Below are positions 1 to 64,000 of a stretch of 64,000 nt of DNA, piece by piece. Where the stretch lies: contig NZ_CP101322.1 of NCBI RefSeq assembly GCF_024300625.1, positions 1,625,992 to 1,689,991 of the forward strand, given 5' to 3'. The position numbers were made by a program, and so were the translations under genes. Position 1 is the first letter of the stretch. Every line of letters begins with the position of its first letter. The notes beneath the pieces are model-generated. The model was given only the letters and a program-made list of their open reading frames with translations. It searched no databases and was not told where the DNA came from. The stretch is from Halovivax gelatinilyticus (GTDB lineage Archaea; Halobacteriota; Halobacteria; Halobacteriales; Natrialbaceae).

Positions 1-71
1 CCGACGGCCACGGTCGATCCGAAGCGCTTGGTCAGTCCGTCCGTCGTGAGTATCGGTGGTGTCTCCGTCAT
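1..71 (-). CDS. ABC transporter ATP-binding protein, N-terminus only (cut by window edge)
   Basis: Only the first 23 codons are inside the window. They read as a short hydrophilic start followed by DGLTKRFGSTVAV, the usual opening strand of an ABC ATPase just before the Walker A loop (beyond the edge). The ATG lies 9 bases after the stop of the multi-spanning membrane protein upstream on the same strand, so the two probably form one export complex, ATPase plus permease. Seen: the ATPase-like N-terminus and the spacing. Inferred: the partnership and any substrate, which is unknown. Confidence 0.75.
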   Translation of the reverse strand, partial: MTETPPILTTDGLTKRFGSTVAV

Positions 72-80
72 AGTCGTGGG

Positions 81-1808
81 TCACTCTTCGAGTCGATATC
101 GCCCGTAGCGGCGGAGCGAGCGATCGTAGGCGAGTCGAGACAGCCCCAGCGCGAGACCCGTCGCGGCCAGGAGCGATCCCATCCGAACCACGGAATCGGG
201 GAGGCCGGTGGCGGTTCCGATCGGCTCGAACACGAACGGCGAGTAGACGACGATCGGGACGAGCGCGACCGAGGCCACGGCGACCAGCACGGCTCCCATC
301 CGGACGAACCCCATCGTGCCGACCTCCGTGTAGACCGTCGCGTCCGTGTAGGGAAGTCCGACGGGCTGGTGGGCGTCGTAGGGGACGGTCAGGCCGACGA
401 GCGTGGCCACGCAGACGCTGAAGAGACACAGCGTCGCGCCCATCGCCGCGACGACCGCCGTCTCGACCGCCCCGATCGGGCCGGCGACGCCGGTGAGGAT
501 CGCCGCGAGGGCCGTCGCGGGAATTCCGACGGCGCTCCCGGCGAGGACGGTCCCGCCGACGAAGTGGGTGGCGGTGGTAGCGGTGAGCGTCCCGGGCAGG
601 CCGGGATACTCGACGTTGATCACGCCCACACCGAACGCCAGCCCGGCGGTCAGCGCGCAGACGGTAGCCGCGAAGACGGGGATAACTGGTGGAACTCGAC
701 CGCCAGTGACGAACGGAACGACGACGAGCGGGACGAACATGACCGTGTAGAGTCCAACCATCACGCCGTAGGGAACTCGACGCTCCTGAAGCCAGCGCTT
801 TCTGGCGACTGCCAGCGTCGGTCGGGAAACGGACGCGCCGAACAGTCGGTCGGCCGGTCCCTCCCCGATTCGCAGGTGCGACCCGCGCCGCGCGGTCGAC
901 TCGACGGCATCGGTCGTCCAGACTCGCGTCGCCGTCGAGACGGTGAGCCCGCCCAGGACCGGGACGGCCACGGCGAGCGCGCCCAGGGCGGCGAGCCCGC
1001 GTGAGGCGTCTCCGGCGCCGGCCGTCCCCAGGAACGCGAGGTCGACGATCCAGGTCGGGGCGACGGCGCTCGCGTCGACCCGAACGTCGGCCGTCGACGC
1101 GGCCCCGTCGAACGAACCGGCGATCAGCCCGATCCAGACGCCAACGAGCGCGAGCGCGCCGACGAGCGCGAGCGGGTTCTTGTACCGCCGGGCGCGCGGC
1201 GAGCGCGTCCCGACGTACAGTGCGACGAATGCGACCCAGACGCCGCCGATGACGCCGACCGCGACGAGTCCACCGCCGGCGACGGCGACGGTGAGACCGC
1301 CCGTGATCGAGCCCGTCCCGACGGCGAACCCGATGGCGGTGGCGAGTATCGACGGTCCCGATCGCATCGCGGCCCGCCCCAATGCGTACCAGCACAGGCC
1401 GAGCGCTACCTCGCGTCCGGGGACGGTCGTGAGCAGCAGGTCGGTCTCGATCCGCTCGTTTCTGGTCAGCGTTCGCTTTCCGGCGTCCCACCCGACCGCG
1501 ACGAGCAGCGCCAGCACGCCGAGGCGAAGGAGATCGATCGAGACGAACGGGTCGCCGGCCGCGAGCCCGCGACCGAAGAGAAGCGCAGCGACGCCGACCA
1601 CGACGGCGAAGCCGAGGATGGCAAGGAGTCGGACCAGCCGAAGCACGGGCGATCGGTGTTCGAGCCGTCGCTCCTGTCGCGCCTGCATCCGGGCGATCGA
1701 TCGAACGCGTCGAAGCGACCGTCGGATCGGCCGTCGCGGGCAGTCGCTCGGTCGTCTCTCTCGCTCGCTAGCGGGCGGCCGTTCACGCGGCGTCGGCGAC
1801 TCGGACAC
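81..1808 (-). CDS. ABC-2 type transporter permease-like membrane protein
   Basis: A 575-residue protein with an Arg-rich cytoplasmic N-terminus (about residues 1-55) and then roughly twelve hydrophobic segments, including a middle loop with SRPTLAVARKRWLQERR. This layout fits haloarchaeal ABC-2 exporters that work with a separate ATPase, which starts 9 bases downstream. The chosen start is a GTG 6 bases after the stop of the preceding small membrane protein; an internal ATG (MQARQERR, about residue 41) is an alternative because the first 40 residues are low-complexity. Substrate cannot be read from the sequence. Confidence 0.75.
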   Translation of the reverse strand: MSESPTPRERPPASERERRPSDCPRRPIRRSLRRVRSIARMQARQERRLEHRSPVLRLVRLLAILGFAVVVGVAALLFGRGLAAGDPFVSIDLLRLGVLALLVAVGWDAGKRTLTRNERIETDLLLTTVPGREVALGLCWYALGRAAMRSGPSILATAIGFAVGTGSITGGLTVAVAGGGLVAVGVIGGVWVAFVALYVGTRSPRARRYKNPLALVGALALVGVWIGLIAGSFDGAASTADVRVDASAVAPTWIVDLAFLGTAGAGDASRGLAALGALAVAVPVLGGLTVSTATRVWTTDAVESTARRGSHLRIGEGPADRLFGASVSRPTLAVARKRWLQERRVPYGVMVGLYTVMFVPLVVVPFVTGGRVPPVIPVFAATVCALTAGLAFGVGVINVEYPGLPGTLTATTATHFVGGTVLAGSAVGIPATALAAILTGVAGPIGAVETAVVAAMGATLCLFSVCVATLVGLTVPYDAHQPVGLPYTDATVYTEVGTMGFVRMGAVLVAVASVALVPIVVYSPFVFEPIGTATGLPDSVVRMGSLLAATGLALGLSRLAYDRSLRRYGRYRLEE

Positions 1809-1814
1809 GACCGC

Positions 1815-2162
1815 TCACCACTCCGGTTCGCTCGTCAGTTCATTCGACTGCTGGCCGTGGCCTCGATCGCTGCGCACCAGGAGGTAGGCGACGAGCGCGA
1901 GGATTCCCAGGGGAAGGAAAACGAACACCGTCACACCGACGCCGACCGCCCAACCGAGTTCGCTGTTCGGTCGACTCTGGGCGTCGCGGTACACCCAGTA
2001 GCCGGCGCCGATTGCGATGATCAGACCGACGATCACCGAGGCGACGAGGATCAAGGCGATAGTCTCCTCGTCGAAGGGAGCCTCGGTGGCAGCGTTCGTA
2101 CTCAACGCGGCGAGCAGCCGCTCGTGTGCGCTCAACACGGGGACCACCGGCTGACCGAACAC
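1815..2162 (-). CDS. small two-span membrane protein
   Basis: 115 residues with two strong hydrophobic helices (about 36-57 and 72-92) separated by a short loop, YRDAQSRPNSELGW, and a polar C-terminus. It starts with GTG at 2162; a second GTG at 2138 would remove eight residues. The loop resembles small haloarchaeal membrane proteins of unknown role. It ends 6 bases before the ABC permease and is probably first in that operon, which suggests an accessory role in the exporter, but this is inference from spacing only. Confidence 0.6.
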   Translation of the reverse strand: MFGQPVVPVLSAHERLLAALSTNAATEAPFDEETIALILVASVIVGLIIAIGAGYWVYRDAQSRPNSELGWAVGVGVTVFVFLPLGILALVAYLLVRSDRGHGQQSNELTSEPEW

Positions 2163-2348
2163 CGCTGGTGGGCCCCGATTGCAGCCCGAACGAGCGACAC
2201 CTGAGAGACACGCGCGGATAGCGACTGGCCGTCGCTACTGGCGGGGGCCATGATTCGACCACGTCACCACGGAATAATAAACATTTCGTTGACGTTTTCT
2301 CGCTGAACCGATGGGCGGGGCCTGGTCGGGTTGCCGAAGCCGTTCGCG

Positions 2349-4142
2349 TCAGGCTACGAGTTCGGCCAGTTCGTCGAGTCGGTCGCCGTAGCGCCCGATG
2401 GCGCGCTCGATCGATTCCGACGAGCGCATGTCGACGCCGGCGACTTCCAGGAGTTCGAGCGGGTACTTCCGAGAGCCGAGCGAGAGGAACTCGCGGTAGT
2501 CCGCGGCGGCGGACTCGCCTTCGGTGAGGATGTCGTCGGCGAGGGCGAGCGCGGCGGAGATGCCGGTCGCGTACTGGTAGACGTAGAACGCGCGGTAGAA
2601 GTGCGGGATGCGCATCCACTCGCGGGCGATCCGGTCGTCGAGGGTGGCGGGCTCGTAATATCGGCCCTTGAGGTCGCCGTACACCTCGTCGAGTCGGTCG
2701 GCGGTCAGCGGTTCGCTGGCCTCCTCCAGTTCGTGGACGCGGTGTTCGAACTCGGCGAACAGCGTCTGGCGGAAGAACGTCGAACGGATTCGCTCGACGA
2801 ACTCGTTCAGGACGTGGACGCGGAAGTCGGGATCGTCGACGGTTTCTAAGAGGTGCTCGGTGAGCAGCGCCTCGTTGACCGTACTCGCGACTTCGGCGAC
2901 GAACAGCTCGTAGCCGGCGTAGACGGGCGGCTGATTCTCGCGGGCGTAGTCGGAGTGAAGCGAGTGGCCGAGCTCGTGCGCCAGGGTGTACATCGAGGCG
3001 ACGTCGTCCTGGTAGTTCATGAGGATGTACGGGTCGGTGTCGTAGGCGCCGCCGGAGTAGGCGCCCGAGCGCTTGCCTTCGTTCTCGTAGACGTCGACCC
3101 AGCGCGAGTCGAGCCCCTCGGCGAGTCGGGACTGGTACGCCTCGCCGAGCGGGGCGACGGCCTCGATCACGTGCCCGCAGGCCTCCTCGTAGGAGACGTC
3201 GGGCCCCTCGCCGCCCGTCAGCGGCATGTAGACGTCCCACATCCGCAGCTCGTCGACGTCGAGCGCCCGCCGTTTGAGCTCGGCGTGGCGGTGCAGCGCG
3301 TCGAGATTGTCGTTGACGGCCTCGACGAGCGTGTCGTAGACCTCGACGGGAATGTTCGCCCCGTGGAGCGACGCCTCGCGGGCCGTCTCGTAGTTTCTGG
3401 CCCGCGCGAGCCGGACGTCTGCGGTCACGCTCTTGGCGTAGGCCGTCGAGACGGTGTTTCTGACCGCCGCCCACTCGTCGAAGTACGCCTCGTACACGGT
3501 CTGTCGGAACTCGCGGTCGGGCCGTTTGAGCAGGTTGACGACGTTGCTCTGGGTGATCTCGACCGCCTCGCCGTCGGCGTCCTCGACGGTCGGGAACGTC
3601 ATGTCCGCGTTCGCGAGCATCGAGTAGACGCTCCCCGGCGCGCCGGTCACCTCGCCGAGGTCGGCGAGCAGCCCCTCGACTTCCGGCGAGCGGGTGTGCG
3701 GTTTCATGCGCAATACGTCGTCGACGTGCTGGCGGTACACCTCGAGGTCGGGCTCCTCGTCGACGAAGGTCTCGAACTGCTCGCTCGAAAGCTCCTGGAG
3801 CTCCGGTTCGATGAACGCCATCGCTGAGGCCGCCTGCGAGATCAGCGTCTCGGCGCGCGAGGCCATCGCCTGGCGGTCCTGGTCGGCCGTGTCCTCGTCG
3901 CGGCGCATGCCGGCGTAGGTGTAGACGGTCTGGACCTGGCGCATCACGTCGTCTCGCGTCGAGAGCACCTCGAGCAGGCGGTTCGCGCTCTCGGTCGTTC
4001 GACCCTCGTACGATTCGAACGCCTCGACGCGCTCGGCCGCTTCGTCGTACGCCTCGCGCCACGCCTGGTCGGAGTCGAAAATTCGCTCGATCGCCCACCG
4101 ATCCCCCTCCGGTACCGACTCGCGGTCGGGAACACCACTCAT
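2349..4142 (-). CDS. pepF: oligoendopeptidase F (M3 family zinc metallopeptidase)
   Basis: 597 residues, the usual PepF length, from the ATG giving MSGVPDRES; longer upstream reading has non-coding character. The zinc site is clear: TLAHELGHSLHSDYA carries HExxH, and the downstream ELFVAEVAST supplies the third ligand Glu. An N-terminal oligopeptidase domain (about 110-190) precedes the M3 catalytic domain (about 200-580). The family cleaves short peptides in the cytoplasm, consistent with no signal peptide. The gene appears monocistronic; a short intergenic stretch separates it from a small membrane protein gene on the same strand. Confidence 0.93.
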   Translation of the reverse strand: MSGVPDRESVPEGDRWAIERIFDSDQAWREAYDEAAERVEAFESYEGRTTESANRLLEVLSTRDDVMRQVQTVYTYAGMRRDEDTADQDRQAMASRAETLISQAASAMAFIEPELQELSSEQFETFVDEEPDLEVYRQHVDDVLRMKPHTRSPEVEGLLADLGEVTGAPGSVYSMLANADMTFPTVEDADGEAVEITQSNVVNLLKRPDREFRQTVYEAYFDEWAAVRNTVSTAYAKSVTADVRLARARNYETAREASLHGANIPVEVYDTLVEAVNDNLDALHRHAELKRRALDVDELRMWDVYMPLTGGEGPDVSYEEACGHVIEAVAPLGEAYQSRLAEGLDSRWVDVYENEGKRSGAYSGGAYDTDPYILMNYQDDVASMYTLAHELGHSLHSDYARENQPPVYAGYELFVAEVASTVNEALLTEHLLETVDDPDFRVHVLNEFVERIRSTFFRQTLFAEFEHRVHELEEASEPLTADRLDEVYGDLKGRYYEPATLDDRIAREWMRIPHFYRAFYVYQYATGISAALALADDILTEGESAAADYREFLSLGSRKYPLELLEVAGVDMRSSESIERAIGRYGDRLDELAELVA

Positions 4143-4207
4143 TGAACGTGATTCGAATCGGAGGAGGTAAAGGATGACGAACCCGGCGGCCGGCGTTGGT
4201 AGCTCGA

Positions 4208-4450
4208 TCAGCCGCGAAGTTCGGCCCCGACGGCCGTTCGAACCACCCGCGCGAACCCGAGGACGGCGACGAAGGTGCCGACGAGGACGAATCCGGCGAG
4301 CAGGAAGGCCCCGAGGGCTCGCGCGCCGAACGGCCCCTGGGAGAGGAACTGACCGGCGAACCAGGTGCCGAAGCTGACCACGAGAAACCCGATCGCGATC
4401 CGGATCGACGCGCCCCAGTAGGCGCCGTACTCCTCGGGTTCGAGATTCAT
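4208..4450 (-). CDS. small two-span membrane protein
   Basis: 80 residues with two hydrophobic helices (about 15-33 and 43-66) and a Glu/Tyr-rich N-terminus MNLEPEEYGAYWG. No catalytic motif is visible. Short haloarchaeal membrane proteins of this form are widespread and unnamed. It lies between rnhB and pepF on the same strand with modest gaps (54 and 65 bases), so co-transcription is possible but not demonstrated. Function unknown. Confidence 0.6.
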   Translation of the reverse strand: MNLEPEEYGAYWGASIRIAIGFLVVSFGTWFAGQFLSQGPFGARALGAFLLAGFVLVGTFVAVLGFARVVRTAVGAELRG

Positions 4451-4504
4451 GGTGCAGGCTGGGAAGGCCGGTACTAAAAACGTACCTGCATCGGCGCGGC
4501 CCCG

Positions 4505-5197
4505 TCACTCGCTCGCGAACTCGCCGAGTCCGGTCTGTGCGGCCTCGGCCAGGACGTCTCGGCAGGTACCCCACGACCGGCGGGCGCCGTCGGGCAACTC
4601 GCCGTGGTCTGCGACGTAGGATTCGAGGAACGACCGCGTCTTCGGGTCGCTCGGATAGCCGCTACCGAGGTCGTCGTACCCCCGCTCCGCGTAGCGCGCC
4701 GCGAGGCGTTCGACGCGGGCGTCGCGGTCGACCTTCGCGATGACGCTCGCCGCGCCGACGAGCGGGTCGTCTGCGTCGGCGCCGTGGGAGGCGTCGACCG
4801 AGACCGGGAGCGAACAGTCGTCGGTCACTCGCCGGGCGAAGCGATCGGCGTCGGTGTCACAGGCGTCACAGACGCCCTGGAGGTCGCCGTCCGTCTCACT
4901 CGCCACGTCTGTCTCTCCGAGCGCGTCTTCGATCGCCCGGGCGTGGGCGGTGACCGCCAGCCCGTTCATGTCCGTCTCCGGGGCGTCGATGCGCGCCGGT
5001 TCGATTACGCCGACGCCAACGCAGATCGCGTCGCCGGCCCGCATCGTCTCGGCGAGCGACTCTCGCTTCGCCGGCGTGAGCTCCTTCGAGTCGGCGATCC
5101 CCTCGGGAAGCCGCGCCGGGTCGTCCGCCCACACGGCCGCCGCGACCATCGGCCCGATCGCCGGTCCCTTCCCCGCCTCGTCGACGCCGAACGGCAT
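4505..5197 (-). CDS. rnhB: ribonuclease HII
   Basis: Removes RNA from RNA-DNA hybrids and single ribonucleotides from DNA. The family motif DEAGKGPAIGPMV sits right at the N-terminus (start MPFGVDEAGKG), and the other acidic active-site residues are in KELTPAKR and SVDASHGAD; SVIAKVDRDAR and GSGYPSDPKT are also conserved. About 230 residues. An acidic insertion (about 115-140) with two Cys, VCDACDTD, is typical of halophile versions. An upstream ATG at 5224 would add nine residues; the internal one puts DEAGKG at the usual distance from the start. Confidence 0.93.
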   Translation of the reverse strand: MPFGVDEAGKGPAIGPMVAAAVWADDPARLPEGIADSKELTPAKRESLAETMRAGDAICVGVGVIEPARIDAPETDMNGLAVTAHARAIEDALGETDVASETDGDLQGVCDACDTDADRFARRVTDDCSLPVSVDASHGADADDPLVGAASVIAKVDRDARVERLAARYAERGYDDLGSGYPSDPKTRSFLESYVADHGELPDGARRSWGTCRDVLAEAAQTGLGEFASE

Positions 5198-5321
5198 GCG
5201 CTGGCGATCGTTGCGTCGGGACAAAGTCGTTGTGACTCACGATGGAAGTGGATCGTCGACGATCTCCGAACGACCCGTTGTTCGGTCCGCTACTTGCAGT
5301 ATTGATGATCGTCGCTTGCTG

Positions 5322-5759
5322 TTAGTTTGAGGTGGACTGCTCTCGGTACCATCGGGCGATCTGCTCGCTGAACTCCTCGTAGACAGCTAATCCCGTTTGG
5401 AGCGTCTCGTAGACTACTTCAGGATCGACGAGCCCGTATTCGTGTGCGAGAACGTTTCTGAACCCGACGGCGGAGATGAGCGTCTCTGCCGTACCGTCTT
5501 CGATAACGTCGTTCCTCGCGAGAACGAAGATTGCTCCTTTTGACGCACTTTCGTCGTAGGAACAATCGTGGGTCGCAACGTGTTGAGCCAGGTCCGAACA
5601 CGCTTGGATCGCGTTCTCGAACATCCGTTCGACGGCCCGTTGTTCGGTTATTGATTCGAGAAACTCCGCTCGCGAGAGCGTTCGTCGCTTCGTTCGAAGT
5701 TCGTCGTGATATTGTTCGATTTGCTCGAGTTTCGTCGAGACGACCCGTTCGTCAGCCAT
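5322..5759 (-). CDS. hepT: HepT-like HEPN-domain ribonuclease toxin
   Basis: 145 residues, all-helical. The HEPN active-site signature R-x4-H-x-Y is present as RNVLAHEY, preceded by the conserved helix with ERMFENAIQACSDLAQH. In characterised HEPN/MNT modules this protein is the RNase toxin, and its signature Tyr is AMPylated by the partner nucleotidyltransferase. Here the start overlaps the end of that partner by 8 bases, so the two are translationally coupled with antitoxin first. It is intact, with no missing active-site residues. Toxicity in this organism is inference. Confidence 0.88.
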   Translation of the reverse strand: MADERVVSTKLEQIEQYHDELRTKRRTLSRAEFLESITEQRAVERMFENAIQACSDLAQHVATHDCSYDESASKGAIFVLARNDVIEDGTAETLISAVGFRNVLAHEYGLVDPEVVYETLQTGLAVYEEFSEQIARWYREQSTSN

Positions 5760-6180
5760 GTAGTCCGTCCTCGGCGATGCGGTCGATCACCGCCCGCTGG
5801 TTGGTACGAATGTCTTCTCGTCGACGCTCGAAGTCCGTTCGAACCGCTTTTTTGAACTGTTCGAAATCGTGGCGATCTCCGCAGAGTAATTCACCCCGAA
5901 CGGCATCGTGAGCGACGTCGATCGGGAGCGTTTCGATGTCGGTGATATCGACGAATGGACCGTCCTCGCGTTGAAGTGATCCGGAGAGGAAACACCGTTT
6001 TTGAAACCGTTCAGTGGCTGTCAACCCCTCTTCGAACTTGACCGCGACATCGACATCGGACGATGCGCGTTCGTCCCCGGTGAGCTGTGAACCGAACAGC
6101 ACGGCAAACGCGACGTCTTCGTCCTCACAGAGAGCGTTCCCTATCGCTGTGAGCAGCCCGTCGTTTGCCTTCTCACCCAT
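5752..6180 (-). CDS. mntA: MntA-like nucleotidyltransferase antitoxin
   Basis: 142 residues from MGEKANDG; an upstream in-frame ATG at 6204 would add eight residues. The minimal nucleotidyltransferase signature G-S-x10-D-x-D is complete: GSQLTGDERASSDVD, about residues 38-52. A helical C-terminal tail follows (FKKAVRTDFERRRED). Known family role: the antitoxin adenylylates the Tyr of the HepT R-x4-H-x-Y motif. It precedes and overlaps hepT, the standard order. Nothing else nearby belongs to the module. Confidence 0.88.
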   Translation of the reverse strand: MGEKANDGLLTAIGNALCEDEDVAFAVLFGSQLTGDERASSDVDVAVKFEEGLTATERFQKRCFLSGSLQREDGPFVDITDIETLPIDVAHDAVRGELLCGDRHDFEQFKKAVRTDFERRREDIRTNQRAVIDRIAEDGLHG

Positions 6181-6379
6181 GGTTGTACTGTGATGCGGTC
6201 CCACAAAAGCGTACCTCTCGGATCCCCCTCCCAGACCGGTGGCGTCGACGTACGGCCGTATATTTCGGGTCGGATTCAGGCCTGCGGAAAAACGATCCCT
6301 GGTTCGAACCTACCCCGACACTCGCTATATTTTCCCATAAATAACAAACGATAATACTGTGGCTACTATTCTGCCCAGT

Positions 6380-6673
6380 ATGTATCAGCGTCTGAAAGGC
6401 CACCTCTTTCGCGAACCCGGTGGACGGCGAGAGGGATTGTTTTCTCTCGGAGCCGGTCTCCTCTTTTTCCCACTGTATCTCTTCTACAGCCGTCAACCCG
6501 AGGGGGCGTCGATCATCGCCATCCTCTTCGGGGTCCTGTTCACGGTGAGCGGAATCGCCGAACTGCTGGCGCCGGAGCGGCGACGGCTGGCCGGCGTTAT
6601 TCGTGGCGTGCTCATCGTGTACGCCGGGGTACTCGTCGTCCACTTTCTCTCCGGCATGCGCGTATTTGGATAG
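6380..6673 (+). CDS. small membrane protein
   Basis: 97 residues with three predicted hydrophobic helices (about 18-37, 42-60, 70-90) and a short basic N-terminus MYQRLKGHLFREPGGRRE. An ATG seven codons upstream is also possible, but the AT-rich TATA-like stretch at about 6327-6348 fits a leaderless or short-leader transcript from the start given here. No motif points to a function. It stands alone between the toxin-antitoxin pair and the pus10 operon, facing away from the former. Confidence 0.6.
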   Translation: MYQRLKGHLFREPGGRREGLFSLGAGLLFFPLYLFYSRQPEGASIIAILFGVLFTVSGIAELLAPERRRLAGVIRGVLIVYAGVLVVHFLSGMRVFG

Positions 6674-6733
6674 CGAGGCGGACCTCACCGCTTCGGCCGC
6701 GGTGATGCATCGTCTCGACCGGCCTCTCACGAC

Positions 6734-6901
6734 CTACGACTGCGCGACCATCCGGTACCGGAATCCGAGGTAGAGCAGGATGAACGCGAACGTCCCGGCG
6801 AAGAGGTACTCGCCGGTGTCGATCGAGTAGACCAGCGCGCCGGTGTTGAGCGCCACGCCGAACAGGTAAAAGCCCTTGAGCTGTCGATCCGTGACGTTCA
6901 T
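6734..6901 (-). CDS. 55-residue membrane protein downstream of pus10
   Basis: The reading frame encodes MNVTDRQLKGFYLFGVAL and then two hydrophobic segments ending FRYRMVAQS. Its ATG overlaps the pus10 stop (ATGA, 6898-6901), strong evidence for a translated second gene of the operon. The GC-rich third positions match the neighbours. It is too short for any domain to be assigned; a link to tRNA modification is only by position. Confidence 0.65.
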   Translation of the reverse strand: MNVTDRQLKGFYLFGVALNTGALVYSIDTGEYLFAGTFAFILLYLGFRYRMVAQS

Positions 6902-8397
6902 CGCGATCGCTCCTCCGTCGATGCGGCTTCGTCGTTCGCCGCGGATTCGTCGTTCGACTCGGACTCCCCATCCGGCGTCAGTTCGTCTTCCCGGTCGCCC
7001 TCGTCTTCGAAGTACTCGGCTCGTTCGAACGGTTCGTCCTCGCCCGTGACGGCGAGCACGTCGAGCGCGAGCACCTCGGCACCGACGTCGAGGAGACCGG
7101 CCACGCTCGGTTCCGTTCGGCCGTCGTCGCCGCTGATCAGCTCCTTGATGTAGAGGCCGCCCGCGCCGTGGATCTCGATCGTGGCGGTGGCCACACGCTC
7201 CGCATCGCGGTCCGACGGTTTCTCGTCCGCGCTGTCTTCCATCTCGTCGACGATCCCGGGGTCGCCGTCGATCGCGTAGACGGTCCGCTCGCGAGTCAAC
7301 TCCGCCCGGCGGTGATCGACGCGCTGGGGCGTGTATTGCTCGACGGTCGTCCCCTCGAGTTCGTCGAAGACCGACTCCAGATCGTCGGCCGCGACCGGTT
7401 CGTCGAACCGAACGGCCGCGCGATAGCGCTTGCTCGCGTCGTGTTCCTTGACGCGTTCGACCATCTCGTGGGTGGCGAGACGAAGGCCCTCGACTTCGAC
7501 GGCGCCCGCGGCGGCCTCGTTGATCTCGGCTTCGAGCGCGTCGACGTCGGGCGTCCGGCGACGGGGGTGTTTCACCTCGAGGACGAACGGTCGGCCGGTC
7601 CCCAGCATGCGCGCGTCGACGTCCTCTCTGCCGGCGCCGTGGAACGTTCCCTCGCGGCCGTCCATGGCCTCGACGACGTGCGGACGGACGACCTGCTCGA
7701 TGCTGGTGTCGTAGAGGTACCCCGAGCCGCCGCAGTACTCGCAGGGTTCCTCGCCGTCGTCGGAAAGCTGGCTCCCGCTACCGCCGCACTCCCGGCAGGG
7801 CCACTCCGTCTGCGGAATGTCGCGGTCGATCTTGCGGTAGCGCCCGTAGACGAACGCCGGGTTGATCTGCCGGTCGACGGCGTGGGTGGTGACGGCTTCG
7901 CCGTCTTCGAGCACGGCCAGCGGGTCGAACGCCGAGAGGTCGACCACGGCGAGCACGTCGGGGCGTTCGAGGTCGAACTCGACGCCGGTGCGTGTTCCGA
8001 CGCGTCGACCCACTTCCCGGTTGACCTCGCGCTTTAGCGGTTCGCCGGCGTCGGGCTCCAGGCCGGCGTCTTCGCGGAGCAGGCGGTCGTTCTCCTCGAC
8101 CAGCGGGGGAACGACCGTGCCGAGCTGGTAACTCGCAAAGTCGATGCCGTCGAGCGTCTCGCAGACGGCGTCGGCGATCGCGTCGTACGTCCCGCAGTAG
8201 CCCTCACAGACCCAGCACGCGGCGGGGTCGACCGGCTCGTAGGGCTCGTCCGCGTCGAGTGCCAGCGTCGTCCGCAGCGCCCGGCCCCGTTCGTCGTTTC
8301 GCAGCCCGAAGCTCCGGTCGGCGAACGGCCGACCGAGACAGGCGTCACAGACGGGGCCGCCCGCGAGCAGGTCGGCCGCCGCATCCGTGAGACTCAT
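6898..8397 (-). CDS. pus10: tRNA pseudouridine synthase Pus10
   Basis: Archaeal Pus10 makes pseudouridine 54/55 in tRNA. The 499-residue protein has the N-terminal Cys pairs (CDACLGRPF near 18, CWVCEGYC near 61), a THUMP-like region, and the catalytic domain with AVDRQINPAFVYGRYRKI before the zinc-like block and GTGRPFVLEVKHPRRR after it. A pair of DnaJ-style CxxCGGSG motifs (CRECGGSG, CEYCGGSG, about 200-227) sits between. The extreme C-terminus (about 450-499) is an acidic low-complexity tail rich in Glu, Asp and Ser. Start ATG gives MSLTDAAADLLAGG. Confidence 0.9.
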   Translation of the reverse strand: MSLTDAAADLLAGGPVCDACLGRPFADRSFGLRNDERGRALRTTLALDADEPYEPVDPAACWVCEGYCGTYDAIADAVCETLDGIDFASYQLGTVVPPLVEENDRLLREDAGLEPDAGEPLKREVNREVGRRVGTRTGVEFDLERPDVLAVVDLSAFDPLAVLEDGEAVTTHAVDRQINPAFVYGRYRKIDRDIPQTEWPCRECGGSGSQLSDDGEEPCEYCGGSGYLYDTSIEQVVRPHVVEAMDGREGTFHGAGREDVDARMLGTGRPFVLEVKHPRRRTPDVDALEAEINEAAAGAVEVEGLRLATHEMVERVKEHDASKRYRAAVRFDEPVAADDLESVFDELEGTTVEQYTPQRVDHRRAELTRERTVYAIDGDPGIVDEMEDSADEKPSDRDAERVATATIEIHGAGGLYIKELISGDDGRTEPSVAGLLDVGAEVLALDVLAVTGEDEPFERAEYFEDEGDREDELTPDGESESNDESAANDEAASTEERSR

Positions 8398-8577
8398 TGG
8401 ACGGTAGTCGGGGCGGCGGCCCTAACACGCTTTCCATTCGGGGCGTCGTCGGTTTCGAGCGGTAGTTGTAGCGGGTCGGTTGCACCGACGCGATTTCGAC
8501 TCGCGGCTGGGCGCGTTGCGTTCGTCCTGAAGGGCAGCTGTTACACCTTCGCAAGCTCGGCCAAATCGAATCTTCTA

Positions 8578-8640
8578 AGATATGTCTGCCGATCACGATG
8601 TTTGGGGAACAAATACTACAATGACGATGATGGCGGACCA
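8578..8640 (+). other. vestigial copy of the YYDDDGPP peptide tail
   Basis: In the frame leading into the first lipoprotein the bases encode LGNKYYNDDDGGPPYY. This matches the tail of the small peptide encoded at 9159-9350 (LGDGYYDDDGPPVC). No initiator ATG is found for it and the frame runs on into the lipoprotein. It therefore looks like the remnant of a duplicated peptide gene placed just before the first lipoprotein, as the intact peptide gene precedes the second. Confidence 0.4.
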
Positions 8641-8706
8641 CCTTACTATCACATAAGAAGGCACTATAAACAAGTATTATATAATCACTTCACAAATACG
8701 AATGCT

Positions 8707-9129
8707 GTGATTAAACGCCAGAATCGTCGCCAGCTCCTCGTTTCGTTCGGCGCAGCGAGTGTGCTGAGCGGTTGCCTTGAATCAGGCAGAAATAATGAAG
8801 GTGGTGACACAATACGGTCAGATGTTTATCTTGGAAATCATACTGGAGTGGCATACGAGGTATCGGTCACCGTCGAAAATGTGACGACTGACACCGTCCT
8901 CGAATCTGAGACGGTGACAGTCCCCCACGACGAAAACCAACAGGTAAACTTCACCGAAACGCTGGATGAAGACGACATTCATCCAGAGATCAGCGCGACC
9001 GTCGGATTCGTTTCCGATCCGTCGGTCGAAGAATCGGTCACTCACGGCTTCGCGCCAACATCGGCAGCGAGTTTCTTGGCCTTCATAAAAAGTGATGCTG
9101 AAATCGACCTCAAAATCGGCCAAGAGTGA
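8707..9129 (+). CDS. small Tat-type lipoprotein, paralog A
   Basis: 140 residues from a GTG giving MIKRQNRRQLLVSFG. The N-terminus is a Tat-like signal (RRQLLV) ending in the lipobox LSGC, so it is predicted to be exported and lipid-anchored. The rest looks like a compact beta-sandwich: EVSVTVENVTTD, ESETVTVPH, HPEISATVGF, AASFLAFI. These blocks align with the lipoprotein 240 bases downstream, so the two are tandem paralogs. The longer frame from a TTG at 8602 lacks a signal-like start and is not preferred. Base composition is AT-richer than the flanks. Function unknown. Confidence 0.65.
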   Translation: MIKRQNRRQLLVSFGAASVLSGCLESGRNNEGGDTIRSDVYLGNHTGVAYEVSVTVENVTTDTVLESETVTVPHDENQQVNFTETLDEDDIHPEISATVGFVSDPSVEESVTHGFAPTSAASFLAFIKSDAEIDLKIGQE

Positions 9130-9158
9130 CTGGTCGCTGATACAATTTTACAAATATA

Positions 9159-9350
9159 ATGGCTTCGAACGTGGCCTCTGTATTAGGAAACAGCACGCCA
9201 AATAAATTCTGTCGTGAGGATTCGACTTCAGCGAAAAATTGGACTGGTACGGTATCTAATTGCACCGAATCGGAAGGTGTACGATGGTTGGGTGACGGGT
9301 ATTACGACGATGATGGACCGCCTGTCTGTCAACCAGGCGAACCCTGCTAA
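9159..9350 (+). CDS. small Cys/Asp-rich peptide
   Basis: 63 residues, MASNVASVLGN, ending in GYYDDDGPPVCQPGEPC. It has four Cys overall, two of them in the last eight residues. It lies 29 bases after lipoprotein A and 15 bases before lipoprotein B in the same direction, and its tail motif recurs in degenerate form before lipoprotein A. No signal peptide is evident. It could be a secreted or modified small peptide, or a zinc-binding microprotein; neither is demonstrated. The recurrence of the tail supports a real coding unit. Confidence 0.5.
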   Translation: MASNVASVLGNSTPNKFCREDSTSAKNWTGTVSNCTESEGVRWLGDGYYDDDGPPVCQPGEPC

Positions 9351-9365
9351 TCCCACCCTTCAGGA

Positions 9366-9803
9366 ATGACTCCGTTCACCCGATCAACACTCACGAGACG
9401 CGGGTTTGCGACGAGTACTGTGACACTAGCGTTTGTTAGTGGTGGATGTCTCGGTTTTCACTCGGACGACGAGGCGGATGATCAGTACGAACCGCATCTC
9501 CACCTTTTTAGCCACCTCGACGCCGAACACGAAGTCCAGGTGCGCATCGAAGATCTCTCGACCACCGAGCGACTGGTCGATGAGACGGTCGTCGTCTCTG
9601 CAGCGGAAACGCACACGTTTCCGTTTACGTCAACACCTGACGAGGAGGGTAATCATCCGCGTATTCGTGCGACCGTCAGCCGCACCGATACACAAGATAT
9701 CGAAGACTCGGAGGAACGAACCTTCTCGCCCGCTTCTGGGGCAAGCTTTGCGGCTCGGATCCAAGCCGATGGCACTATCAGAGTTTCAATCCGGGTAGTA
9801 TGA
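9366..9803 (+). CDS. small Tat-type lipoprotein, paralog B
   Basis: 145 residues, MTPFTRSTLTRRGFATSTV, with twin Arg followed by a hydrophobic run and the lipobox SGGC, so probably a Tat-exported lipoprotein. The mature part aligns with the upstream paralog: EVQVRIEDLSTT, VDETVVVSA, HPRIRATVS, SGASFAARIQADG. Sequence identity is clearly lower at the signal than in the core. The gene is followed by an AT-rich stretch that may end transcription. Function unknown; fast-evolving accessory surface protein is the best description. Confidence 0.65.
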   Translation: MTPFTRSTLTRRGFATSTVTLAFVSGGCLGFHSDDEADDQYEPHLHLFSHLDAEHEVQVRIEDLSTTERLVDETVVVSAAETHTFPFTSTPDEEGNHPRIRATVSRTDTQDIEDSEERTFSPASGASFAARIQADGTIRVSIRVV

Positions 9804-9890
9804 CGAAATAAAAAAACTTCTTTCAAATTATCTCAAATAGAATAAAGGTAGGGTTGGTGGCCGACCATGCCAACATCTATTTTTAGACTC

Positions 9891-9951
9891 CGCCGTCGTC
9901 GGGCTACGCCCGACTGCTTGAGGGGCCTTCGGTCCCTCTCCGACTACGGCG
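9891..9951. repeat. compact nested palindromic element
   Basis: An outer inverted repeat of 12 bases (CGCCGTCGTCGG at 9891-9902; CCGACTACGGCG at 9940-9951, one mismatch) encloses two hairpins. One is a perfect GTCGGGC/GCCCGAC stem with loop TAC (9898-9914). The other is a GAGGGG stem pairing with TCCCTC around a CTTCGG-capped loop (9920-9938). The first hairpin and the outer stem share bases 9898-9902, so they exclude each other. The rest of the 314-base gap (9804-10116) is AT-rich just after the lipoprotein and carries nothing else recognisable. Confidence 0.6.
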
Positions 9952-10116
9952 AGGAGGATGCCACAGCTTGGACTGGAATCTTATCTGAGTATTTCCAAGC
10001 TTCCGTCTCGATCCGAACGCGTTGCCTCGGTGCGACCGTCAGCGCTCCGCTGTCGATCCCGTCAATACCCCACACGGGATCACCGTTTTCAAGGTCTTCG
10101 GCCACGTGGTCTGTGT

Positions 10117-11244
10117 ATGCACGATTCGGATCGCTCGCGACGCGCCTTTCTCGCCGCGGCCGGCGGCGGCCTGCTGGCGACCGTCGCGGGCTGTGCGGAA
10201 CCCGGCTCGCAGCCCCGAGCCGGCCGGGGTAATTCGACGCTTCCGAGCGCGATCGACTACGACGAGCGCGCCGACGGAACGGTCTACACCGAGATCTACG
10301 AGTCGGTCATCGACTCGGTGACGATGGTCACCGTCGGCGGGATCGAGGATCCCGTGACCGGCATCGAAGGCGAGGGTCAGGGGTCCGCGTTCGTCCTCGA
10401 CGACTACCTGATCACCAACGAACACGTCGTCTGGGACGGCGAGACGGTCGAACTCCAGTACACCAACGGCGACTGGACGCGCGCCGAGGTCGTCGGCACC
10501 GACGTCTACAGCGACCTGGCCGTCCTCGACGTTGCACACCGACCGGAGGTGGCCGAGTCGCTGTCGCTCTCCGACGTTCTCCCCACCGTCGGCCAGGAGG
10601 TGCTTGCGATCGGCAACCCGTTCGGCCTCGAGGGGTCGATGTCTCGGGGGATCGTCAGCGGGGTCAACCGCTCGCTGCCCGGGCCGGCGAACTACGACCT
10701 CCCGAACGTCGTCCAGACGGACGCGGGCGTCAACCCCGGAAACAGCGGCGGCCCGCTCGTCGACATGGACGGTGAGATCGTCGGCATCATCAACGCCGGC
10801 ATCGCTGAGGGCGTCGGCTTCGCTATCTCCGCCGCGCTCGCGAGTCGCGTCATCCCGTCGCTGATCGAAGTCGGCGAGTACGAGCACTCGCGCATCGGCA
10901 TCGGCCTCCGCGAAGTCGGCCCCGCGGTCGCGACGGCGAACGATCTCGACGAGGCGACCGGCATCATCGTCGTCGATGTCGACGACGAGACCGACGCGGC
11001 GAACGTCCTGCAAGGCAGCCCCGACGAGGTGATCGAGGACGGCCAGCCGATCCCCGTCGGCGGGGACGTCATCGTGGGTCTCGAGGGCGAACCGATCGCC
11101 GATCAGCACGCGCTCTCTCGCGTGCTCGCGTTGCAGACCAGCCCCGGCGACGTCGTCGAGTTCGAGATCATCCGCGACGGCGAGCGCCGGACCGTCGAGG
11201 TCGAACTCGGCGCACGACCGACCGACCCACCGCGGGGATACTGA
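10117..11244 (+). CDS. HtrA/DegP-like exported serine protease with PDZ domain
   Basis: 375 residues. A Tat signal (SRRAFLAAAGGG) ends in the lipobox VAGC, so the protease is anchored outside the membrane. The trypsin-like triad is visible: His in ITNEHVV, Asp in YSDLAVLD, Ser in GNSGGPLVD. The C-terminal third (about 270-370) is a PDZ domain with GGDVIVGLEGEPI. HtrA family members degrade or refold damaged exported proteins. The ATG at 10117 is chosen because it places the twin Arg at residues 8-9; longer upstream reading passes through non-coding sequence. Confidence 0.88.
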   Translation: MHDSDRSRRAFLAAAGGGLLATVAGCAEPGSQPRAGRGNSTLPSAIDYDERADGTVYTEIYESVIDSVTMVTVGGIEDPVTGIEGEGQGSAFVLDDYLITNEHVVWDGETVELQYTNGDWTRAEVVGTDVYSDLAVLDVAHRPEVAESLSLSDVLPTVGQEVLAIGNPFGLEGSMSRGIVSGVNRSLPGPANYDLPNVVQTDAGVNPGNSGGPLVDMDGEIVGIINAGIAEGVGFAISAALASRVIPSLIEVGEYEHSRIGIGLREVGPAVATANDLDEATGIIVVDVDDETDAANVLQGSPDEVIEDGQPIPVGGDVIVGLEGEPIADQHALSRVLALQTSPGDVVEFEIIRDGERRTVEVELGARPTDPPRGY

Positions 11245-11493
11245 CTCAGCGGTTCGATCTCTCGCTCGTTCACCGCCGAACAGGCCCGTCCTACGGCCTC
11301 GTAATCACGAGCTAACTATTGTCGATATCGGCGTCGTACTAGCTCCCATACGAGATCGATCATGAGCGACGCACCCGACGCCCGCGCTCGGCGAATAGCC
11401 CCCGATGAACGGCCGGCTCGTTCCGTTCTTTCATCCGGTGAAACGCCGGAAATCGGAGAAACATCTGATGGATATATCGGAACGGTTTGACCG

Positions 11494-11679
11494 ATGAATC
11501 AGTCCTCGCTCACGACCGTCTCGTTCTGGGCCGGCGCGCTGTTACCGCTCGTCTACGTCCCGATCCTCATTACGGGTATTAATTCGACTTCACAATTCGG
11601 CCTGCTCGTCGCCCTGCTCGCGCTCAACGTCGCCGCGCTGGTGCTCGGTCACGAGTATCCGGAGACGCGCCCGCGGTGA
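11494..11679 (+). CDS. small two-span membrane protein
   Basis: 61 residues, MNQSSLTTVSFWAGALLPLV, with two hydrophobic helices (about 9-28 and 34-53) and a short polar tail. A TATATC element lies about 20 bases upstream. In the 249-base gap before it an ATG frame of 42 codons (11362-11490) ends 3 bases before this start, but its composition is not convincing. No function can be assigned. Confidence 0.55.
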   Translation: MNQSSLTTVSFWAGALLPLVYVPILITGINSTSQFGLLVALLALNVAALVLGHEYPETRPR

Positions 11680-11724
11680 GACGAGACACAATTTTCCGTC
11701 GAACATTCGGCGCCGCGACCTGTC

Positions 11725-14505
11725 TTACGCGTTCTGCACCTGGCGCAGTACCTCGGGCGCCGCCTCGAGCGCGTCGTCGAGTGCATCCACGTCCGGGCCG
11801 CCGCCCTGGGCGAAGTCCGGCGGGCCGCCACCGCCGCCGCCGACCATCCCGGCGAGTTCGCCGACGACTTCACCCGCGTTGACGCCCGCGCCGTCGGGGA
11901 CGGCGACGATGAACTGGGCGCTGTCGAGCCCGCTGCCGAGGACGGCGATCTTCTCTTCCTCGGCGAACGCGCTCGCGGTCGCTCTGAGTTCGTCGACGTC
12001 GGCGTCGATGCGCTGGACGACGGCCGTCGTCTCGCCGACTTCGACCGTCTCGGCGTCGTCGGCGCCGGCGGCGCGAGCCTCGGCGAGCTGCGATTCGAGT
12101 TCGTCGATGCGCTTGCCGCGATCCTTCCAGGCCTCGAAGAATCGCTCGGCCGTCTCGGGTACGTCCGGCGGATCGACGTCGAGCACGTCGGCCGCCTCGT
12201 AGAGGGCGTTTTCGGTCGCCTGTGTGGCCTCGATCGCCGCCTCGCCGGCGGCGAAGACGAGTCGCTCGACCCCGTCCTGGACGCGCTCGGTCTGGCGGAT
12301 CTTGATCGCGCCGATGTCGCCGGTTCGCGAGACGTGGGTGCCGGCGCAGGCCTGAACGTCCGCGCCCACGTGGATCAGCCGGATGTTCGTCCCCGGCGGA
12401 ATGCCGCCCTGGTAGAGGTCGAACCCGTGTTCGGCTTCCGCCTCGTTGCGGTGGGGCCACTCCTGGGTGACCGGCACGTTCGCCATCACGAGGTCGTTCG
12501 CGACGCGTTCGATCGCTTCTACCTGCTCGCGGCCGATGCGTTCGTAATGGCGAACGTCGAGTCGAGCGTCGTCGGTTCCCTTCTGGGCGCCGGCCTGGCG
12601 GATGTGCTCGCCGAGCACCTCGCGAGCGGCGTGGCCGACGACGTGGGTCGCCGTGTGGTGGCGCATGAGCCGGCGCCGGCGGTCGGCGTCGATTCTGCCG
12701 GTGACGAACGCCCCCTTGCTGAGTTCGCCGTCGACGCGGTGTAAGACGACGCCGGCTTCTTCCTGCACGTCGGTCACCTCGACGGTGGTTTCGTCGGACG
12801 AGAGGTTTCCGTGATCGGCGGGCTGACCGCCCCCTTCGGGGTAAAAGAGCGTCCCGTCGAGGACGACGTCGTAGCCGTCGTCGCGCTCGAAGACGTCGAG
12901 GACGACCGCCTCGAACTGCGTTCGGTCCTGGTCGTCGTAGTAGCGCTTTTCCGTCTCCGGGAGGTCGCCAAAGCGCGCTTCGGCCTCGCCGACGCCCTCG
13001 TCGCCGGCGACGTCCTCGTCGTGTCGCGAGGCGACCATCCCGTAGAAGTCGTCGGGAACGTCGACGGTCGCCCCGTGGTCGTTCGCGATCTCTGCGACCA
13101 TGTCGGGCTGGATGCCGTGTGAGTCGTAGAGTTCGATCAGCTCCTCGGTCGGGATCGGTTCGTCGCGGTCTGCGTACTCGCTCGCGAGATCCTCGACGCG
13201 TCGGCCGCCCCGTTCGAGCGTCTCCCGGTACTTTTCGACCTCGGTTCGGACGATATCTCGAACGGTGTCGCGGTTTCCGTACCCGAGTCGGTCGGCCTGC
13301 ATGTCGACGAGTTCGTCGAGCGGCGCGTCGACGCCGACGGTGTCACAGAGGCGCTTGGTTCGCCGGAGGACCATCCGGGCGAGGTAGCCGGTCGCGACGT
13401 TCGAGGGGACGATACCGTCGCCGAGCATGTAGGCGAGCGTCCGGGAGTGATCGGCGATCGCGTAGATCGTCTCCAGCGGCTCGACCAGCTCGCGCAGTTC
13501 GTCCGCGTCGACGTCGAGTTCCGCGGCGATCTCTGCGCGCGCGGCCTCCACGTCGTCGACGTCGTCGATGTCCAGGTTTCCGGAGAGGCGGGCGGCGTCG
13601 GCGACGAGCGACTCCTCCTCGTCGGTGTAGGTGAGATTCGCGTTCTCCCTGAGGAAGTCGATCATCTCGGGGTAGATCGCCTCGTAGATCGTCGGCGTTC
13701 CCTGGCTCATCCAGGTCCACCGTTCGAGGCCGTAGCCGGTGTCGACGACGTAGGTGTCCATGTACGAGTAGGTGTTGCCGTCTTTGAGTTCGTACTCGCC
13801 GTCGGGGTCTGCCTCCATGCACATGAAGACGAGCGTCGCGAGTTCGAGGCCCTTGTAGATGACCTCGATCGCGGGGCCGGCGTTCCCGCCGCCGACCCAC
13901 GGGTCCTCGATGTAGGTGACCTCGGTGATGTCGGCGCCGATCGAGTCCAGAAATTCATCGCAGAGTTCGACCGTGCGGTCCTTCCAGTAGACCTCGCCTT
14001 CGAAGGCGTACTGGTCGGGGTCGTCGACGTCCTCGCGGACGTTGAACGCGTGGTGGGCCATCATCTCGAAGGCCATCGTGTGTCGGCCCGTTTTGCCCAC
14101 GTTATCGATGTCTTGCATTCGGATACACGGCTGGCTGATCGTCAGGGGGTTCGCCGGCGGCGGCGTCTGGCCCGACGTAACGAGGGGCTGAAAGTCGTAG
14201 ATCGACGCCTGGGTCAGCAGGACGTCGTCGCGCCAGCGGTTCGCCGCGACGGGGTAGGGATCGATTCGTTCGTGGTCGTGGTCTTCGAAGAACGAGAGAA
14301 ACGCCTCTCGCATCTCCGCTAACGTGTACGTCTCGTCGAAGCCGGGATCGTCGATGAAGTCGTATGTCGTACACGGCGGTTCGCCGCAGGTCTCTCGCTC
14401 CGGATCGCGCGTCCAGAAGTGCGCGCCACACGAGACACACTCCACCCGCTCGAATCCCTCCTCGTCGAAGTACTCGAGACGGTACTCCTGCTCGAGGTCG
14501 CTCAT
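11725..14505 (-). CDS. alaS: alanyl-tRNA synthetase, archaeal type
   Basis: 926 residues, class II synthetase charging tRNA-Ala. The N-terminal Cys cluster [15 protein letters not shown] (about 18-45) is the archaeal extension. The catalytic core follows (about 60-270) with [15 protein letters not shown]. The editing domain has [11 protein letters not shown] and [13 protein letters not shown], supplying the His/His/Cys zinc ligands. A coiled coil and a Gly-rich tail ([15 protein letters not shown]) end the protein, as usual for AlaS. Start ATG gives [12 protein letters not shown]. The gene reads away from the Tat protein gene across a short divergent region. Confidence 0.95.
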
Positions 14506-14627
14506 TGTGCGCAGTTGGCGCCGGAGCGGGTAAAACAGTTGCGCACCGCCGGTCACGCGACGATTTTCGTCGCGTCGTCCCTCGGATGTCACAAGAGGAA
14601 TAAGCGATCACGTTGTACTGGTTACAT

Positions 14628-15443
14628 ATGGGGCGAGCGTCGGATGGCGGACGGGGTGTAAACGAGGAGGATGCCGTACTGACCGACGATTCGTCGAACT
14701 CGACGGCTGGGGAACGCGGGCGTGATGCGGTCGACGTGGCCGGCCCCGGATCGGACGACCGATCGAAACTCGACAGGCGGTCAGCGCTGACGTACGCCGG
14801 CGCGGTCGGGCTGTCCGGGCTCGGCGCACTCGTCCTGGCACCGTCGCCGCCGAACCGGCCGGCGACCGCCGACGCGGCGACCGACGTCGACGTTTCGTTC
14901 GACGACCCGATCACGACCGAAGACGAGAGTCCGGTCGCGCGCTACCAGTACCGGCCGACCGGCGACGGCTTCGCGTCTACGGCCCCGATCAACGTCGTCT
15001 TTCCGCTCGCCGACTCGGCGGCCGGGCTCTCCGCCGTGATGGCCGTCCTCAAGGAGGCGGGATGGACTGGCGATATCGAGGAGTACGGCCGGTACGCCTG
15101 GGATCGGACGCGAGCGCGCTTCATCTACCAGGAGGCGACCGCCGCGGAGACGGCCGCCGGCTTACACGGCAGGCTCCACGTTCGGTGCTGGGAGTTCGAA
15201 GGCGTCGTCTCGATGCAGGCTCACGAGGACTCGGCCGCTCGTCCCCGTCACCGAATCGCCTCGTACGTCGACGCTCGCGAGGCGATTTCCGGGCTGTTCC
15301 AGGCGGCCGGGTGGCGACTCGCTCCCGAGATGATCGATCTCACCAACGGCGGCGGGGCCGACCACGACGGACTTGCGGCCGTGATCGTCCCCGGCCCCGA
15401 TCGTTGGGGACGGAACCGAACTGACGGTGGTGAGTCGAGATGA
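14628..15443 (+). CDS. Tat-signal secreted protein of unknown function
   Basis: 271 residues. An acidic Ser/Gly-rich N-terminus (about 1-50) precedes a Tat-like segment (DRRSALTYAGAVGLSG), then an Ala/Pro-rich linker and a globular region (about 95-250) with NVVFPLADSAAG, YAWDRTRARFIYQE and YVDAREAISGLFQAAGW. I do not recognise the domain. The stop overlaps the start of the next membrane protein gene by ATGA, so the two are coupled and may work together at the membrane. The ATG at 14628 is preferred to a TTG five codons upstream. Confidence 0.6.
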   Translation: MGRASDGGRGVNEEDAVLTDDSSNSTAGERGRDAVDVAGPGSDDRSKLDRRSALTYAGAVGLSGLGALVLAPSPPNRPATADAATDVDVSFDDPITTEDESPVARYQYRPTGDGFASTAPINVVFPLADSAAGLSAVMAVLKEAGWTGDIEEYGRYAWDRTRARFIYQEATAAETAAGLHGRLHVRCWEFEGVVSMQAHEDSAARPRHRIASYVDAREAISGLFQAAGWRLAPEMIDLTNGGGADHDGLAAVIVPGPDRWGRNRTDGGESR

Positions 15444-16132
15444 GCAAGCGTCCCGCCCAACCGGATTCGACGGCCGACGAGGAATTCGTTCCGGACGTCG
15501 AGCCTCGAGGGTGGGGACAGTCGGTCGTTCACCACCCGCTGTTCGGCGTCCATCCGAGGCGGACCGTCGCGGCGGTCGCCACAATCGTCGGCCTCGCCGC
15601 GCTCAATCTGGCGAGTCTGTACGTTTCGGGCGCCGGCCCGGGCGAGCGCGTCCAGTCGCTCGGACCGGCGTTCGATTCGTTCACCGCGTTCGTCATCGTC
15701 GTCAGCCTGCTGGTGGTCGCCGTCGGTCCGCTCGCCTACGCCTGCTGGAACGGTGGGCCGGCCCTCTCGTTCGTGTTCGCGCTGGTTCCGTGGCTCGTCG
15801 GCGAGACGCTCGCCTTCCGGTGGGTTCTCGACGTCGACCTCGCCGTCTCGCTCACGACCGGCGTCGCCGGGGCCGCGCTTGCACTCGTGGTCGGCGAGAT
15901 CCGTCGAACCGGCTCGATGCGGCCGTGGCGAGCTCGTTCACCACCGACACCCGTCGCGCTGTTCGTCGGCTGCGCGACGGTCGGGTCGTTCGCACTCGTC
16001 GGTCGGTTCCTCGCGAGCGCGCCGGGCGGGCAGACCGACGCGTACCTCCCGTTCGCCGTCTACTGGGTGGTGACGCTTGCGGTGGCCGGTGCGTACGTTG
16101 CTTCGTGGGCCAACCGGCGACGCTCCCGCTGA
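15440..16132 (+). CDS. multi-span membrane protein coupled to the secreted protein
   Basis: 230 residues with about six hydrophobic helices after a 40-residue polar N-terminus (MSKRPAQPDSTADEEF). It overlaps the preceding gene by four bases. No transport or enzymatic motif is apparent. The pair of an exported protein and a translationally coupled membrane partner suggests a complex. Intergenic sequence downstream (16133-16256) holds TATA-like stretches for the next gene. Confidence 0.6.
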   Translation: MSKRPAQPDSTADEEFVPDVEPRGWGQSVVHHPLFGVHPRRTVAAVATIVGLAALNLASLYVSGAGPGERVQSLGPAFDSFTAFVIVVSLLVVAVGPLAYACWNGGPALSFVFALVPWLVGETLAFRWVLDVDLAVSLTTGVAGAALALVVGEIRRTGSMRPWRARSPPTPVALFVGCATVGSFALVGRFLASAPGGQTDAYLPFAVYWVVTLAVAGAYVASWANRRRSR

Positions 16133-16256
16133 CGACGGGCTGAATCTGACGGGTGGACAACACCTAAAGTAATTATCAACGGCGTGATCACTCACATATA
16201 ACAGAAACTACAAGAAGGTGGAGTGACAAGCCTACGGTCGGACGCTGGTCGACCCA

Positions 16257-17825
16257 ATGACGCGAGCACACACCGTCGTCTACGTCGCGGCGACCGACGA
16301 CGCCGCGGCCGCCGGTGCCGAGGCGCTGAGAGCGGCCGCGCCGCTCGACGTCGGGTTCGCGACGCCCGATTCCGTGATCGAACACGTCGATACGGCCGAC
16401 TGCATCGTCTTCGCCGAGACGCCGACGACCGCTGAGGGGGCGGCCGTTCTCGACGTCATCGAGGTCGCCGACGACACGCCGGTCGTCCTCTTTACCGACT
16501 CGTCGTTCGCGTCGTCGACGGCCCGCGCGACCGACGGCGTCGACGGCTACGCCCGTCGGGACACGCCTGAGGCAGTCTCGCACCTGGCCGACGAAGTGAT
16601 GTGGGTCTGTGAACGGACGGTATCGGACGCGACCCGCGAGCGCGCCGAACTCGCCGAGCGAGCTGACCGGGCGGCCGCTCACCTCGCTTCGGAGTACGGG
16701 CGAGCCGCTCGAGCGGCCGCTCACCTCGCCGAAGCCTACGATCGATCGACCGAGACGATCTCGCGTCTGGAAGCCGAGAACCGGGCCCTCGAAGCCGAGC
16801 GAGATCGAATCGCCGCGCGGTTCGAACGCCAGTCCGATCCGGTTATGGCGTACGCGATCGAAGACGGTCGACCGATCTGTACGGCCGTCACCGACGGATT
16901 CGTCTCGACGTTCGGGACGGACGAAGCTCGCGTCCGCGGCGAACCGGTCGTGGACGTCTTCTCGATTCTCGACGCTGGAACGGACGGAATCGGACAGACG
17001 CTTCGTGAGAAACTCACGGACGAGACGGGCGACCGCTCGCCGATCGACTGGCGCTGTGAGACGACGGACGGCACCCGGGAGGTCGAGGTCACGATCACGA
17101 CCGCCGCCGACCCGGCGAGCGGGACGGCCGGGCTGATCCGGATGCGCGACGTCACCGATCTGCGCAGGATCGAACGGGAATTGGCCGCGCTCGAAGCGCG
17201 CCTCGAGTCGGTCGGCGAACTCGTCGAAACGGACGCTCGTCCGTCGCTCAACGTCGCCCGTGGCTACCTGGAACTCGCCTCGGAGACCGGCGACCCGGAC
17301 GACTTCGCCGAGATCGACGCGGCGCACGAAACGATGAGCGAGTCGTTCGACCACCTCGCACGCGTCGTCGGTCGCGACGCCGATATCATAGACGTCGAGG
17401 TGGTTTCACTCTTCGACCTCGCCAGACAGTCCTGGGTCGCCGCTGACACCGGCGACGCCCGCCTCGACCTCGACCGAAATGCCCGATTCGAAGCGGATCG
17501 AACGCGGCTACGGACCGTCTTCGAACACCTCTTCAGTGTGGCGACGGCCCCCTCCGGCGATCCGGCCGACGGTGAATTTTCACCCGCGGGACCGACCGTC
17601 GTCTCCGTCGGCGCGGCCGACGACGGCTTTTACGTCGCCGGAACCGTCGCCGGCTCGGCGGACGATCCGCTCGCCGGCACGACGGCCGCCGGAGACGGGA
17701 CCGGCATCCGACTGGGTCTCGTCGAACGGGTCGCCGAGGCCCACGGCTGGCACGTCGGCGTCGCAGAAAACGAGGAGGGGACGGCGTTCGCCTTCCGCGG
17801 CGTCGACGTCGAACCGGCCGAGTGA
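16257..17825 (+). CDS. degenerate (pseudo) histidine kinase with PAS domain
   Basis: 522 residues. A Rossmann/receiver-like N-domain (about 1-125) is followed by a long Ala/Glu/Arg coiled coil (about 125-190), a PAS domain (about 195-300), a HisKA-like helix pair and a HATPase-like end. The phosphoacceptor position is Thr325 (VETDARPSLNVARGYLE where kinases have SHDLRNPL). The N-box lacks its Asn (FEHLFSVATA), and the first ATP glycine box is not recognisable, although GTGIRLGLV of the second box persists. It is therefore probably a non-catalytic sensor scaffold. The next gene encodes an intact kinase with the same C-terminal layout. Confidence 0.75.
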   Translation: MTRAHTVVYVAATDDAAAAGAEALRAAAPLDVGFATPDSVIEHVDTADCIVFAETPTTAEGAAVLDVIEVADDTPVVLFTDSSFASSTARATDGVDGYARRDTPEAVSHLADEVMWVCERTVSDATRERAELAERADRAAAHLASEYGRAARAAAHLAEAYDRSTETISRLEAENRALEAERDRIAARFERQSDPVMAYAIEDGRPICTAVTDGFVSTFGTDEARVRGEPVVDVFSILDAGTDGIGQTLREKLTDETGDRSPIDWRCETTDGTREVEVTITTAADPASGTAGLIRMRDVTDLRRIERELAALEARLESVGELVETDARPSLNVARGYLELASETGDPDDFAEIDAAHETMSESFDHLARVVGRDADIIDVEVVSLFDLARQSWVAADTGDARLDLDRNARFEADRTRLRTVFEHLFSVATAPSGDPADGEFSPAGPTVVSVGAADDGFYVAGTVAGSADDPLAGTTAAGDGTGIRLGLVERVAEAHGWHVGVAENEEGTAFAFRGVDVEPAE

Positions 17826-18004
17826 CTGACGTTCGGCTCCGTCCGAATGTGTTCGAACGAAGGCAGGTGCCGTCGGGACTCGACTGACGATCAAGCGGGG
17901 TATCTGGGACTCACCGCCTCGAGTACCGGAGCCAATGCATTGATGATGGATACGCTCCCTTTTACTCTCAACACGCCCGCTGACGTCACCAGTCGGCGAC
18001 TACG

Positions 18005-20140
18005 ATGACCGACGAGCACTCGAACCGCGACGTGGACTCACCGGTCGAGCGAGCGACGCACAAAACGGGTGCGGGTGGATCGAACGCGACAGCGCGATCC
18101 GACGCGTCAGGGGCCGATCAGGCATCGTCCGAGCCAATCTGCGTCGACTCTGGTGAGGCGATCGACCGCGACGACGCCTCGAAGATCGCCAAACTCCACG
18201 AGATGGCCACGCAGATCGTCGCCTGTCGCGACGAGACGCGGCTGTACGATCTCGCCGTCCAAACCGCGGAGGGCGTCCTCGAGTTCGACACGTCGGCCAT
18301 CATCCGCTACGAGGACCGCGACGACGGCGAGTGGCTCGTCCAGAAAGCGGTGTCGTCCACGCAGCCGGTCGACTACGCGACGGAATTTCCGCCGGACGAG
18401 GGCGTCGCCGGTGAGACCTTCCAGACCGGCGAGTCCTACCGCGTCGACGACGCCCATCGCGATTCGGTCGCCGAACCGGCTCGCGAGAACTTTCGATCCG
18501 CCATCAGCGTCCCGATCGGCGATCTCGGCGTCTTCCAGGCCATCTCGACCGAGCGCGCGGCGTTCGACCAGCGCGACGTCGAACTCGCGGAGATCCTCGC
18601 CTCGCACATCGAAGCGACGCTCCGACGCATTCGCGTCGAAGAGCGCTTGCGCGATCGGCGACGGACCGTCACCCGTCTCCACGAAGGGACGGCCGCGCTA
18701 ACCGGCGCAGCGTCCGAGGACGACCTGTTCGAGCGAACGGTCGAGGCCGCGGAGGGGATCCTGGAGATGGACGTCTGCTACCTCGGCATCGTCGAGGACG
18801 GACAGTTCGTCCCGAAAGGTCGCTCCTCGTGGCCGATCAGAGACGACCTCCAGGCGCTCCCGCTCGATTACGGCATTATGGGTGACACGTACGAGACGGG
18901 AGATTCGTTCCTCGTAACCGACGCGGCTGCCGACGAACGAACCCACGACGAGGTCGGCACGTTCAGTTCGTGCATCAGCGTCCCGATCGGCGAGTTCGGC
19001 GTCGTCCAGGCGGTCGCTGAGGGGGCCGGAGTGTACGACGGCACGGACCTCGAACTGCTAGAACTGCTCGCGAGCCACGTGGAGGAGACGCTAACCCGGT
19101 TACGGGCCGAACGCGAACGGCTCTCTGAACGAGATCGACTCCGAGCGCTCTTCGAGAACGTCCCGGACCCGGCCGTCCGCTACGAGTTTGTCGGAGGCGA
19201 CCCCATCGTCCGAGCCGTAAACGGCGCGTTTTGCGACGTGTTCGGCTACGATGCCGACGAGATTCTCGGCGAGAACGTCGACGAGTACATTATTCCTCCC
19301 GGCCACGGCGACGAAGGGCGGGAACTCAACGAGGCGCTCATGGCCGGCGAGACGGTCCAGCACGTCACGCAACGCCGGACCAACGACGACGTCAGAGACT
19401 TCAAGATCAACGTCGTTCCTCTCGAACTCGGCGAACGAGGTGTCGAGGGGTTTTCGATCTACACCGACATTACCGACCAGAAGCGTCGCGAACGCGAACT
19501 ACGGGACCAGAACGAGCGACTCGACCGCTTCGCGAGCGTCGTCAGCCACGACCTGCGCAATCCGCTCTCGGTGGCGTCGGCCTACCTCGAGCAGGCCAGG
19601 GAGACGGGCGACTATTCTCTACTCGAGGAGGTCGAACGCGGCCACGAGCGCACGTTCGCCATCATCGAAGACGTCCTGACGATCGCCCGCGAGGGCGGCG
19701 ATGTCACCGACCCCACGGTGCTCGACCTGGCGTCGGTCGCGACCGATGCCTGGGCGAACGTCGACACCAACGGGGCGACGCTCGACGTCGCAGAGACGCG
19801 GACTCTCGAAGCCGACCGGAGCCGGCTACGGCAGTTGCTCGAGAACCTCTTTCGAAACTGTTTCGAACACGGTCGACCCGCAGACGGCGACGTCACCGTG
19901 ACCGTCCGCGGGACGACCGGTGGATTCGTCGTGGCGGACGACGGCGTCGGATTCTCCGAGGTTGCCGATCTCGACCGCCTCTTCGAGTTCGGCTACTCCA
20001 CGACGACCGACGGCACCGGGCTCGGCCTCTCGATCGTCGCCGAGATCGCCGACGGTCACGGCTGGTCGGTGACTGCGGCAAACGGCGACGATGGCGGCGC
20101 GCGATTCGTCTTCGATGTCGAGGCCGACGACGCGGACTGA
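18005..20140 (+). CDS. sensor histidine kinase (GAF-GAF-PAS-HisKA-HATPase)
   Basis: 711 residues, no membrane spans, so a cytoplasmic sensor. Two GAF domains (about 60-200 and 215-360) share matching blocks (EFPPDEGVAGETFQTGESY and LDYGIMGDTYETGDSF). A PAS domain follows (about 370-490), then HisKA with His515 in VSHDLRNPLSVAS and a HATPase with N-box LENLFRNCFEHG, DDGVGF and GTGLGLSIV. All catalytic motifs are present. There is no receiver gene next to it. It ends exactly where the convergent rfcS gene ends. Confidence 0.9.
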   Translation: MTDEHSNRDVDSPVERATHKTGAGGSNATARSDASGADQASSEPICVDSGEAIDRDDASKIAKLHEMATQIVACRDETRLYDLAVQTAEGVLEFDTSAIIRYEDRDDGEWLVQKAVSSTQPVDYATEFPPDEGVAGETFQTGESYRVDDAHRDSVAEPARENFRSAISVPIGDLGVFQAISTERAAFDQRDVELAEILASHIEATLRRIRVEERLRDRRRTVTRLHEGTAALTGAASEDDLFERTVEAAEGILEMDVCYLGIVEDGQFVPKGRSSWPIRDDLQALPLDYGIMGDTYETGDSFLVTDAAADERTHDEVGTFSSCISVPIGEFGVVQAVAEGAGVYDGTDLELLELLASHVEETLTRLRAERERLSERDRLRALFENVPDPAVRYEFVGGDPIVRAVNGAFCDVFGYDADEILGENVDEYIIPPGHGDEGRELNEALMAGETVQHVTQRRTNDDVRDFKINVVPLELGERGVEGFSIYTDITDQKRRERELRDQNERLDRFASVVSHDLRNPLSVASAYLEQARETGDYSLLEEVERGHERTFAIIEDVLTIAREGGDVTDPTVLDLASVATDAWANVDTNGATLDVAETRTLEADRSRLRQLLENLFRNCFEHGRPADGDVTVTVRGTTGGFVVADDGVGFSEVADLDRLFEFGYSTTTDGTGLGLSIVAEIADGHGWSVTAANGDDGGARFVFDVEADDAD

Positions 20141-21124
20141 TCACTCCTCGAGCGCGAGACTCGCCAGCATCGCCTCTAACTGCAGGCGCTCGTTGGCTCC
20201 TTCGGTGATCCGGTAGTCTACCTCGCCGAGTCGCTCCAGCAGGCGGACGGTTTCGTGTTCGCCGAGATCGAACTCCCAGGCCGAGCGGTGTAGTTGGTCG
20301 ATGACGTCCCCGCCGGCGAGTCCCCGGTCGGTGAGCAGGTCGTCGAGCGTGGCGCGGGCGGCCGTGAAGTCGCCGTCGATCGCCTGCTCGACCATCCGTT
20401 CGACCTCCTCGGGGCGGGCGGTGGCGGTGATCGCGAAGACGGCCTCCTCGTCGACGACGTCGCCCATGACGGCCGCCGCCTGGAGGCCGTTGATCGCCTT
20501 TCGCATGTCGCCCGCGGCGGCGTAGACGAGCGCGTCGACGCCGTCGTCGGTGAGTTCGATCCCCTCGGTGTCGGCAATTTCGCGAACCTGGGCCTCGACG
20601 GCCGCGTCGTCGAGCTGGGTGAACCGGAAGACGGCACAGCGCGACTGGATGGGGTCGATGATCTGACTGGAGTAGTTACACGAGAGGATGAAGCGGGTGT
20701 TGTGCGAGAACTGCTCCATCGTCCGGCGCAGCGCCGACTGGGCGTCGGAGGTCAACGCGTCGGCTTCGTCCAAGAAGATGATCCGGTACTCGACGCCGCC
20801 GAAACTCGACCGGGCGAAGTTCTTGATCCGGTCGCGGACGACGTCGATGCCGCGCTGGTCGGAGGCGTTGAGTTCGAGAAAGTGCTCGCGCCAGTCCTCG
20901 CCGTAGAGTTCGCGGGCGATGGCCCCGGCCGAGGCCGTCTTGCCCACGCCGGCCGGCCCGGCGAACATCAGGTGTGGCAAGTCGTCGGTCTCGACGTACT
21001 TCTTCAGTCGCGGGACGATGTTCTCGTGGCCTTTGACCTCGTCCAGAGAGTCCGGGCGGTACTTTTCGATCCAGATCCCGGTCGGCCCCGGCGTCGACTC
21101 GGTTTCGGCGTCGGCCTCGCTCAT
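20141..21124 (-). CDS. rfcS: replication factor C small subunit
   Basis: 327 residues, AAA+ subunit of the clamp loader that places PCNA on primed DNA. Walker A GPAGVGKT (about 52-59), Walker [14 protein letters not shown] motif QSRCAVFRF, and the C-terminal collar domain are all there in order. No intein interrupts the Walker A, as happens in some haloarchaeal rfcS genes. The start is the ATG for [10 protein letters not shown]; the long upstream extension in the same frame is Ser/Arg-rich non-coding sequence. It converges with the kinase gene without a gap. Confidence 0.95.
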
Positions 21125-21250
21125 ACCGGCAGGCAGGGGCGGCCCGAAGATAAAACGACCGAAGGGCGATCGCGGACCGGCCGGTCCACACGGCGAACGG
21201 CCGCAGGTGCAAGCTACACGCATATGCTCCGATCGACTGTCCGATATCCA

Positions 21251-21448
21251 ATGGCATTCGAACCGGCCGCCACCTGTCCGGTCTGCGAGACCGTGCTGGC
21301 TCCGGACCGACGTCTCGAGGATCATCTCTGCCGAACTCACACGCAACTGGAGCTCGCCGAGTACATCGTCTTCCAGCGCGATCGCGAGGAGATCGAAACC
21401 CGCCGCCCGGTTCTTCCGGGGGTACCGACCGAGGAGGCGACCGAGTAA
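21251..21448 (+). CDS. small C2H2-type zinc finger protein
   Basis: 65 residues, [17 protein letters not shown] single zinc finger C-x2-C-x12-H-x4-H is present ([22 protein letters not shown]). The C-terminus is charged. An ATG at 21224 would add nine residues. Small single-finger proteins are common in haloarchaea and act as regulators or partners, but the target here is unknown. It is divergent from rfcS. Confidence 0.65.
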
Positions 21449-21491
21449 CCTGTCAACGCGCCAGCGGAGGGTCACCCGGAAAGCGACGTCC

Positions 21492-22937
21492 TCACTCGTG
21501 AGCGCCGTCTCCGTCAGCCGTCCTCGTCGAGGAGCGTCTGCCGTCGTCGAAGAGTTGTCGGTCGTCGCCGTCGAGGCGCTGTCGGTCCTCGCTGTCGAGG
21601 TGGCCGGCCGCACGAAGCGCGTCTTCGATCGCCTCCCAGTCGGAGTCGACCAGCGGCGCCGCTCTCGACTCGCCGTTTTTGAGCCCGCTGGAGGTGCCGA
21701 TGGCGACGACCGGCCCCTCGACCTCGAGACCCGCATCGATCGCCCGGAGCAGTCCGGCAATCGAGCCGGCTCCGGCCGACTCCTGCCAGGAGCCCTGCCG
21801 GGAGAGGATCGATTCGGCGCTCGCCAGCTCGTCCTCGGTGAAACCGATCGCCTCGCCGTCGGACTCCTCGACGGCCCGCCGGCCGCGGACGCTGCTGGTC
21901 GTCGTCGCGATGGAGTAGGCCTCGGTGGGGTTCGCCTCGACGGTCGCGACGGGATCGTCGGCCGCGAGCGCCTCGCGAAGCGGCCCGCGGGCGGCCGGCT
22001 CGCAGGCGAGCATTCGTGGCGTCTCGTCGACGACGCCCAGCCGTTCTAAGTCGCGAAACCCCTTCCAGACGCCGTAGAGGAGTTCGGCGTAACAGGTCGG
22101 GACGGCGACCGTCCCCGGAATCCGACCCAGGTCTCGGTACAGTTCGTACGCGATCGTTTTGTAGCCCTCCGGCCCCCACGGATGACCGGTGTGCACCGCC
22201 GTGCGGGAGCTGACCGGGTGGTAGCCGCGCTCGGCCAATCGATCGACGACGTCCAGGCGAGTCACGCCGCTCGCGGGTCGCTCTGCTCCCCGCTCGCCGT
22301 TCCGAGGCGGCTCGCTTCCGCTTGCCGCCTCGTCGTCGATCGCGAGAAGCGTCCCGCCGTAGGCGTCGATGAACCGCTGAACCGCCGCGGGCGTCTCGGG
22401 CGCCGTGACGACGACCGCCTCCAGTCCCGCCCGGGCGGCGTATGCGGCGACGGCGGCCCCGTGATTTCCGGTGGAGGAGGCGACGACCCCTCGGGAACCC
22501 GAGCGGACCGCCGCGCTCACGGCACAGCGCGCCAGGCGGTCCTTCTGGCTCCACGTCGGGTTCTGACTCTCGTCTTTGAGGTAGAGGTCAGATTCTAGAC
22601 TGATCTCGTCGGCGACTCGTTCCAGTTGAAACGATGGGGTTTCGCCTTCGCCCATGCTGGGGACGGCGAGCGGCGGCAGCAGCGGCGCCCAGCGATCGAG
22701 ACCGACGGACAGGGGATCGCCGCCTTCGATCGACCCACCGCGGTCGAACAGCGTCGGGTCAACGTCGTCCAGATTGTACGTCACTTCGAGCGGGTACTGC
22801 ACCTCGTCGTCGCTCGTCTCCGGACAGCCACGCGTCAGCGGCGGCTCGAGCGGGTACTCGATCGACGGATCGCCGAGCGACCGAAGCCCCGTCGCCAGCG
22901 AGACCTCGTCGGGAGCCGTCGGTTCGGTGTCGGTCAT
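21492..22937 (-). CDS. threonine synthase-like PLP enzyme, atypical active site
   Basis: 481 residues of fold-type II PLP enzyme. [13 protein letters not shown] at the N-terminus and [19 protein letters not shown] (PLP Lys) match threonine synthase, but the usual GSFKDR reads WSQKDR and the phosphate loop is [30 protein letters not shown] is the conserved Asn loop. An acidic insertion lies around 205-225. It starts 12 bases after the LD-carboxypeptidase stop, so probably one operon. A dehydratase-like or other beta-replacement activity is as likely as authentic threonine synthesis. Confidence 0.75.
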
Positions 22938-22949
22938 ACGTGAACGCTC

Positions 22950-24011
22950 TCACCCACCGGTGAAAACGATTCGCTCGTCGGCGGGGTCAACCGTCGCCAT
23001 CGCCCCTACGGGGACCGGAACGGAGGGGGCGCAGTGGCCGAACTCGACGTCGAAGACGATCGGTGCATCGGGTGCGTAGCGGGCGATTTCGGTTTCGATC
23101 GTCTCTCGTTGCGTTCGCCGGTAGGCGCGACGGGCTTTGGAATCTCGCTGACACGATCGTGAACGGGCTTTCGCGCGACCGACGACGACGCCGCCGATCC
23201 GTTCGAGCAGCCCTCGTTCGCCCATACTCATCAGCACCTGCCGGACGTACCAGTCCTCGGGCAAGACTTCCGAAGTTTCGAGCAGGAGGATTGCGTCGTC
23301 GAGCCGTTCCGGTTCGGGAACGGCGATGTCCGCTGCGAGCATGTGATCGAGAACGGTCAGGCACCCGCCCCAGGTGCGGCCCGTCACCGGCTCGGCCCCG
23401 CCAGTCCAGCGCCAGCCGTCCGAGGACTCCCGTTCGCGTTCGCGCTCCAGGTTCGCGGGATCAGCCCACTCGAGATCCTCGTCGCTGAAGCTGTCGGCCG
23501 GCTCGATTTCCCCAACGGTCTCCTCGAACAATGCCCGTCGAGCGTACTCGACCGAATGCTCGAACATCGATCCCTGCATCGCGAACTCGGTCATCACCAT
23601 CGGTCCGTAGAAGGAAGCGACACCCTGGTTCCACAGCACCGAGGCGAGCACGGTGTTGTCGCTGTAGCCGAAAAACCTCGTGGGGTAGTCGCCCAGGACC
23701 GTTGGATCGAGGTGTTCGACGATCCGGATCTGATCGTCGCCGCCGATCGTGGCGAGCACGCCGTCGATTTCGGGGTCGCGAAAGGCGTCCTCGACGTCGC
23801 GGGCCCGCGCTTCGGGATTTGCGTCGAGGTATTCGCCCTCGGCAGTCGCGGTCGGATACTCGACCGGTTGGAGGTCGAACCTCTCGCGGAGCCGCTCGAG
23901 TCCGAGCTCGTAGACGTGGGGATACGCGGCAGCCGCGCCGGAACTAGGGGAGATGATCGCAACCCGATCGCCGGGTTCGAGCGCCGGCGGGACGATGAAT
24001 TCGTCGTTCAT
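22950..24011 (-). CDS. LD-carboxypeptidase family protein (peptidase S66, MccF-like)
   Basis: 353 residues from MNDEFIVPP; eight further residues from 24035 are possible. S66 landmarks: an opening strand PGDRVAIISPSSG, ATIGGDDQIRIVEHLD, FFGYSDNT (nucleophile Ser in GYSD), LLLETSE with the acidic residue, and a final FDVEFGHCAPSVPVPVG carrying the His. Members cleave amide bonds in peptidoglycan peptides or the peptide antibiotic microcin C. A haloarchaeon has no murein, so a self-immunity or peptide-amidase role is more plausible. No signal peptide. Confidence 0.85.
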   Translation of the reverse strand: MNDEFIVPPALEPGDRVAIISPSSGAAAAYPHVYELGLERLRERFDLQPVEYPTATAEGEYLDANPEARARDVEDAFRDPEIDGVLATIGGDDQIRIVEHLDPTVLGDYPTRFFGYSDNTVLASVLWNQGVASFYGPMVMTEFAMQGSMFEHSVEYARRALFEETVGEIEPADSFSDEDLEWADPANLERERERESSDGWRWTGGAEPVTGRTWGGCLTVLDHMLAADIAVPEPERLDDAILLLETSEVLPEDWYVRQVLMSMGERGLLERIGGVVVGRAKARSRSCQRDSKARRAYRRTQRETIETEIARYAPDAPIVFDVEFGHCAPSVPVPVGAMATVDPADERIVFTGG

Positions 24012-24155
24012 AGTCGGTTTGTCTCGCGATTTCACTTAAATCGTGGGCGCGCTCGCTCGTCACCATCGACGGACCTGAACCGACCACTCCACTGGCTGGA
24101 ACAACTCGGTTATACCACTAAGATATATCCCGCCACTCCGCGTACTTCCGCCCGC

Positions 24156-24815
24156 ATGTCGTTCAGCGACGAACTCCTCGCCGAGGGGACTGACATCTGG
24201 GAGGCACAGTACGAACACCCGTTCGTCACGGAACTGGCGGCGGGAACGCTCGATCCGGCGGCGTTTCGACACTGGGTCGAACAGGACTATCGGTACCTGC
24301 TCGATTACGCGCGGACGTTCGCCATCGCGGGAACGAAGGCTCGCCGCGAGGAGGTGATGGCCGGCCTGATGGGCGTCGCACACACGGTCCTCGACTTCGA
24401 GATGGACCTCCACCGGGAGTTCGCCGCCGACTACGGCATCTCGCGCGAGGAGCTCGAACGGACCGAGAAAGTGGCGACCTGCGTCGCCTACACCAACTTC
24501 CTCGTCCGAACCGCCCACGAGGGGACGCTGCCCGAAATCGCGGCGGCGATCTACCCCTGCGGACAGGGCTACTTGGACGTCGCCGAACGCATGGCCGAGT
24601 TGGCCGACGAGACGCATCGATACACGCCGTTCATCGAGAAGTACACCAGCGACGAGTTTTACGAGGCGGTCGACTGGATGCGCTGGCTCGTCGACGACTG
24701 CGCCGATCGGAATCCGGGCGAACACGACGCCATGCGCGAGGCGTTCCTGACCAGCGCTCGGCTCGAACACGACTTCTGGGAGATGTGTTATACGCGGGAG
24801 GAGTGGTCCGTGTGA
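24156..24815 (+). CDS. tenA: TenA family aminopyrimidine hydrolase
   Basis: 219 residues, all-helical. TenA salvages thiamine by hydrolysing aminopyrimidine breakdown products. Expected residues are present: the Asp in YRYLLDYA, the Cys in IYPCGQGY, and Glu near the C-terminus in RLEHDFWEM. TATATCC ends about 26 bases before the ATG, which gives a short leader. No thiamine-synthesis gene adjoins it, so it acts alone here; no thi-box structure was seen upstream. Confidence 0.88.
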   Translation: MSFSDELLAEGTDIWEAQYEHPFVTELAAGTLDPAAFRHWVEQDYRYLLDYARTFAIAGTKARREEVMAGLMGVAHTVLDFEMDLHREFAADYGISREELERTEKVATCVAYTNFLVRTAHEGTLPEIAAAIYPCGQGYLDVAERMAELADETHRYTPFIEKYTSDEFYEAVDWMRWLVDDCADRNPGEHDAMREAFLTSARLEHDFWEMCYTREEWSV

Positions 24816-24961
24816 GCGTGATCGACCCGTACCGCCTCCAACGACCGAACGATCACCCTCGAGGCGGCGTTCTTCGACGAAGCCACCGAGCCACCTCCGC
24901 GCCGTTCTAGCCCGTCACCCGCTGACGACGCCCTCAAGCCCCTCCGGGCACAAGACGAGGT

Positions 24962-25192
24962 ATGCGCGTAACCGTCGACGTGAAGGGCGAGAACACCCAC
25001 GAGGTCGACCTCGACGAGGTGGCCTCCCCGACCGCACCCGACGACGCCCCGCCGACGTACGCCGATCTCCTCGCCGCCGTCGAGTACTCGCCCCACGAGG
25101 TGAGCGTCCTCGTCGATGGCCGACCGGTTCCCGAGGATCAACCCGTCGAGGCGGACCACGTGACCGTCCTTCGCCTCATCAAAGGCGGGTGA
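24962..25192 (+). CDS. samp2: ubiquitin-like small archaeal modifier protein SAMP2
   Basis: 76 residues, beta-grasp fold, ending in VTVLRLIKGG, the diglycine tail needed for adenylation and transfer. The SPHEVSVLVDGRPVPEDQPV block matches haloarchaeal SAMP2. Known role of SAMP2: isopeptide conjugation to target proteins and sulfur carrier for tRNA thiolation, activated by the E1-like UbaA. A small Asp/Pro-rich insertion (about 20-32) is present compared with the shortest homologs. It lies 4 bases before a GNAT acetyltransferase gene in the same direction. Confidence 0.92.
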   Translation: MRVTVDVKGENTHEVDLDEVASPTAPDDAPPTYADLLAAVEYSPHEVSVLVDGRPVPEDQPVEADHVTVLRLIKGG

Positions 25193-25196
25193 ACCC

Positions 25197-25670
25197 GTGA
25201 GCGATCAGCCGAACCCGGTAGCGAGCGTCCGTCCCGCGACCGACGACGACGCGCTCGACGTCAGGCGAGTTCTGGACGCGGCGGTACTCGCCTACGACGG
25301 GCTCGACGCCCGTATCGAGGCGGACGGCGCCCTCGTCGCGACGACTCGCGAGACGACGATCGCCGGCGTGATCCTCCTCGACCCTGAGCCGTCGACGGTC
25401 GTGACGGGGTGGGACGAGTTTCGTGGGCCGCTCGCCGAATTCGGGGCAGGTGCACACATCGACGCGATTGCCGTCAGGAAAGCGCGACGAGGGCGGGGCG
25501 TCGGGACGCGTCTCGTCGAGACGGCTCTCGACCGCGAGGGGTGGCTGACGGCGCACTTCGCCGGCTCAGTTCGACCGTTCTACGAGGCGCTCGGGTTCGA
25601 GGTTCGACCGCTGGCCGACGAGCGGTTCGCCGGAGTGCGTGGGCATCGCGGTGACGACGTCGAGCGCTGA
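25197..25670 (+). CDS. GNAT family N-acetyltransferase
   Basis: 157 residues from a GTG 4 bases after the samp2 stop. The acetyl-CoA loop is clear: IDAIAVRKARRGRGVGTRLV, with the R-x2-G-x-G motif. VRPFYEALGFE is the typical C-terminal GNAT block. Substrate unknown. The tight linkage with samp2 suggests cotranscription, and perhaps a role connected with protein modification, but that is inference from position only. Confidence 0.85.
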   Translation: MSDQPNPVASVRPATDDDALDVRRVLDAAVLAYDGLDARIEADGALVATTRETTIAGVILLDPEPSTVVTGWDEFRGPLAEFGAGAHIDAIAVRKARRGRGVGTRLVETALDREGWLTAHFAGSVRPFYEALGFEVRPLADERFAGVRGHRGDDVER

Positions 25671-25674
25671 CTCG

Positions 25675-26148
25675 TCAGTCCGGGCGTTCTGCCTGCCTGA
25701 CGGCCTCGACTCGCGCTACGTACTCGAGCAGGTACGGCGGGACGTCAGTACGGTCACAAAGCGCGTCCGGCGACAACCAGTGGACGGCCGCGACCTCCTC
25801 GGGTGCTCGGACGTGGCCCTCTCCGGATCGGTGTGTACAGAGCGTCACCACGTTCAGACACGACGTTCCGGCGTCGTCCTCGAACGTGGCGCTGCAGACG
25901 TAGGTCACCGCTCCCACCTCGACGCCGACCTCTTCGACGACCTCACGGCGAGCGGTCCGCTCGATAGCATCCGTCGTCTCGGGTGACGCTTCGAGTTTCC
26001 CGCCCGGAAACGCCAGCTGTCCGGCGGCGTGATCCTCGTCGGCGCTCCGTTCGATGAAGAGGTACTCACCGTCGTCGAAGACCGCCGCATCGACGTTGAC
26101 GACGTAGCCGTATTCGTCCATGGTATCGTCACTCGGCTGTGGATTCAT
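25675..26148 (-). CDS. Nudix hydrolase
   Basis: 157 residues. The Nudix box is recognisable but carries an insertion between its halves: FPGGKLEASPETTD, then RREVVEEVGV. REVVEEVG keeps the metal-binding Glu residues. Family members hydrolyse nucleoside diphosphates linked to another moiety. It converges with the acetyltransferase gene with a 4-base gap. An upstream ATG adds three residues; a later ATG giving MDEYGYVVNV is also plausible. Confidence 0.8.
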   Translation of the reverse strand: MNPQPSDDTMDEYGYVVNVDAAVFDDGEYLFIERSADEDHAAGQLAFPGGKLEASPETTDAIERTARREVVEEVGVEVGAVTYVCSATFEDDAGTSCLNVVTLCTHRSGEGHVRAPEEVAAVHWLSPDALCDRTDVPPYLLEYVARVEAVRQAERPD

Positions 26149-26246
26149 ACGGTTCACGGCCGGCTCGTAGCATCTCCGAGTTCGCCAAATCCGGGTGACG
26201 CCGAAACGGAAGGATCAACCCTCCCGACTCCCACTCGTCGTGATAG

Positions 26247-27152
26247 ATGTGGTTCGATCCGGCCGTCGTCGAACTGATCCGAGATAGCACGCCGGTGTGG
26301 CTCGTCGTCGGTCTCGTCCTCCTGTCTTTTTTCGGCAGTGCGACGTTGATCACGCCGTTGCTCGTCTGCGTACACTGGCTGGAACGACGAGCGCGAACGC
26401 TCACCTGGATCGGGATCGTCTTCGGCAGCTACGCGTTGCGATCGTTCATCAAGTCGCTCAACTCGCTGGGTCGGCCGCCGGTCGATCCGCCCCTGGAATC
26501 CTCGGTCTTTCCATCACTCGTCAGACCGCTGTACGCCCACCCCGTCGAGATCGCGACGACGTCGTTTCCGAGCGGCCACGTGATGACCGCGACGGTGTTC
26601 TGGGGATTGTTCGTCGTGGACACTGACTGGTTTTCGACACGAGTACGATTCACCATCGGCGGGACGATCGTGGCGATCGTCGGCGTCTCGCGCGTGGTGG
26701 TCGGGGCACACTACCCCGGCGACGTCGTCGGCGGTCTCCTGATCGGGGTCGCGTTCCTCGCGGTGGTACTGTGGCTTCGAGCCAGGACGACCGAACCCGT
26801 CGCCGTCACGATCGGTACGGCGGGGTTACTCGCCGCGGCCGTCCTGTCGTTCTCTTCGAGCGAAACCGGCGAGTGGGTGCTCGGGGTCTCGATCGGCATC
26901 CTCCTTGCGTGGTACTGGCCGGTGTGCCGCTCGCTCGTCCGTGACCACCGGAACCGGCCCGTCTCACAGCGGGTTCTCGGTACGTTTCCGCTCGCGCTCG
27001 GCGCCACCGGAATCGCGATTACCGCCCTCGGCGGCCACGACCTCCTGGGAGTCCTCATCGCGATCGTCGGTGGGGTCGTGCTGGTGGCCGTCGGTCGATC
27101 CGCACTCCTGACAGATCGGCTGGCGTCGATCGGTCGTCGCCACGCGTGGTGA
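26247..27152 (+). CDS. PAP2-family membrane phosphatase
   Basis: 301 residues, about nine hydrophobic helices. The three PAP2 motifs are present in order: KSLNSLGRP (K-x6-RP), FPSGH, and SRVVVGAHYPGD (SR-x5-H-x3-D). These enzymes remove phosphate from isoprenoid or lipid phosphates at the membrane. It begins MWFDPAVV, and a second PAP2 gene at 44.5-45.5 kb begins MWFDPGVV, so the two are paralogs. The C-terminal half (about 175-300) is an additional helical domain of unknown role. Confidence 0.85.
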   Translation: MWFDPAVVELIRDSTPVWLVVGLVLLSFFGSATLITPLLVCVHWLERRARTLTWIGIVFGSYALRSFIKSLNSLGRPPVDPPLESSVFPSLVRPLYAHPVEIATTSFPSGHVMTATVFWGLFVVDTDWFSTRVRFTIGGTIVAIVGVSRVVVGAHYPGDVVGGLLIGVAFLAVVLWLRARTTEPVAVTIGTAGLLAAAVLSFSSSETGEWVLGVSIGILLAWYWPVCRSLVRDHRNRPVSQRVLGTFPLALGATGIAITALGGHDLLGVLIAIVGGVVLVAVGRSALLTDRLASIGRRHAW

Positions 27153-27158
27153 GTCGGC

Positions 27159-27686
27159 TTACCGGCCCGGGTACGGCCGCGTTCGAACCTGTTCGTACAG
27201 GACTCGTTCCGGCGGGTCGGTGAACCACGCCACGTCGGCGATCTCACCGGCGCGCGGTTTCGGTTCGCCCGACACGTACTCGGCGTCGAAGATAACGATC
27301 GCCTCGTAGATCGATCCCCGTTCGTCGGGCGACCGATGCTCGATTCGGTGAAACTCGCGGACGCCCCGCAGGCGACACTCGACGCCCGTCTCCTCGCGCA
27401 CCTCGCGCTCGGCGGCTTCGGCGAAGGTTTCGCCGGCTTCTCGCTTGCCGCCGGGATCGCTCCACCCGTCGTCACCCTCGTTACGGACCAGCAGGACGGC
27501 CCCGTCGTCGTTCGTCATCCAGGCGCCCGCGCCGCCGAGCGCCTCCTCGTCGAACCGGACGCGTTCGCGCTCGTAGGTTTCCGCCGAGACGTCCCACGCG
27601 TCGTCGATCACCGCGAACTCGTCCCGTTCGGCCAGTCGCGACTGGAGGTGTCGAAGCCGCTCGCGGCTCCGTTCGGTCGCGTCCAT
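27159..27686 (-). CDS. Nudix hydrolase
   Basis: 175 residues with a canonical Nudix box: GGKREAGETFAEAAEREV followed by REETGV, all spacing intact. The N-terminal 50 residues form a charged helical extension. Substrate not evident; ADP-ribose, dNTP or NADH-type substrates are all possible. It converges with the PAP2 gene with only 6 bases between the stops. Confidence 0.87.
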   Translation of the reverse strand: MDATERSRERLRHLQSRLAERDEFAVIDDAWDVSAETYERERVRFDEEALGGAGAWMTNDDGAVLLVRNEGDDGWSDPGGKREAGETFAEAAEREVREETGVECRLRGVREFHRIEHRSPDERGSIYEAIVIFDAEYVSGEPKPRAGEIADVAWFTDPPERVLYEQVRTRPYPGR

Positions 27687-27718
27687 GCTATGGTCGCATT
27701 CCCGACCGGCGTGAAAAA

Positions 27719-27997
27719 CTAGTCGGTACCGACAGCTTCGTCTTCGCCCGACGCATCCGGGTTTGACGCGTAGACGAGTTCGAACGAGAGTTTCGCCGTA
27801 CAGCTCATCGCTGCCTCGTCGAGCTCCGTATCGGACTCGCGGTCGTCGAGATAGCCGTTACATCGACCGTGGGCGATCACGTTCGAGAGCGTCGCCGCCG
27901 ATCCACACTCCGGGCAGTCGACGTAGTAGTTTCCTTCCTCGTCCTGGTGCCAGGCGTCGGCTTCGAGGTCCATGCGAGCCGCCTCGGTGTCGGTCAT
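27719..27997 (-). CDS. small zinc-ribbon-like protein
   Basis: 92 residues, acidic at both ends. The core YVDCPECGSAATLSNVIAHG has a CPxCG knuckle, and later Cys residues (GRCNGYL, MSCTAKL) could complete a metal site. Such CPxCG proteins are abundant in haloarchaea and mostly unassigned. Its stop is 32 bases from the start of the Nudix gene on the same strand, so the two could be cotranscribed. Confidence 0.65.
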   Translation of the reverse strand: MTDTEAARMDLEADAWHQDEEGNYYVDCPECGSAATLSNVIAHGRCNGYLDDRESDTELDEAAMSCTAKLSFELVYASNPDASGEDEAVGTD

Positions 27998-28072
27998 GGA
28001 GGAACGACGCGTTCGAGGCCCGTAAACGACGGCCCGGCAGCGTCCGCCGGGAGGAATTCCTGCGACTCTGAC

Positions 28073-29467
28073 TCACACGACCGACTCGACCAGCGCCGTT
28101 CCCGCAGATAGCAACGTCCCGACCCGCTCGTCGTCGCTGGCCTCGGCGTAGACCCGAAGGACCGGTTCCGTCCCGCTCGGGCGGACGAGCAGCCACGATC
28201 CGTCGGCGAGCAGGAGTTTGAAGCCGTCGGCCGTGTTCACGTCCGCGACGGCGACGCCGGCCACCTCGTCCGGAATCGCGGATTCGAGGTCCTCGACGAC
28301 GCGGCGTTTCTCGGCATCCGGACAGGCGACGCTTCGCTTGTCCTGGCTCACCGTCCCGTGCTCGGCGAGCAACCGATCGACGCGCTCGTCGATCGATTCT
28401 TCGGCGCACATCGCGGCCGCGAGCAGCGCCACGAGGACGCCATCTTTCTCCCGGACGTGACCGCGGACGGTGAACCCGCCGGACTCCTCGCCGCCGACGA
28501 GCGCGTCGCGGTCGGCCATCGCCGCGGCCACCCACTTGAAGCCGACCGGAACCTCGTAGGCTCGCTCGTCGTGCGCCTCGGCGACCCGATCGATCAGGTA
28601 CGTCGTCGAGACCGTTCGAATCGCCGGGCCGGAGGCGTCCTCGAGCAGCCAGTCGTACAGCGCCGCGAAGAACAGGTTCTCGTCGAGCGCGCCGCGGGCG
28701 GGCGTCACGACGGCCAGTCGGTCCGCGTCACCGTCGTTCGCGATGCCGAGGTCGGCCTCGCCGGTCGTGACGCGCTCGATCAGCTCGCCCAGGTGTTCGG
28801 GGGCGGGTTCGGGCGGCGAGCCGCCGAAGGTCGGATCGCGCTCACAGCGGAGCCGCTCGACGGACGCGCCGGCCCGTTCGAGCAACGCGTCGGTGTAGCC
28901 GCGTCCGGAGCCGTACATGGCGTCGTAGGCGATGGTGAGTTCCGAGAGGGGATCGGTCGCATCCGATCCGTACGCCGCGAGCACGTCGAGGGCCGCGCTC
29001 GCGTGCGAATCGCCGAATTCGACCCGCCGCACCGCCCCGCGTTCGGCGTCAGCTCTCACTTCGGGTTCGGCGAGCCGATCGGCGACGGCGTCCATGACCG
29101 TCGGCGACGCGGGCGCACCGTCTGCGGGGATGAACTTCACGCCGTTGTACTCCGGCGGGTTGTGCGAGGCCGTCACGACGAGCGCGCCGGCTAGCCCGCG
29201 ATCGACGATCGCGTGGGCGACGAGCGGCGTCGGGCAGTCGCGTTCGGCGAACAGGACGTCGAACCCGTTGGCACACAGCACCCGCGAGAGCTCCTCCGCG
29301 AAGCCCTCGGACGTCTCTCTGGCGTCGTAGCCGACGGCGACCGGCGCCCGTTCGCCTTCGTCTCTCAGGTAACTGGCGACTGCCTGACCGACGATCCGCA
29401 CCCGGCGGTTCGTGAACGTCTCCAGCGTGGCCCGCCAGCCGTCGGTCCCGAACGAGATCTGCTCCAT
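28073..29467 (-). CDS. phosphohexomutase (phosphomannomutase/phosphoglucosamine mutase family)
   Basis: 464 residues in four domains. The active-site phosphoserine loop is VVTASHNPPEYNG (about 98-110), the metal loop GDADRL is in GIANDGDADRLAV, the sugar loop is LVGGEESGGF, and the phosphate loop is VRPSGTEPVLRVY. These interconvert hexose 1- and 6-phosphates for glycan or nucleotide-sugar synthesis. GEESGG is the family's sugar-binding signature, but the exact sugar cannot be told from it alone. Starts MEQISFGTDGWR; single gene. Confidence 0.9.
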   Translation of the reverse strand: MEQISFGTDGWRATLETFTNRRVRIVGQAVASYLRDEGERAPVAVGYDARETSEGFAEELSRVLCANGFDVLFAERDCPTPLVAHAIVDRGLAGALVVTASHNPPEYNGVKFIPADGAPASPTVMDAVADRLAEPEVRADAERGAVRRVEFGDSHASAALDVLAAYGSDATDPLSELTIAYDAMYGSGRGYTDALLERAGASVERLRCERDPTFGGSPPEPAPEHLGELIERVTTGEADLGIANDGDADRLAVVTPARGALDENLFFAALYDWLLEDASGPAIRTVSTTYLIDRVAEAHDERAYEVPVGFKWVAAAMADRDALVGGEESGGFTVRGHVREKDGVLVALLAAAMCAEESIDERVDRLLAEHGTVSQDKRSVACPDAEKRRVVEDLESAIPDEVAGVAVADVNTADGFKLLLADGSWLLVRPSGTEPVLRVYAEASDDERVGTLLSAGTALVESVV

Positions 29468-29554
29468 ACGCCAGGCTCTACCGCCCCGGATAAAAAATCG
29501 ACGACGAGCGACCGGTACGGTCGCTGGAAGTCGGGTTCCGGGATCGACCGGTGC

Positions 29555-30319
29555 TCAGACGACCAGCTTCCAGACCTGGATCGAGTGGCCGTCTTCGATC
29601 GGCTCGTCGCTGAAGTCGCCGGTGACGGCCCAATCCGAAAACGGCGACGCGCGGGCGAGCAGTTCGATCTGGCGCTTGGGGAGCATCGAGAGTCGATCGT
29701 CCTCCGCGAAGACGAGCGAACCGCTCGAATCGTACAGTTCGGTTTCGACGGCGAAGCGCTGTTCGACCTCGTCGGCCATTCGCGTCCGGGTTCTCACCTC
29801 GTGGGCCTCACCGCGGTACTCGGTCGATTTCGTCTCCCACTCGCCGTACGTCTCACAGATGACGTCGAAGCCCGGAACGAAGACGTCGAAGACGAACCGG
29901 CCACCGGGGGCGAGCGCGTCGTGAACGGATTCGAGCGCCGACAGCTGGTCGTCGATCGTCGGCAGGTTCTGGACGGCGTTGAACGGACAGATCGCGAGAT
30001 CGTACCGGCGGTCCGTCTCGAAATCGGTCGCGTCGGCGGTCCAGACCGACGGCTCCAGGTCGCGCTCGGCGGCGTTCTCGCGGAGCACCGACAACGCGTC
30101 CGCAGAGAGGTCGAAGCCATCGACATCGACGCCCGCCGCCAGCAGTTCAAGGTACACCCGACCGGTTCCGCAGGCGATTTCGAGGACGGAACCGTCAACA
30201 TCGTTCGCCAGCCTTCGGTAGTAGTCGACGTCGGGCCGGTCGATTCCTGCGAGCTGCCGGTCGTAAAACCGCGCTCGTTCGAGTCGATAGGAATCGACTC
30301 TCGAATCGTCGTCTTCCAT
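29555..30319 (-). CDS. class I SAM-dependent methyltransferase
   Basis: 254 residues. SAM-binding motif I is VLEIACGTGRVYLEL, motif II follows in VDGFDLSADAL, and a motif with CPFNAVQNL replaces the usual post-II block. Small-molecule methyltransferases have this form; the substrate is unknown. The ATG for MEDDDSRVDS is preferred; a start nine codons upstream (MRAHRSCVL) is possible. Divergent from the FMN reductase gene across a 137-base promoter region. Confidence 0.8.
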   Translation of the reverse strand: MEDDDSRVDSYRLERARFYDRQLAGIDRPDVDYYRRLANDVDGSVLEIACGTGRVYLELLAAGVDVDGFDLSADALSVLRENAAERDLEPSVWTADATDFETDRRYDLAICPFNAVQNLPTIDDQLSALESVHDALAPGGRFVFDVFVPGFDVICETYGEWETKSTEYRGEAHEVRTRTRMADEVEQRFAVETELYDSSGSLVFAEDDRLSMLPKRQIELLARASPFSDWAVTGDFSDEPIEDGHSIQVWKLVV

Positions 30320-30456
30320 TAGTACGCAGCTTCGATGCGCCCTCATAATCGTGACGGTGTGCAGGCAGGTTTTCGTTGGCGGTTCTCGGCCGCTCGCCGG
30401 CGTCCGACTCCTCGAAAGGCGACGTAGCTTTACGATTCGACGCCTAACGTCGGACA

Positions 30457-31050
30457 ATGACTTCTGGCCCGTCCATTCTCGCCGTCTCGGGCAGCCTCCG
30501 CGACGAGAGCTACACGCGGACGGCACTGAAATACGTCCTCGCGGCCGCGGCGGACGCCGGCGCCGAGACCGACCTCCTGGACCTTCGCGAGTACGACCTC
30601 CCGCTGTACGACCCTGACGTCGACGAGCAGGGCGACGAGACCGAGGTCCGTCGGCGCGTTCGCGACGCGGACGCGCTCGTCCTCGGAACGCCGGTCTACC
30701 ACGGCTCGTACTCCGGTGCGCTGAAGAACTTTCACGACTACTGCGGCAAGGACGACTACGAACACACGACCGTCGGCCTGCTGGCGACGGCCGGCGGCGG
30801 CAGTTTCGGCCCGACGCTCGATCACCTCCGATCGACGGTCCGGGGCGTCCACGGCTGGGTGGTGCCGAACCAGGTCGGCATCAGAAACGCGAGAAATCAG
30901 TTCGTCGACGATCCGAACGCGATCGACGGCCGCGCCGTTCGCGACTCGTCACTCGAAGATCGATTCGAGCGCCTCGGCGAGACGCTCGTCGCGTACGCGT
31001 ACATCGATCCGACGCAGGTAGCCGAGTCGGCATCCGCCGCGGACGACTAG
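30457..31050 (+). CDS. NADPH-dependent FMN reductase family protein
   Basis: 197 residues, flavodoxin-like. The FMN phosphate loop is VSGSLRDESYTRTAL, followed by LGTPVYHGSYSGALKNFHDY, which is the hallmark of the family, and LLATAGGG. These reduce FMN, quinones or azo compounds with NAD(P)H in the cytoplasm. Its stop is one base from the stop of the convergent GIY-YIG gene. Confidence 0.88.
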   Translation: MTSGPSILAVSGSLRDESYTRTALKYVLAAAADAGAETDLLDLREYDLPLYDPDVDEQGDETEVRRRVRDADALVLGTPVYHGSYSGALKNFHDYCGKDDYEHTTVGLLATAGGGSFGPTLDHLRSTVRGVHGWVVPNQVGIRNARNQFVDDPNAIDGRAVRDSSLEDRFERLGETLVAYAYIDPTQVAESASAADD

Positions 31051-31051
31051 C

Positions 31052-31297
31052 CTAGAGCCCGACGAGACGCTCCTTTTCGGCCCGCGAGTAGGTTTTGATC
31101 TCGTACTCGCGACTCATCGCGGCCGACCGGCTCTCGTAGCGTTCGACGTGGACGACGTCGACGGGCGTGCGCGATCGGGTGTACTTCGCCCCGTCGCCGG
31201 CGTTGTGTTCGTCGACCCGTCGATCGATATCGGTGGTGTAGCCCGTATACAGCGTTCCGTCGGCACACTCCAGAACGTAGACGACGTGATCCGTCAT
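31052..31297 (-). CDS. GIY-YIG domain nuclease-like protein
   Basis: 81 residues, a single GIY-YIG domain of the small YhbQ/UPF0213 kind. [16 protein letters not shown] supplies the two Tyr elements, [16 protein letters not shown] the catalytic Arg region, and the C-terminal [14 protein letters not shown] is conserved. The ATG giving [10 protein letters not shown] is chosen; the frame upstream is not protein-like. Role probably in DNA repair or processing, but small family members are poorly characterised. Confidence 0.85.
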
Positions 31298-31517
31298 TGA
31301 CCGACCGACGAACGCGCGGGAATATGGGCTCACCGGTCGTCTCTTCTCGACGATCGAGCGGATCCGGCCCGAGCGCGCGCGAGCCCTGTGGCATCGCCAA
31401 CTGGGCGAATTCGGACCGTTGATTATTCTTCCCGCATATAGGTTTCGGTGTAACACCGCGTCAATCGCCCGTTCGAGCCATCCTCAGGCCCGTAAACCCG
31501 TGTATTAAACAGAACGC

Positions 31518-31523
31518 TTATAA
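31518..31523 (+). promoter_or_regulatory. TATA-like box of the DUF1931 gene
   Basis: TTATAA lies 27 bases before the ATG within an otherwise GC-rich region, in agreement with a transcript that starts at or a few bases before the start codon. A purine stretch (AAGGGGGTGG) follows it. Confidence 0.5.
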
Positions 31524-31549
31524 GGGGGTGGACAGAACGGATAATTCGT

Positions 31550-31717
31550 ATGGCAGACCTTATCGTCAAAGCCGCGGTCAAAGAAGCGCTCGATGACAAG
31601 AACGTCGCCTCGGACTTCTACGACGCACTCGACGAAGAAGTCGAAGCACTCCTCGACGACGCCGCCCGGCGTGCCGAGGCCAACGACCGAAAGACCGTCC
31701 AGCCGCGCGACCTGTAA
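31550..31717 (+). CDS. DUF1931 histone-fold mini-protein
   Basis: 55 residues, MADLIVKAAVKEALDDKN, ending KTVQPRDL. The two-helix pattern with RRAEANDRKTVQPRD matches the DUF1931 family of archaeal histone-fold-like proteins, in which the C-terminal RKTVxPRD corresponds to the second DNA-binding loop of histones. Whether this short form binds DNA or acts as an adaptor is open. It has its own TATA-like box. About 90 bases follow before the convergent gene. Confidence 0.8.
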   Translation: MADLIVKAAVKEALDDKNVASDFYDALDEEVEALLDDAARRAEANDRKTVQPRDL

Positions 31718-31804
31718 GGCTGATCCACCCACTTTCTGCGCGCTCACACGTCGAGCAGTGCCACCGCCACGCCGATCGAGTACTCACGCATCGCCACCCG
31801 CGGG

Positions 31805-33094
31805 TTATTCTCGACGAACGAACCCGGTGATCGCAGTCAGCCGTTCGCGCAGTCGACCGAGCACCGACACCGACTCGCCATCGCGCTGATCGTTTTCGGC
31901 CGGCGATTGCGCTGACTCGTCGGACGCCAACGGGTCCGAGTCAGATTCCGCTCGCGGCGTGTCGACCGGGCCGAATCTCGTCGCGACGTCGGTGGGCGAG
32001 AGGACGTCGTCGACCGTAACCGACGGCCCGGTCTCGCTCGCCGACGGCGTCTCCGCACTCTCTGCTAGCTCGTCGTCACCGACCGAGTCGTCGTGTCGGT
32101 GAGGCGGTGCGAGGGCGGCGATGGCTTCGAGTTCTTCGCGAGTGACGAGCGGTCGGCTGCTCCTCGTGGTCCGGGGAGCCGGCATCGGTTCTCGACGGTC
32201 GGTCGATTCGGCGGTGTCGGTCGACGCAGGGATGTCGGTCGGATCGGAGGTGTCGGTCGGTTCGACGACGGGTTCGCGAACCGGTTCGGGCGGCCGGGCG
32301 GGTTCGACCGTCGTCGACTCCGGGTCGTCGCGGCCGGATCGATGGGACTCGAACGCGTCGGTCAGATCGACGGTGCCGTCCGAACCGAAGAACGTCGATG
32401 CCGTCGGTTCGGATCGGTTGTCGTCGTCTCCTTCGTCGTCGGTCGGCGTGTCCTCCGGTTCGGACGTCTCTCCGGCCGCTGGAACGGAGGCGTCGCTCAC
32501 GAGCGTGGCCATCGCTTCGTCCGGGTCGTCCGGCAGAAGGGCGTCGGTGGGCGACTCGTGCTCCGGTTCGAGCGTCTCTCCGGGTTCCTCGTCGACGAGC
32601 GCCAGAATCTCGTCGACGCCTCGCTCGGAGACCGTCCGCGTCGGGCCGCCGCCGGCGAGCGAACCGAACTCGGATTCGACCTCGCGCTCGACGCGCTCGA
32701 AGTCGTGATCCCGATCGGAGTCGAGCGTCCCGACGTACCGGTCGTCGCTCGCACTCGTCGATTCGACGGTCTCGTGGGCCGAACCGCTTTTCTCCGCCCG
32801 AGCGTCGCGCTCTAGCTGGTCGAACACCTCGTCGATCCCCGTCGTCGAGACGGTCGTGGTCGGACCGCCCGAGAGGCCGAACCCGCCGGCCGTCTCGTCG
32901 TCCGCGGGGGTCGAGATCTCCGCCAGGACGTCGTCGACGTTCTCCTCCGAGACGTGACGCCGAGGCCCACTCTCCCGGAGCCGGTCGACGACCGTCTCCG
33001 TGTCGACGTCCGCCGACTCGAGCAGCGCCTCGAGCGTCGTCGCGTCGGAAGACGACATGTTCGATCGGTCGCCGCCTTCCCATCGCGTTTCCAT
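31805..33094 (-). CDS. acidic disordered protein with repeated GP-VS-DE motifs
   Basis: 429 residues, very rich in Asp, Glu, Ser, Thr and Pro, with little expected fold. Three related short motifs recur: GPRRHVSEENVDDVLAEI (about 43-60), GPTTTVSTTGIDEVFDQL (about 77-94) and GPTRTVSERGVDEILALV (about 150-167), i.e. GP-x3-VS-x3-[VI]-D-[DE]-[VI]-[LF]. The C-terminus turns basic (GRLRERLTAITGFVRRE). A TATA-like TTTTTATTA on this strand (33126-33134) about 36 bases upstream favours this ATG. The function is unknown; the repeats look like docking or oligomerisation peptides. Confidence 0.65.
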   Translation of the reverse strand: METRWEGGDRSNMSSSDATTLEALLESADVDTETVVDRLRESGPRRHVSEENVDDVLAEISTPADDETAGGFGLSGGPTTTVSTTGIDEVFDQLERDARAEKSGSAHETVESTSASDDRYVGTLDSDRDHDFERVEREVESEFGSLAGGGPTRTVSERGVDEILALVDEEPGETLEPEHESPTDALLPDDPDEAMATLVSDASVPAAGETSEPEDTPTDDEGDDDNRSEPTASTFFGSDGTVDLTDAFESHRSGRDDPESTTVEPARPPEPVREPVVEPTDTSDPTDIPASTDTAESTDRREPMPAPRTTRSSRPLVTREELEAIAALAPPHRHDDSVGDDELAESAETPSASETGPSVTVDDVLSPTDVATRFGPVDTPRAESDSDPLASDESAQSPAENDQRDGESVSVLGRLRERLTAITGFVRRE

Positions 33095-33322
33095 CTCTGA
33101 TCGTTCTCTACGAGAATAATTGGGGTAATAAAAATTTGCGAGGTTTGTTGATACATTCGAGGCCCGTTCGATCGCAGTGGCCGCTTGAAGTCGCACTACG
33201 GTTGCTTGGGCCGGCTCAACTGTGGTTCAATTTCAACGGAACACCGTGTATCTTTAACGACCCCCAAACATTTCGAACGCTCATTACACACGCGTCCATC
33301 TCGAAAACGGTTGCCGGTTCGA

Positions 33323-33465
33323 CTAGCCCTCGCGCTCGTCACGGTACGTTCGCGTCCGACCGAGCAGCACGTAGTCGGTCTCGCGCAACTCGCCGACCGT
33401 CTCCGAGCCGGTGACGAACATCGCCGTCTGCAGCTCCATCGAGAGCGTCTCGATCAGGTCGACGA
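33323..33465 (-). pseudogene. truncated 3' end of fni (displaced copy)
   Basis: The last 46 or so codons of the type 2 IPP isomerase gene are repeated here, with an in-frame stop (ending TYRDEREG) where the intact gene ends TYRDERQ. The intact gene lies 2.6 kb to the right. Bases 33336-33465 are identical to 35991-36120 except for one C/T (Gly instead of Asp in VDELRE). There is no start or catalytic region, so this is a non-functional remnant. Confidence 0.9.
33336..33465. repeat. 130-bp direct repeat flanking an island, left copy
   Basis: 130 bases match 35991-36120 with one visible mismatch, same orientation. The match stops abruptly on both sides. The interval between the copies holds an AT-rich orphan gene and a propeller lipoprotein gene. 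This geometry, with the 3' end of a gene duplicated around inserted DNA, is that of attachment sites of integrated elements. Confidence 0.9.
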
Positions 33466-33481
33466 TAAGGTATCTGTGATT

Positions 33482-34513
33482 CTAATGAATCGGGTCCCCG
33501 CAGCCTGGTGTCTGGAATTTAACTCCACTGCCATATCGGCTACCGGTCCACAATCCACTGAACCGTGCGTCATAATCACATTCAACAATTGTCGAGCAGG
33601 CTCCATGGTGGCCTGACGCAATTGATACCGGTTCAAGCGTTTGCAGGCTTTTTGCTGCAGTACTACTAGAATCCACGTCGTGTTCCCACCGACGCCCCTG
33701 GCCCTGGGGATTGTGGATGACCATTTCTTCCGGGGGGATTGTTTGTGAGATAGACTCACTCACTCCAAATTCTATACCGGATTCTGAAGCACTGACACCA
33801 ACTGTTTGAGTTATCTCTTTGTAACCTGTGACTGGTTGATTTGGTGTCCAGTCGTGTAGGTCCATGTTGCTGTCCCAACTGTGACTAATATTCATGTCAC
33901 TAATCGATCCCGTGCTACTCTTCTCGTCATCGGCCTGTGCAGGGACAAAAGTTAGATGAGACTCTAGCTTGTATATTGGATCAGAATTGACTGTTCGATG
34001 TATCGAGGATCGGTCCTCTATTGAACCTCTTGAACCTTCGGTTGCAGGCACAATGTGTACAGAATCTTGTTCTATCCAGTCGTTAGACGATCCCTCCACG
34101 CGATTCTTGTTCTCGCTGTGTAGCTTTTCTCGAATTCTACTTAGCCTTTCATGTCTATTTAAATCGGCCGTAAAAGTAGCATCCTCTTCAGATACGACTT
34201 CAAACACTTGATTCGTTGTTCCCTTCTGTTTTCGTTCAATTCCGTATCCAACCAATCGACTTTCTTCGTATAGCTTTGGAACACCTAAGATTGGTTGAAA
34301 ATTGCTCTCATGCTCGTCTGTGCTGTATGTAATATTAGTCTGGATACGTTCGACATCCGCCATATTGATGGGATCATCATACGTACCGACTTCAACAAGC
34401 ATTTCCGGCACCGATTTTTGTCCCTCCCCTTTCGAACTTACTGTACTCACAATTCCTTGCAAGGAAGCCCTGCTGCACCGAGTTGAAGCGCCCTCCTCCT
34501 TCTGATCTCGCAT
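33482..34513 (-). CDS. AT-rich orphan gene of unknown function
   Basis: 343 residues, MRDQKEEGASTRCSR. No recognisable domain or membrane helix. The middle is polar with NSDPIYKLESHLTFVPAQ, and the last third has HPRE-free stretches such as SESISQTIPPEE and a final GCGDPIH. Base composition and codon use are far more AT-rich than in neighbours, which signals transfer. It ends 16 bases from the left 130-bp repeat. An exported or surface protein without clear signal, or a decaying gene, are both possible; the frame is open throughout. Confidence 0.5.
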   Translation of the reverse strand: MRDQKEEGASTRCSRASLQGIVSTVSSKGEGQKSVPEMLVEVGTYDDPINMADVERIQTNITYSTDEHESNFQPILGVPKLYEESRLVGYGIERKQKGTTNQVFEVVSEEDATFTADLNRHERLSRIREKLHSENKNRVEGSSNDWIEQDSVHIVPATEGSRGSIEDRSSIHRTVNSDPIYKLESHLTFVPAQADDEKSSTGSISDMNISHSWDSNMDLHDWTPNQPVTGYKEITQTVGVSASESGIEFGVSESISQTIPPEEMVIHNPQGQGRRWEHDVDSSSTAAKSLQTLEPVSIASGHHGACSTIVECDYDARFSGLWTGSRYGSGVKFQTPGCGDPIH

Positions 34514-34657
34514 TTATTGCCTTTCATTCCACACTGGCCAATGAAGTGTCCGGGTGAATTAAATATATCTAAAGACAATATACCAATCTAACAATAAATA
34601 ACAATAACTAACATTTACACCGGCTCAATCTGAGATATTTAACCCATCTATACAAAG

Positions 34658-34665
34658 TATTTATC
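34658..34665 (+). promoter_or_regulatory. TATA-like box of the island propeller gene
   Basis: TATTTATC begins 30 bases before the ATG. The whole 30 bases to the start codon align with those before the paralog at 43.2 kb, where the last twelve differ at only two positions (GGATGAAGGTAT against GCATGATGGTAT). Surrounding intergenic DNA (34514-34687) is strongly AT-rich. Confidence 0.5.
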
Positions 34666-34687
34666 ATTGGGCGATGGATGAAGGTAT

Positions 34688-35932
34688 ATGGGGTCAATTA
34701 GAAACTCCCGTCGGGCATTCCTCGCCGCGACGGGGTGTCTCGCCGCGACGGCGGGCTGTACCGGGTGGATCCTGGGATCGAAGCCGTCGTTCGACGAACT
34801 CGCGGCGGACGCGCCCGTTTCCGTCGACTGGGCGCACGAGGAGGTCGAACCGAACGAGGAAAGCGTCGAATCCCGTTCGATGAAGAACACCGCCGTACAG
34901 TTTCAACCGCGACGCGTGGGTGATACGATCGTGTTCGGGACCGGCGAACGGGTCGTCGCGGTGGATCCGGACGACGGATCGGTGCGATGGAGATACGTCG
35001 ATGAGGGGTTCCTCACGTCCAGACCGGTCCGTCACGACGGATCGCTGATCGTCGGCGGCGACAGACTGACCGCGCTCTCCGAACGGACCGGCGACGTCGT
35101 CTGGACCGTCGAACTGGATACCGACTCGTCCGGCAGACCTCGTGAAACCGGCGGAATCGGTGCGACGACCGACTCGCTGTTCGTCGGCTATCAACTCCCC
35201 CGCGGGGGTGACAGTCTGGCCGAACCAGGGCTCGTCCGAGTCGACGCAGACGACAGGGAGATCGTCGACCGCTACGACGAATTGCAAACGGTCCAGGCAC
35301 CGCCGGCGACGGACGACGAATTCGCGGTCGCGGTCGACGGCAATGTGAATTACGCCACGAGTCGGAAGGCCCCTCCGTCGGTCACCGCCTACGATTCCGG
35401 CGGCCACCTGTACTGGCGGTACGAATTCGAGCATCCGCACACGCGGATCGGCCCAGTACTCACGTCATCGCGGGTGTTCGCCGCCAGTCATGGCCACGGA
35501 TTTGACGGCGGATCGGTCGTCGCCATCGATAGAGAGAGCGGTGACGTGGAGTGGCGAGCTGAGCGTGATATCGGGCCGTCGACGCGGACGGCGCTCAGCC
35601 TCACCGACGATCTCGTCACCTTCCTCGACGGGGAGAACCACCTCGTCGCCCTCGAGAGAGACACCGGCGACGAGGTATGGACGGTTGACCTCGCGTACTA
35701 CGACGTCCACGACGAGCGACACGGTTCGCATCGAACGGTCCAGACGCCCGTCGTCGACGGCGACCGCGGCTACTGCACTGTTCTGGGGGCGCTGTTCGCG
35801 ATCGATCTGGCGGCGGGCGAAGTCGAGTGGGCCTACGCCGACGAGGAGACGCCGTTCGCCGGCCGCCCGCTCGCCGACGACGAGCGCCTCTTCGTGCCGA
35901 GCGGAACGTCGTTTTTCGCACTATCGGTGTAA
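34688..35932 (+). CDS. Tat lipoprotein with PQQ-like beta-propeller, island copy
   Basis: 414 residues. A Tat signal (NSRRAFLAATG) ends in the lipobox ATAGC; the mature part is a beta-propeller made of repeats such as VVAVDPDDGSVRWRYVDEG, LTALSERTGDVVWTVELD and VVAIDRESGDVEWRAERD. Such PQQ-like propellers in haloarchaea are surface lipoproteins, usually without bound PQQ. It is highly similar to the protein at 43228-44451, including HPHTRIGP and DGDRGYCT. It lies within the 130-bp-repeat island and reads toward the fni 3' end. Confidence 0.85.
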   Translation: MGSIRNSRRAFLAATGCLAATAGCTGWILGSKPSFDELAADAPVSVDWAHEEVEPNEESVESRSMKNTAVQFQPRRVGDTIVFGTGERVVAVDPDDGSVRWRYVDEGFLTSRPVRHDGSLIVGGDRLTALSERTGDVVWTVELDTDSSGRPRETGGIGATTDSLFVGYQLPRGGDSLAEPGLVRVDADDREIVDRYDELQTVQAPPATDDEFAVAVDGNVNYATSRKAPPSVTAYDSGGHLYWRYEFEHPHTRIGPVLTSSRVFAASHGHGFDGGSVVAIDRESGDVEWRAERDIGPSTRTALSLTDDLVTFLDGENHLVALERDTGDEVWTVDLAYYDVHDERHGSHRTVQTPVVDGDRGYCTVLGALFAIDLAAGEVEWAYADEETPFAGRPLADDERLFVPSGTSFFALSV

Positions 35933-35980
35933 CGCCCTCTGATCTGCCGATATAGGGGTTTAGAACAGTCCCGTCAGTTA

Positions 35981-37039
35981 CTACTGGCGTTCGTCACGGT
36001 ACGTTCGCGTCCGACCGAGCAGCACGTAGTCGGTCTCGCGCAACTCGTCGACCGTCTCCGAGCCGGTGACGAACATCGCCGTCTGCAGCTCCATCGAGAG
36101 CGTCTCGATCAGGTCGACGACCGCGTCGGTTCCCTTTCCGGCCGGGCCGAGAAACGGCTTTGCGAGTCCGCCCGCCCGCGCGCCGAGGGCGATCGCCTTC
36201 GCGACGTCTAAGCCCGACCGCACGCCCCCGCTCGCGATCACGCAGTCGTGGACGGCCGCGGCTTCGAGGGTGCTGATCGCCGTCGGGACGCCCCACGCGC
36301 GAAAGCGCTCGCCGACGGCGGCCTGCCGGTCGGCGCCGACCGCGCGGGCGCGGTAGGACTCGATTCCCGACCAGGTCGTTCCGCCCTTCCCGGCGACGTC
36401 GATGGCGTCGACGCCGGCGTCGGTGAGCCGTTCGGCCGTCTCGCGGCTGATTCCGTTGCCCGTCTCCTTGACCACGACCGGGACGGAGAGGTCGCTCGCG
36501 ACCGCTTCGATCCCGTCCAGACAGCCGCGCGCGTCGACGTCGCCTTCGGGCTGGACGGCCTCCTGGAGGAAGTTCAGGTGGATCGCCATCGCGTCGGCGT
36601 CGATCATTTCGACGGCCCGCTCGACGTCTGCGACACCGTACTCGGCCAGCTGGGCGGCGCCGACGTTGCCGTAGAGGACGGCGTCGGGGGCCACGTCGCG
36701 GACGACGGTGTACGACTCCAGCAGGTCGGGATCGTCGAGTTCGAGCCCGGCGCGCTGGCTGCCGACGCCCATCGCGATCCCCGTCTCCTCGGCGGCCTCG
36801 GCGAGCGCGCGGTTTATCTTCGTCGTGTTCGGGTGGCCGCCGGTCATGCTCTCGATGACGATCGGAGCGGACAGCTCGCGCCCGAACAGCGAGACCGACA
36901 GATCGATCTCGTCGCGGTGGATCTCCGGCAGCGCCTCGTGGACGAGTTCGACGTCGGCGAAGCCGGTGCCGGTCGTCTCGACGTCTTCTTCCTCGATGAT
37001 GCGGATGTGGTCGTCCTTGCGATCTGCGGTCTCGGGCAT
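35981..37039 (-). CDS. fni: type 2 isopentenyl-diphosphate delta-isomerase
   Basis: 352 residues, FMN- and NADPH-dependent enzyme interconverting IPP and DMAPP for isoprenoid lipid synthesis. Landmarks: [19 protein letters not shown] near 65, [35 protein letters not shown], and [30 protein letters not shown]. Complete and with a normal start, [11 protein letters not shown]. The last 130 bases are duplicated 2.6 kb downstream, and the terminal residues (DERQ) differ from those of the displaced copy (DEREG). Confidence 0.95.
35991..36120. repeat. 130-bp direct repeat flanking an island, right copy (inside fni)
   Basis: This copy forms the present 3' end of fni. It matches the left copy at 33336-33465 with a single C/T difference. 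The sequence from 35980 back to 33466 would be the inserted element. Confidence 0.9.
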
Positions 37040-37157
37040 CTACCCCACAGGTTGGGACAGCCGGTCAAAAACCGTTCGTTTGTTCGTTCCCGGCGGTTTC
37101 GTCTCGATATCCCGTTTCCCACCCTCGTTTTTGACGCCGGCCGTGGAGCGACGTGAT

Positions 37158-37622
37158 ATGGTTCGAAGTCGACTCCCGGCGCTCGTCCGATCGGCCATGA
37201 TCGCCTTCGGCGTCTTCGAGGTGCTCAAACCGCGTCCGGTCATCGCCGCGTGCGAGCGAATCGGGATCGAGAACCCCGGAGACGCGCGCCTGCGAACGCG
37301 AGCGGTCGAACTCGCCCGACTCGAGGGGCTGCTCGTCGTCTGGCTGCTCGTCCGCGGCCGGCGGCGAGCCCGACTGTCGAGTACGATCCTCCTCGTTGGT
37401 GGCGTCGTCGCCGCGCTGGCGCCGCGCCCACTGATCCGACTCAGCCAGTCGTTCGCTTACGAGAACCCGACCGACCTCCGACTCGAACCGTGGGTGGTGC
37501 CCGCCGCGCGGGCGCTGGGCGTACTCTATCTGGCGGTCGTTTTCCTGGCTGGGACTGCCGACGCAGAAGATGGAGAAGCGGGCCTCGACGCGAGCGCCGA
37601 GACGGGGCCGGTCACTCGATGA
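37158..37622 (+). CDS. small membrane protein
   Basis: 154 residues with about four hydrophobic segments: an N-terminal amphipathic one ([20 protein letters not shown]), two central and one near 115-135, then an acidic tail. Two similar blocks, [27 protein letters not shown] and [27 protein letters not shown], show an internal duplication. It starts at the ATG for MVRSRLPAL. Its 3' end overlaps the convergent rpiA gene by 11 bases. Function unknown. Confidence 0.65.
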
Positions 37623-38295
37623 CGTCGACGCCGTCGTCGCGCCCGACGTAGGTCGCGTCGGCCAGCCCGACGAAGAGTCCGTGCTCGACGACGCCGGGGA
37701 TCGCCGATAGCTGGGCTGCCAGCCCCGCGGGATCGTCGAGTTCACCGAAGTCGCAGTCGAGCACGAGGTGGCCGTCGTCGGTGACGACGGGGCCGTCCTT
37801 GCGCTCGGCCGGCCGAAGCGTCGGTTCGCCGCCCAGTTCGCGAATTCGGTCGGCGACGACGCCCTCCGCGTCCGGGAGCACCGCCACCGGAACCGGCCAG
37901 TCGAGTCGATCGGCGAGTTTCGAGTCGTCGACGACGACCAGAAACCGATCTGCGGCCGCGTCGATCAGCTTCTCTCGGGTGTGAGCCGCCCCGCCACCTT
38001 TGATCAGGTCGCCGTTTGCCACCTGGTCGGCCCCGTCGATCGCGAGGTCGATTCCCTCAACGGCCGAGAGCGTCGTCACCGGAATTCCGGCGTCGCGAGC
38101 GAGTGCGGCCGACTGGCGAGACGTCGCGACGCCTCGCACGTCGAGTCCGTCGGCGACGGCCCGGCCGATCGCCTCGATCGCGTAGGCGGTCGTGGAGCCG
38201 GTCCCCAGCCCGACGACCGTGCCGTCTTCGACCGCCTCCGCCGCCGCCTCGGCCGCGCGCCGTTTCGCCCCCGCAGATCCGTCCCCGGCTTTCAT
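37612..38295 (-). CDS. rpiA: ribose-5-phosphate isomerase A
   Basis: 227 residues interconverting ribose 5-phosphate and ribulose 5-phosphate. Motifs: [26 protein letters not shown] with the catalytic Asp, [20 protein letters not shown] with catalytic Lys, and [13 protein letters not shown] at the C-terminus. Start ATG gives MKAGDGSAG. It overlaps the opposing membrane protein gene at its end by 11 bases. Full length for the family. Confidence 0.95.
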
Positions 38296-38403
38296 AGCTA
38301 CGACACGGGACGGACGCGACAAAAATCCCGCTGTCGGCGGTTCGATTCCGGTGACGCTCGGTACCGGCGAACTCACCGCTGCCCGCGCACGGTTTTGCCC
38401 GGT

Positions 38404-39519
38404 CTACTCGTTCGGGTCGAGTACGTCCGTTTCGGCGTACGACGCTCGCTCGCCGTCGTCGGCCGACGCGTCCGGTTCGCTCTCCGGCAGTGCGAACTCG
38501 GCGACGATCGGTTCGTATCGCTCGAGTTCGCGGGCGTGGACCTCGTCGGCGAGCAGTTCGACGGCCTCGACGAAGACGGCGACGATGAGCGGACCGATCA
38601 CGATGCCGATCGGCCCCATCGTGAACAGCCCGCCGGTAAAGCCGACGAAGTAGAGGCTGCCGGGGAGGCCGGCCGATCGGTACGCCAGCTTCGGTCTGAT
38701 GTAGACGTCTGGGAACCAGGCGATGAGTCCCACGCCGAGCACGCCGACGAGGATGGCCGCGGCGATGTCTCCCTGGAGCACCTCGTAGCCGGCGAGCGGC
38801 AGGATCAGGAGGCTCGGCCCGATGATCGGGACGAACTGTAAGATAGCGGCGATCATCGCGAGCGTGAACGCGACGTCGTATCCGAGGGCGAGAAAGAGCG
38901 GGTAGCCGATCAACAGCGTCGCGATACCGGTCGCGACCTGGAGCACGTAGATGGCGTACAGCGTCTCCTGGGCCCGGGTGGCGAGCGCGGCGACCACGTC
39001 CCGGTAGGCCGGCGGCACGGGGGCGACCGCCGCCTTGGCCGCCGCCCGACCTTTCAACAGGAGGGCAAAGAGCAGGAGGACGAACAGCGCGAACTTGATG
39101 ACGAGCTCCGGCAATGCCCAGACGAACGCGACGGCGAACGCGCCGACGACGTCGAGAAGGGCGTCCTGAATCAGCGCCGACTCCACGGTGACGGTCTCGC
39201 CGAACGCGGTGATCGGTATCTCGTCTGGAACGCTTCGGATCAGCGCCTCCAACTCGTCGATCCGGTAATAGACGGTGACGAAGATCGGGGCGAACACCGC
39301 GAGCGCTCCGAGAAAACCGACGAGAGTCGCACCGATGGCCGCCAGTCGCTCGCCGAGTCCGCGTCTGACCAGCCAGCGCTGGACCGGGACGAGGACGAAC
39401 GCGACGGTGATGGCGAACAGGATCGTCGCGAGCACTTCCAGCAGAATAATGCCGGTGAGAATGCCGAGGAGGACGACGATGGCCGCGAGCGCGTACCGTC
39501 GATCGAGGTCGGGCGTCAC
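38404..39519 (-). CDS. AI-2E family transporter (PerM-like)
   Basis: 371 residues and about eight membrane helices, from a GTG giving MTPDLDRRYALAAIV; a longer frame upstream is not protein-like. FIPIIGPSLLILP-type block (FVPIIGPSLLILPLAGYEV) and GPIGIVIGPLIVAVFVEAVELL near the end are the family signatures. Members are proposed transporters of small signals or ions; the name refers to one studied case, so the substrate is open. An acidic tail follows the last helix. Confidence 0.85.
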   Translation of the reverse strand: MTPDLDRRYALAAIVVLLGILTGIILLEVLATILFAITVAFVLVPVQRWLVRRGLGERLAAIGATLVGFLGALAVFAPIFVTVYYRIDELEALIRSVPDEIPITAFGETVTVESALIQDALLDVVGAFAVAFVWALPELVIKFALFVLLLFALLLKGRAAAKAAVAPVPPAYRDVVAALATRAQETLYAIYVLQVATGIATLLIGYPLFLALGYDVAFTLAMIAAILQFVPIIGPSLLILPLAGYEVLQGDIAAAILVGVLGVGLIAWFPDVYIRPKLAYRSAGLPGSLYFVGFTGGLFTMGPIGIVIGPLIVAVFVEAVELLADEVHARELERYEPIVAEFALPESEPDASADDGERASYAETDVLDPNE

Positions 39520-39646
39520 GGTCGTGACTCTCAGCCGTAGCGCATAGTCTTTTGGTCGGCGCCGATCGCTCACGATGGCTGAGCTACGCGGTCGCGCGGA
39601 CTGCTGGAATCGCCAGCGTCTTGGCCGGTTCGCCCCAACACCGTCC

Positions 39647-40561
39647 GTGTCCCGCGCGACCGACGTCTCGCTGTTTCTCGTCCTCTCGCTGCTCTGGGGG
39701 CTGTCGTTTCCCGCCATCGCGGTCGGCCTGGAGTACCTGCCGCCGCTTCTGTTCGCCGCGTTCCGGTACGACCTCGCTGCCATCCTGCTGCTCGCGTTCG
39801 CGGCGCTGCGGATCGACGGCTGGTGGCCCGACGAGCGTCACGACCTGGCGGCGATCGCCGCCGGCGGACTCTTTCTCGTCGCTGGTAACGGACTGCTGTT
39901 CATAGGCCAGCAGACCGTTCCGAGCGGAGTCGCCGCGATCTTGCAGTCGATGACGCCGATCGTGACGGCGCTGCTGGCGATCGCGCTCTTAGACGAGCGT
40001 CTGTCGGCCGTCGGCGCGGTCGGCGTCGCGATCGGCTTTCTCGGCGTCGGGTTCGTCGTCTCGCCCGACCCGGGCAATCTCGCGGCCGGCGACACGCTCG
40101 CCCGCCTGCTCATCGTCGGACAGGTGATCTCCATCGCGCTCGGCGGCGTCCTCGTCCAGCGAGCCCGGCCGACGATCGACCGCGTCGCGCTCACCGGCTG
40201 GTCGATGGTCGTCGGCGCGCTGGTCCTGCACGCCGTCAGCCTGGGTTCGGGCGAGCTACCCGACGGTAGCGTCACCGCCCCTCTGGCTCTCGGCTCGATC
40301 GTGTATCTCGGCGTCTTCTCCACCGCGATCGCCTTTCTCATCTACTTCACCATCCTCGAAGAACACGGCGCGTTCGAGGCGGCGCTCGTCTCGTATCTCG
40401 TTCCGATCGTGGCGACGATCGCCGGCGTGTTCGTCCTCGGCGAGTCGATCGGCGTCGCCGCGTTCGTCGGGTTCGGGCTGGTTGCCGTCGGATTCGCGCT
40501 CGTCAAACGCCACGCGCTCGTCGACGTCTTCGGACTCGTTTCCGGCACCGGCCGGTCGTGA
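39647..40561 (+). CDS. EamA/DMT family transporter
   Basis: 304 residues from a GTG giving MSRATDVSLFLV, or 328 from an ATG at 39575 whose extra 24 residues are not conserved-looking. Ten helices in two EamA repeats: first FLVLSLLWGLSFPAIAVG to LLDERLSAVG, second through YFTILEEHGAFEAALVSYLVPIV and LGESI. Members export metabolites such as amino acids. Divergent from the AI-2E family gene by about 130 bases. Confidence 0.85.
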   Translation: MSRATDVSLFLVLSLLWGLSFPAIAVGLEYLPPLLFAAFRYDLAAILLLAFAALRIDGWWPDERHDLAAIAAGGLFLVAGNGLLFIGQQTVPSGVAAILQSMTPIVTALLAIALLDERLSAVGAVGVAIGFLGVGFVVSPDPGNLAAGDTLARLLIVGQVISIALGGVLVQRARPTIDRVALTGWSMVVGALVLHAVSLGSGELPDGSVTAPLALGSIVYLGVFSTAIAFLIYFTILEEHGAFEAALVSYLVPIVATIAGVFVLGESIGVAAFVGFGLVAVGFALVKRHALVDVFGLVSGTGRS

Positions 40562-40585
40562 GGGCGGCGGCCTCGGGCCCGACTT

Positions 40586-42244
40586 TCACTCGGCCAGCCA
40601 CTCGCTCGCCTGGGGTTCGTTCGGGTCGGTCGGAACCTCGACCAGGACCGGCTCGTCGCGGGCGACGGCATCCGTTACCGCGTCGGAGAGCGCGTCGGAG
40701 TCGGCCGCGCGCACGCCGCTCATGCCCAGGCTCTCTGCGAGGGCGACGAAGTCGATCGGGGCATCCGACCAGCCGTAGGCGCTCGGGCGGAGCGCGTACG
40801 ATCGCTCGGCTTCCTCACTGATGATCGCGTAGTCTTCGTTTCGAAAGACGACGACGGTGATCGGTAGTCCTTCGGCGACGGCCGTGTGGAGTTCGTGAAT
40901 ACACATCATGAGCCCGCCGTCGCCGGTGAGCACGACGACATCGTCGTCCGGGTTCGCCACCTGCGCACCGATTCCCGAGGGGAGGCCGGTTCCCATCGTC
41001 GCCCACGAACCCGGGTTGACGTAGGACTGCGGACCGTAGGCGTCGAACGCGTTGAGCGCCCAGACGCGAAAGCCGCCGGCGTCGACGGCGACGGTCGTCT
41101 CCCGGGAGAGCGCCTCGCGGACGAGTCCGAGCGCGCGGACGGCGGTCAGCGGTCGGTCGTCGTCCCGAAGCGATTCCGTCCGTTCGTGAAAGTCCGCACG
41201 CACTGCCTCCGCCCGGCGCGCACCCGCCGTCTCGTCGGCGCCGTTCGGCCCTGCGATCCCGCGTTCGGCGAGCGCGCCGCCGATCGCCGGGAGGGCGTCG
41301 GCCGCGTCGGCGAGCAGGCTGACCGACGGCTCGTAGCCGGTGGCCAGGTCGTCAGGATCGAGCGTCACGTGGACCAGCTCGTCGGGCACGTCGACCGACC
41401 ACGCTCGCGTCGCGACCGCGTCGAAGTCCGTGCCGACGGCGAGCATCCCGTCCGCGTTCGCCAGCAGCTCGAGGAGCGCCGGCGGCGCGCTACCCGAGAG
41501 CGTCCCCGCCGAGAGGGGGTGGTCGGCCGGGATCGTTCCCTTCCCCTTGTACGTCGTCACCACCGGCGCGTCGAGGCGGGTCGCGACGGCTTCCAGGTCG
41601 ACGCTCGCATCGGCGGCCCGAACCCCGCCACCCGCGAGCACGACCGGGGCGTCGGCCGACGCGAGCAGGTCGGCGGCCGCGTCGACGTCGCGCGCGGCGG
41701 CGCCTTTCGGCCCCTCGCGTTGGAAGGCGGGCGGGTCGGCGAGCGCGACGTCCATCTTCAGGAAGTTCTTCGGAATCCCGACGCGAACCGGGCCCTTCGG
41801 CGGCGTCTCTGCGACCGCGATCGCCGATTCGAGCGTCGCGACCGTCGATTCGGGCTGGGTTACGAGGACGTTCTCCTTGACGACCGTGTCGTACGTTTCC
41901 GGCGGCGTCTCGTGGATCCCCTCGCCGCCGCGGATCTCGGGTTCGGTCTCGACGGCGACGTGGACGAGCGGCGTACAGTCGTTGTACGCGTTCTTCAGCC
42001 CGTTCATCGCGTTCATGTCCCCGGGCCCGGGGACGACCACGGTGGCCGCCGTCTTCCCGCTGGTCTCGGCGTAGCCCCACGCCTGGTGGGTGACGGCCGT
42101 CTCGTGGCGAGCCATCACGAACCGGACGTCCTCGCGTCCGTCGATGGCCTCGTTCAGCGGGAGCGTCTGCTTTCCGGGAATACCGAAGACGGTGTCGACG
42201 CCGTTCGCGACGAGCGCGTCGACCACCGCTGCGTGCACCTGCAT
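40586..42244 (-). CDS. thiamine diphosphate-dependent enzyme, acetolactate synthase-like
   Basis: 552 residues in three domains. The Pyr domain has VFGIPGKQTLPL and MARHETAVTHQAWGYA (activating Glu); the central domain has VVLAGGGVRAAD; the PP domain has LTGDGGLMMCIHELHTAV with Asn in FRNEDYAII, the GDG-x(~26)-N metal site. Acetolactate synthase large-subunit-like, but no regulatory small subunit is adjacent. Decarboxylase, sulfopyruvate or other keto-acid chemistry is equally possible. ATG for MQVHAAVVDALV. Confidence 0.85.
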   Translation of the reverse strand: MQVHAAVVDALVANGVDTVFGIPGKQTLPLNEAIDGREDVRFVMARHETAVTHQAWGYAETSGKTAATVVVPGPGDMNAMNGLKNAYNDCTPLVHVAVETEPEIRGGEGIHETPPETYDTVVKENVLVTQPESTVATLESAIAVAETPPKGPVRVGIPKNFLKMDVALADPPAFQREGPKGAAARDVDAAADLLASADAPVVLAGGGVRAADASVDLEAVATRLDAPVVTTYKGKGTIPADHPLSAGTLSGSAPPALLELLANADGMLAVGTDFDAVATRAWSVDVPDELVHVTLDPDDLATGYEPSVSLLADAADALPAIGGALAERGIAGPNGADETAGARRAEAVRADFHERTESLRDDDRPLTAVRALGLVREALSRETTVAVDAGGFRVWALNAFDAYGPQSYVNPGSWATMGTGLPSGIGAQVANPDDDVVVLTGDGGLMMCIHELHTAVAEGLPITVVVFRNEDYAIISEEAERSYALRPSAYGWSDAPIDFVALAESLGMSGVRAADSDALSDAVTDAVARDEPVLVEVPTDPNEPQASEWLAE

Positions 42245-42390
42245 GCCCGGGTGTTGGCGGGGCGATAATATGAACGGCCGTATTTGCGCTCGCAGCCTCA
42301 CGTGTCGTCTTCGCTATTCGGGACCGGATCCGCCCGACATCGATCGGTCGGAGCGGAACGGATTTGATCGCGGACTCTCAACTGCCCGAT

Positions 42391-43071
42391 ATGACGGCCG
42401 TCACGACGGTACTCTTCGATCTCGACGAGACGATCTGTACGCATCCGACGCCGTCGTCCGAGCGGCTCGCAGCCGCGTTCGACCGTGCCGGCGTCGAGCC
42501 GTTCTTCGAGGCGGCGGACTACCACCGGCTGGTCGGCGAGATCGGCGGTACCGGGAGCGACGTCCGTCGGCGCGAGGTGTGCTTTCGCCGCCTCGCCCGC
42601 AAAGCGGGATACGACGAGGCGGTCGGCCTCCGCGTCGCGGACGCTTACCGGGCGGTGACCGACTACACGGCGGCCGAGTTCCTGCCGGACGCCAAGGCTG
42701 TTCTCGACACCCTCGCAGATCGGTACCGCCTGGGGCTGGTCACGAACGGCGGACCTGACACGCAGTCGGTGAAGATCGACGCGCTCGGCCTTCGCGACCG
42801 CTTCGAGACGGTCGTCCTGGCGGGCTACGAAACCGCGGCCAAGCCCGATCCAGAGCCGTTCGAGACGGCGATGGCGGATCTGGGAAGCAGCCCGGAAGCG
42901 GCCATCTACGTCGGTAACTCGCCGGAGCACGACGTCGCCGGTGGCGCCGCCTGCGGGATGCGAACGGTCTGGTATCCGGACGACGCGAACGACGGATGTT
43001 CGGTTACACCCGACTACCGGATCGACAGCCTCGACGAACTGTTGGATCCGCCGTGGAATATGACCGGTTGA
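42391..43071 (+). CDS. HAD superfamily hydrolase
   Basis: 226 residues. HAD motifs: LFDLDETICTHP (nucleophile and acid Asp; Glu replaces the usual Gly), LVTNGG (motif II), AAKPDPEPF (Lys of motif III) and YVGNSPEHDVAGG (motif IV). A cap domain of helices spans about 15-85. Phosphatase of an unknown small substrate. ATG is chosen over a TTG nine codons upstream. Divergent from the ThDP enzyme. Confidence 0.87.
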   Translation: MTAVTTVLFDLDETICTHPTPSSERLAAAFDRAGVEPFFEAADYHRLVGEIGGTGSDVRRREVCFRRLARKAGYDEAVGLRVADAYRAVTDYTAAEFLPDAKAVLDTLADRYRLGLVTNGGPDTQSVKIDALGLRDRFETVVLAGYETAAKPDPEPFETAMADLGSSPEAAIYVGNSPEHDVAGGAACGMRTVWYPDDANDGCSVTPDYRIDSLDELLDPPWNMTG

Positions 43072-43199
43072 TATCGAACAGTGCCGGTTTGCCCGTTATT
43101 AGCAGACAACTCTTGGAGTTTATTAATAACAATATCTTATAACAACCTCCAAACTTTACATCACGGGGTGTACTGTTGATTAAGGCACTAGGATAAATT

Positions 43200-43207
43200 A
43201 CTTATTA
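43200..43207 (+). promoter_or_regulatory. TATA-like box of the second propeller gene
   Basis: ACTTATTA begins 28 bases before the ATG in an AT-rich upstream region (43075-43227). The 30 bases next to the start codon align with those of the island paralog. Confidence 0.45.
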
Positions 43208-43227
43208 TCGCCATTGCATGATGGTAT

Positions 43228-44451
43228 ATGAACTCCATTGGAAAATCGCGACGGGCCTTCCTCGCGACTACAACGGGGTGTCTCGCCGCGACGGCGGGCT
43301 GTGCGGGATGGGTCCGCGGGTCGAATCCCTCCTTCGACGAACTCGCGGCGGACGCACCAGTTTCCGTCGATTGGGCACACGAGGAGGCTGCCGCGTACCA
43401 TTCGGGTACGAACCGGGCGTTTCAACCGGTGCGCGCGGACGACGCCATCGCGTACACGACTGATGAACGGATTGTCGCGCTGGATCCGGACGACGGGTCG
43501 GTGCGGTGGCGCTACGTCGATGATGGGTACGTCTCGTCGAGACCGGTGCGTCACGATGGATCGCTGATCGTCGGTGGTGAGCAATTGATCGCGCTCTCCG
43601 AACGGACCGGTGACGTCGCGTGGTCTCTCGAACTCGACCAGGATTCTCGTGGGTTCGCGTACGAAACCGGTGGAATCGGTTCCACGGACGATATTCTGTA
43701 CGTCGGATACCGACATCCTACCTTAGCGGACAATCTTGAAAAACCTGGACTCGCCCGGGTTGATCTCGACGACAGAGAGATAGTTGACCGCTACGACGAC
43801 GTGCATACGGTCCTGGCGCCGCTAGCCACGGACGACGATTTCGCGGTAGTAGTGGACGGCGATGCCCAATACAGCAATAGTTTAGTCGGGCCACGAGCGG
43901 TCGTCGCCTACGATTCGGGCGGACCGCGCTGGCGGTACGAATTCGAGCATCCGCACACGCGAATCGGCCCCGCGCTCACGTCGTCGCGGGTGTATGCCGC
44001 CAGTCACGGCTACGGATTCGACGGCGGCTCGGTCGTCGCCATCGATAGAGATACTGGTGACGTGGAGTGGCAAGCCGAGCGCGAGGTTGGACCGTCCACC
44101 CAGACGGCACTCACCGTCACCGACGATATTGTCACATTCCTCGACGGGGAGAATCAACTCGTCGCCCTCGACAGAGACAGCGGTGACGAGGCGTGGACGG
44201 TAGCGTTCCCCGCCACCGACGTTCACGAGGGAACCAGATATGCGTCCTTTCGAACGGTATCGGCACCAGTCGTCGATGGCGACCGCGGTTACTGTACCAA
44301 CTCTGGGGCGCTGTTCGTGATCGACCTCGTGGCGGGTGAGATCGAGTGGGCTTACGCCGACGAGGAGGCGCCGTTCAGCGGCCGCCCGCTCGTCGGCGAC
44401 GAGCGACTCTATGTTCCGAGCCCAACATGGTTTTTCGGATTGGAGGCGTAA
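43228..44451 (+). CDS. Tat lipoprotein with PQQ-like beta-propeller, second copy
   Basis: 407 residues, closely similar along its length to the island protein at 34688-35932. Tat signal KSRRAFLATTTG with lipobox ATAGC; propeller repeats VALDPDDGSVRWRYVDDG, LIALSERTGDVAWSLELD, VVAIDRDTGDVEWQAERE. Shared blocks include HPHTRIGPALTSSRVYAAS and VDGDRGYCTNSGALF. Differences cluster in the linker after the signal and around 150-210. No adjacent partner gene; the upstream region is AT-rich, so it may also be acquired. Confidence 0.85.
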   Translation: MNSIGKSRRAFLATTTGCLAATAGCAGWVRGSNPSFDELAADAPVSVDWAHEEAAAYHSGTNRAFQPVRADDAIAYTTDERIVALDPDDGSVRWRYVDDGYVSSRPVRHDGSLIVGGEQLIALSERTGDVAWSLELDQDSRGFAYETGGIGSTDDILYVGYRHPTLADNLEKPGLARVDLDDREIVDRYDDVHTVLAPLATDDDFAVVVDGDAQYSNSLVGPRAVVAYDSGGPRWRYEFEHPHTRIGPALTSSRVYAASHGYGFDGGSVVAIDRDTGDVEWQAEREVGPSTQTALTVTDDIVTFLDGENQLVALDRDSGDEAWTVAFPATDVHEGTRYASFRTVSAPVVDGDRGYCTNSGALFVIDLVAGEIEWAYADEEAPFSGRPLVGDERLYVPSPTWFFGLEA

Positions 44452-44531
44452 CCACCGCACTCATCGATATAGAGCAGGCTGCTCTCGACGTGCGCTGTCC
44501 GACCGGGAATCGCCGGTCGTTCGACACCGAT

Positions 44532-45491
44532 TCAGTCGCTGGGTTGGGGCGTCCTCGCCACCGATCGCGTTCGGAGGCCGCCGCTGACCCACGGTACCAG
44601 CACGACCATCGCCAGAAACAGCGCCGACCAGGCGACGATGAAGACGTTGTTACCGATACCGAGTTCCGCGACGAACCAGGTGACGAGGACGACGCCGACG
44701 GCGACGACGGGGATGACGCGCTCGGCGGCGGTCTCGCGAATCCGGGCGGCGATAGTTGGCGCGAACGTCCAGGCGACGAGCCCGCCGACGGCGGCGCCGA
44801 AGACGATGTGGGCGTTGCGACTGCCGGAGACCGCCAGCGCGCCGATCGCGAAGACGAGTCCGAGGGCGAACGAACCGGTCGGGGCGTCGAGTCGGAGACG
44901 GACGCGGTCGGTCGGGTCGGCGACGAAACTCGCGTCTCCGGCTCGCGTCTCGGTCCATCTCCGGACGCCGACGTAGAGTGCCAGAAACGCGAGGCCGTAG
45001 GCGACGCCCCCGACCACGTCTCCGGGGTAGTGGACGCCGAGTGCGATCCGGGTGAAGCCGACCCAGCCGACGAAGGCAGCGCCGACGACCGCTCGCCTGG
45101 TGCGCGTCCCCACCGGCAGATCGTAGACGATCACGCCGGCGACGATCGTCGCCGCCAGCGCGTGGCCGCTCGGAAAGCTCGACGTCGAAATGAGCGCGGC
45201 GTGTTCGTAGGCCGGAACGAGAACGGCCGGAAACGCGTCGGGCCCGACGGGCGGATCGACGGCCGGCCGACTCACCGAGTGGATCGACTTCGTGATCGAC
45301 ATCAGGGCGTAACAGCCGACGATCGCGCCCAGCCACGGCGCGACCAGCTCGCGCGCTCGCCAGTAGGCGGCGATCATCGCCGGCGCGATCAGGTAGACGC
45401 TGCCGAGATACGAGAGCAGAACGATGACGACGGCGAGCCACGTCGGAATCGCCTCGCCGACGGCTTGCACCACCCCGGGATCGAACCACAT
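44532..45491 (-). CDS. PAP2-family membrane phosphatase
   Basis: 319 residues, about nine helices. PAP2 motifs KSIHSVSRP, FPSGH, and TRIALGVHYPGD; in the last, Thr stands in place of the usual Ser. The start MWFDPGVVQAVG mirrors the paralog at 26.2 kb (MWFDPAVVELI), which supports this ATG over two others 24-33 bases upstream. Like its paralog it has a helical C-terminal extension (about 195-310). Confidence 0.83.
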   Translation of the reverse strand: MWFDPGVVQAVGEAIPTWLAVVIVLLSYLGSVYLIAPAMIAAYWRARELVAPWLGAIVGCYALMSITKSIHSVSRPAVDPPVGPDAFPAVLVPAYEHAALISTSSFPSGHALAATIVAGVIVYDLPVGTRTRRAVVGAAFVGWVGFTRIALGVHYPGDVVGGVAYGLAFLALYVGVRRWTETRAGDASFVADPTDRVRLRLDAPTGSFALGLVFAIGALAVSGSRNAHIVFGAAVGGLVAWTFAPTIAARIRETAAERVIPVVAVGVVLVTWFVAELGIGNNVFIVAWSALFLAMVVLVPWVSGGLRTRSVARTPQPSD

Positions 45492-45872
45492 CGACTGATC
45501 CGAATTGGTACGCATACTTGACATTGTCGAAACACGTGTTCTCGTCTTATACGTCGAAGATGACTTTACGTCCGAATCGTTGGGCGATTCGCCACCGAGC
45601 CATCCGACCGCAAGAACTGCAACGCTGTTCCCGGAGCATTCCTGCACCAATGGATATTTTTATTTGGGTTTACCGTGGCCGGCGTCGGGATCGGTTCACC
45701 CGGCAACCGCCACTCGATTGTGGGTGATCGAGCCCCGTTGTCTCCGCATCTGCGGGAGATGATCGGGTCCTGGAGTCTCCGCATAGGCGGGGCGATCTCT
45801 CCCGTATCGTCACATCGACGCGAGCGAAATAGGTACACTCAAACCGGGACTGGCCCAACCCCGTTGACAGAC
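45492..45872. other. 381-base gap with AT-rich promoter and two tandem hairpins
   Basis: An AT-rich TATA-like run (GATATTTTTATTTGGG, about 45652-45667) points toward the gene at 45873. Downstream, two similar hairpins follow each other: CTCCGCA/TGCGGGAG (about 45740-45757) and CTCCGC/GCGGGG (about 45778-45793), each starting GTCTCCGCAT. If transcription starts after the TATA-like run, they lie in a leader of about 180 bases. A GTG frame from 45675 exists but is Arg/Ser-rich and unconvincing. Confidence 0.4.
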
Positions 45873-46301
45873 ATGGCTTCGAGATTCGACGCCGCCGGCG
45901 AGTCGATTCCGACGGCGACGCTCGCGGTTCGGGGGGTAGTGGCACTGATTCTCTCGATCCTCGGCAACGGCGCGTTGCTCGGGATCGTCCTCGCGACGGA
46001 CGTCGTCTCCCGGTTCGATGCGCTCTCGCCGATCCCGGTCTTCTTCCTCACGATCGTCGGCGTGATCGGCGCGACGGTCGTCTTCGGCGCGCTCACCCGC
46101 CGGTCGGACCGGCCGGATCGAACGTTCACGCTCGTCGCGGCAGTGGTCCTCCTCGCTTCGTTCGCGCCGGATCTCTACATACTGAGCGAGGATCCCGACG
46201 CGACGGCCGGCGCCGTCGCCGTCCTGATGGTGATGCACGTGGTCGTCGCGGCGGCGTGCGTCTTCGCGCTGACGGACCGCTACTCGCCGATCGCCCGGTG
46301 A
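45873..46301 (+). CDS. four-span membrane protein
   Basis: 142 residues, MASRFDAAGESIPTATLAVR, with four hydrophobic helices; the connecting loops are short and the third carries SEDPDATAG. The pattern resembles DUF6069-type small membrane proteins but the match is weak. It stands alone, divergent from the PAP2 gene, possibly with a long leader. Confidence 0.65.
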   Translation: MASRFDAAGESIPTATLAVRGVVALILSILGNGALLGIVLATDVVSRFDALSPIPVFFLTIVGVIGATVVFGALTRRSDRPDRTFTLVAAVVLLASFAPDLYILSEDPDATAGAVAVLMVMHVVVAAACVFALTDRYSPIAR

Positions 46302-46381
46302 GGCGTCAATCGATTCGGGGTGGACTGACAGGTCGTCCGCCTGACCGATTGTCGACAGAACGCTCAGTCACCGAACGCGCG

Positions 46382-46810
46382 TCACCGATCGCCTCGCCGC
46401 CCACCGCGCGAACGCGTCGACACGCCCGGCCGTTCACGGAGTCGGTCGGGCAGGTGCCAGGCGATGTCGGTGAGCGTGACGATTCCGAGCGGTTTCTTCC
46501 CGCCGCGAATCGGGAGCCGCTTGACGTTCTCTTCTTCCATCGTTCGCAGGGCGCTCGTCACGCTCGTCGTCGACGTGATCGTCGCCAGATCGGTACTCAT
46601 CACGTCGGCGACCACCAGCTCGTCGAGGCGCTCGCGCTCGACGTAGGTGGCCCGGAGCACGTCCGACTCCGTCACGATTCCCGCGAGACCCTCGTCCATC
46701 ACGACGACGCTCCCGACGCGGTGGTCGAGCATCAGCCCGGCCGCCGTCCGGAGCGAGTCGTCGGGGCCGGCGGTGAGCACCGGTGACGACATGATCTCGC
46801 GAACTTCCAT
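46382..46810 (-). CDS. tandem CBS domain protein
   Basis: 142 residues with two CBS units: the first around VREIMSSPVLTAGPDDSLRTAA to GIVTESDVLRATY, the second around VADVMSTDLATITSTTSV to GIVTLTDIAWHL. The pair usually binds an adenosine nucleotide and reports energy state. A basic Arg-rich tail ends the protein. No effector domain or obvious partner adjoins it. Confidence 0.88.
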   Translation of the reverse strand: MEVREIMSSPVLTAGPDDSLRTAAGLMLDHRVGSVVVMDEGLAGIVTESDVLRATYVERERLDELVVADVMSTDLATITSTTSVTSALRTMEEENVKRLPIRGGKKPLGIVTLTDIAWHLPDRLRERPGVSTRSRGGRRGDR

Positions 46811-46978
46811 GGCGTGTACTGGGCGGTTCGGTGCATAACTCTTCCGTCGGTTTGACAGGACTGCGACGGCGATGAGCGACGTCGGCCGCCTACCGAACGG
46901 ACGCCGTCGGATTCGCCGAGGAATGCGATCCGGATTCGCATCCGTGGGTTTTTGATCCGTCCCGCAGATCTGCGAACG

Positions 46979-47245
46979 ATGGCGCTTACGAAACTACTCA
47001 GCGGTCTCTTACAGATCGTCGTGACGGTCGCCGTGTTGATCGCGGTCGGGGTCGTCGCGTTTTTCATCACCGTGTTCGTCGTCTCGCAGGGCGCCCGGCT
47101 GGCCGGCTACGACCCGAGCGGCGACTTCGTCGTCCTCTCCGCGTCGCTGCTCGTCGTCGCCGCCCTCCTCGGCGGGATTCCGCTCGGTCAGTCCCGAACG
47201 GACAATTCGCCGCGAGACGAGTACGACACGACCGGGTTCCAGTGA
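46979..47245 (+). CDS. small two-span membrane protein
   Basis: 88 residues, MALTKLLSGLLQIVVTV, with helices at about 9-36 and 50-70 and a polar, Asp/Asn-rich tail. No motif. It faces the helicase gene and ends 28 bases from its stop. Confidence 0.6.
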   Translation: MALTKLLSGLLQIVVTVAVLIAVGVVAFFITVFVVSQGARLAGYDPSGDFVVLSASLLVVAALLGGIPLGQSRTDNSPRDEYDTTGFQ

Positions 47246-47272
47246 GTTCGGCGCGTCGGCCGACGGCCGCCC

Positions 47273-49720
47273 TCACGCCGGGTCGAGACGGTCGGCGAAT
47301 CGATCCAGGCCGAGCTGGAGCATGTCCGGGCTCACCGGCTGGTACTCCTCGGCGTTCGGAAGGTAGCCCCGAACCGAGTCCCAGGAGTCTCTCGCGTAGC
47401 GCTCGTCCAGGAAGACGCGCACGCCGACGTCGTCGGGGCTTCTGATCACCCGACCGACCGCCTGGCGCGCCTTCCTGACCGCGGGGACGGTGAGGGCGTA
47501 CTCGAACCCCGATCCGAACTCGTCGTCGTAGGCGCGTCTGACCGCCTGCGTTCGAGGACTCTGAGTGTTGACGATTGGCACGCCACAGACCACGGCGGCG
47601 TTCAATCGATCGCCGCTGTAGTCGACGCCCTCGGTCAGGGTCCCGCGCAGGCTCGTGACGAGCACCTTTCCGTCGCCGTCGAAGAACTCGTCTTTGAGCG
47701 ACTCCGTGGCGCCGTCGTCGCTGGCGACGTCGAGCAGGACGGGCTTTTCCGTCAGCCGTTCGTCGAGCACGTCCGCCGCCCACTGGGCCTCGGCGTAACT
47801 GGGCATCCCGACGAGGACGTTCCCCGGGAGTGCGCCGATACGGGAGAGCGCGTCGGCGTAGGCGCGGCGAGTTTCGTTCGGCTCGTCGCCGCCCGCGCCA
47901 CCGTTGCTCTCTGCCGGTATTGTACCGTCGCCCGCCGTTCCGGCATCACCCGGCACCCCACCACCGGGTGACCCGCGGTTTCCGTAGGTGAACTTCGGCG
48001 CCGCCACGGCGAAGCTCTCGCGGTTCTGTTCGGGGAAGTGCAGCCCGTATCGGCGTTCGACGACCGGGCGGTCCGCCTCGCGGTCGAGGTATCTGAGGCC
48101 GGTCACCTCAGCGAAGGCGTCCATCGGTGCGAGCGTCGCGCTCATCAGGATCCCGCCGCCGAACGCCGCCAGGCGCTCGCCGATCGCGCCGCTTGGGACG
48201 CAGTTGTGGAGCGCGAGTCGAGCCGTGTACGCTCGACGCCAGGAGTCGGCCGGTTCGGTCTCGTCCCAGGTGCGCTCGAGTTCGATCTCGCGGAAGTAGT
48301 CGGTGTGGCCGCGTCGGTTCCACTCGCCGAGGACGCGGCCGACGGCGGGCGCGGCTCGGGTTCGCTCTTCGTCTTCGGCCTCGTTCAAGATTCGGGCGAC
48401 GACGGCGCCGACGGACTCCGCTCTGACCCAGTGGACGTCGGTGTAGCCCGCGCGCTCGCCCCACTCGCTGAGCTCGTCGACCGCGGGTTCGCCCGGATCG
48501 CGAAGCGGAATCTCCGCGTCGGGAAGGTCCGTCAGGTCGGATCGCCAGCCGGGGTGGTCGGCGTCGAGATGGGCCGTGACGCGTCGGTCGAGTTCGGCTC
48601 GTAACTCGGAGAGAAACTCGAGCGTCGCCTCGAGTTCCTCGAACGAGACGTCGGAGCCGGCCAGTTCGGCGCGGACGAGGTCGGCGTCGGCCGTCTTGGA
48701 GCCGCCCTCGACGGCTCTGCCTTCCCGGTCGTACCGGACCGGTCGGATCACGCGCGAGAGTTCCGCCACGGCGTCGCGGATCGTCGTATCGGCGACGCCC
48801 TCGCTGACGAGGTCGCGCACGCGCGGTTCGAGCATGTGCGCCTCGTCGCAGACGACGAACGTCTCCGAGCTTGCGAGCGCACCCGTAAAGGCCGCGAGCG
48901 TCGTCGGGTCGAACGCGTGGTAGTAGTTCCCGATGACGACCTCGACCTCGCCGAGGGCTGCGCCCATCACGGAGTGCGGGCAGGTACCGTGGCGGATCGA
49001 GCGCGCGACCAGTTCGCCGGGCGTTACCATGCCCGCGCTCGTCAGGTCGAACGGAACGGCCTCGACCGGCGACCCCTCACCTTCGGCGGGGAGGTCGCCG
49101 AGGTACTGGGCGTAGAACGGACAGTACTCGATCTCGCTCCGACCGTCGTCGTACGCGGGAATCTCCGGGGCGAACGGCGCCGTCTCGCCCGCCGTCTCGA
49201 GCAGGCGGACGCCACGGTCGCGTCGCCCGCTGTCGGCAAGGCCCACCTGCTGACTCCGGGCGCGCGCCGTGAGGTCGCCGGTCGTCGTCGATCCACCCTC
49301 GCCGGTCAGGTCGCGCGTCCGGTCTCGGAGCGTCTCACACCGGTCGTAGACGGTGGCGTCGTCGAAGCCGGCGGCCCGCTCGCGATTGTACGGGCAGACG
49401 TCGGCCTTTCCGACCAGGGTGAGCCCCGAGACGGGCTCGTGTTCGGTCGGCAGGGCCTCGTTGATCGTCTGCAGGTCCGTCTCGAACTGGCGGAGCTGTT
49501 GCTTGACGCTGGTGAGGACGAGCACTCGTTCGAACGAGGTGTCGGGATCGCGCACGAGCGAGATGCCGGCCGACAGGGCGAGCATGGTCTTGCCCGTCCC
49601 GCAGGCCCCCTCGATCACGGTGTAACCGCCGTCACGGGCGGTTTCGATCGCGGTCTCGATGCCGTCGACCTGCTCGTCGTAGGGCTCGTCGTGTCCGAAG
49701 ACGTCCCGCCAGTTCGCCAT
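47273..49720 (-). CDS. XPD/DinG-type superfamily 2 DNA helicase
   Basis: 815 residues from MANWRDVFGHDEP. Walker A GACGTGKTML (about 39-48), DEAH box VVCDEAHMLEPR, and four Cys around CPYNRERA, CETLRDR, CPFYAQ and CPHSVMG that fit the XPD iron-sulfur cluster, followed by the C-terminal motor half with VTSLRGTLTEGVDYSGD and QAVGRVIRSPDDVG. Family members unwind DNA 5' to 3' in repair. A Gly/Pro-rich variable insert (about 600-630) sits between the motor domains. Confidence 0.88.
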   Translation of the reverse strand: MANWRDVFGHDEPYDEQVDGIETAIETARDGGYTVIEGACGTGKTMLALSAGISLVRDPDTSFERVLVLTSVKQQLRQFETDLQTINEALPTEHEPVSGLTLVGKADVCPYNRERAAGFDDATVYDRCETLRDRTRDLTGEGGSTTTGDLTARARSQQVGLADSGRRDRGVRLLETAGETAPFAPEIPAYDDGRSEIEYCPFYAQYLGDLPAEGEGSPVEAVPFDLTSAGMVTPGELVARSIRHGTCPHSVMGAALGEVEVVIGNYYHAFDPTTLAAFTGALASSETFVVCDEAHMLEPRVRDLVSEGVADTTIRDAVAELSRVIRPVRYDREGRAVEGGSKTADADLVRAELAGSDVSFEELEATLEFLSELRAELDRRVTAHLDADHPGWRSDLTDLPDAEIPLRDPGEPAVDELSEWGERAGYTDVHWVRAESVGAVVARILNEAEDEERTRAAPAVGRVLGEWNRRGHTDYFREIELERTWDETEPADSWRRAYTARLALHNCVPSGAIGERLAAFGGGILMSATLAPMDAFAEVTGLRYLDREADRPVVERRYGLHFPEQNRESFAVAAPKFTYGNRGSPGGGVPGDAGTAGDGTIPAESNGGAGGDEPNETRRAYADALSRIGALPGNVLVGMPSYAEAQWAADVLDERLTEKPVLLDVASDDGATESLKDEFFDGDGKVLVTSLRGTLTEGVDYSGDRLNAAVVCGVPIVNTQSPRTQAVRRAYDDEFGSGFEYALTVPAVRKARQAVGRVIRSPDDVGVRVFLDERYARDSWDSVRGYLPNAEEYQPVSPDMLQLGLDRFADRLDPA

Positions 49721-49870
49721 TCTTACCGTACTCATCGACGGTCGGTCATAGGGTTGACGGACCGGACTTGCTTCGCGATCGTATATAAATGGACGGTCGG
49801 GTGAGCCGCTTGGGGGGCTGGAATTCGAGGGGGTGCCAGATGCGGGGTAGTCTGGCGGATCGTCCAGCGA

Positions 49871-51175
49871 TCAGGGAGTTAGCCGGTCCGAGTCGCGCGG
49901 AAAGAGGATCGTTTCCTGCACGTGGTCGAGGTCGGCGACCTGTTGGACGAGTCGATCGATACCGAGCCCGAACCCGCCGTGAGGCGGCGTGCCGTAGCGC
50001 AGTCCCTCGAGGTAGAATTCGAAGTCCCCGAGCGAGAGTCCGCGCTCGCGCATCCGCGTTGCGAGTCGGTCGACGTCGTGTTCGCGCTGGCCGCCCGAGG
50101 AGAGTTCGAGGCCGCGGTAGAGCAGGTCGAACTTTCGGGAGGCGATATCGTCACCCGGGACGTCCTGACGGTAGTAGAACTTCTCGTCCGGGTAACCGAC
50201 GACGAACACCGCAGGATGGCCCCGGTCGGTGAAGTGATCGCCGAGGAGGCGTTCGCCGCGGGTGTCGAGGTCGGCCGGCTCCTCGGGAACGTGGCCGTAC
50301 TCGTCTTCCAGGATGCGTCTGGCTTCGTCGAAGGTGATCCGGGGGAAGGGCGCGTCGGAAACGGTGAGATCGACGTCGAGGAGTTCCAGCTCTCGCTTCC
50401 CCTGCGACCGTACCGATTCGAGCGCGTAGCGCAGCGATTCCTCCTGGACGTCCATCACGTCGTGGTGGTCCTCGACGTAGCCGAGTTCGACGTCGAACAT
50501 CGAAATCTCGGCGACGTGTCGCGAGGTCGAGAACGCCTCCGCCCGGAAAGCCGTTCCCACCTCGAAGAGGCGGTCGAACCCGGCGGCGACGAGCGCTTGT
50601 TTGTACAGCTGTGGGCTCTGGGAGAGTGTCGCCTCCCGGCCGTAGTACACCACCGGGAAGAGTTCCGCGCCGCCTTCGGCGCCGGCGGCGGTGATCGTCG
50701 GCGTCTCGACCTCCTCGAAGTCGGCCTCGGTACACCACTCTCGCAGTGCCCTGACGAGTTTCGATCGGAGCGAAAAGATCGCCCGCGTCTCCGGGCGACG
50801 GACGTCGATCGCCCGGTGGTCGAGACGGGTAGATCGCGCCGCTCCGACGTCCTTCGCGACCTCTAGCGGGAGGTCGCGTGCCGCCGCATCGAGCACCCGG
50901 AGGTCGTGCGGGACGAGTTCCAGTCCGCCAGGCGCCTGCTCGCTCGCGACCGGTTCGCCCGTGACTTCGAGGACGTCTTCGCGGCCGAGCGCTTCCGCCC
51001 GGTCGAAGAGGGTCGGCTGTTCGTCTTCTTTGAGAACGACCTGGCAAATTCCGGTCCGGTCCCGTACCAGGGCGAAGCGGATTCCGCCGAGGTCGCGTAC
51101 CTCGTGGACGTGGCCGGCGATAGTCGTGGTCGATTCCGTCGGTGTACAGTCGTCGATGTACGTTCTGTCTTGCAT
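49871..51175 (-). CDS. aspS: aspartyl-tRNA synthetase, archaeal non-discriminating type
   Basis: 434 residues, class IIb. OB-fold tRNA-binding domain (about 15-105) then the catalytic core: [42 protein letters not shown], and [13 protein letters not shown] (motif 3). The short archaeal form usually charges both tRNA-Asp and tRNA-Asn, with an amidotransferase finishing Asn-tRNA. The ATG giving [10 protein letters not shown] is used; a second ATG precedes it directly. Confidence 0.94.
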
Positions 51176-51178
51176 CAT

Positions 51179-51627
51179 CTCGTCCGCTGTCGTGCGATCG
51201 GTCGCTCCGGTCGGCGGGCCGGTCCCACCCGGAGAGTCAGTCCCCCGCGCGACCGTCGCACGGCGATCACGCGGCTCGTTAGTCGTCCTGAACGGGCTCG
51301 TTCGAGACTGCCGACTCCACCGACGTCGTCGGGACTGGCGACGCGGCATCGATCGGCAGACTCGTGAAAAAATATTGGTGCACCTACTCACGCAGGTGCA
51401 TTCGTCGCATTCGTGACGTCGTCACGGCGCAGCCGCTCGCAGCGAGCGGCGGCGCAGTCGGCGGGGACGATCGTCACCATCTCGACACCAGATTGTCCGC
51501 GACGGTTGAAACAGATTTCGATCTCGCCGACCTCGTTCCGGTCGAAACCGCCTCGCGAAAGCGAACCACACGAGGTCGACTCGCTCGGGACCGCAAGGCA
51601 CACCCGACGCGACGCCCTCCCGTCGGT
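51179..51627. promoter_or_regulatory. 449-base divergent region between aspS and the DUF1684 gene
   Basis: No credible gene. The distinctive part is an AT-rich AAAAAATATTGG followed by a perfect inverted repeat TGCACCT/AGGTGCA with 8-base spacer (51379-51400) and, just after, GTGACGTCGTCAC. These look like a promoter and operator set for one or both flanking genes. The bound regulator cannot be named. Confidence 0.4.
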
Positions 51628-52194
51628 ATGGATGACGTCGACGGCTGGCGAGCCGAACTCGAGGAAAAGCGCGCGGAGAAGGACGACTTCTTCGCTGAAC
51701 ACCCCCAGTCACCGATACCCCCGGCCGAGCGAGAGGACTTCGAGGGACTCTCGTACTTCGACCCGGATCCCGACTACCGCGTTTCGGCCGACGTGACCGT
51801 TCACGACGATCCCGACATCGCGCTGCTGGAGACGACGGCGGGCGGCGAGATGCGGTACCTCCGGACCGCGACGCTGTCGGTGGAGCTCCCGTCCGCCGGG
51901 CCGGACGCGGACCCGGTTGACACCGACCTCGCGGGCTACCGGCAGGAGGGTGCCGAGGGAGAGACGCTGTTCGTCCCGTTCAGGGACAAGACGACCGGCC
52001 AGCAGACGTACGCCGGCGGGCGGTACATCGAGCTTTCGGCGGACCGGACGCTCGAAACGGGCGACAAGATCGTCGTCGACTTCAACCTCGCCTACACGCC
52101 GTTCTGCGCCTATTCGGAGGCGTTCGACTGCCCCCTCCCGCCGGAAGAGAACTGGCTCGAAGTCGCCATCCCCGCTGGTGAGCGTGACGATTGA
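51628..52194 (+). CDS. DUF1684 family protein
   Basis: 188 residues, MDDVDGWRAELEEKRAEK. The family signature is at the C-terminus: NLAYTPFCAYSEAFDCPLPP followed by EENWLEVAIPAGE. The N-terminal helix with FFAEHPQSPIPP is also typical. Biochemical function not established for the family. No signal peptide. Single gene. Confidence 0.85.
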   Translation: MDDVDGWRAELEEKRAEKDDFFAEHPQSPIPPAEREDFEGLSYFDPDPDYRVSADVTVHDDPDIALLETTAGGEMRYLRTATLSVELPSAGPDADPVDTDLAGYRQEGAEGETLFVPFRDKTTGQQTYAGGRYIELSADRTLETGDKIVVDFNLAYTPFCAYSEAFDCPLPPEENWLEVAIPAGERDD

Positions 52195-52610
52195 GCCGGT
52201 TCGACTGAGCTGGTTGGTTTGAGGTGGGTTCGACTGCACGGCTTCGTCGGAGTTCGACGATGCGTACAACTGGGTCTACTAACCCTTCTTTCCACTGGAC
52301 GTCAGCCGGGCGTCAGACGCCGAGCCGGGTGCACTGTAACCGATTCGCACGGGGTTCGCTCGGCGAACGGTTCTCTCCAGTCGAAATGGAGGGGTTCGAT
52401 CTCCCACAGTCCACCAGCGAGTTGACGCCGTATTGCGATTTTGTGTGGGTGTCTTCCGGTGGAGCGTCAGACGCTCGACTGACGGCGAGGTCGCGGCTGA
52501 GTCGCAGAAATTCACGCGATCTGGACAATCTAACTTCGATCTCGAAGTGAAATAAGGGGGGTTAACCGGAGGGCGACGGTCGCGATTCGGTTTCGAGTGG
52601 ACGGCGGCCG
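52195..52610. other. 416-base gap with two copies of an 11-base palindrome
   Basis: The stretch between the DUF1684 gene and the convergent methyltransferase gene has no convincing frame. GCGTCAGACGC occurs twice (52310-52320 and 52464-52474), each at the centre of a longer dyad (GGCGTC/GACGCC and GAGCGTC/GACGCTC). They may be transcription-termination hairpins or protein sites. Confidence 0.4.
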
Positions 52611-53291
52611 TTACTGGGCGACGCCGACCGTCAACAGCGTGCCGAGTTCGCGGTAGCGTTCGACCATCTCCTCGCGTCGTTCGAACTCGTCGGTCGGAAA
52701 CGCCGACTCGTCCGGAATCTCGACGTCGCGGTCGGGGACGTTGTCCTGGCCGGAGACGACGAGCCCGGCGCGCCGGAACGCCTCGCGGTAGTCGTCTGCG
52801 CTCCACAGCGTCATGTCGACTGCGATCTTCTCCTGCCACTCGTGGGAGTAGGTGTTTTCCTCGTAGTAGTTGACGGCGCAGTAGAACGTTCCGCCGGGTT
52901 TGAGGACGCGGGCGATCTCGGCGAGCGTCTCGTGGGGATCGGCCGCGTAGTAAAAGGCCTCCATCGACCAGACGTGATCGATCGAGTCCGTCGCGAACGG
53001 CAGCGAGCCGAAGTCGCCGATGAGAAAGCCGACGTTCGCATCGTCGGTGTAGCTCGCGGCGTTTCGCGCCATCTCCGGGGCCCCGTCGAGCCCGTAGACG
53101 CGGCCGGCGTCGTCCGCATCCCGAACGGCTCGCCCGGCGTAGCCGCTGCCACAGCCGAGATCGAGGACGACGTCGCCCGGCTCGACCGGGATCCGGCTTA
53201 GCGCGTGTCTCGCGGTCGCCCAGTGGCGTTCTTCCATTCCCTTATCTCGCCCGTCGGCCGCCCACGCGTCGAACTCTTCGCGTACGCTCAT
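52611..53291 (-). CDS. class I SAM-dependent methyltransferase (UbiE-like)
   Basis: 226 residues. Motif I VLDLGCGSGYAGRAV, motif II YGLDGAPEM, IGDFGSLPFATDSIDHVWSME and ARVLKPGGTFYCAVNYYEEN follow the UbiE/COQ5 pattern. Small-molecule or lipid quinone substrates are possible, not assignable. Start MSVREEFDAWAADGR. The iron-regulated region begins about 130 bases beyond its start. Confidence 0.85.
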   Translation of the reverse strand: MSVREEFDAWAADGRDKGMEERHWATARHALSRIPVEPGDVVLDLGCGSGYAGRAVRDADDAGRVYGLDGAPEMARNAASYTDDANVGFLIGDFGSLPFATDSIDHVWSMEAFYYAADPHETLAEIARVLKPGGTFYCAVNYYEENTYSHEWQEKIAVDMTLWSADDYREAFRRAGLVVSGQDNVPDRDVEIPDESAFPTDEFERREEMVERYRELGTLLTVGVAQ

Positions 53292-53425
53292 ACGGGGGAG
53301 TAGCCGTAGGAGCCCAAAGGTGGTTCGACTCCGAGTCAATCGGCCAGTGGTGGACTCTCGGCATGGATCGTTCGACTCCCGAATCGTCGGCCGCGCCGGT
53401 GCTCGTTCGACGAACCGACAGGGTC

Positions 53426-53441
53426 TTTAGGACGGCCTAAA
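53426..53441. promoter_or_regulatory. iron-type operator, copy 1
   Basis: TTTAGG-ACGG-CCTAAA, a perfect 6-base dyad with 4-base spacer. Resembles sites of DtxR/IdeR-family metal regulators in haloarchaea (TTAGG-N-CCTAA type). Located between the methyltransferase start and the iron importer. Confidence 0.65.
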
Positions 53442-53458
53442 GAACCACCAGTGACGGA

Positions 53459-53474
53459 TTTAGGCTGGCCGAAA
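53459..53474. promoter_or_regulatory. iron-type operator, copy 2 (imperfect)
   Basis: TTTAGG-CTGG-CCGAAA, one mismatch in the right arm. Its start is 33 bases from that of copy 1, so the two are on nearly the same helix face. Confidence 0.5.
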
Positions 53475-53564
53475 CCGTGGGCATCATCGGCCGGCCCATC
53501 GGCGAGCAACGTGTCTCGCCGCGCGTTTTCCCGTCCATCGTCCCGAATCGGCAACTATATGTGT

Positions 53565-53580
53565 TTTAGGCCGACCTAAA
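53565..53580. promoter_or_regulatory. iron-type operator, copy 3 over the promoter
   Basis: TTTAGG-CCGA-CCTAAA lies between a TATA-like CTATAT (53555-53560) and the ATG of the binding protein at 53588. Occupancy would block transcription start, as expected of an iron-dependent repressor. Confidence 0.7.
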
Positions 53581-53587
53581 ACTAGAT

Positions 53588-54733
53588 ATGCAACACCGAC
53601 ACGACGCGTCATCGAGCCGATCGGCGATCGGCCGCCGCCGATTTCTCGCTACGAGCGGCGTCGCGCTCGCCGGAGCCGGGCTGGCGGGCTGTCTCGACGT
53701 TTTCGGTGGTCGAACCGACCCGTTCGACGACTACGGGCCACAGGGGGAGGCCCTCGATTCGGGTGAGGCGACCTGGGACGACCTCGGCGACCTCGAGGGC
53801 GAACTCGTCGTCTACTCCGGACGCACGCGCGATCAGATCAAGCCGCTGTTCGACGAACTCGAAGACCAGTACCCGGAGTTCGAGATCACGGCCGACTACG
53901 ACGGTAACGACGCCCAGCTGGCCAGCCTTCGTGAGGAGGGCGACGCGACCGACGCGGACGTCTTCTACACGCAGGATTCCGGGGCGCTCGCGGCGTTCAA
54001 AGAGGAGGGACTCGCCAGGGAGCTTCCGGACGACGTCACCGGGACGATCGAGGAGCGCTACCGCGACCGCGACGGCCGGTGGACCGGCGCGTCCGGCCGG
54101 GTTCGGGCCGTTCTCTACAACACGGACGCGTTCGACGGCGACGAGTTACCTGACGACATCTTCGCCTACGCCGAGGACGACCGCTTCGCCGGCCGCATCT
54201 CGACGCGGCCGAACTCCGGGAGCTTCCGGGCGTTCATCGTCGCGATGATGGAACTCGAAGGCGAAGAGCGCACCCGCGAGTGGGCGACGAAGATGGTCGA
54301 AGAGCAAGAAATCGTCACCTACGACAGCGGCACCCAGCAGGCCGAGGCCGTCGCCGCGGGAGATCAGGACATCGCGCTCGGCAACCAGTACTACGCCGGC
54401 CGAATTCTCCAGAACGCTCCCGATGCCCCGCTGGGCGTCGCATTCACCCGGGAGGATCCCGGTTGTCTGTTCAACGTCTCGGGGATCGCCGTTCACGAAC
54501 ACGCCGAGGTACCGAACCTCGCCGCCGAATTCGTCCGCCACGTTCTCGCCCGGGAGGGCCAGGAGTTCTTCGTCGCGGTCAACGGCGAGTACCCGGTCGT
54601 CGACCACGTCGAGTACGTCGGCGACCTGCCGGCGCTCGCCGACATCCGACCGCCGGAATTCGATCTCAACACGCTCGGGCTCGAACTCCAGGAAGCGCGC
54701 GACCTCCAGAGCGAAACCGGACTCACGCTGTGA
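53588..54733 (+). CDS. ferric-iron ABC transporter substrate-binding lipoprotein
   Basis: 381 residues. A Tat signal (GRRRFLATSG) and lipobox LAGC anchor it outside. Bacterial FbpA/FutA-type features: VVYSGRTRDQIKPLFDEL at the N-domain, RISTRPNSGSFRAFI, and the Tyr pair in GNQYYAGRIL that binds Fe(III). Class of periplasmic binding protein for iron without siderophore. The start sits 7 bases after the third operator, and a TATA-like CTATAT precedes it, so the message has almost no leader. First gene of the importer. Confidence 0.9.
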   Translation: MQHRHDASSSRSAIGRRRFLATSGVALAGAGLAGCLDVFGGRTDPFDDYGPQGEALDSGEATWDDLGDLEGELVVYSGRTRDQIKPLFDELEDQYPEFEITADYDGNDAQLASLREEGDATDADVFYTQDSGALAAFKEEGLARELPDDVTGTIEERYRDRDGRWTGASGRVRAVLYNTDAFDGDELPDDIFAYAEDDRFAGRISTRPNSGSFRAFIVAMMELEGEERTREWATKMVEEQEIVTYDSGTQQAEAVAAGDQDIALGNQYYAGRILQNAPDAPLGVAFTREDPGCLFNVSGIAVHEHAEVPNLAAEFVRHVLAREGQEFFVAVNGEYPVVDHVEYVGDLPALADIRPPEFDLNTLGLELQEARDLQSETGLTL

Positions 54734-54751
54734 GCTCCTCGCCCGGCCCAA

Positions 54752-54767
54752 TTTAGGAAGGCCTAAA
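54752..54767. promoter_or_regulatory. iron-type operator, copy 4 before the permease
   Basis: TTTAGG-AAGG-CCTAAA lies in the 66-base gap between the binding protein and permease genes, suggesting a second regulated promoter or additional repression inside the operon. Confidence 0.6.
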
Positions 54768-54799
54768 CCAGCGACGCTCTAACGACCGAACCGAGTACC

Positions 54800-56392
54800 G
54801 TGGATGGAATCAACTTCGGTCGCCTCCGCGAGCGCGAGGACGACGCGTCGTCGATCGGGCTCGTCCTGGTGAGCGGGGCGATCGCCGCGCTCGTCACTTC
54901 GCCGCTGCTCTGGCTGTTCTTACGCGCCAGCGGCGTCGAAACCGACCGCGGATGGCGGTTGATGACGTCCGAACGAACGCTCGACATCCTCGCCTCGAGC
55001 ATCGGCCTGATGACGGCCGTGACGCTCCTTTCGATCGCGATCGGCGTGCCGGTGGCGTTTCTGACGACCAGGACCGACCTTCCCTACCGACGGTTTTTCA
55101 CCGTCCTGGCGGCGCTTCCGCTGGTCGTCCCGAGCTACATCGGCGCCTACGCGTTCGTCGAGACGTTCGGCCACCGTGGCGAACTCTCCTCGCTCCTTGG
55201 CCTCTCCATGCCCGCGATCGACGGCTTCTGGGGGGCCGTCCTGGTCATCACGCTCTACACCTATCCGTACGTCTTCCTCACGACGCGCGCGGCGCTGCTC
55301 TCGATCGACGGCTCGCTCGTCGACGCCGCGCGCACCCTGCAGGCCGGCCGGTTCGAAGCGTTTCGTCGGGTCACCCTGCCCCAGCTCCGACCGGCCATCG
55401 CGGCGGGGGCGCTGCTCGTCGCCCTCTACGCGATCTCCGACTTCGGCACGCCCGCGTTCATGCGCGTCGACGTCTTCACGTTCGTTATCTACGAAGAACA
55501 CAGCTACGACCCCGAGTACGCGGCGTTACTCTCGCTGCAGTTGCTCGCCGTCGCCGCCGTCGTCCTGGCGATCGAAGCCCGGATCGGTCGCGGCGACGGA
55601 TACGCCGGCGCCCGGGCCAGAAGCGCTCGGATTCGCCTGGGCCGCTGGAAGTGGCCCGCGACCGCCGGCGTCGCCACGCTCGGCTTCGTGACGATCGCGC
55701 TGCCGGTCATCATCTTCGGGCGCTGGCTGCTCATCGCCGACGCCGAGTCCGTCGGCGTCTACGCGTTCGAGATCGAGTGGGCGCTCGCCTCGCTCGGCTA
55801 CGCGTTGCTGGCGGCGCTGGTCGGAGCCGCGCTCGCGTTGCCGGTCGGCTACCTCTCGGCGACGCGCGGCGGTCTCCTCAGCCGGCTGTTCGAGCGGGCG
55901 ACCTACGTCGGTTTCGCCGTCCCCGGCGTCGTCATCGGGCTTGCGCTCGTCTTCCTCGGAACGAGTTACACGCCCTGGCTGTACCGAACCGTGCCGCTTC
56001 TGGTCTTCGCGTACGTCGTTCGATTTCTCCCGCAGGCGGTCGGGACGACCCGGACGACGGTCTTACAGGTCGACGAGCGGTTGCTCGAAGCGGCCCGCGT
56101 CATGAACGCCGGCCGGTTCGAAACCTTTCGCCGGGTCACGCTGCCGCTCATCGTCCCCGGCATCGTCGCGGGCGCGGCGCTGGTGTTTCTGACGACGATG
56201 AAGGAACTCCCGGCGACGCTGATGCTCCGCCCCGTTGGCACCGAGACGCTCGCGACGATCATCTACGAAGCACACGGGACCGCACACTACCGCGCCGCGG
56301 CCGTCCCGGCGCTCATTCTCATCGGTATTTCGGCGCTCTCTATGCTGATATTGCTCCGCCAGGACGATCTGGCGGTTGACGATCGTGACTGA
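54800..56392 (+). CDS. ferric-iron ABC transporter permease (fused two-domain)
   Basis: 530 residues, about twelve helices, two binding-protein-dependent permease domains in one chain. Each has the ATPase-contact EAA loop: DAARTLQAGRFEAFRRVTLP (about 175-195) and EAARVMNAGRFETFRRVTLP (about 430-450). This is the FutB/SfuB architecture. Starts with a GTG. The matching ATPase gene is not next to it, in contrast to many iron operons, so it must be supplied elsewhere or be shared. Confidence 0.9.
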   Translation: MDGINFGRLREREDDASSIGLVLVSGAIAALVTSPLLWLFLRASGVETDRGWRLMTSERTLDILASSIGLMTAVTLLSIAIGVPVAFLTTRTDLPYRRFFTVLAALPLVVPSYIGAYAFVETFGHRGELSSLLGLSMPAIDGFWGAVLVITLYTYPYVFLTTRAALLSIDGSLVDAARTLQAGRFEAFRRVTLPQLRPAIAAGALLVALYAISDFGTPAFMRVDVFTFVIYEEHSYDPEYAALLSLQLLAVAAVVLAIEARIGRGDGYAGARARSARIRLGRWKWPATAGVATLGFVTIALPVIIFGRWLLIADAESVGVYAFEIEWALASLGYALLAALVGAALALPVGYLSATRGGLLSRLFERATYVGFAVPGVVIGLALVFLGTSYTPWLYRTVPLLVFAYVVRFLPQAVGTTRTTVLQVDERLLEAARVMNAGRFETFRRVTLPLIVPGIVAGAALVFLTTMKELPATLMLRPVGTETLATIIYEAHGTAHYRAAAVPALILIGISALSMLILLRQDDLAVDDRD

Positions 56393-56442
56393 CCGCGGTA
56401 TTCGTCCACAATCGTTATGCGATCTCCCTCGTAGCTGTTCGT

Positions 56443-57264
56443 ATGGCCGACCGGTCTCAGTCCGAACCAGTCTCGTACGAACGCGGTCTCGAGACGGTAC
56501 GGTTACTCTCGAAGAAGTGGCATCCGGTCGTCGTCGCCACGCTCTTATCGCGCGGATCGATGGGGTTCAACCAGTTACTCGATTCGATTCCCGACGTCTC
56601 GGGAAAGGTCCTCACCGAGACCCTGGAGGCGCTCGTCGAGGCCGACCTCGTCGAGCGATCGGTCACCAGCGAGTCGCCGCTTCGCGTCGAGTACGAACTG
56701 ACCCCCTCGGGGTCGGACCTGGCGCCCGTCTTCGAGGCGCTCGACGCGTGGGGGCGCCAACACCTCGGTGCGGACGATCCGCAGGTCGTCATCGCCGACG
56801 GCGACCGTCGACTCACGTCGATGTACGAGGGCTGGCTCGCCGAGCGCTACGACGTGTCCCGCGCACACTCCGCGCTCGAACTCGACGCCGCTCTCGACGC
56901 CGCGACCGACGTCGTGGTGGTAGACGCCTCGCTTCCGGGCGCCGATCTCGACGCCCTCGTCGACAGCGTTCGAACGGACAGTCGAACGATCCTCCTGGTC
57001 GGCGACCGCCCGCCGGTCGACCTGCTCTCGGTCGAGTGCGACGAGATCTGTAAAAAGCCGGTCGTTCGCGAGACGGTCACCGCCGCCGTCGCCTCCCAGC
57101 TAGAGCGAGCCGGCGAGTCGGACGGCGCACGCGAACGGGCGTCGCTCTCGGCGCGTCGGAAGGCCTTCGAGTCGATCTATCCCCGAAGAAGACTCGAAGA
57201 CGCAAACGCGTACACCGCCGTTTGCGATCGGCTGAAGGCGACGAGTTCAACGTCGGCGGAGTGA
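56443..57264 (+). CDS. HxlR-type winged helix fused to a receiver-like domain
   Basis: 273 residues. The N-domain (about 10-105) is an HxlR winged helix: LLSKKWHPVVVATLLSRG, GFNQLLDSIPDVSGKVLTETLEAL and VEYELTPSGSDL. It is followed by a receiver-like fold with VVIADGDRRL, VVVVDASLPGADL (acceptor Asp) and EICKKPVVRETV (Lys); the usual second acidic residue is present as Asp. The tail (about 225-273) is charged and helical. Located 50 bases after the iron permease in the same direction, so it may regulate or be cotranscribed with it. The trigger is unknown. Confidence 0.8.
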   Translation: MADRSQSEPVSYERGLETVRLLSKKWHPVVVATLLSRGSMGFNQLLDSIPDVSGKVLTETLEALVEADLVERSVTSESPLRVEYELTPSGSDLAPVFEALDAWGRQHLGADDPQVVIADGDRRLTSMYEGWLAERYDVSRAHSALELDAALDAATDVVVVDASLPGADLDALVDSVRTDSRTILLVGDRPPVDLLSVECDEICKKPVVRETVTAAVASQLERAGESDGARERASLSARRKAFESIYPRRRLEDANAYTAVCDRLKATSSTSAE

Positions 57265-57392
57265 CTAACTGACCCCTCGTGTCGGGCGGAAACTCCGTTC
57301 TGACCACGTCACTGCCGTGCGGTAGCCGCCGCGATCGTCGAATCGGCTTAGTGACCCGTCGACGACTCCCACGGTAGCCGCCACGGGCGTAC

Positions 57393-58094
57393 TCAGGGCG
57401 GTTCCTGACACGCCATCTCCGGTGGGTCGATCGCACTCGTCTCTCCCCACGAGTGAAACGTCGCGGTGAACGTCGACGCTTCGAGTTTGACCGGATAGCC
57501 AGTCTCGGCACTGAGGTACCATCGCGCAGCCGCGTCATCCAGTTCGATCTCGAACACGTAAACGGTCTCGCCGTCTATCGTGGTCGTTTCGCTCGGAGAC
57601 GCGTCCGGATGGCCGCTCGGTTCTCGGACGTCTGGGGCCTCCTCGACCGCGTCTGCTTCCGATCGAACGACGCACTGGCCGTCCAGCACTTCGTACGTGA
57701 CTCCGTCCACGTCGTACGTTTCGACGACCTGCCCATGGTCGAATTCCAGGCGAACGTGCGTATCTCCCTCGTGAACCGTCTGTGTCAGCTCTCCCGGGCC
57801 GGTCCCGTCGAATTCGATCTCGACGACGTACGAGCGTTCCCATTCGAGGGCCGAGGCGAGGTCGACGTCGTCGGGATCGCCGACGTCACCCCGCCCGTTC
57901 GCGTCGGTATCGCTCGTCGGCTCTCCGTCGGTGCTCGAATCATCGTCGTCTCCGTCGGTGCTCGAATCATCGTCGTCTCCGTCGTCCGTCTCGACCGCGT
58001 CGTCTCCATCGGTCGAGCAACCGGCCAGTCCGGCGAGGGCGCTCGTTGCACCGACCACTACCAGTCGGCGTCGCGTCGTCGGTCTTCCCCTCAT
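57393..58094 (-). CDS. Tat lipoprotein with acidic repeat linker
   Basis: 233 residues. Signal TTRRRLVVVGATSA with lipobox LAGC; then a linker DDGDDDDSSTDG repeated, encoded by a perfect 27-base tandem repeat; then a beta-rich domain (about 80-230) with VVEIEFDGTGPGELTQTV and YDVDGVTYEVLDGQCVV. LolA-like or outer-surface binding folds are compatible, not proven. Its start overlaps the stop of the propeller gene by ATGA, so the two are coupled. Confidence 0.7.
   Translation of the reverse strand: MRGRPTTRRRLVVVGATSALAGLAGCSTDGDDAVETDDGDDDDSSTDGDDDDSSTDGEPTSDTDANGRGDVGDPDDVDLASALEWERSYVVEIEFDGTGPGELTQTVHEGDTHVRLEFDHGQVVETYDVDGVTYEVLDGQCVVRSEADAVEEAPDVREPSGHPDASPSETTTIDGETVYVFEIELDDAAARWYLSAETGYPVKLEASTFTATFHSWGETSAIDPPEMACQEPP
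57931..57984. repeat. tandem repeat, 27 bases x 2
   Basis: Two perfect consecutive copies of a 27-base unit inside the lipoprotein linker, encoding the Asp/Ser-rich DDDDSSTDG stretch. Copy number could vary by slippage without breaking the frame. Confidence 0.85.
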
Positions 58095-59602
58095 TTCGAT
58101 CGATCTCGGGACGTGCGTCGGCCGAGCAGATAGGCCGCGCTGGTGAGGCTGGCGATCGCGCCGACGATTCCGGGGCCGGGCATCCCGTCATCAGCTCCAT
58201 CGGCATTCGCGTCAGTGTCGTCGGATGCCCCGTCGTCGGGGTCGTCGGTTTCCGACCCGCCGCTGGCGTCGGTCGGTCCCGAACTGGTCGCAGCCTGCTC
58301 GGCCCACTCGTCGTGGTGTCCCGACGTTCCGAGTACGACCCGCGAGTCCTCGCTCGAACCCGAGACGCCGGCATCGAGGGCGTGGACCCGCCCTTCCAGA
58401 CCGTTCGTCGTCGCGACGTAGACGACGCCGTCGACGACGGTGGGAGCCGTCGCGCGCGGATACGGTTCGGTGTCGATGTCGGATTCTTCGAATCGCCACG
58501 TCTGCTCGCCGCTCGCGGCGTCGATCGCGAAGACGCGAGCGCCGCCGCTACCGACGAAAACGGTTCCACCGGCGACCGTCGCCCCGGTCGGGATAGCGCC
58601 GGTATCGAACCGCCACTCCTCGTCGCCGCTGGCCGCGTCGACCGCGTAGAGGGTGTCGTCGAAACTGCCGACGTAGACGACGCCGTCGGCGACCGTGGGC
58701 GCCGCGACGTGTCCACCAGCGTCGAACGTCCACGCCTCGTCGCCGGATTCGGCCTCGATGGCGTAGAGCGTCCCGCCGGTCGTCCCGGCGAAGACCATGC
58801 CATCCGCCAGGGTCGGCGTGGATTCGACCGACTCCCCGACCGGAGCCGTCCACGCTTCGTCGCCGGATTCCGCGTCGAGCGCGACGACGAGGCCGTCCCG
58901 TCCGGTCGCGTAGACGGTCCCGTCGTGGACGATCGGGCTCTCGCCCAATTCGGCGCCGTCGTACGTCCACCGTTCGTCTCCCGTCTGGAGGTCGACGGCG
59001 TGAAGGTACGGCGGTCCGTCGTGATTCGTCGTGTAGACCGTCCCGTTCGCCACCGTCGGCGAACTCACTCTGGTCGTCACCGTTCCGCCGACGTCGGCCT
59101 CCCAGATTCGATTCGACCGCTCGTCACCGTCCATATCGTACGCCATGAGCTCCTGGTTGTTCGGCGCGGAGACGACGAGGTCGCCGACGACCGTCGGCGC
59201 TCGGTTCACGGTGGCGTTCGTGTAAATCGTGTCCGCCTGCTCGCCGGTGGCCGCGTCGACGACGTGCAGGTGCGCACAGGTCGTCCCCGCGAACACGAGC
59301 CCGTCGACGACCGTGAGCGGCGCTTCGAACGTCGACGCCTGCGAGCAATCGAGTTCCTCGCCGTAGGTCCAGATGAGGTCGCCGCTCGTGGCCGCGACCG
59401 GTCCACTGCCGACGGAGGCCAGGCCGGTCGCGGCGACGCCCACACCCACGCTCGCTCGGAGGACCGTTCGCCGACTGGGTTCTCCCAGCGGGCGACGGCG
59501 CCGCCGTGTCGACTCGACCGCTTTCGGTCCCGGTTCGTTCGTCTCACTGTTCGCTACACGAGCGTTCGCTCGTTTTGGTGCGGAGTCTGATCGACGCTCC
59601 AT
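58091..59602 (-). CDS. secreted PQQ-like beta-propeller with C-terminal anchor signal
   Basis: 503 residues. After a 35-residue basic start a Tat-like RR (PSRRTVLRASVGVG) leads into a propeller with strongly regular repeats: VVALDAESGDEAWTAPVG, LYAIEAESGDEAWTFDAG, LYAVDAASGDEEWRFDTG. The last 70 residues are an Asp/Thr/Gly-rich linker, then MPGPGIVGAIASLTSAAYLLGRR, which has the shape of an archaeosortase-processed sorting signal with PGPG in place of PGFG. So it is probably exported and surface-anchored. Coupled to the next lipoprotein gene. Confidence 0.8.
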   Translation of the reverse strand: MERRSDSAPKRANARVANSETNEPGPKAVESTRRRRRPLGEPSRRTVLRASVGVGVAATGLASVGSGPVAATSGDLIWTYGEELDCSQASTFEAPLTVVDGLVFAGTTCAHLHVVDAATGEQADTIYTNATVNRAPTVVGDLVVSAPNNQELMAYDMDGDERSNRIWEADVGGTVTTRVSSPTVANGTVYTTNHDGPPYLHAVDLQTGDERWTYDGAELGESPIVHDGTVYATGRDGLVVALDAESGDEAWTAPVGESVESTPTLADGMVFAGTTGGTLYAIEAESGDEAWTFDAGGHVAAPTVADGVVYVGSFDDTLYAVDAASGDEEWRFDTGAIPTGATVAGGTVFVGSGGARVFAIDAASGEQTWRFEESDIDTEPYPRATAPTVVDGVVYVATTNGLEGRVHALDAGVSGSSEDSRVVLGTSGHHDEWAEQAATSSGPTDASGGSETDDPDDGASDDTDANADGADDGMPGPGIVGAIASLTSAAYLLGRRTSRDRSK

Positions 59603-59724
59603 TGCCAGTACCGGACGCCGACAGACACCTCATGTTACGGGTCGCTACACTGTTGCAGACCGTGGGACGGGGCCACGACCGCGGCCGAAGCCGAATCGGC
59701 GATCCCGCACGCACGCCGAACCGG

Positions 59725-62700
59725 TCAGCCCGCTCGATCCGGCGACGTGCGTTCGAACCGTCGTCCGCAGGCGTCGATCCGCTCGCGGTGACGATCGGCC
59801 GTGGCGGCCGGCGCGTCGCGCACGAGCGCTCGGGACTGCGCGACGTATCCTCGGGCTGCGTCGGCGTCTCCCATTTCCTCACAGACTGCGATGAGGTCTT
59901 CGAGGGTCTCCAGAGCGAGGTCGAGCGAGCGACAGTCCTCGAACTCCTCGAACGCGGCCCGGAACCGCGCTCGGGAACGCTGGTACTCACCCGTTTCGGC
60001 GTCTATCTCGCCGAGCAATCGTCGACACCGGGCGCTGACGTGGACCGAATCGAGCGATTCGGCGAGGTCGAGCAGCCGCTCGACCCGCGTTCGAGCGACG
60101 TCTCGCTCCCCTCGATCGAGCGCTAACTGCGCCCAATCGACGCCGGCTCGCGCCTCGTACGAGCGGTTGCCCGTTTCGTCGAACGTCGACTGCGACGCCT
60201 CGAAGTGGCGCTCGGCCGCCTCGTGCTCGCCCCGGTCGCGCGCGACGATGCCGAGTCCTCTCGACGCCTGCCCCCGCTCTCTGGGATAGCCGATCTCGGT
60301 TGCGATCGACAGCGCCGATTCGAACAACGCCTCTGCGTCGTCCAACCGGCCCTCTCTGGCCGCGAGGAAGCCGAGATTGTTGAGACAGCTCGCCTCGCCC
60401 GATCGGTATCCGATCTCGCGTCTGATCGCGAGGCTCGCTTCGAACCGACCCCGCGCTCGATCGTACGCGCCCAGGTGGTACGCGACGCTCCCGAGATTGT
60501 TGAGGCTCCTCGCTTCGCCGTCCCTGTCGCCGATCTGACGGGCCCCTTCGAGAAACGCCGTAAAGTGCTCGCGAGCGGCGTCGTACGACCCCTGAGACCA
60601 CGCGATAGCGCCGAGGTTCGCGTCGGCTTTGGACGCGAGCCGCCGGTCGTCGATGTCGCGTGCGCGCGATCGGCACCGGCGGAAGTACTCGCCCGCAGAG
60701 TCGTAGTCCCCGAGTCGCCAGCTGGTCAGCCCGAGTCCGGCGAGAACCCGTGCTTCGGTGTTTCGATCGTCAGTCTCTCGTGCGATGACGAGCGCGCGCT
60801 CGTAGCCTTCGAGCGCGTCGTCGTACTCGCCCCGTCGGAAGGAGACGCGAGCCAGGCCGTCGAGGCGCTCTGGATCGTCCCGATCCAACCGTTCGAACGC
60901 GCTCTCGGCCCTGTCGTAGTAGCCACCATCGAGGAAGATCCGACCGAGTCGGACGGGCCGTCGATCAGCGAGTTCGCCGTCGCAACGTGCTGGTATGTGG
61001 AAACTGTCGGTCGAACCGTCGCCGAACAGCGGGGCGAGTTTCGGACGCTTCCGTCCGAGCGAAAAGAGGGCATCGACCGTCTCGTCGACCCACCGCTGGG
61101 GGGACTCGATCGGACCGTCCGAGAACGCGGTGGGTTCGACGGAGGAGCGCTCGTCGTGGTGAGATTCGATTCGGCCTCGCCGTTCGGGCTCGGCCGCGAG
61201 CGTGAGTGCGGATTCGACCGTGCGGCCGAACCTGCGGGCGGCTTCGGTCTCACCGGCGGTCTCTAGATAGTGCGACAGAAACGCCGTCGACCACGCCTCG
61301 TGAACCATCCGAACCCGATCGCCCGTTCCGGAAAAGAGGATTCGCCCGTTCAGCCGATCGAGTACGTCGTCGACGGCTTCGATAGGCGCGTCATCCCGGG
61401 CGGCGTACAGGGCCGATCGGTGAACGGCGCGGCCCGCCGCGTTGAGCGCGTTCGCGAGCAGGCAAACCGACAGAGTCAGCCGATCGCCCTCGACGTCCTG
61501 GTAGACGTCGGCCACCGATTCCTCGAGCGCCGTCGGCTCGGCGGCCAGCGGATCGGCGTACGTCGACAGTCGGTGGATCAACCGGAGCATCTCGTGGGGT
61601 TCGTCGTGGTCGTCGGTGCCGATCTCGTCTCGCACAGCCGACCACAACCAGTCGGCGGAGACGTCGACCGGGTGGTCGACCGTCCGCTCGAACTGGTCGA
61701 CGAGACGGGCGCAATCGCCGAGTCTCACCGGTGGAACGTACACCCGCTCCAGATCGGTGGCGTCGGTGGCGACTCGCCGCTTGTTCCACTCGCTCTCCCG
61801 GGAGTCGAGCAGGACGCTGACGTCGGTTCGGTCGGCGAGGCGTTCGAGCCCCTCGAAGATGGCGTCCGCGTGCGGGCGGACGGCGTCTTCGACGACGACG
61901 AGCGTGTGACCGTCGGCCGACGAGACGGTCGCGACGAGATCGTCGACCGCTTCGATCGCGCGACCGTGCTGGCCGTCGCGGTAGATCACCGGTCCTCGAT
62001 CGCTGGCGTACCACGCACACGCGACCTGCTTACAGATCGTACTTTTCCCGGATCCCGGCGGTCCCAGGACGATCGTATCCGTTCCGTCGACCAGTGCGGC
62101 CGTGATCGATTCGTCGAGCGGGCCGGCGCGTTCGGCGTCGCGGGCGTCCGCCGCTCGACCGACGTTCGGAGCCGTCGACGGCCGTTCGATGGCGTAGCCG
62201 GTGTGGACTTCGGCGAGCGAGAGCCCCGTCCGCCAGGCCGTCGTCGGACTCGCGACGGGTTCGTTTCGGAAGTAGGCGTCGTCGATTCGGACGAATCCCT
62301 CGCGTTCGAGCGAGACCGGAAGGGATTGGCCGATCGGTGAGGACCCACGCGGGTCAGCCGTTCGAACGCCGCCATCCGTGTCGGCGATCAGGTCGCTCGT
62401 TCGATCCGTGCCCGCCTCCCGGTAGCGCTCGTACTGTCCGCTCGCCCACGAAATCCCCTCGACCGTTTCTGTCGCGAGTAAGCCGTGAATGCCGCCGCTT
62501 TCGTTGTGGACGACGAGATGGGCCCGCTCGGTCGGATCGTCACCGTTCGACTCGAGCTCGTGGAGGGCGAGGCCGTACGGCGGAATGTCGGCAACGTAGA
62601 CCGTACAGTTCTGTGACTCGGCGAGCAGCGTCGCTCGACGGGGAAACTCACTTCGCAGCGTCTCGAAGACCGCCGGGCTCACGACGAGCTCGGCCGGTCG

Positions 62701-63186
62701 TCCGCGGGTGACGACGTGTTCGTACAGCACCCTGACCGTCCGCGATTCCTCGATCGTCGGCATCAACGCACGATACCCGCGCGCGTCGGTCAGTGCCGAA
62801 TGGTTTCGGTCTGCCGGCCGATACGGCGCCGGATCGCTCGCGGGGACGACATCCGCGCCGACGGTGACGTCGAACGGGACGTCCGTCGCCGTCGGGAGCG
62901 GTTCGAGGACCTCGCGGGCGGCGAGAACGTCGTCGAGCGCGTCGAGGTAGTCGACGAGCTGATCGCGGACGAATCGCCCGGTAATCGTCGCTTCGACTCC
63001 CTCGTCTCCCCGACGAACGAGGCCCAGTTCCGTGAGTTCGGTGACCGCGCGGTGGACCGTCGATCGAGCCTGGCCAGTCTCGTCGATGATGTCGCGAACG
63101 TGTGCGGGTGATCGACAGAGCCGGTCGAGCAACTCGAGGCGGCTGATGAGCGTCACCGTCTCGTCGCGTCGGTCGACACCTGCCAT
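59725..63186 (-). CDS. wHTH-FilR1-like-STAND NTPase-TPR fusion protein
   Basis: 1153 residues. An ArsR-type winged helix (about 15-75, with QARSTVHRAVTELTELGLV) is followed by a FilR1/DUF1724-like ligand domain (about 105-260; ELVVSPAVFETLRSEFP, YVADIPPYGLALHE, GLLATETVEGISWASGQYERYR). Then comes a P-loop NTPase: Walker A GPPGSGKST at 375-383, Walker B TLVVVEDA, and VSVLLDSRESEWN in the sensor-1 place. A helical arm leads to TPR repeats (about 740-1130) with the YDDALEGYERAL pattern. The architecture is that of STAND signal-transduction ATPases, here with a built-in DNA-binding and sensor module. No effector nuclease or protease is visible. Ligand and target unknown. Confidence 0.8.
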   Translation of the reverse strand: MAGVDRRDETVTLISRLELLDRLCRSPAHVRDIIDETGQARSTVHRAVTELTELGLVRRGDEGVEATITGRFVRDQLVDYLDALDDVLAAREVLEPLPTATDVPFDVTVGADVVPASDPAPYRPADRNHSALTDARGYRALMPTIEESRTVRVLYEHVVTRGRPAELVVSPAVFETLRSEFPRRATLLAESQNCTVYVADIPPYGLALHELESNGDDPTERAHLVVHNESGGIHGLLATETVEGISWASGQYERYREAGTDRTSDLIADTDGGVRTADPRGSSPIGQSLPVSLEREGFVRIDDAYFRNEPVASPTTAWRTGLSLAEVHTGYAIERPSTAPNVGRAADARDAERAGPLDESITAALVDGTDTIVLGPPGSGKSTICKQVACAWYASDRGPVIYRDGQHGRAIEAVDDLVATVSSADGHTLVVVEDAVRPHADAIFEGLERLADRTDVSVLLDSRESEWNKRRVATDATDLERVYVPPVRLGDCARLVDQFERTVDHPVDVSADWLWSAVRDEIGTDDHDEPHEMLRLIHRLSTYADPLAAEPTALEESVADVYQDVEGDRLTLSVCLLANALNAAGRAVHRSALYAARDDAPIEAVDDVLDRLNGRILFSGTGDRVRMVHEAWSTAFLSHYLETAGETEAARRFGRTVESALTLAAEPERRGRIESHHDERSSVEPTAFSDGPIESPQRWVDETVDALFSLGRKRPKLAPLFGDGSTDSFHIPARCDGELADRRPVRLGRIFLDGGYYDRAESAFERLDRDDPERLDGLARVSFRRGEYDDALEGYERALVIARETDDRNTEARVLAGLGLTSWRLGDYDSAGEYFRRCRSRARDIDDRRLASKADANLGAIAWSQGSYDAAREHFTAFLEGARQIGDRDGEARSLNNLGSVAYHLGAYDRARGRFEASLAIRREIGYRSGEASCLNNLGFLAAREGRLDDAEALFESALSIATEIGYPRERGQASRGLGIVARDRGEHEAAERHFEASQSTFDETGNRSYEARAGVDWAQLALDRGERDVARTRVERLLDLAESLDSVHVSARCRRLLGEIDAETGEYQRSRARFRAAFEEFEDCRSLDLALETLEDLIAVCEEMGDADAARGYVAQSRALVRDAPAATADRHRERIDACGRRFERTSPDRAG

Positions 63187-63309
63187 CCGTTGGAACGATG
63201 ATTCGGGGGAGTTTCCTTATATCCACCGTGCACGAGCGGCGTCGCGTTCGAAACGGAACGGCGCTTTAGATTGCTTTTCGGACCCTTCGCTGGTGTGGTA
63301 ACGGTCGCC

Positions 63310-64000
63310 TCACTCGCCCGTAACCCACGTTCCGTGTCGCTCGCGCACTTCTTCGGGGGCGTCGGCCAGCAGGTCTCGGGTCCGGGCGTGGTACGCTTCG
63401 CTCGCGTCGACGTCCGTTACGGGCAGCTCGTCGAGTGCCTTCAACACCTCGAGGGCGTCGCGAATCGCGTCGACGCGTTCGTAGTACGCCAGCGCCTCGC
63501 GAAGGTGTTCGCGCGCGGTCTCTGGGTCCTCATCCGCTTCGATCCGTCCGAGCAACCCGTTGGCCTGAGCGACCCAAAAGTTCGCATCAAGCGCCTCGCT
63601 CCCCTCGAGAACCTCGTGTGCGATCGCTCTCGCCCGATCGGAGTCCCCGCGATCTCGTTCGAGTCGCGCCGCCGTCAGCCGAATCTCCTGTGCGACCAGT
63701 CCGTCCCGGTCATCGATGGCGTCGAGTGCCCGTTCGAGGCGCTCGTCAGCTAGATCGTGCTCGCCGGCGAGTCGTGCGACCTCGCCCAGACAGTGGTGAC
63801 TCCCGGCTATCTGCTCGGATATCTCGACCTCGGTCGCGATGTCGAGCGCCCGTTCGCCGTACGAACGGGCCCGTTCCAGCGCCCCTCGCCGCGCGGCGAG
63901 CAGTCCGAGGTTGGTGAGCGTGAGGACGAGTTCGCCCCGGTCGCCGAGTTCCTCTTTGATGTCGAGGCTTTGCTCGTACAGCGTGATCGCCCGGTCGACG
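63310..64000 (-). CDS. TPR-repeat protein, C-terminal part (cut by window edge)
   Basis: The last 229 codons are within the window. They are TPR-like repeats (e.g. LYEQSLDIKEELGDRGELV, LTNLGLLAARRGALERARSY, SHHCLGEVARLAGEHDLA) ending DAPEEVRERHGTWVTGE. They resemble the TPR part of the neighbouring 1153-residue protein, so this could be the end of a second STAND or TPR regulator. The N-terminus lies beyond the edge, so no domain upstream of the repeats can be stated. Confidence 0.75.
   Translation of the reverse strand, partial: VDRAITLYEQSLDIKEELGDRGELVLTLTNLGLLAARRGALERARSYGERALDIATEVEISEQIAGSHHCLGEVARLAGEHDLADERLERALDAIDDRDGLVAQEIRLTAARLERDRGDSDRARAIAHEVLEGSEALDANFWVAQANGLLGRIEADEDPETAREHLREALAYYERVDAIRDALEVLKALDELPVTDVDASEAYHARTRDLLADAPEEVRERHGTWVTGE

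Follow-up and report, generated by a model that had tools for sequence, protein, structure and literature searches.

A recent insertion of 2.5 kb at the 3' end of the fni gene in Halovivax gelatinilyticus

The fni gene of Halovivax gelatinilyticus has recently received a genuine insertion of 2.5 kb at its 3' end. The insert gives no evidence of being a mobile element, and is explained equally well or better by a recombination accident of the ordinary kind. The gene itself has stayed intact, and its native end now lies displaced on the far side of the new DNA.

The window analyzed here is a stretch of 64,000 nucleotides (assembly GCF_024300625.1, contig NZ_CP101322.1, positions 1,625,992-1,689,991 of the forward strand), taken from a genome assembled as a single contig of 3.70 Mb. 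All coordinates below are those of the window, and the features discussed are as follows.

31805..33061, minus strand: gene directly after fni in congeners, marker of the empty site
33323..33465, minus strand: left repeat copy, the displaced native fni 3' end, a remnant ending in DEREG*
33466..35990: inserted 2.5-kb segment, missing in congeners
33482..34513, minus strand: orphan gene, 343 aa, 47% GC
34688..35932, plus strand: propA, a PQQ/BamB-type beta-propeller with Tat motif and lipobox
35981..37039, minus strand: fni, type 2 IPP isomerase, intact, with a new tail (DERQ*) from the insert
35991..36120, minus strand: right repeat copy, the present 3' end of intact fni
43228..44451, plus strand: propB, 70% identical to propA and either its paralog or an orthologue-like relative

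Results

The 3' end of fni is duplicated on both sides of the insert

Positions 33336-33465 and 35991-36120 form a direct repeat that is identical at 129 of 130 positions. The sole mismatch (C at 33393, T at 36048) changes D to G in the left, remnant copy. With a few mismatches allowed, the ungapped match reaches 33329-33465 and 35984-36120 at 97.8%. The identity breaks off abruptly just before the stop codon, and the tail that follows is partly similar, with five of the next seven bases matching. The intact gene, which encodes 352 aa and ends in TYRDERQ*, has the right copy as its 3' end, while the left copy is a 5'-truncated remnant that ends in TYRDEREG*, with its stop codon at 33323-33325. 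The first-pass annotation had described exactly this: a sharp-ended 130-bp direct repeat with one difference, one copy ending the intact gene and the other a remnant with its own stop. Among repeats longer than 60 bp, the window holds only this one and the propA/propB gene pair. Chance does not explain the 130-bp repeat, since the fni ends of congeners match the stretch at only 74-83%.

Related genomes carry the empty site

We compared the locus with four other sequenced Halovivax species, one of which corresponds to Halovivax asiaticus JCM 14624. The interval is missing in all four, where the homologue of the gene at 31805-33061 comes 254-288 bp after fni. Halopiger goleimassiliensis also has an empty site, with the same homologue 245 bp after fni. 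When the flanks of the insert were joined in silico (fni to 36121, then the left copy onward), the product aligned with the congener sequence from the fni end through the next gene. Thus, what remains as the left copy is the gene's own original end, displaced, and 33466-35990 is new DNA, a genuine insertion between fni and its neighbor. The gene was kept intact, its tail and stop codon being supplied by the incoming end. An empty site in related genomes had been anticipated and was found in the four congeners and in Halopiger goleimassiliensis; a relative with the interval but without the repeat did not turn up, all four congeners being without the interval.

The congener fni ends differ from the repeated stretch at 21-32 of 121-123 bp, whereas the two copies differ from each other at one of 130. 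The duplicated end is therefore conspecific and, unless gene conversion has since evened out the copies, the insertion is recent. If it arose by a single crossover, whether site-specific or homologous, host and donor each contributed one base at every position of the repeat, and the donor's fni end must be conspecific too; if the junction was illegitimate, both copies are the host's own.

The wider region (30457-47273) is variable within the genus: AI2E, HAD, propB and PAP2 genes come and go within a conserved frame of nadph-giy-fni-rpiA-TPP.

The insert carries an orphan gene and a surface propeller gene

As first reported, the cargo consists of two genes only, the orphan and a surface propeller, and no integrase lies inside: neither gene belongs to a recombinase family. 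The insert had also been called AT-richer than its surroundings, which holds for 33466-34650 (45% GC) and fails for the propeller half, where propA has 66% GC, near that of its surroundings.

The orphan gene has a GC3 of 42%, against 81-91% in neighboring chromosomal genes. No relative was found in 392 genomes of the order, in species-representative genomes, or among viral contigs, phages and plasmids, nor in Pfam, NCBIfam, PHROGs or PDB; weak matches (E 0.006-0.4) were rejected as frame noise. The protein is acidic, with 13% Ser. Its AlphaFold model has a pLDDT of 33, too poor for a fold search, and a helix with strands is predicted at very low confidence.

The propA product carries an RRxFL motif and a Cys lipobox, and judging from these motifs is probably a Tat lipoprotein. 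The only close relative is propB, at 70% identity; the next best matches in 125 genomes of the family are propellers at 26-43% over partial length. The propB gene, a second Tat-lipoprotein propeller, lies between a HAD hydrolase gene and a PAP2 gene, 8.5 kb from propA. Neither propA nor propB is present in the four congeners. Between the two, dN is 0.20 and dS is 0.65, and the resulting dN/dS of 0.30 suggests that both propellers are under selection. For neighboring orthologues compared between the source species and the congeners, dS is mostly 0.45-0.83. The divergence of propA from propB is thus that of most neighboring orthologues, which gives propA the look of a gene from the chromosome of a related species. 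It may come from another Halovivax-like species, as that species' orthologue of propB, although no congener has either gene.

Searches of phages, plasmids and viral contigs returned no homologue of the cargo and no homologous element. The suggestion that the same cargo might be found behind fni or elsewhere thus came to nothing in these collections, and no second fni case was found in the 392 genomes of the order.

Homologous recombination could account for the insertion

We favor, at about even confidence, a recent one-off capture by the cell's own homologous recombination rather than by a dedicated integrase. That the 2.5-kb segment with propA and the orphan gene entered between fni and its neighbor, leaving fni intact and the 130-bp gene end doubled, is shown by the comparison above; the mechanism is what is proposed. 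By one route, end joining would have circularized a fragment that carried propA, the orphan gene and an fni end of the same species, creating the junction at 33465/33466, and the circle would have entered by one crossover inside the fni end, as in a Campbell-type integration. By the other, donor DNA would have paired with fni close to the gene's last codons, while an illegitimate joint linked the donor's other end to position 33465 on a sister chromosome copy, an instance of homology-facilitated illegitimate recombination. Either route would put the incoming tail and stop codon on the working gene and strand the old 3' end.

What is seen at the locus is a partial duplication of a gene end beside non-homologous DNA, with no recombinase. 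The abrupt loss of identity before the stop codon, followed by a tail matching at five of seven bases, is what a junction with the tail of a related fni should show. The empty sites, the conspecific repeat end and the lack of both a recombinase and a second instance likewise argue for capture, and so does the orthologue-like divergence of propA from propB. Precedents exist in bacteria. With E. coli, a conjugation assay yielded mostly gene-end duplications of 109-950 bp, formed when a circular molecule underwent a single crossover (PMC3240628), and in Vibrio arrays displaced gene 3' ends have been attributed to homology-facilitated illegitimate recombination (PMC5361080).

Several points weigh against capture. 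Integrase sites, such as that of e14 in icd, classically look alike: the gene end is restored, a stop follows at once, and the boundary falls within the gene. The route through a circle needs a donor with a nearly identical fni end although propA looks diverged, and the route through an illegitimate junction requires the crossover to fall in the last dozen homologous bases. No donor that explains the junction ends was found in the collections searched, which leaves no source sequence with which to compare either junction.

The chief alternative is an integrase supplied in trans

Site-specific integration is possible, although we consider it rather doubtful. The insert would then be a remnant or satellite whose attP carried the 3' end of fni, and its integrase would have come from elsewhere in the cell or have been lost afterwards. 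With attP and attB recombining at the repeat's inner edge (33465/36120), the element's copy would rebuild fni, in the geometry of e14 in icd, where a 163-bp icd duplicate is left (PMC6379469). The locus does show direct repeats at both ends, a rebuilt target gene, a displaced native end and empty sites in relatives. Archaeal elements are known to use the 3'-distal parts of protein-coding genes (PMC6563490, PMC8371274). The first-pass annotation had called such a target unusual in haloarchaea, which is fair, but there is precedent in virus BJ1, whose reported target is the HMG-CoA reductase gene (PMC8371274).

The genome has five tyrosine recombinase matches, and no serine recombinase was found in it. 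However, the insert contains no recombinase, and none of the 20-kb neighborhoods of the five host genes holds an att repeat resembling the fni end; the proposed search for an integrase with a matching attP was thus negative there. Comparison of the insert with the integrase regions by tblastx gave only GC-rich noise. The attP would need to be conspecific, and at 130 bp the repeat exceeds published archaeal att sites, which are 29-69 bp in crenarchaea and mostly under 26 bp in thaumarchaea (PMC6563490).

Dyad symmetry in the repeat was also weighed as a candidate crossover core. The palindrome ATCGAGA-CGC-TCTCGAT lies 11 bp from the repeat edge, and palindromes this long occur in 22% of the 130-bp stretches of the window, a background frequency. 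A 28-bp match of the repeat's inner edge at 3.196 Mb of the genome was taken as chance; the site presumably lies in a cysteinyl-tRNA synthetase gene, recognized by eye. An exact 20-mer match in viral contigs, which falls within a portal-like gene from a tailed phage, was likewise set aside as chance.

No further fni 3'-end remnant occurs in the 392 genomes of the order, and the fni loci of named genomes hold none besides one assembly-gap artefact. In that case, Halorubrum distributum JCM 10118, an exact 89-bp duplication of the fni end spans a single N and is probably due to scaffolding. Unrelated elements make up the repeats around fni in Natrinema hispanicum DSM 18328, two MITE-like palindromic repeats of 68 bp that are 98.5% identical, one just after the gene and the other 3 kb downstream; the conspecific strain CDM_6 is without them there.

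The original idea of an element that integrates in a gene's 3' end and rebuilds it therefore survives in part: the insertion, the rebuilt fni and the displaced native end stand, while a site-specific element is unsupported, for want of a recombinase, an att match and a second case. We regard as quite unlikely the specific version in which the insert is a haloarchaeal satellite island, a minimal recombinase-less cassette with the fni 3' end as its true attachment site and a host tyrosine recombinase mobilizing it in trans.

Fill-in of a staggered break and assembly error are less probable

A staggered break with long fill-in would make the repeat a 130-bp target-site duplication, produced by break repair or a transposition of unknown kind, with the new fni stop arising by chance from the insert. 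The block is near-perfect in both copies and sharp-ended, as a fill-in duplication of host DNA would be. This is nevertheless unlikely: 130 bp would be an extreme length for a target-site duplication, no transposase, Cas1 or terminal inverted repeats were seen at the insert, and the similarity appears to run on into the tail (5/7 bases).

An assembly or local duplication error, raised in the first-pass annotation, is very improbable even though the species is represented by one genome only, because that genome forms one contig of 3.7 Mb, the two copies are not identical, the insert has unique genes, and a repeat of 130 bp is short. A simple tandem duplication, moreover, would have copied the cargo as well.

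Discussion

The fni locus offers a clean before-and-after example in which a haloarchaeal chromosome gains genes beside an isoprenoid-pathway gene without breaking it. At present it is one more documented insertion of a kind already known. If the fni site recombines repeatedly, it would be a second isoprenoid-pathway landing site in haloarchaea after the HMG-CoA reductase gene of BJ1.

Among known systems, e14 in icd of E. coli resembles the insert in that incoming DNA restores the C-terminus of a housekeeping enzyme and leaves the displaced gene end as a long direct repeat (PMC6379469); e14, however, is a 15-kb prophage, whereas the Halovivax insert is 2.5 kb long, has no recombinase and has been seen once. 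The thaumarchaeal iMGEs and BJ1 likewise target the 3'-distal part of a protein-coding gene, with an insertion defined by empty sites and a stop codon supplied by the insert (PMC6563490, PMC8371274), but they carry element genes and have mostly short att sites (8-69 bp). Like the fni insertion, the single-crossover and homology-facilitated illegitimate integrations duplicate part of a gene end (109-950 bp) next to captured DNA and involve no integrase (PMC3240628), and the latter also strand gene 3' ends downstream of new cargo (PMC5361080). Those events were described in bacteria, whereas in Halovivax a role for haloarchaeal polyploidy is assumed.
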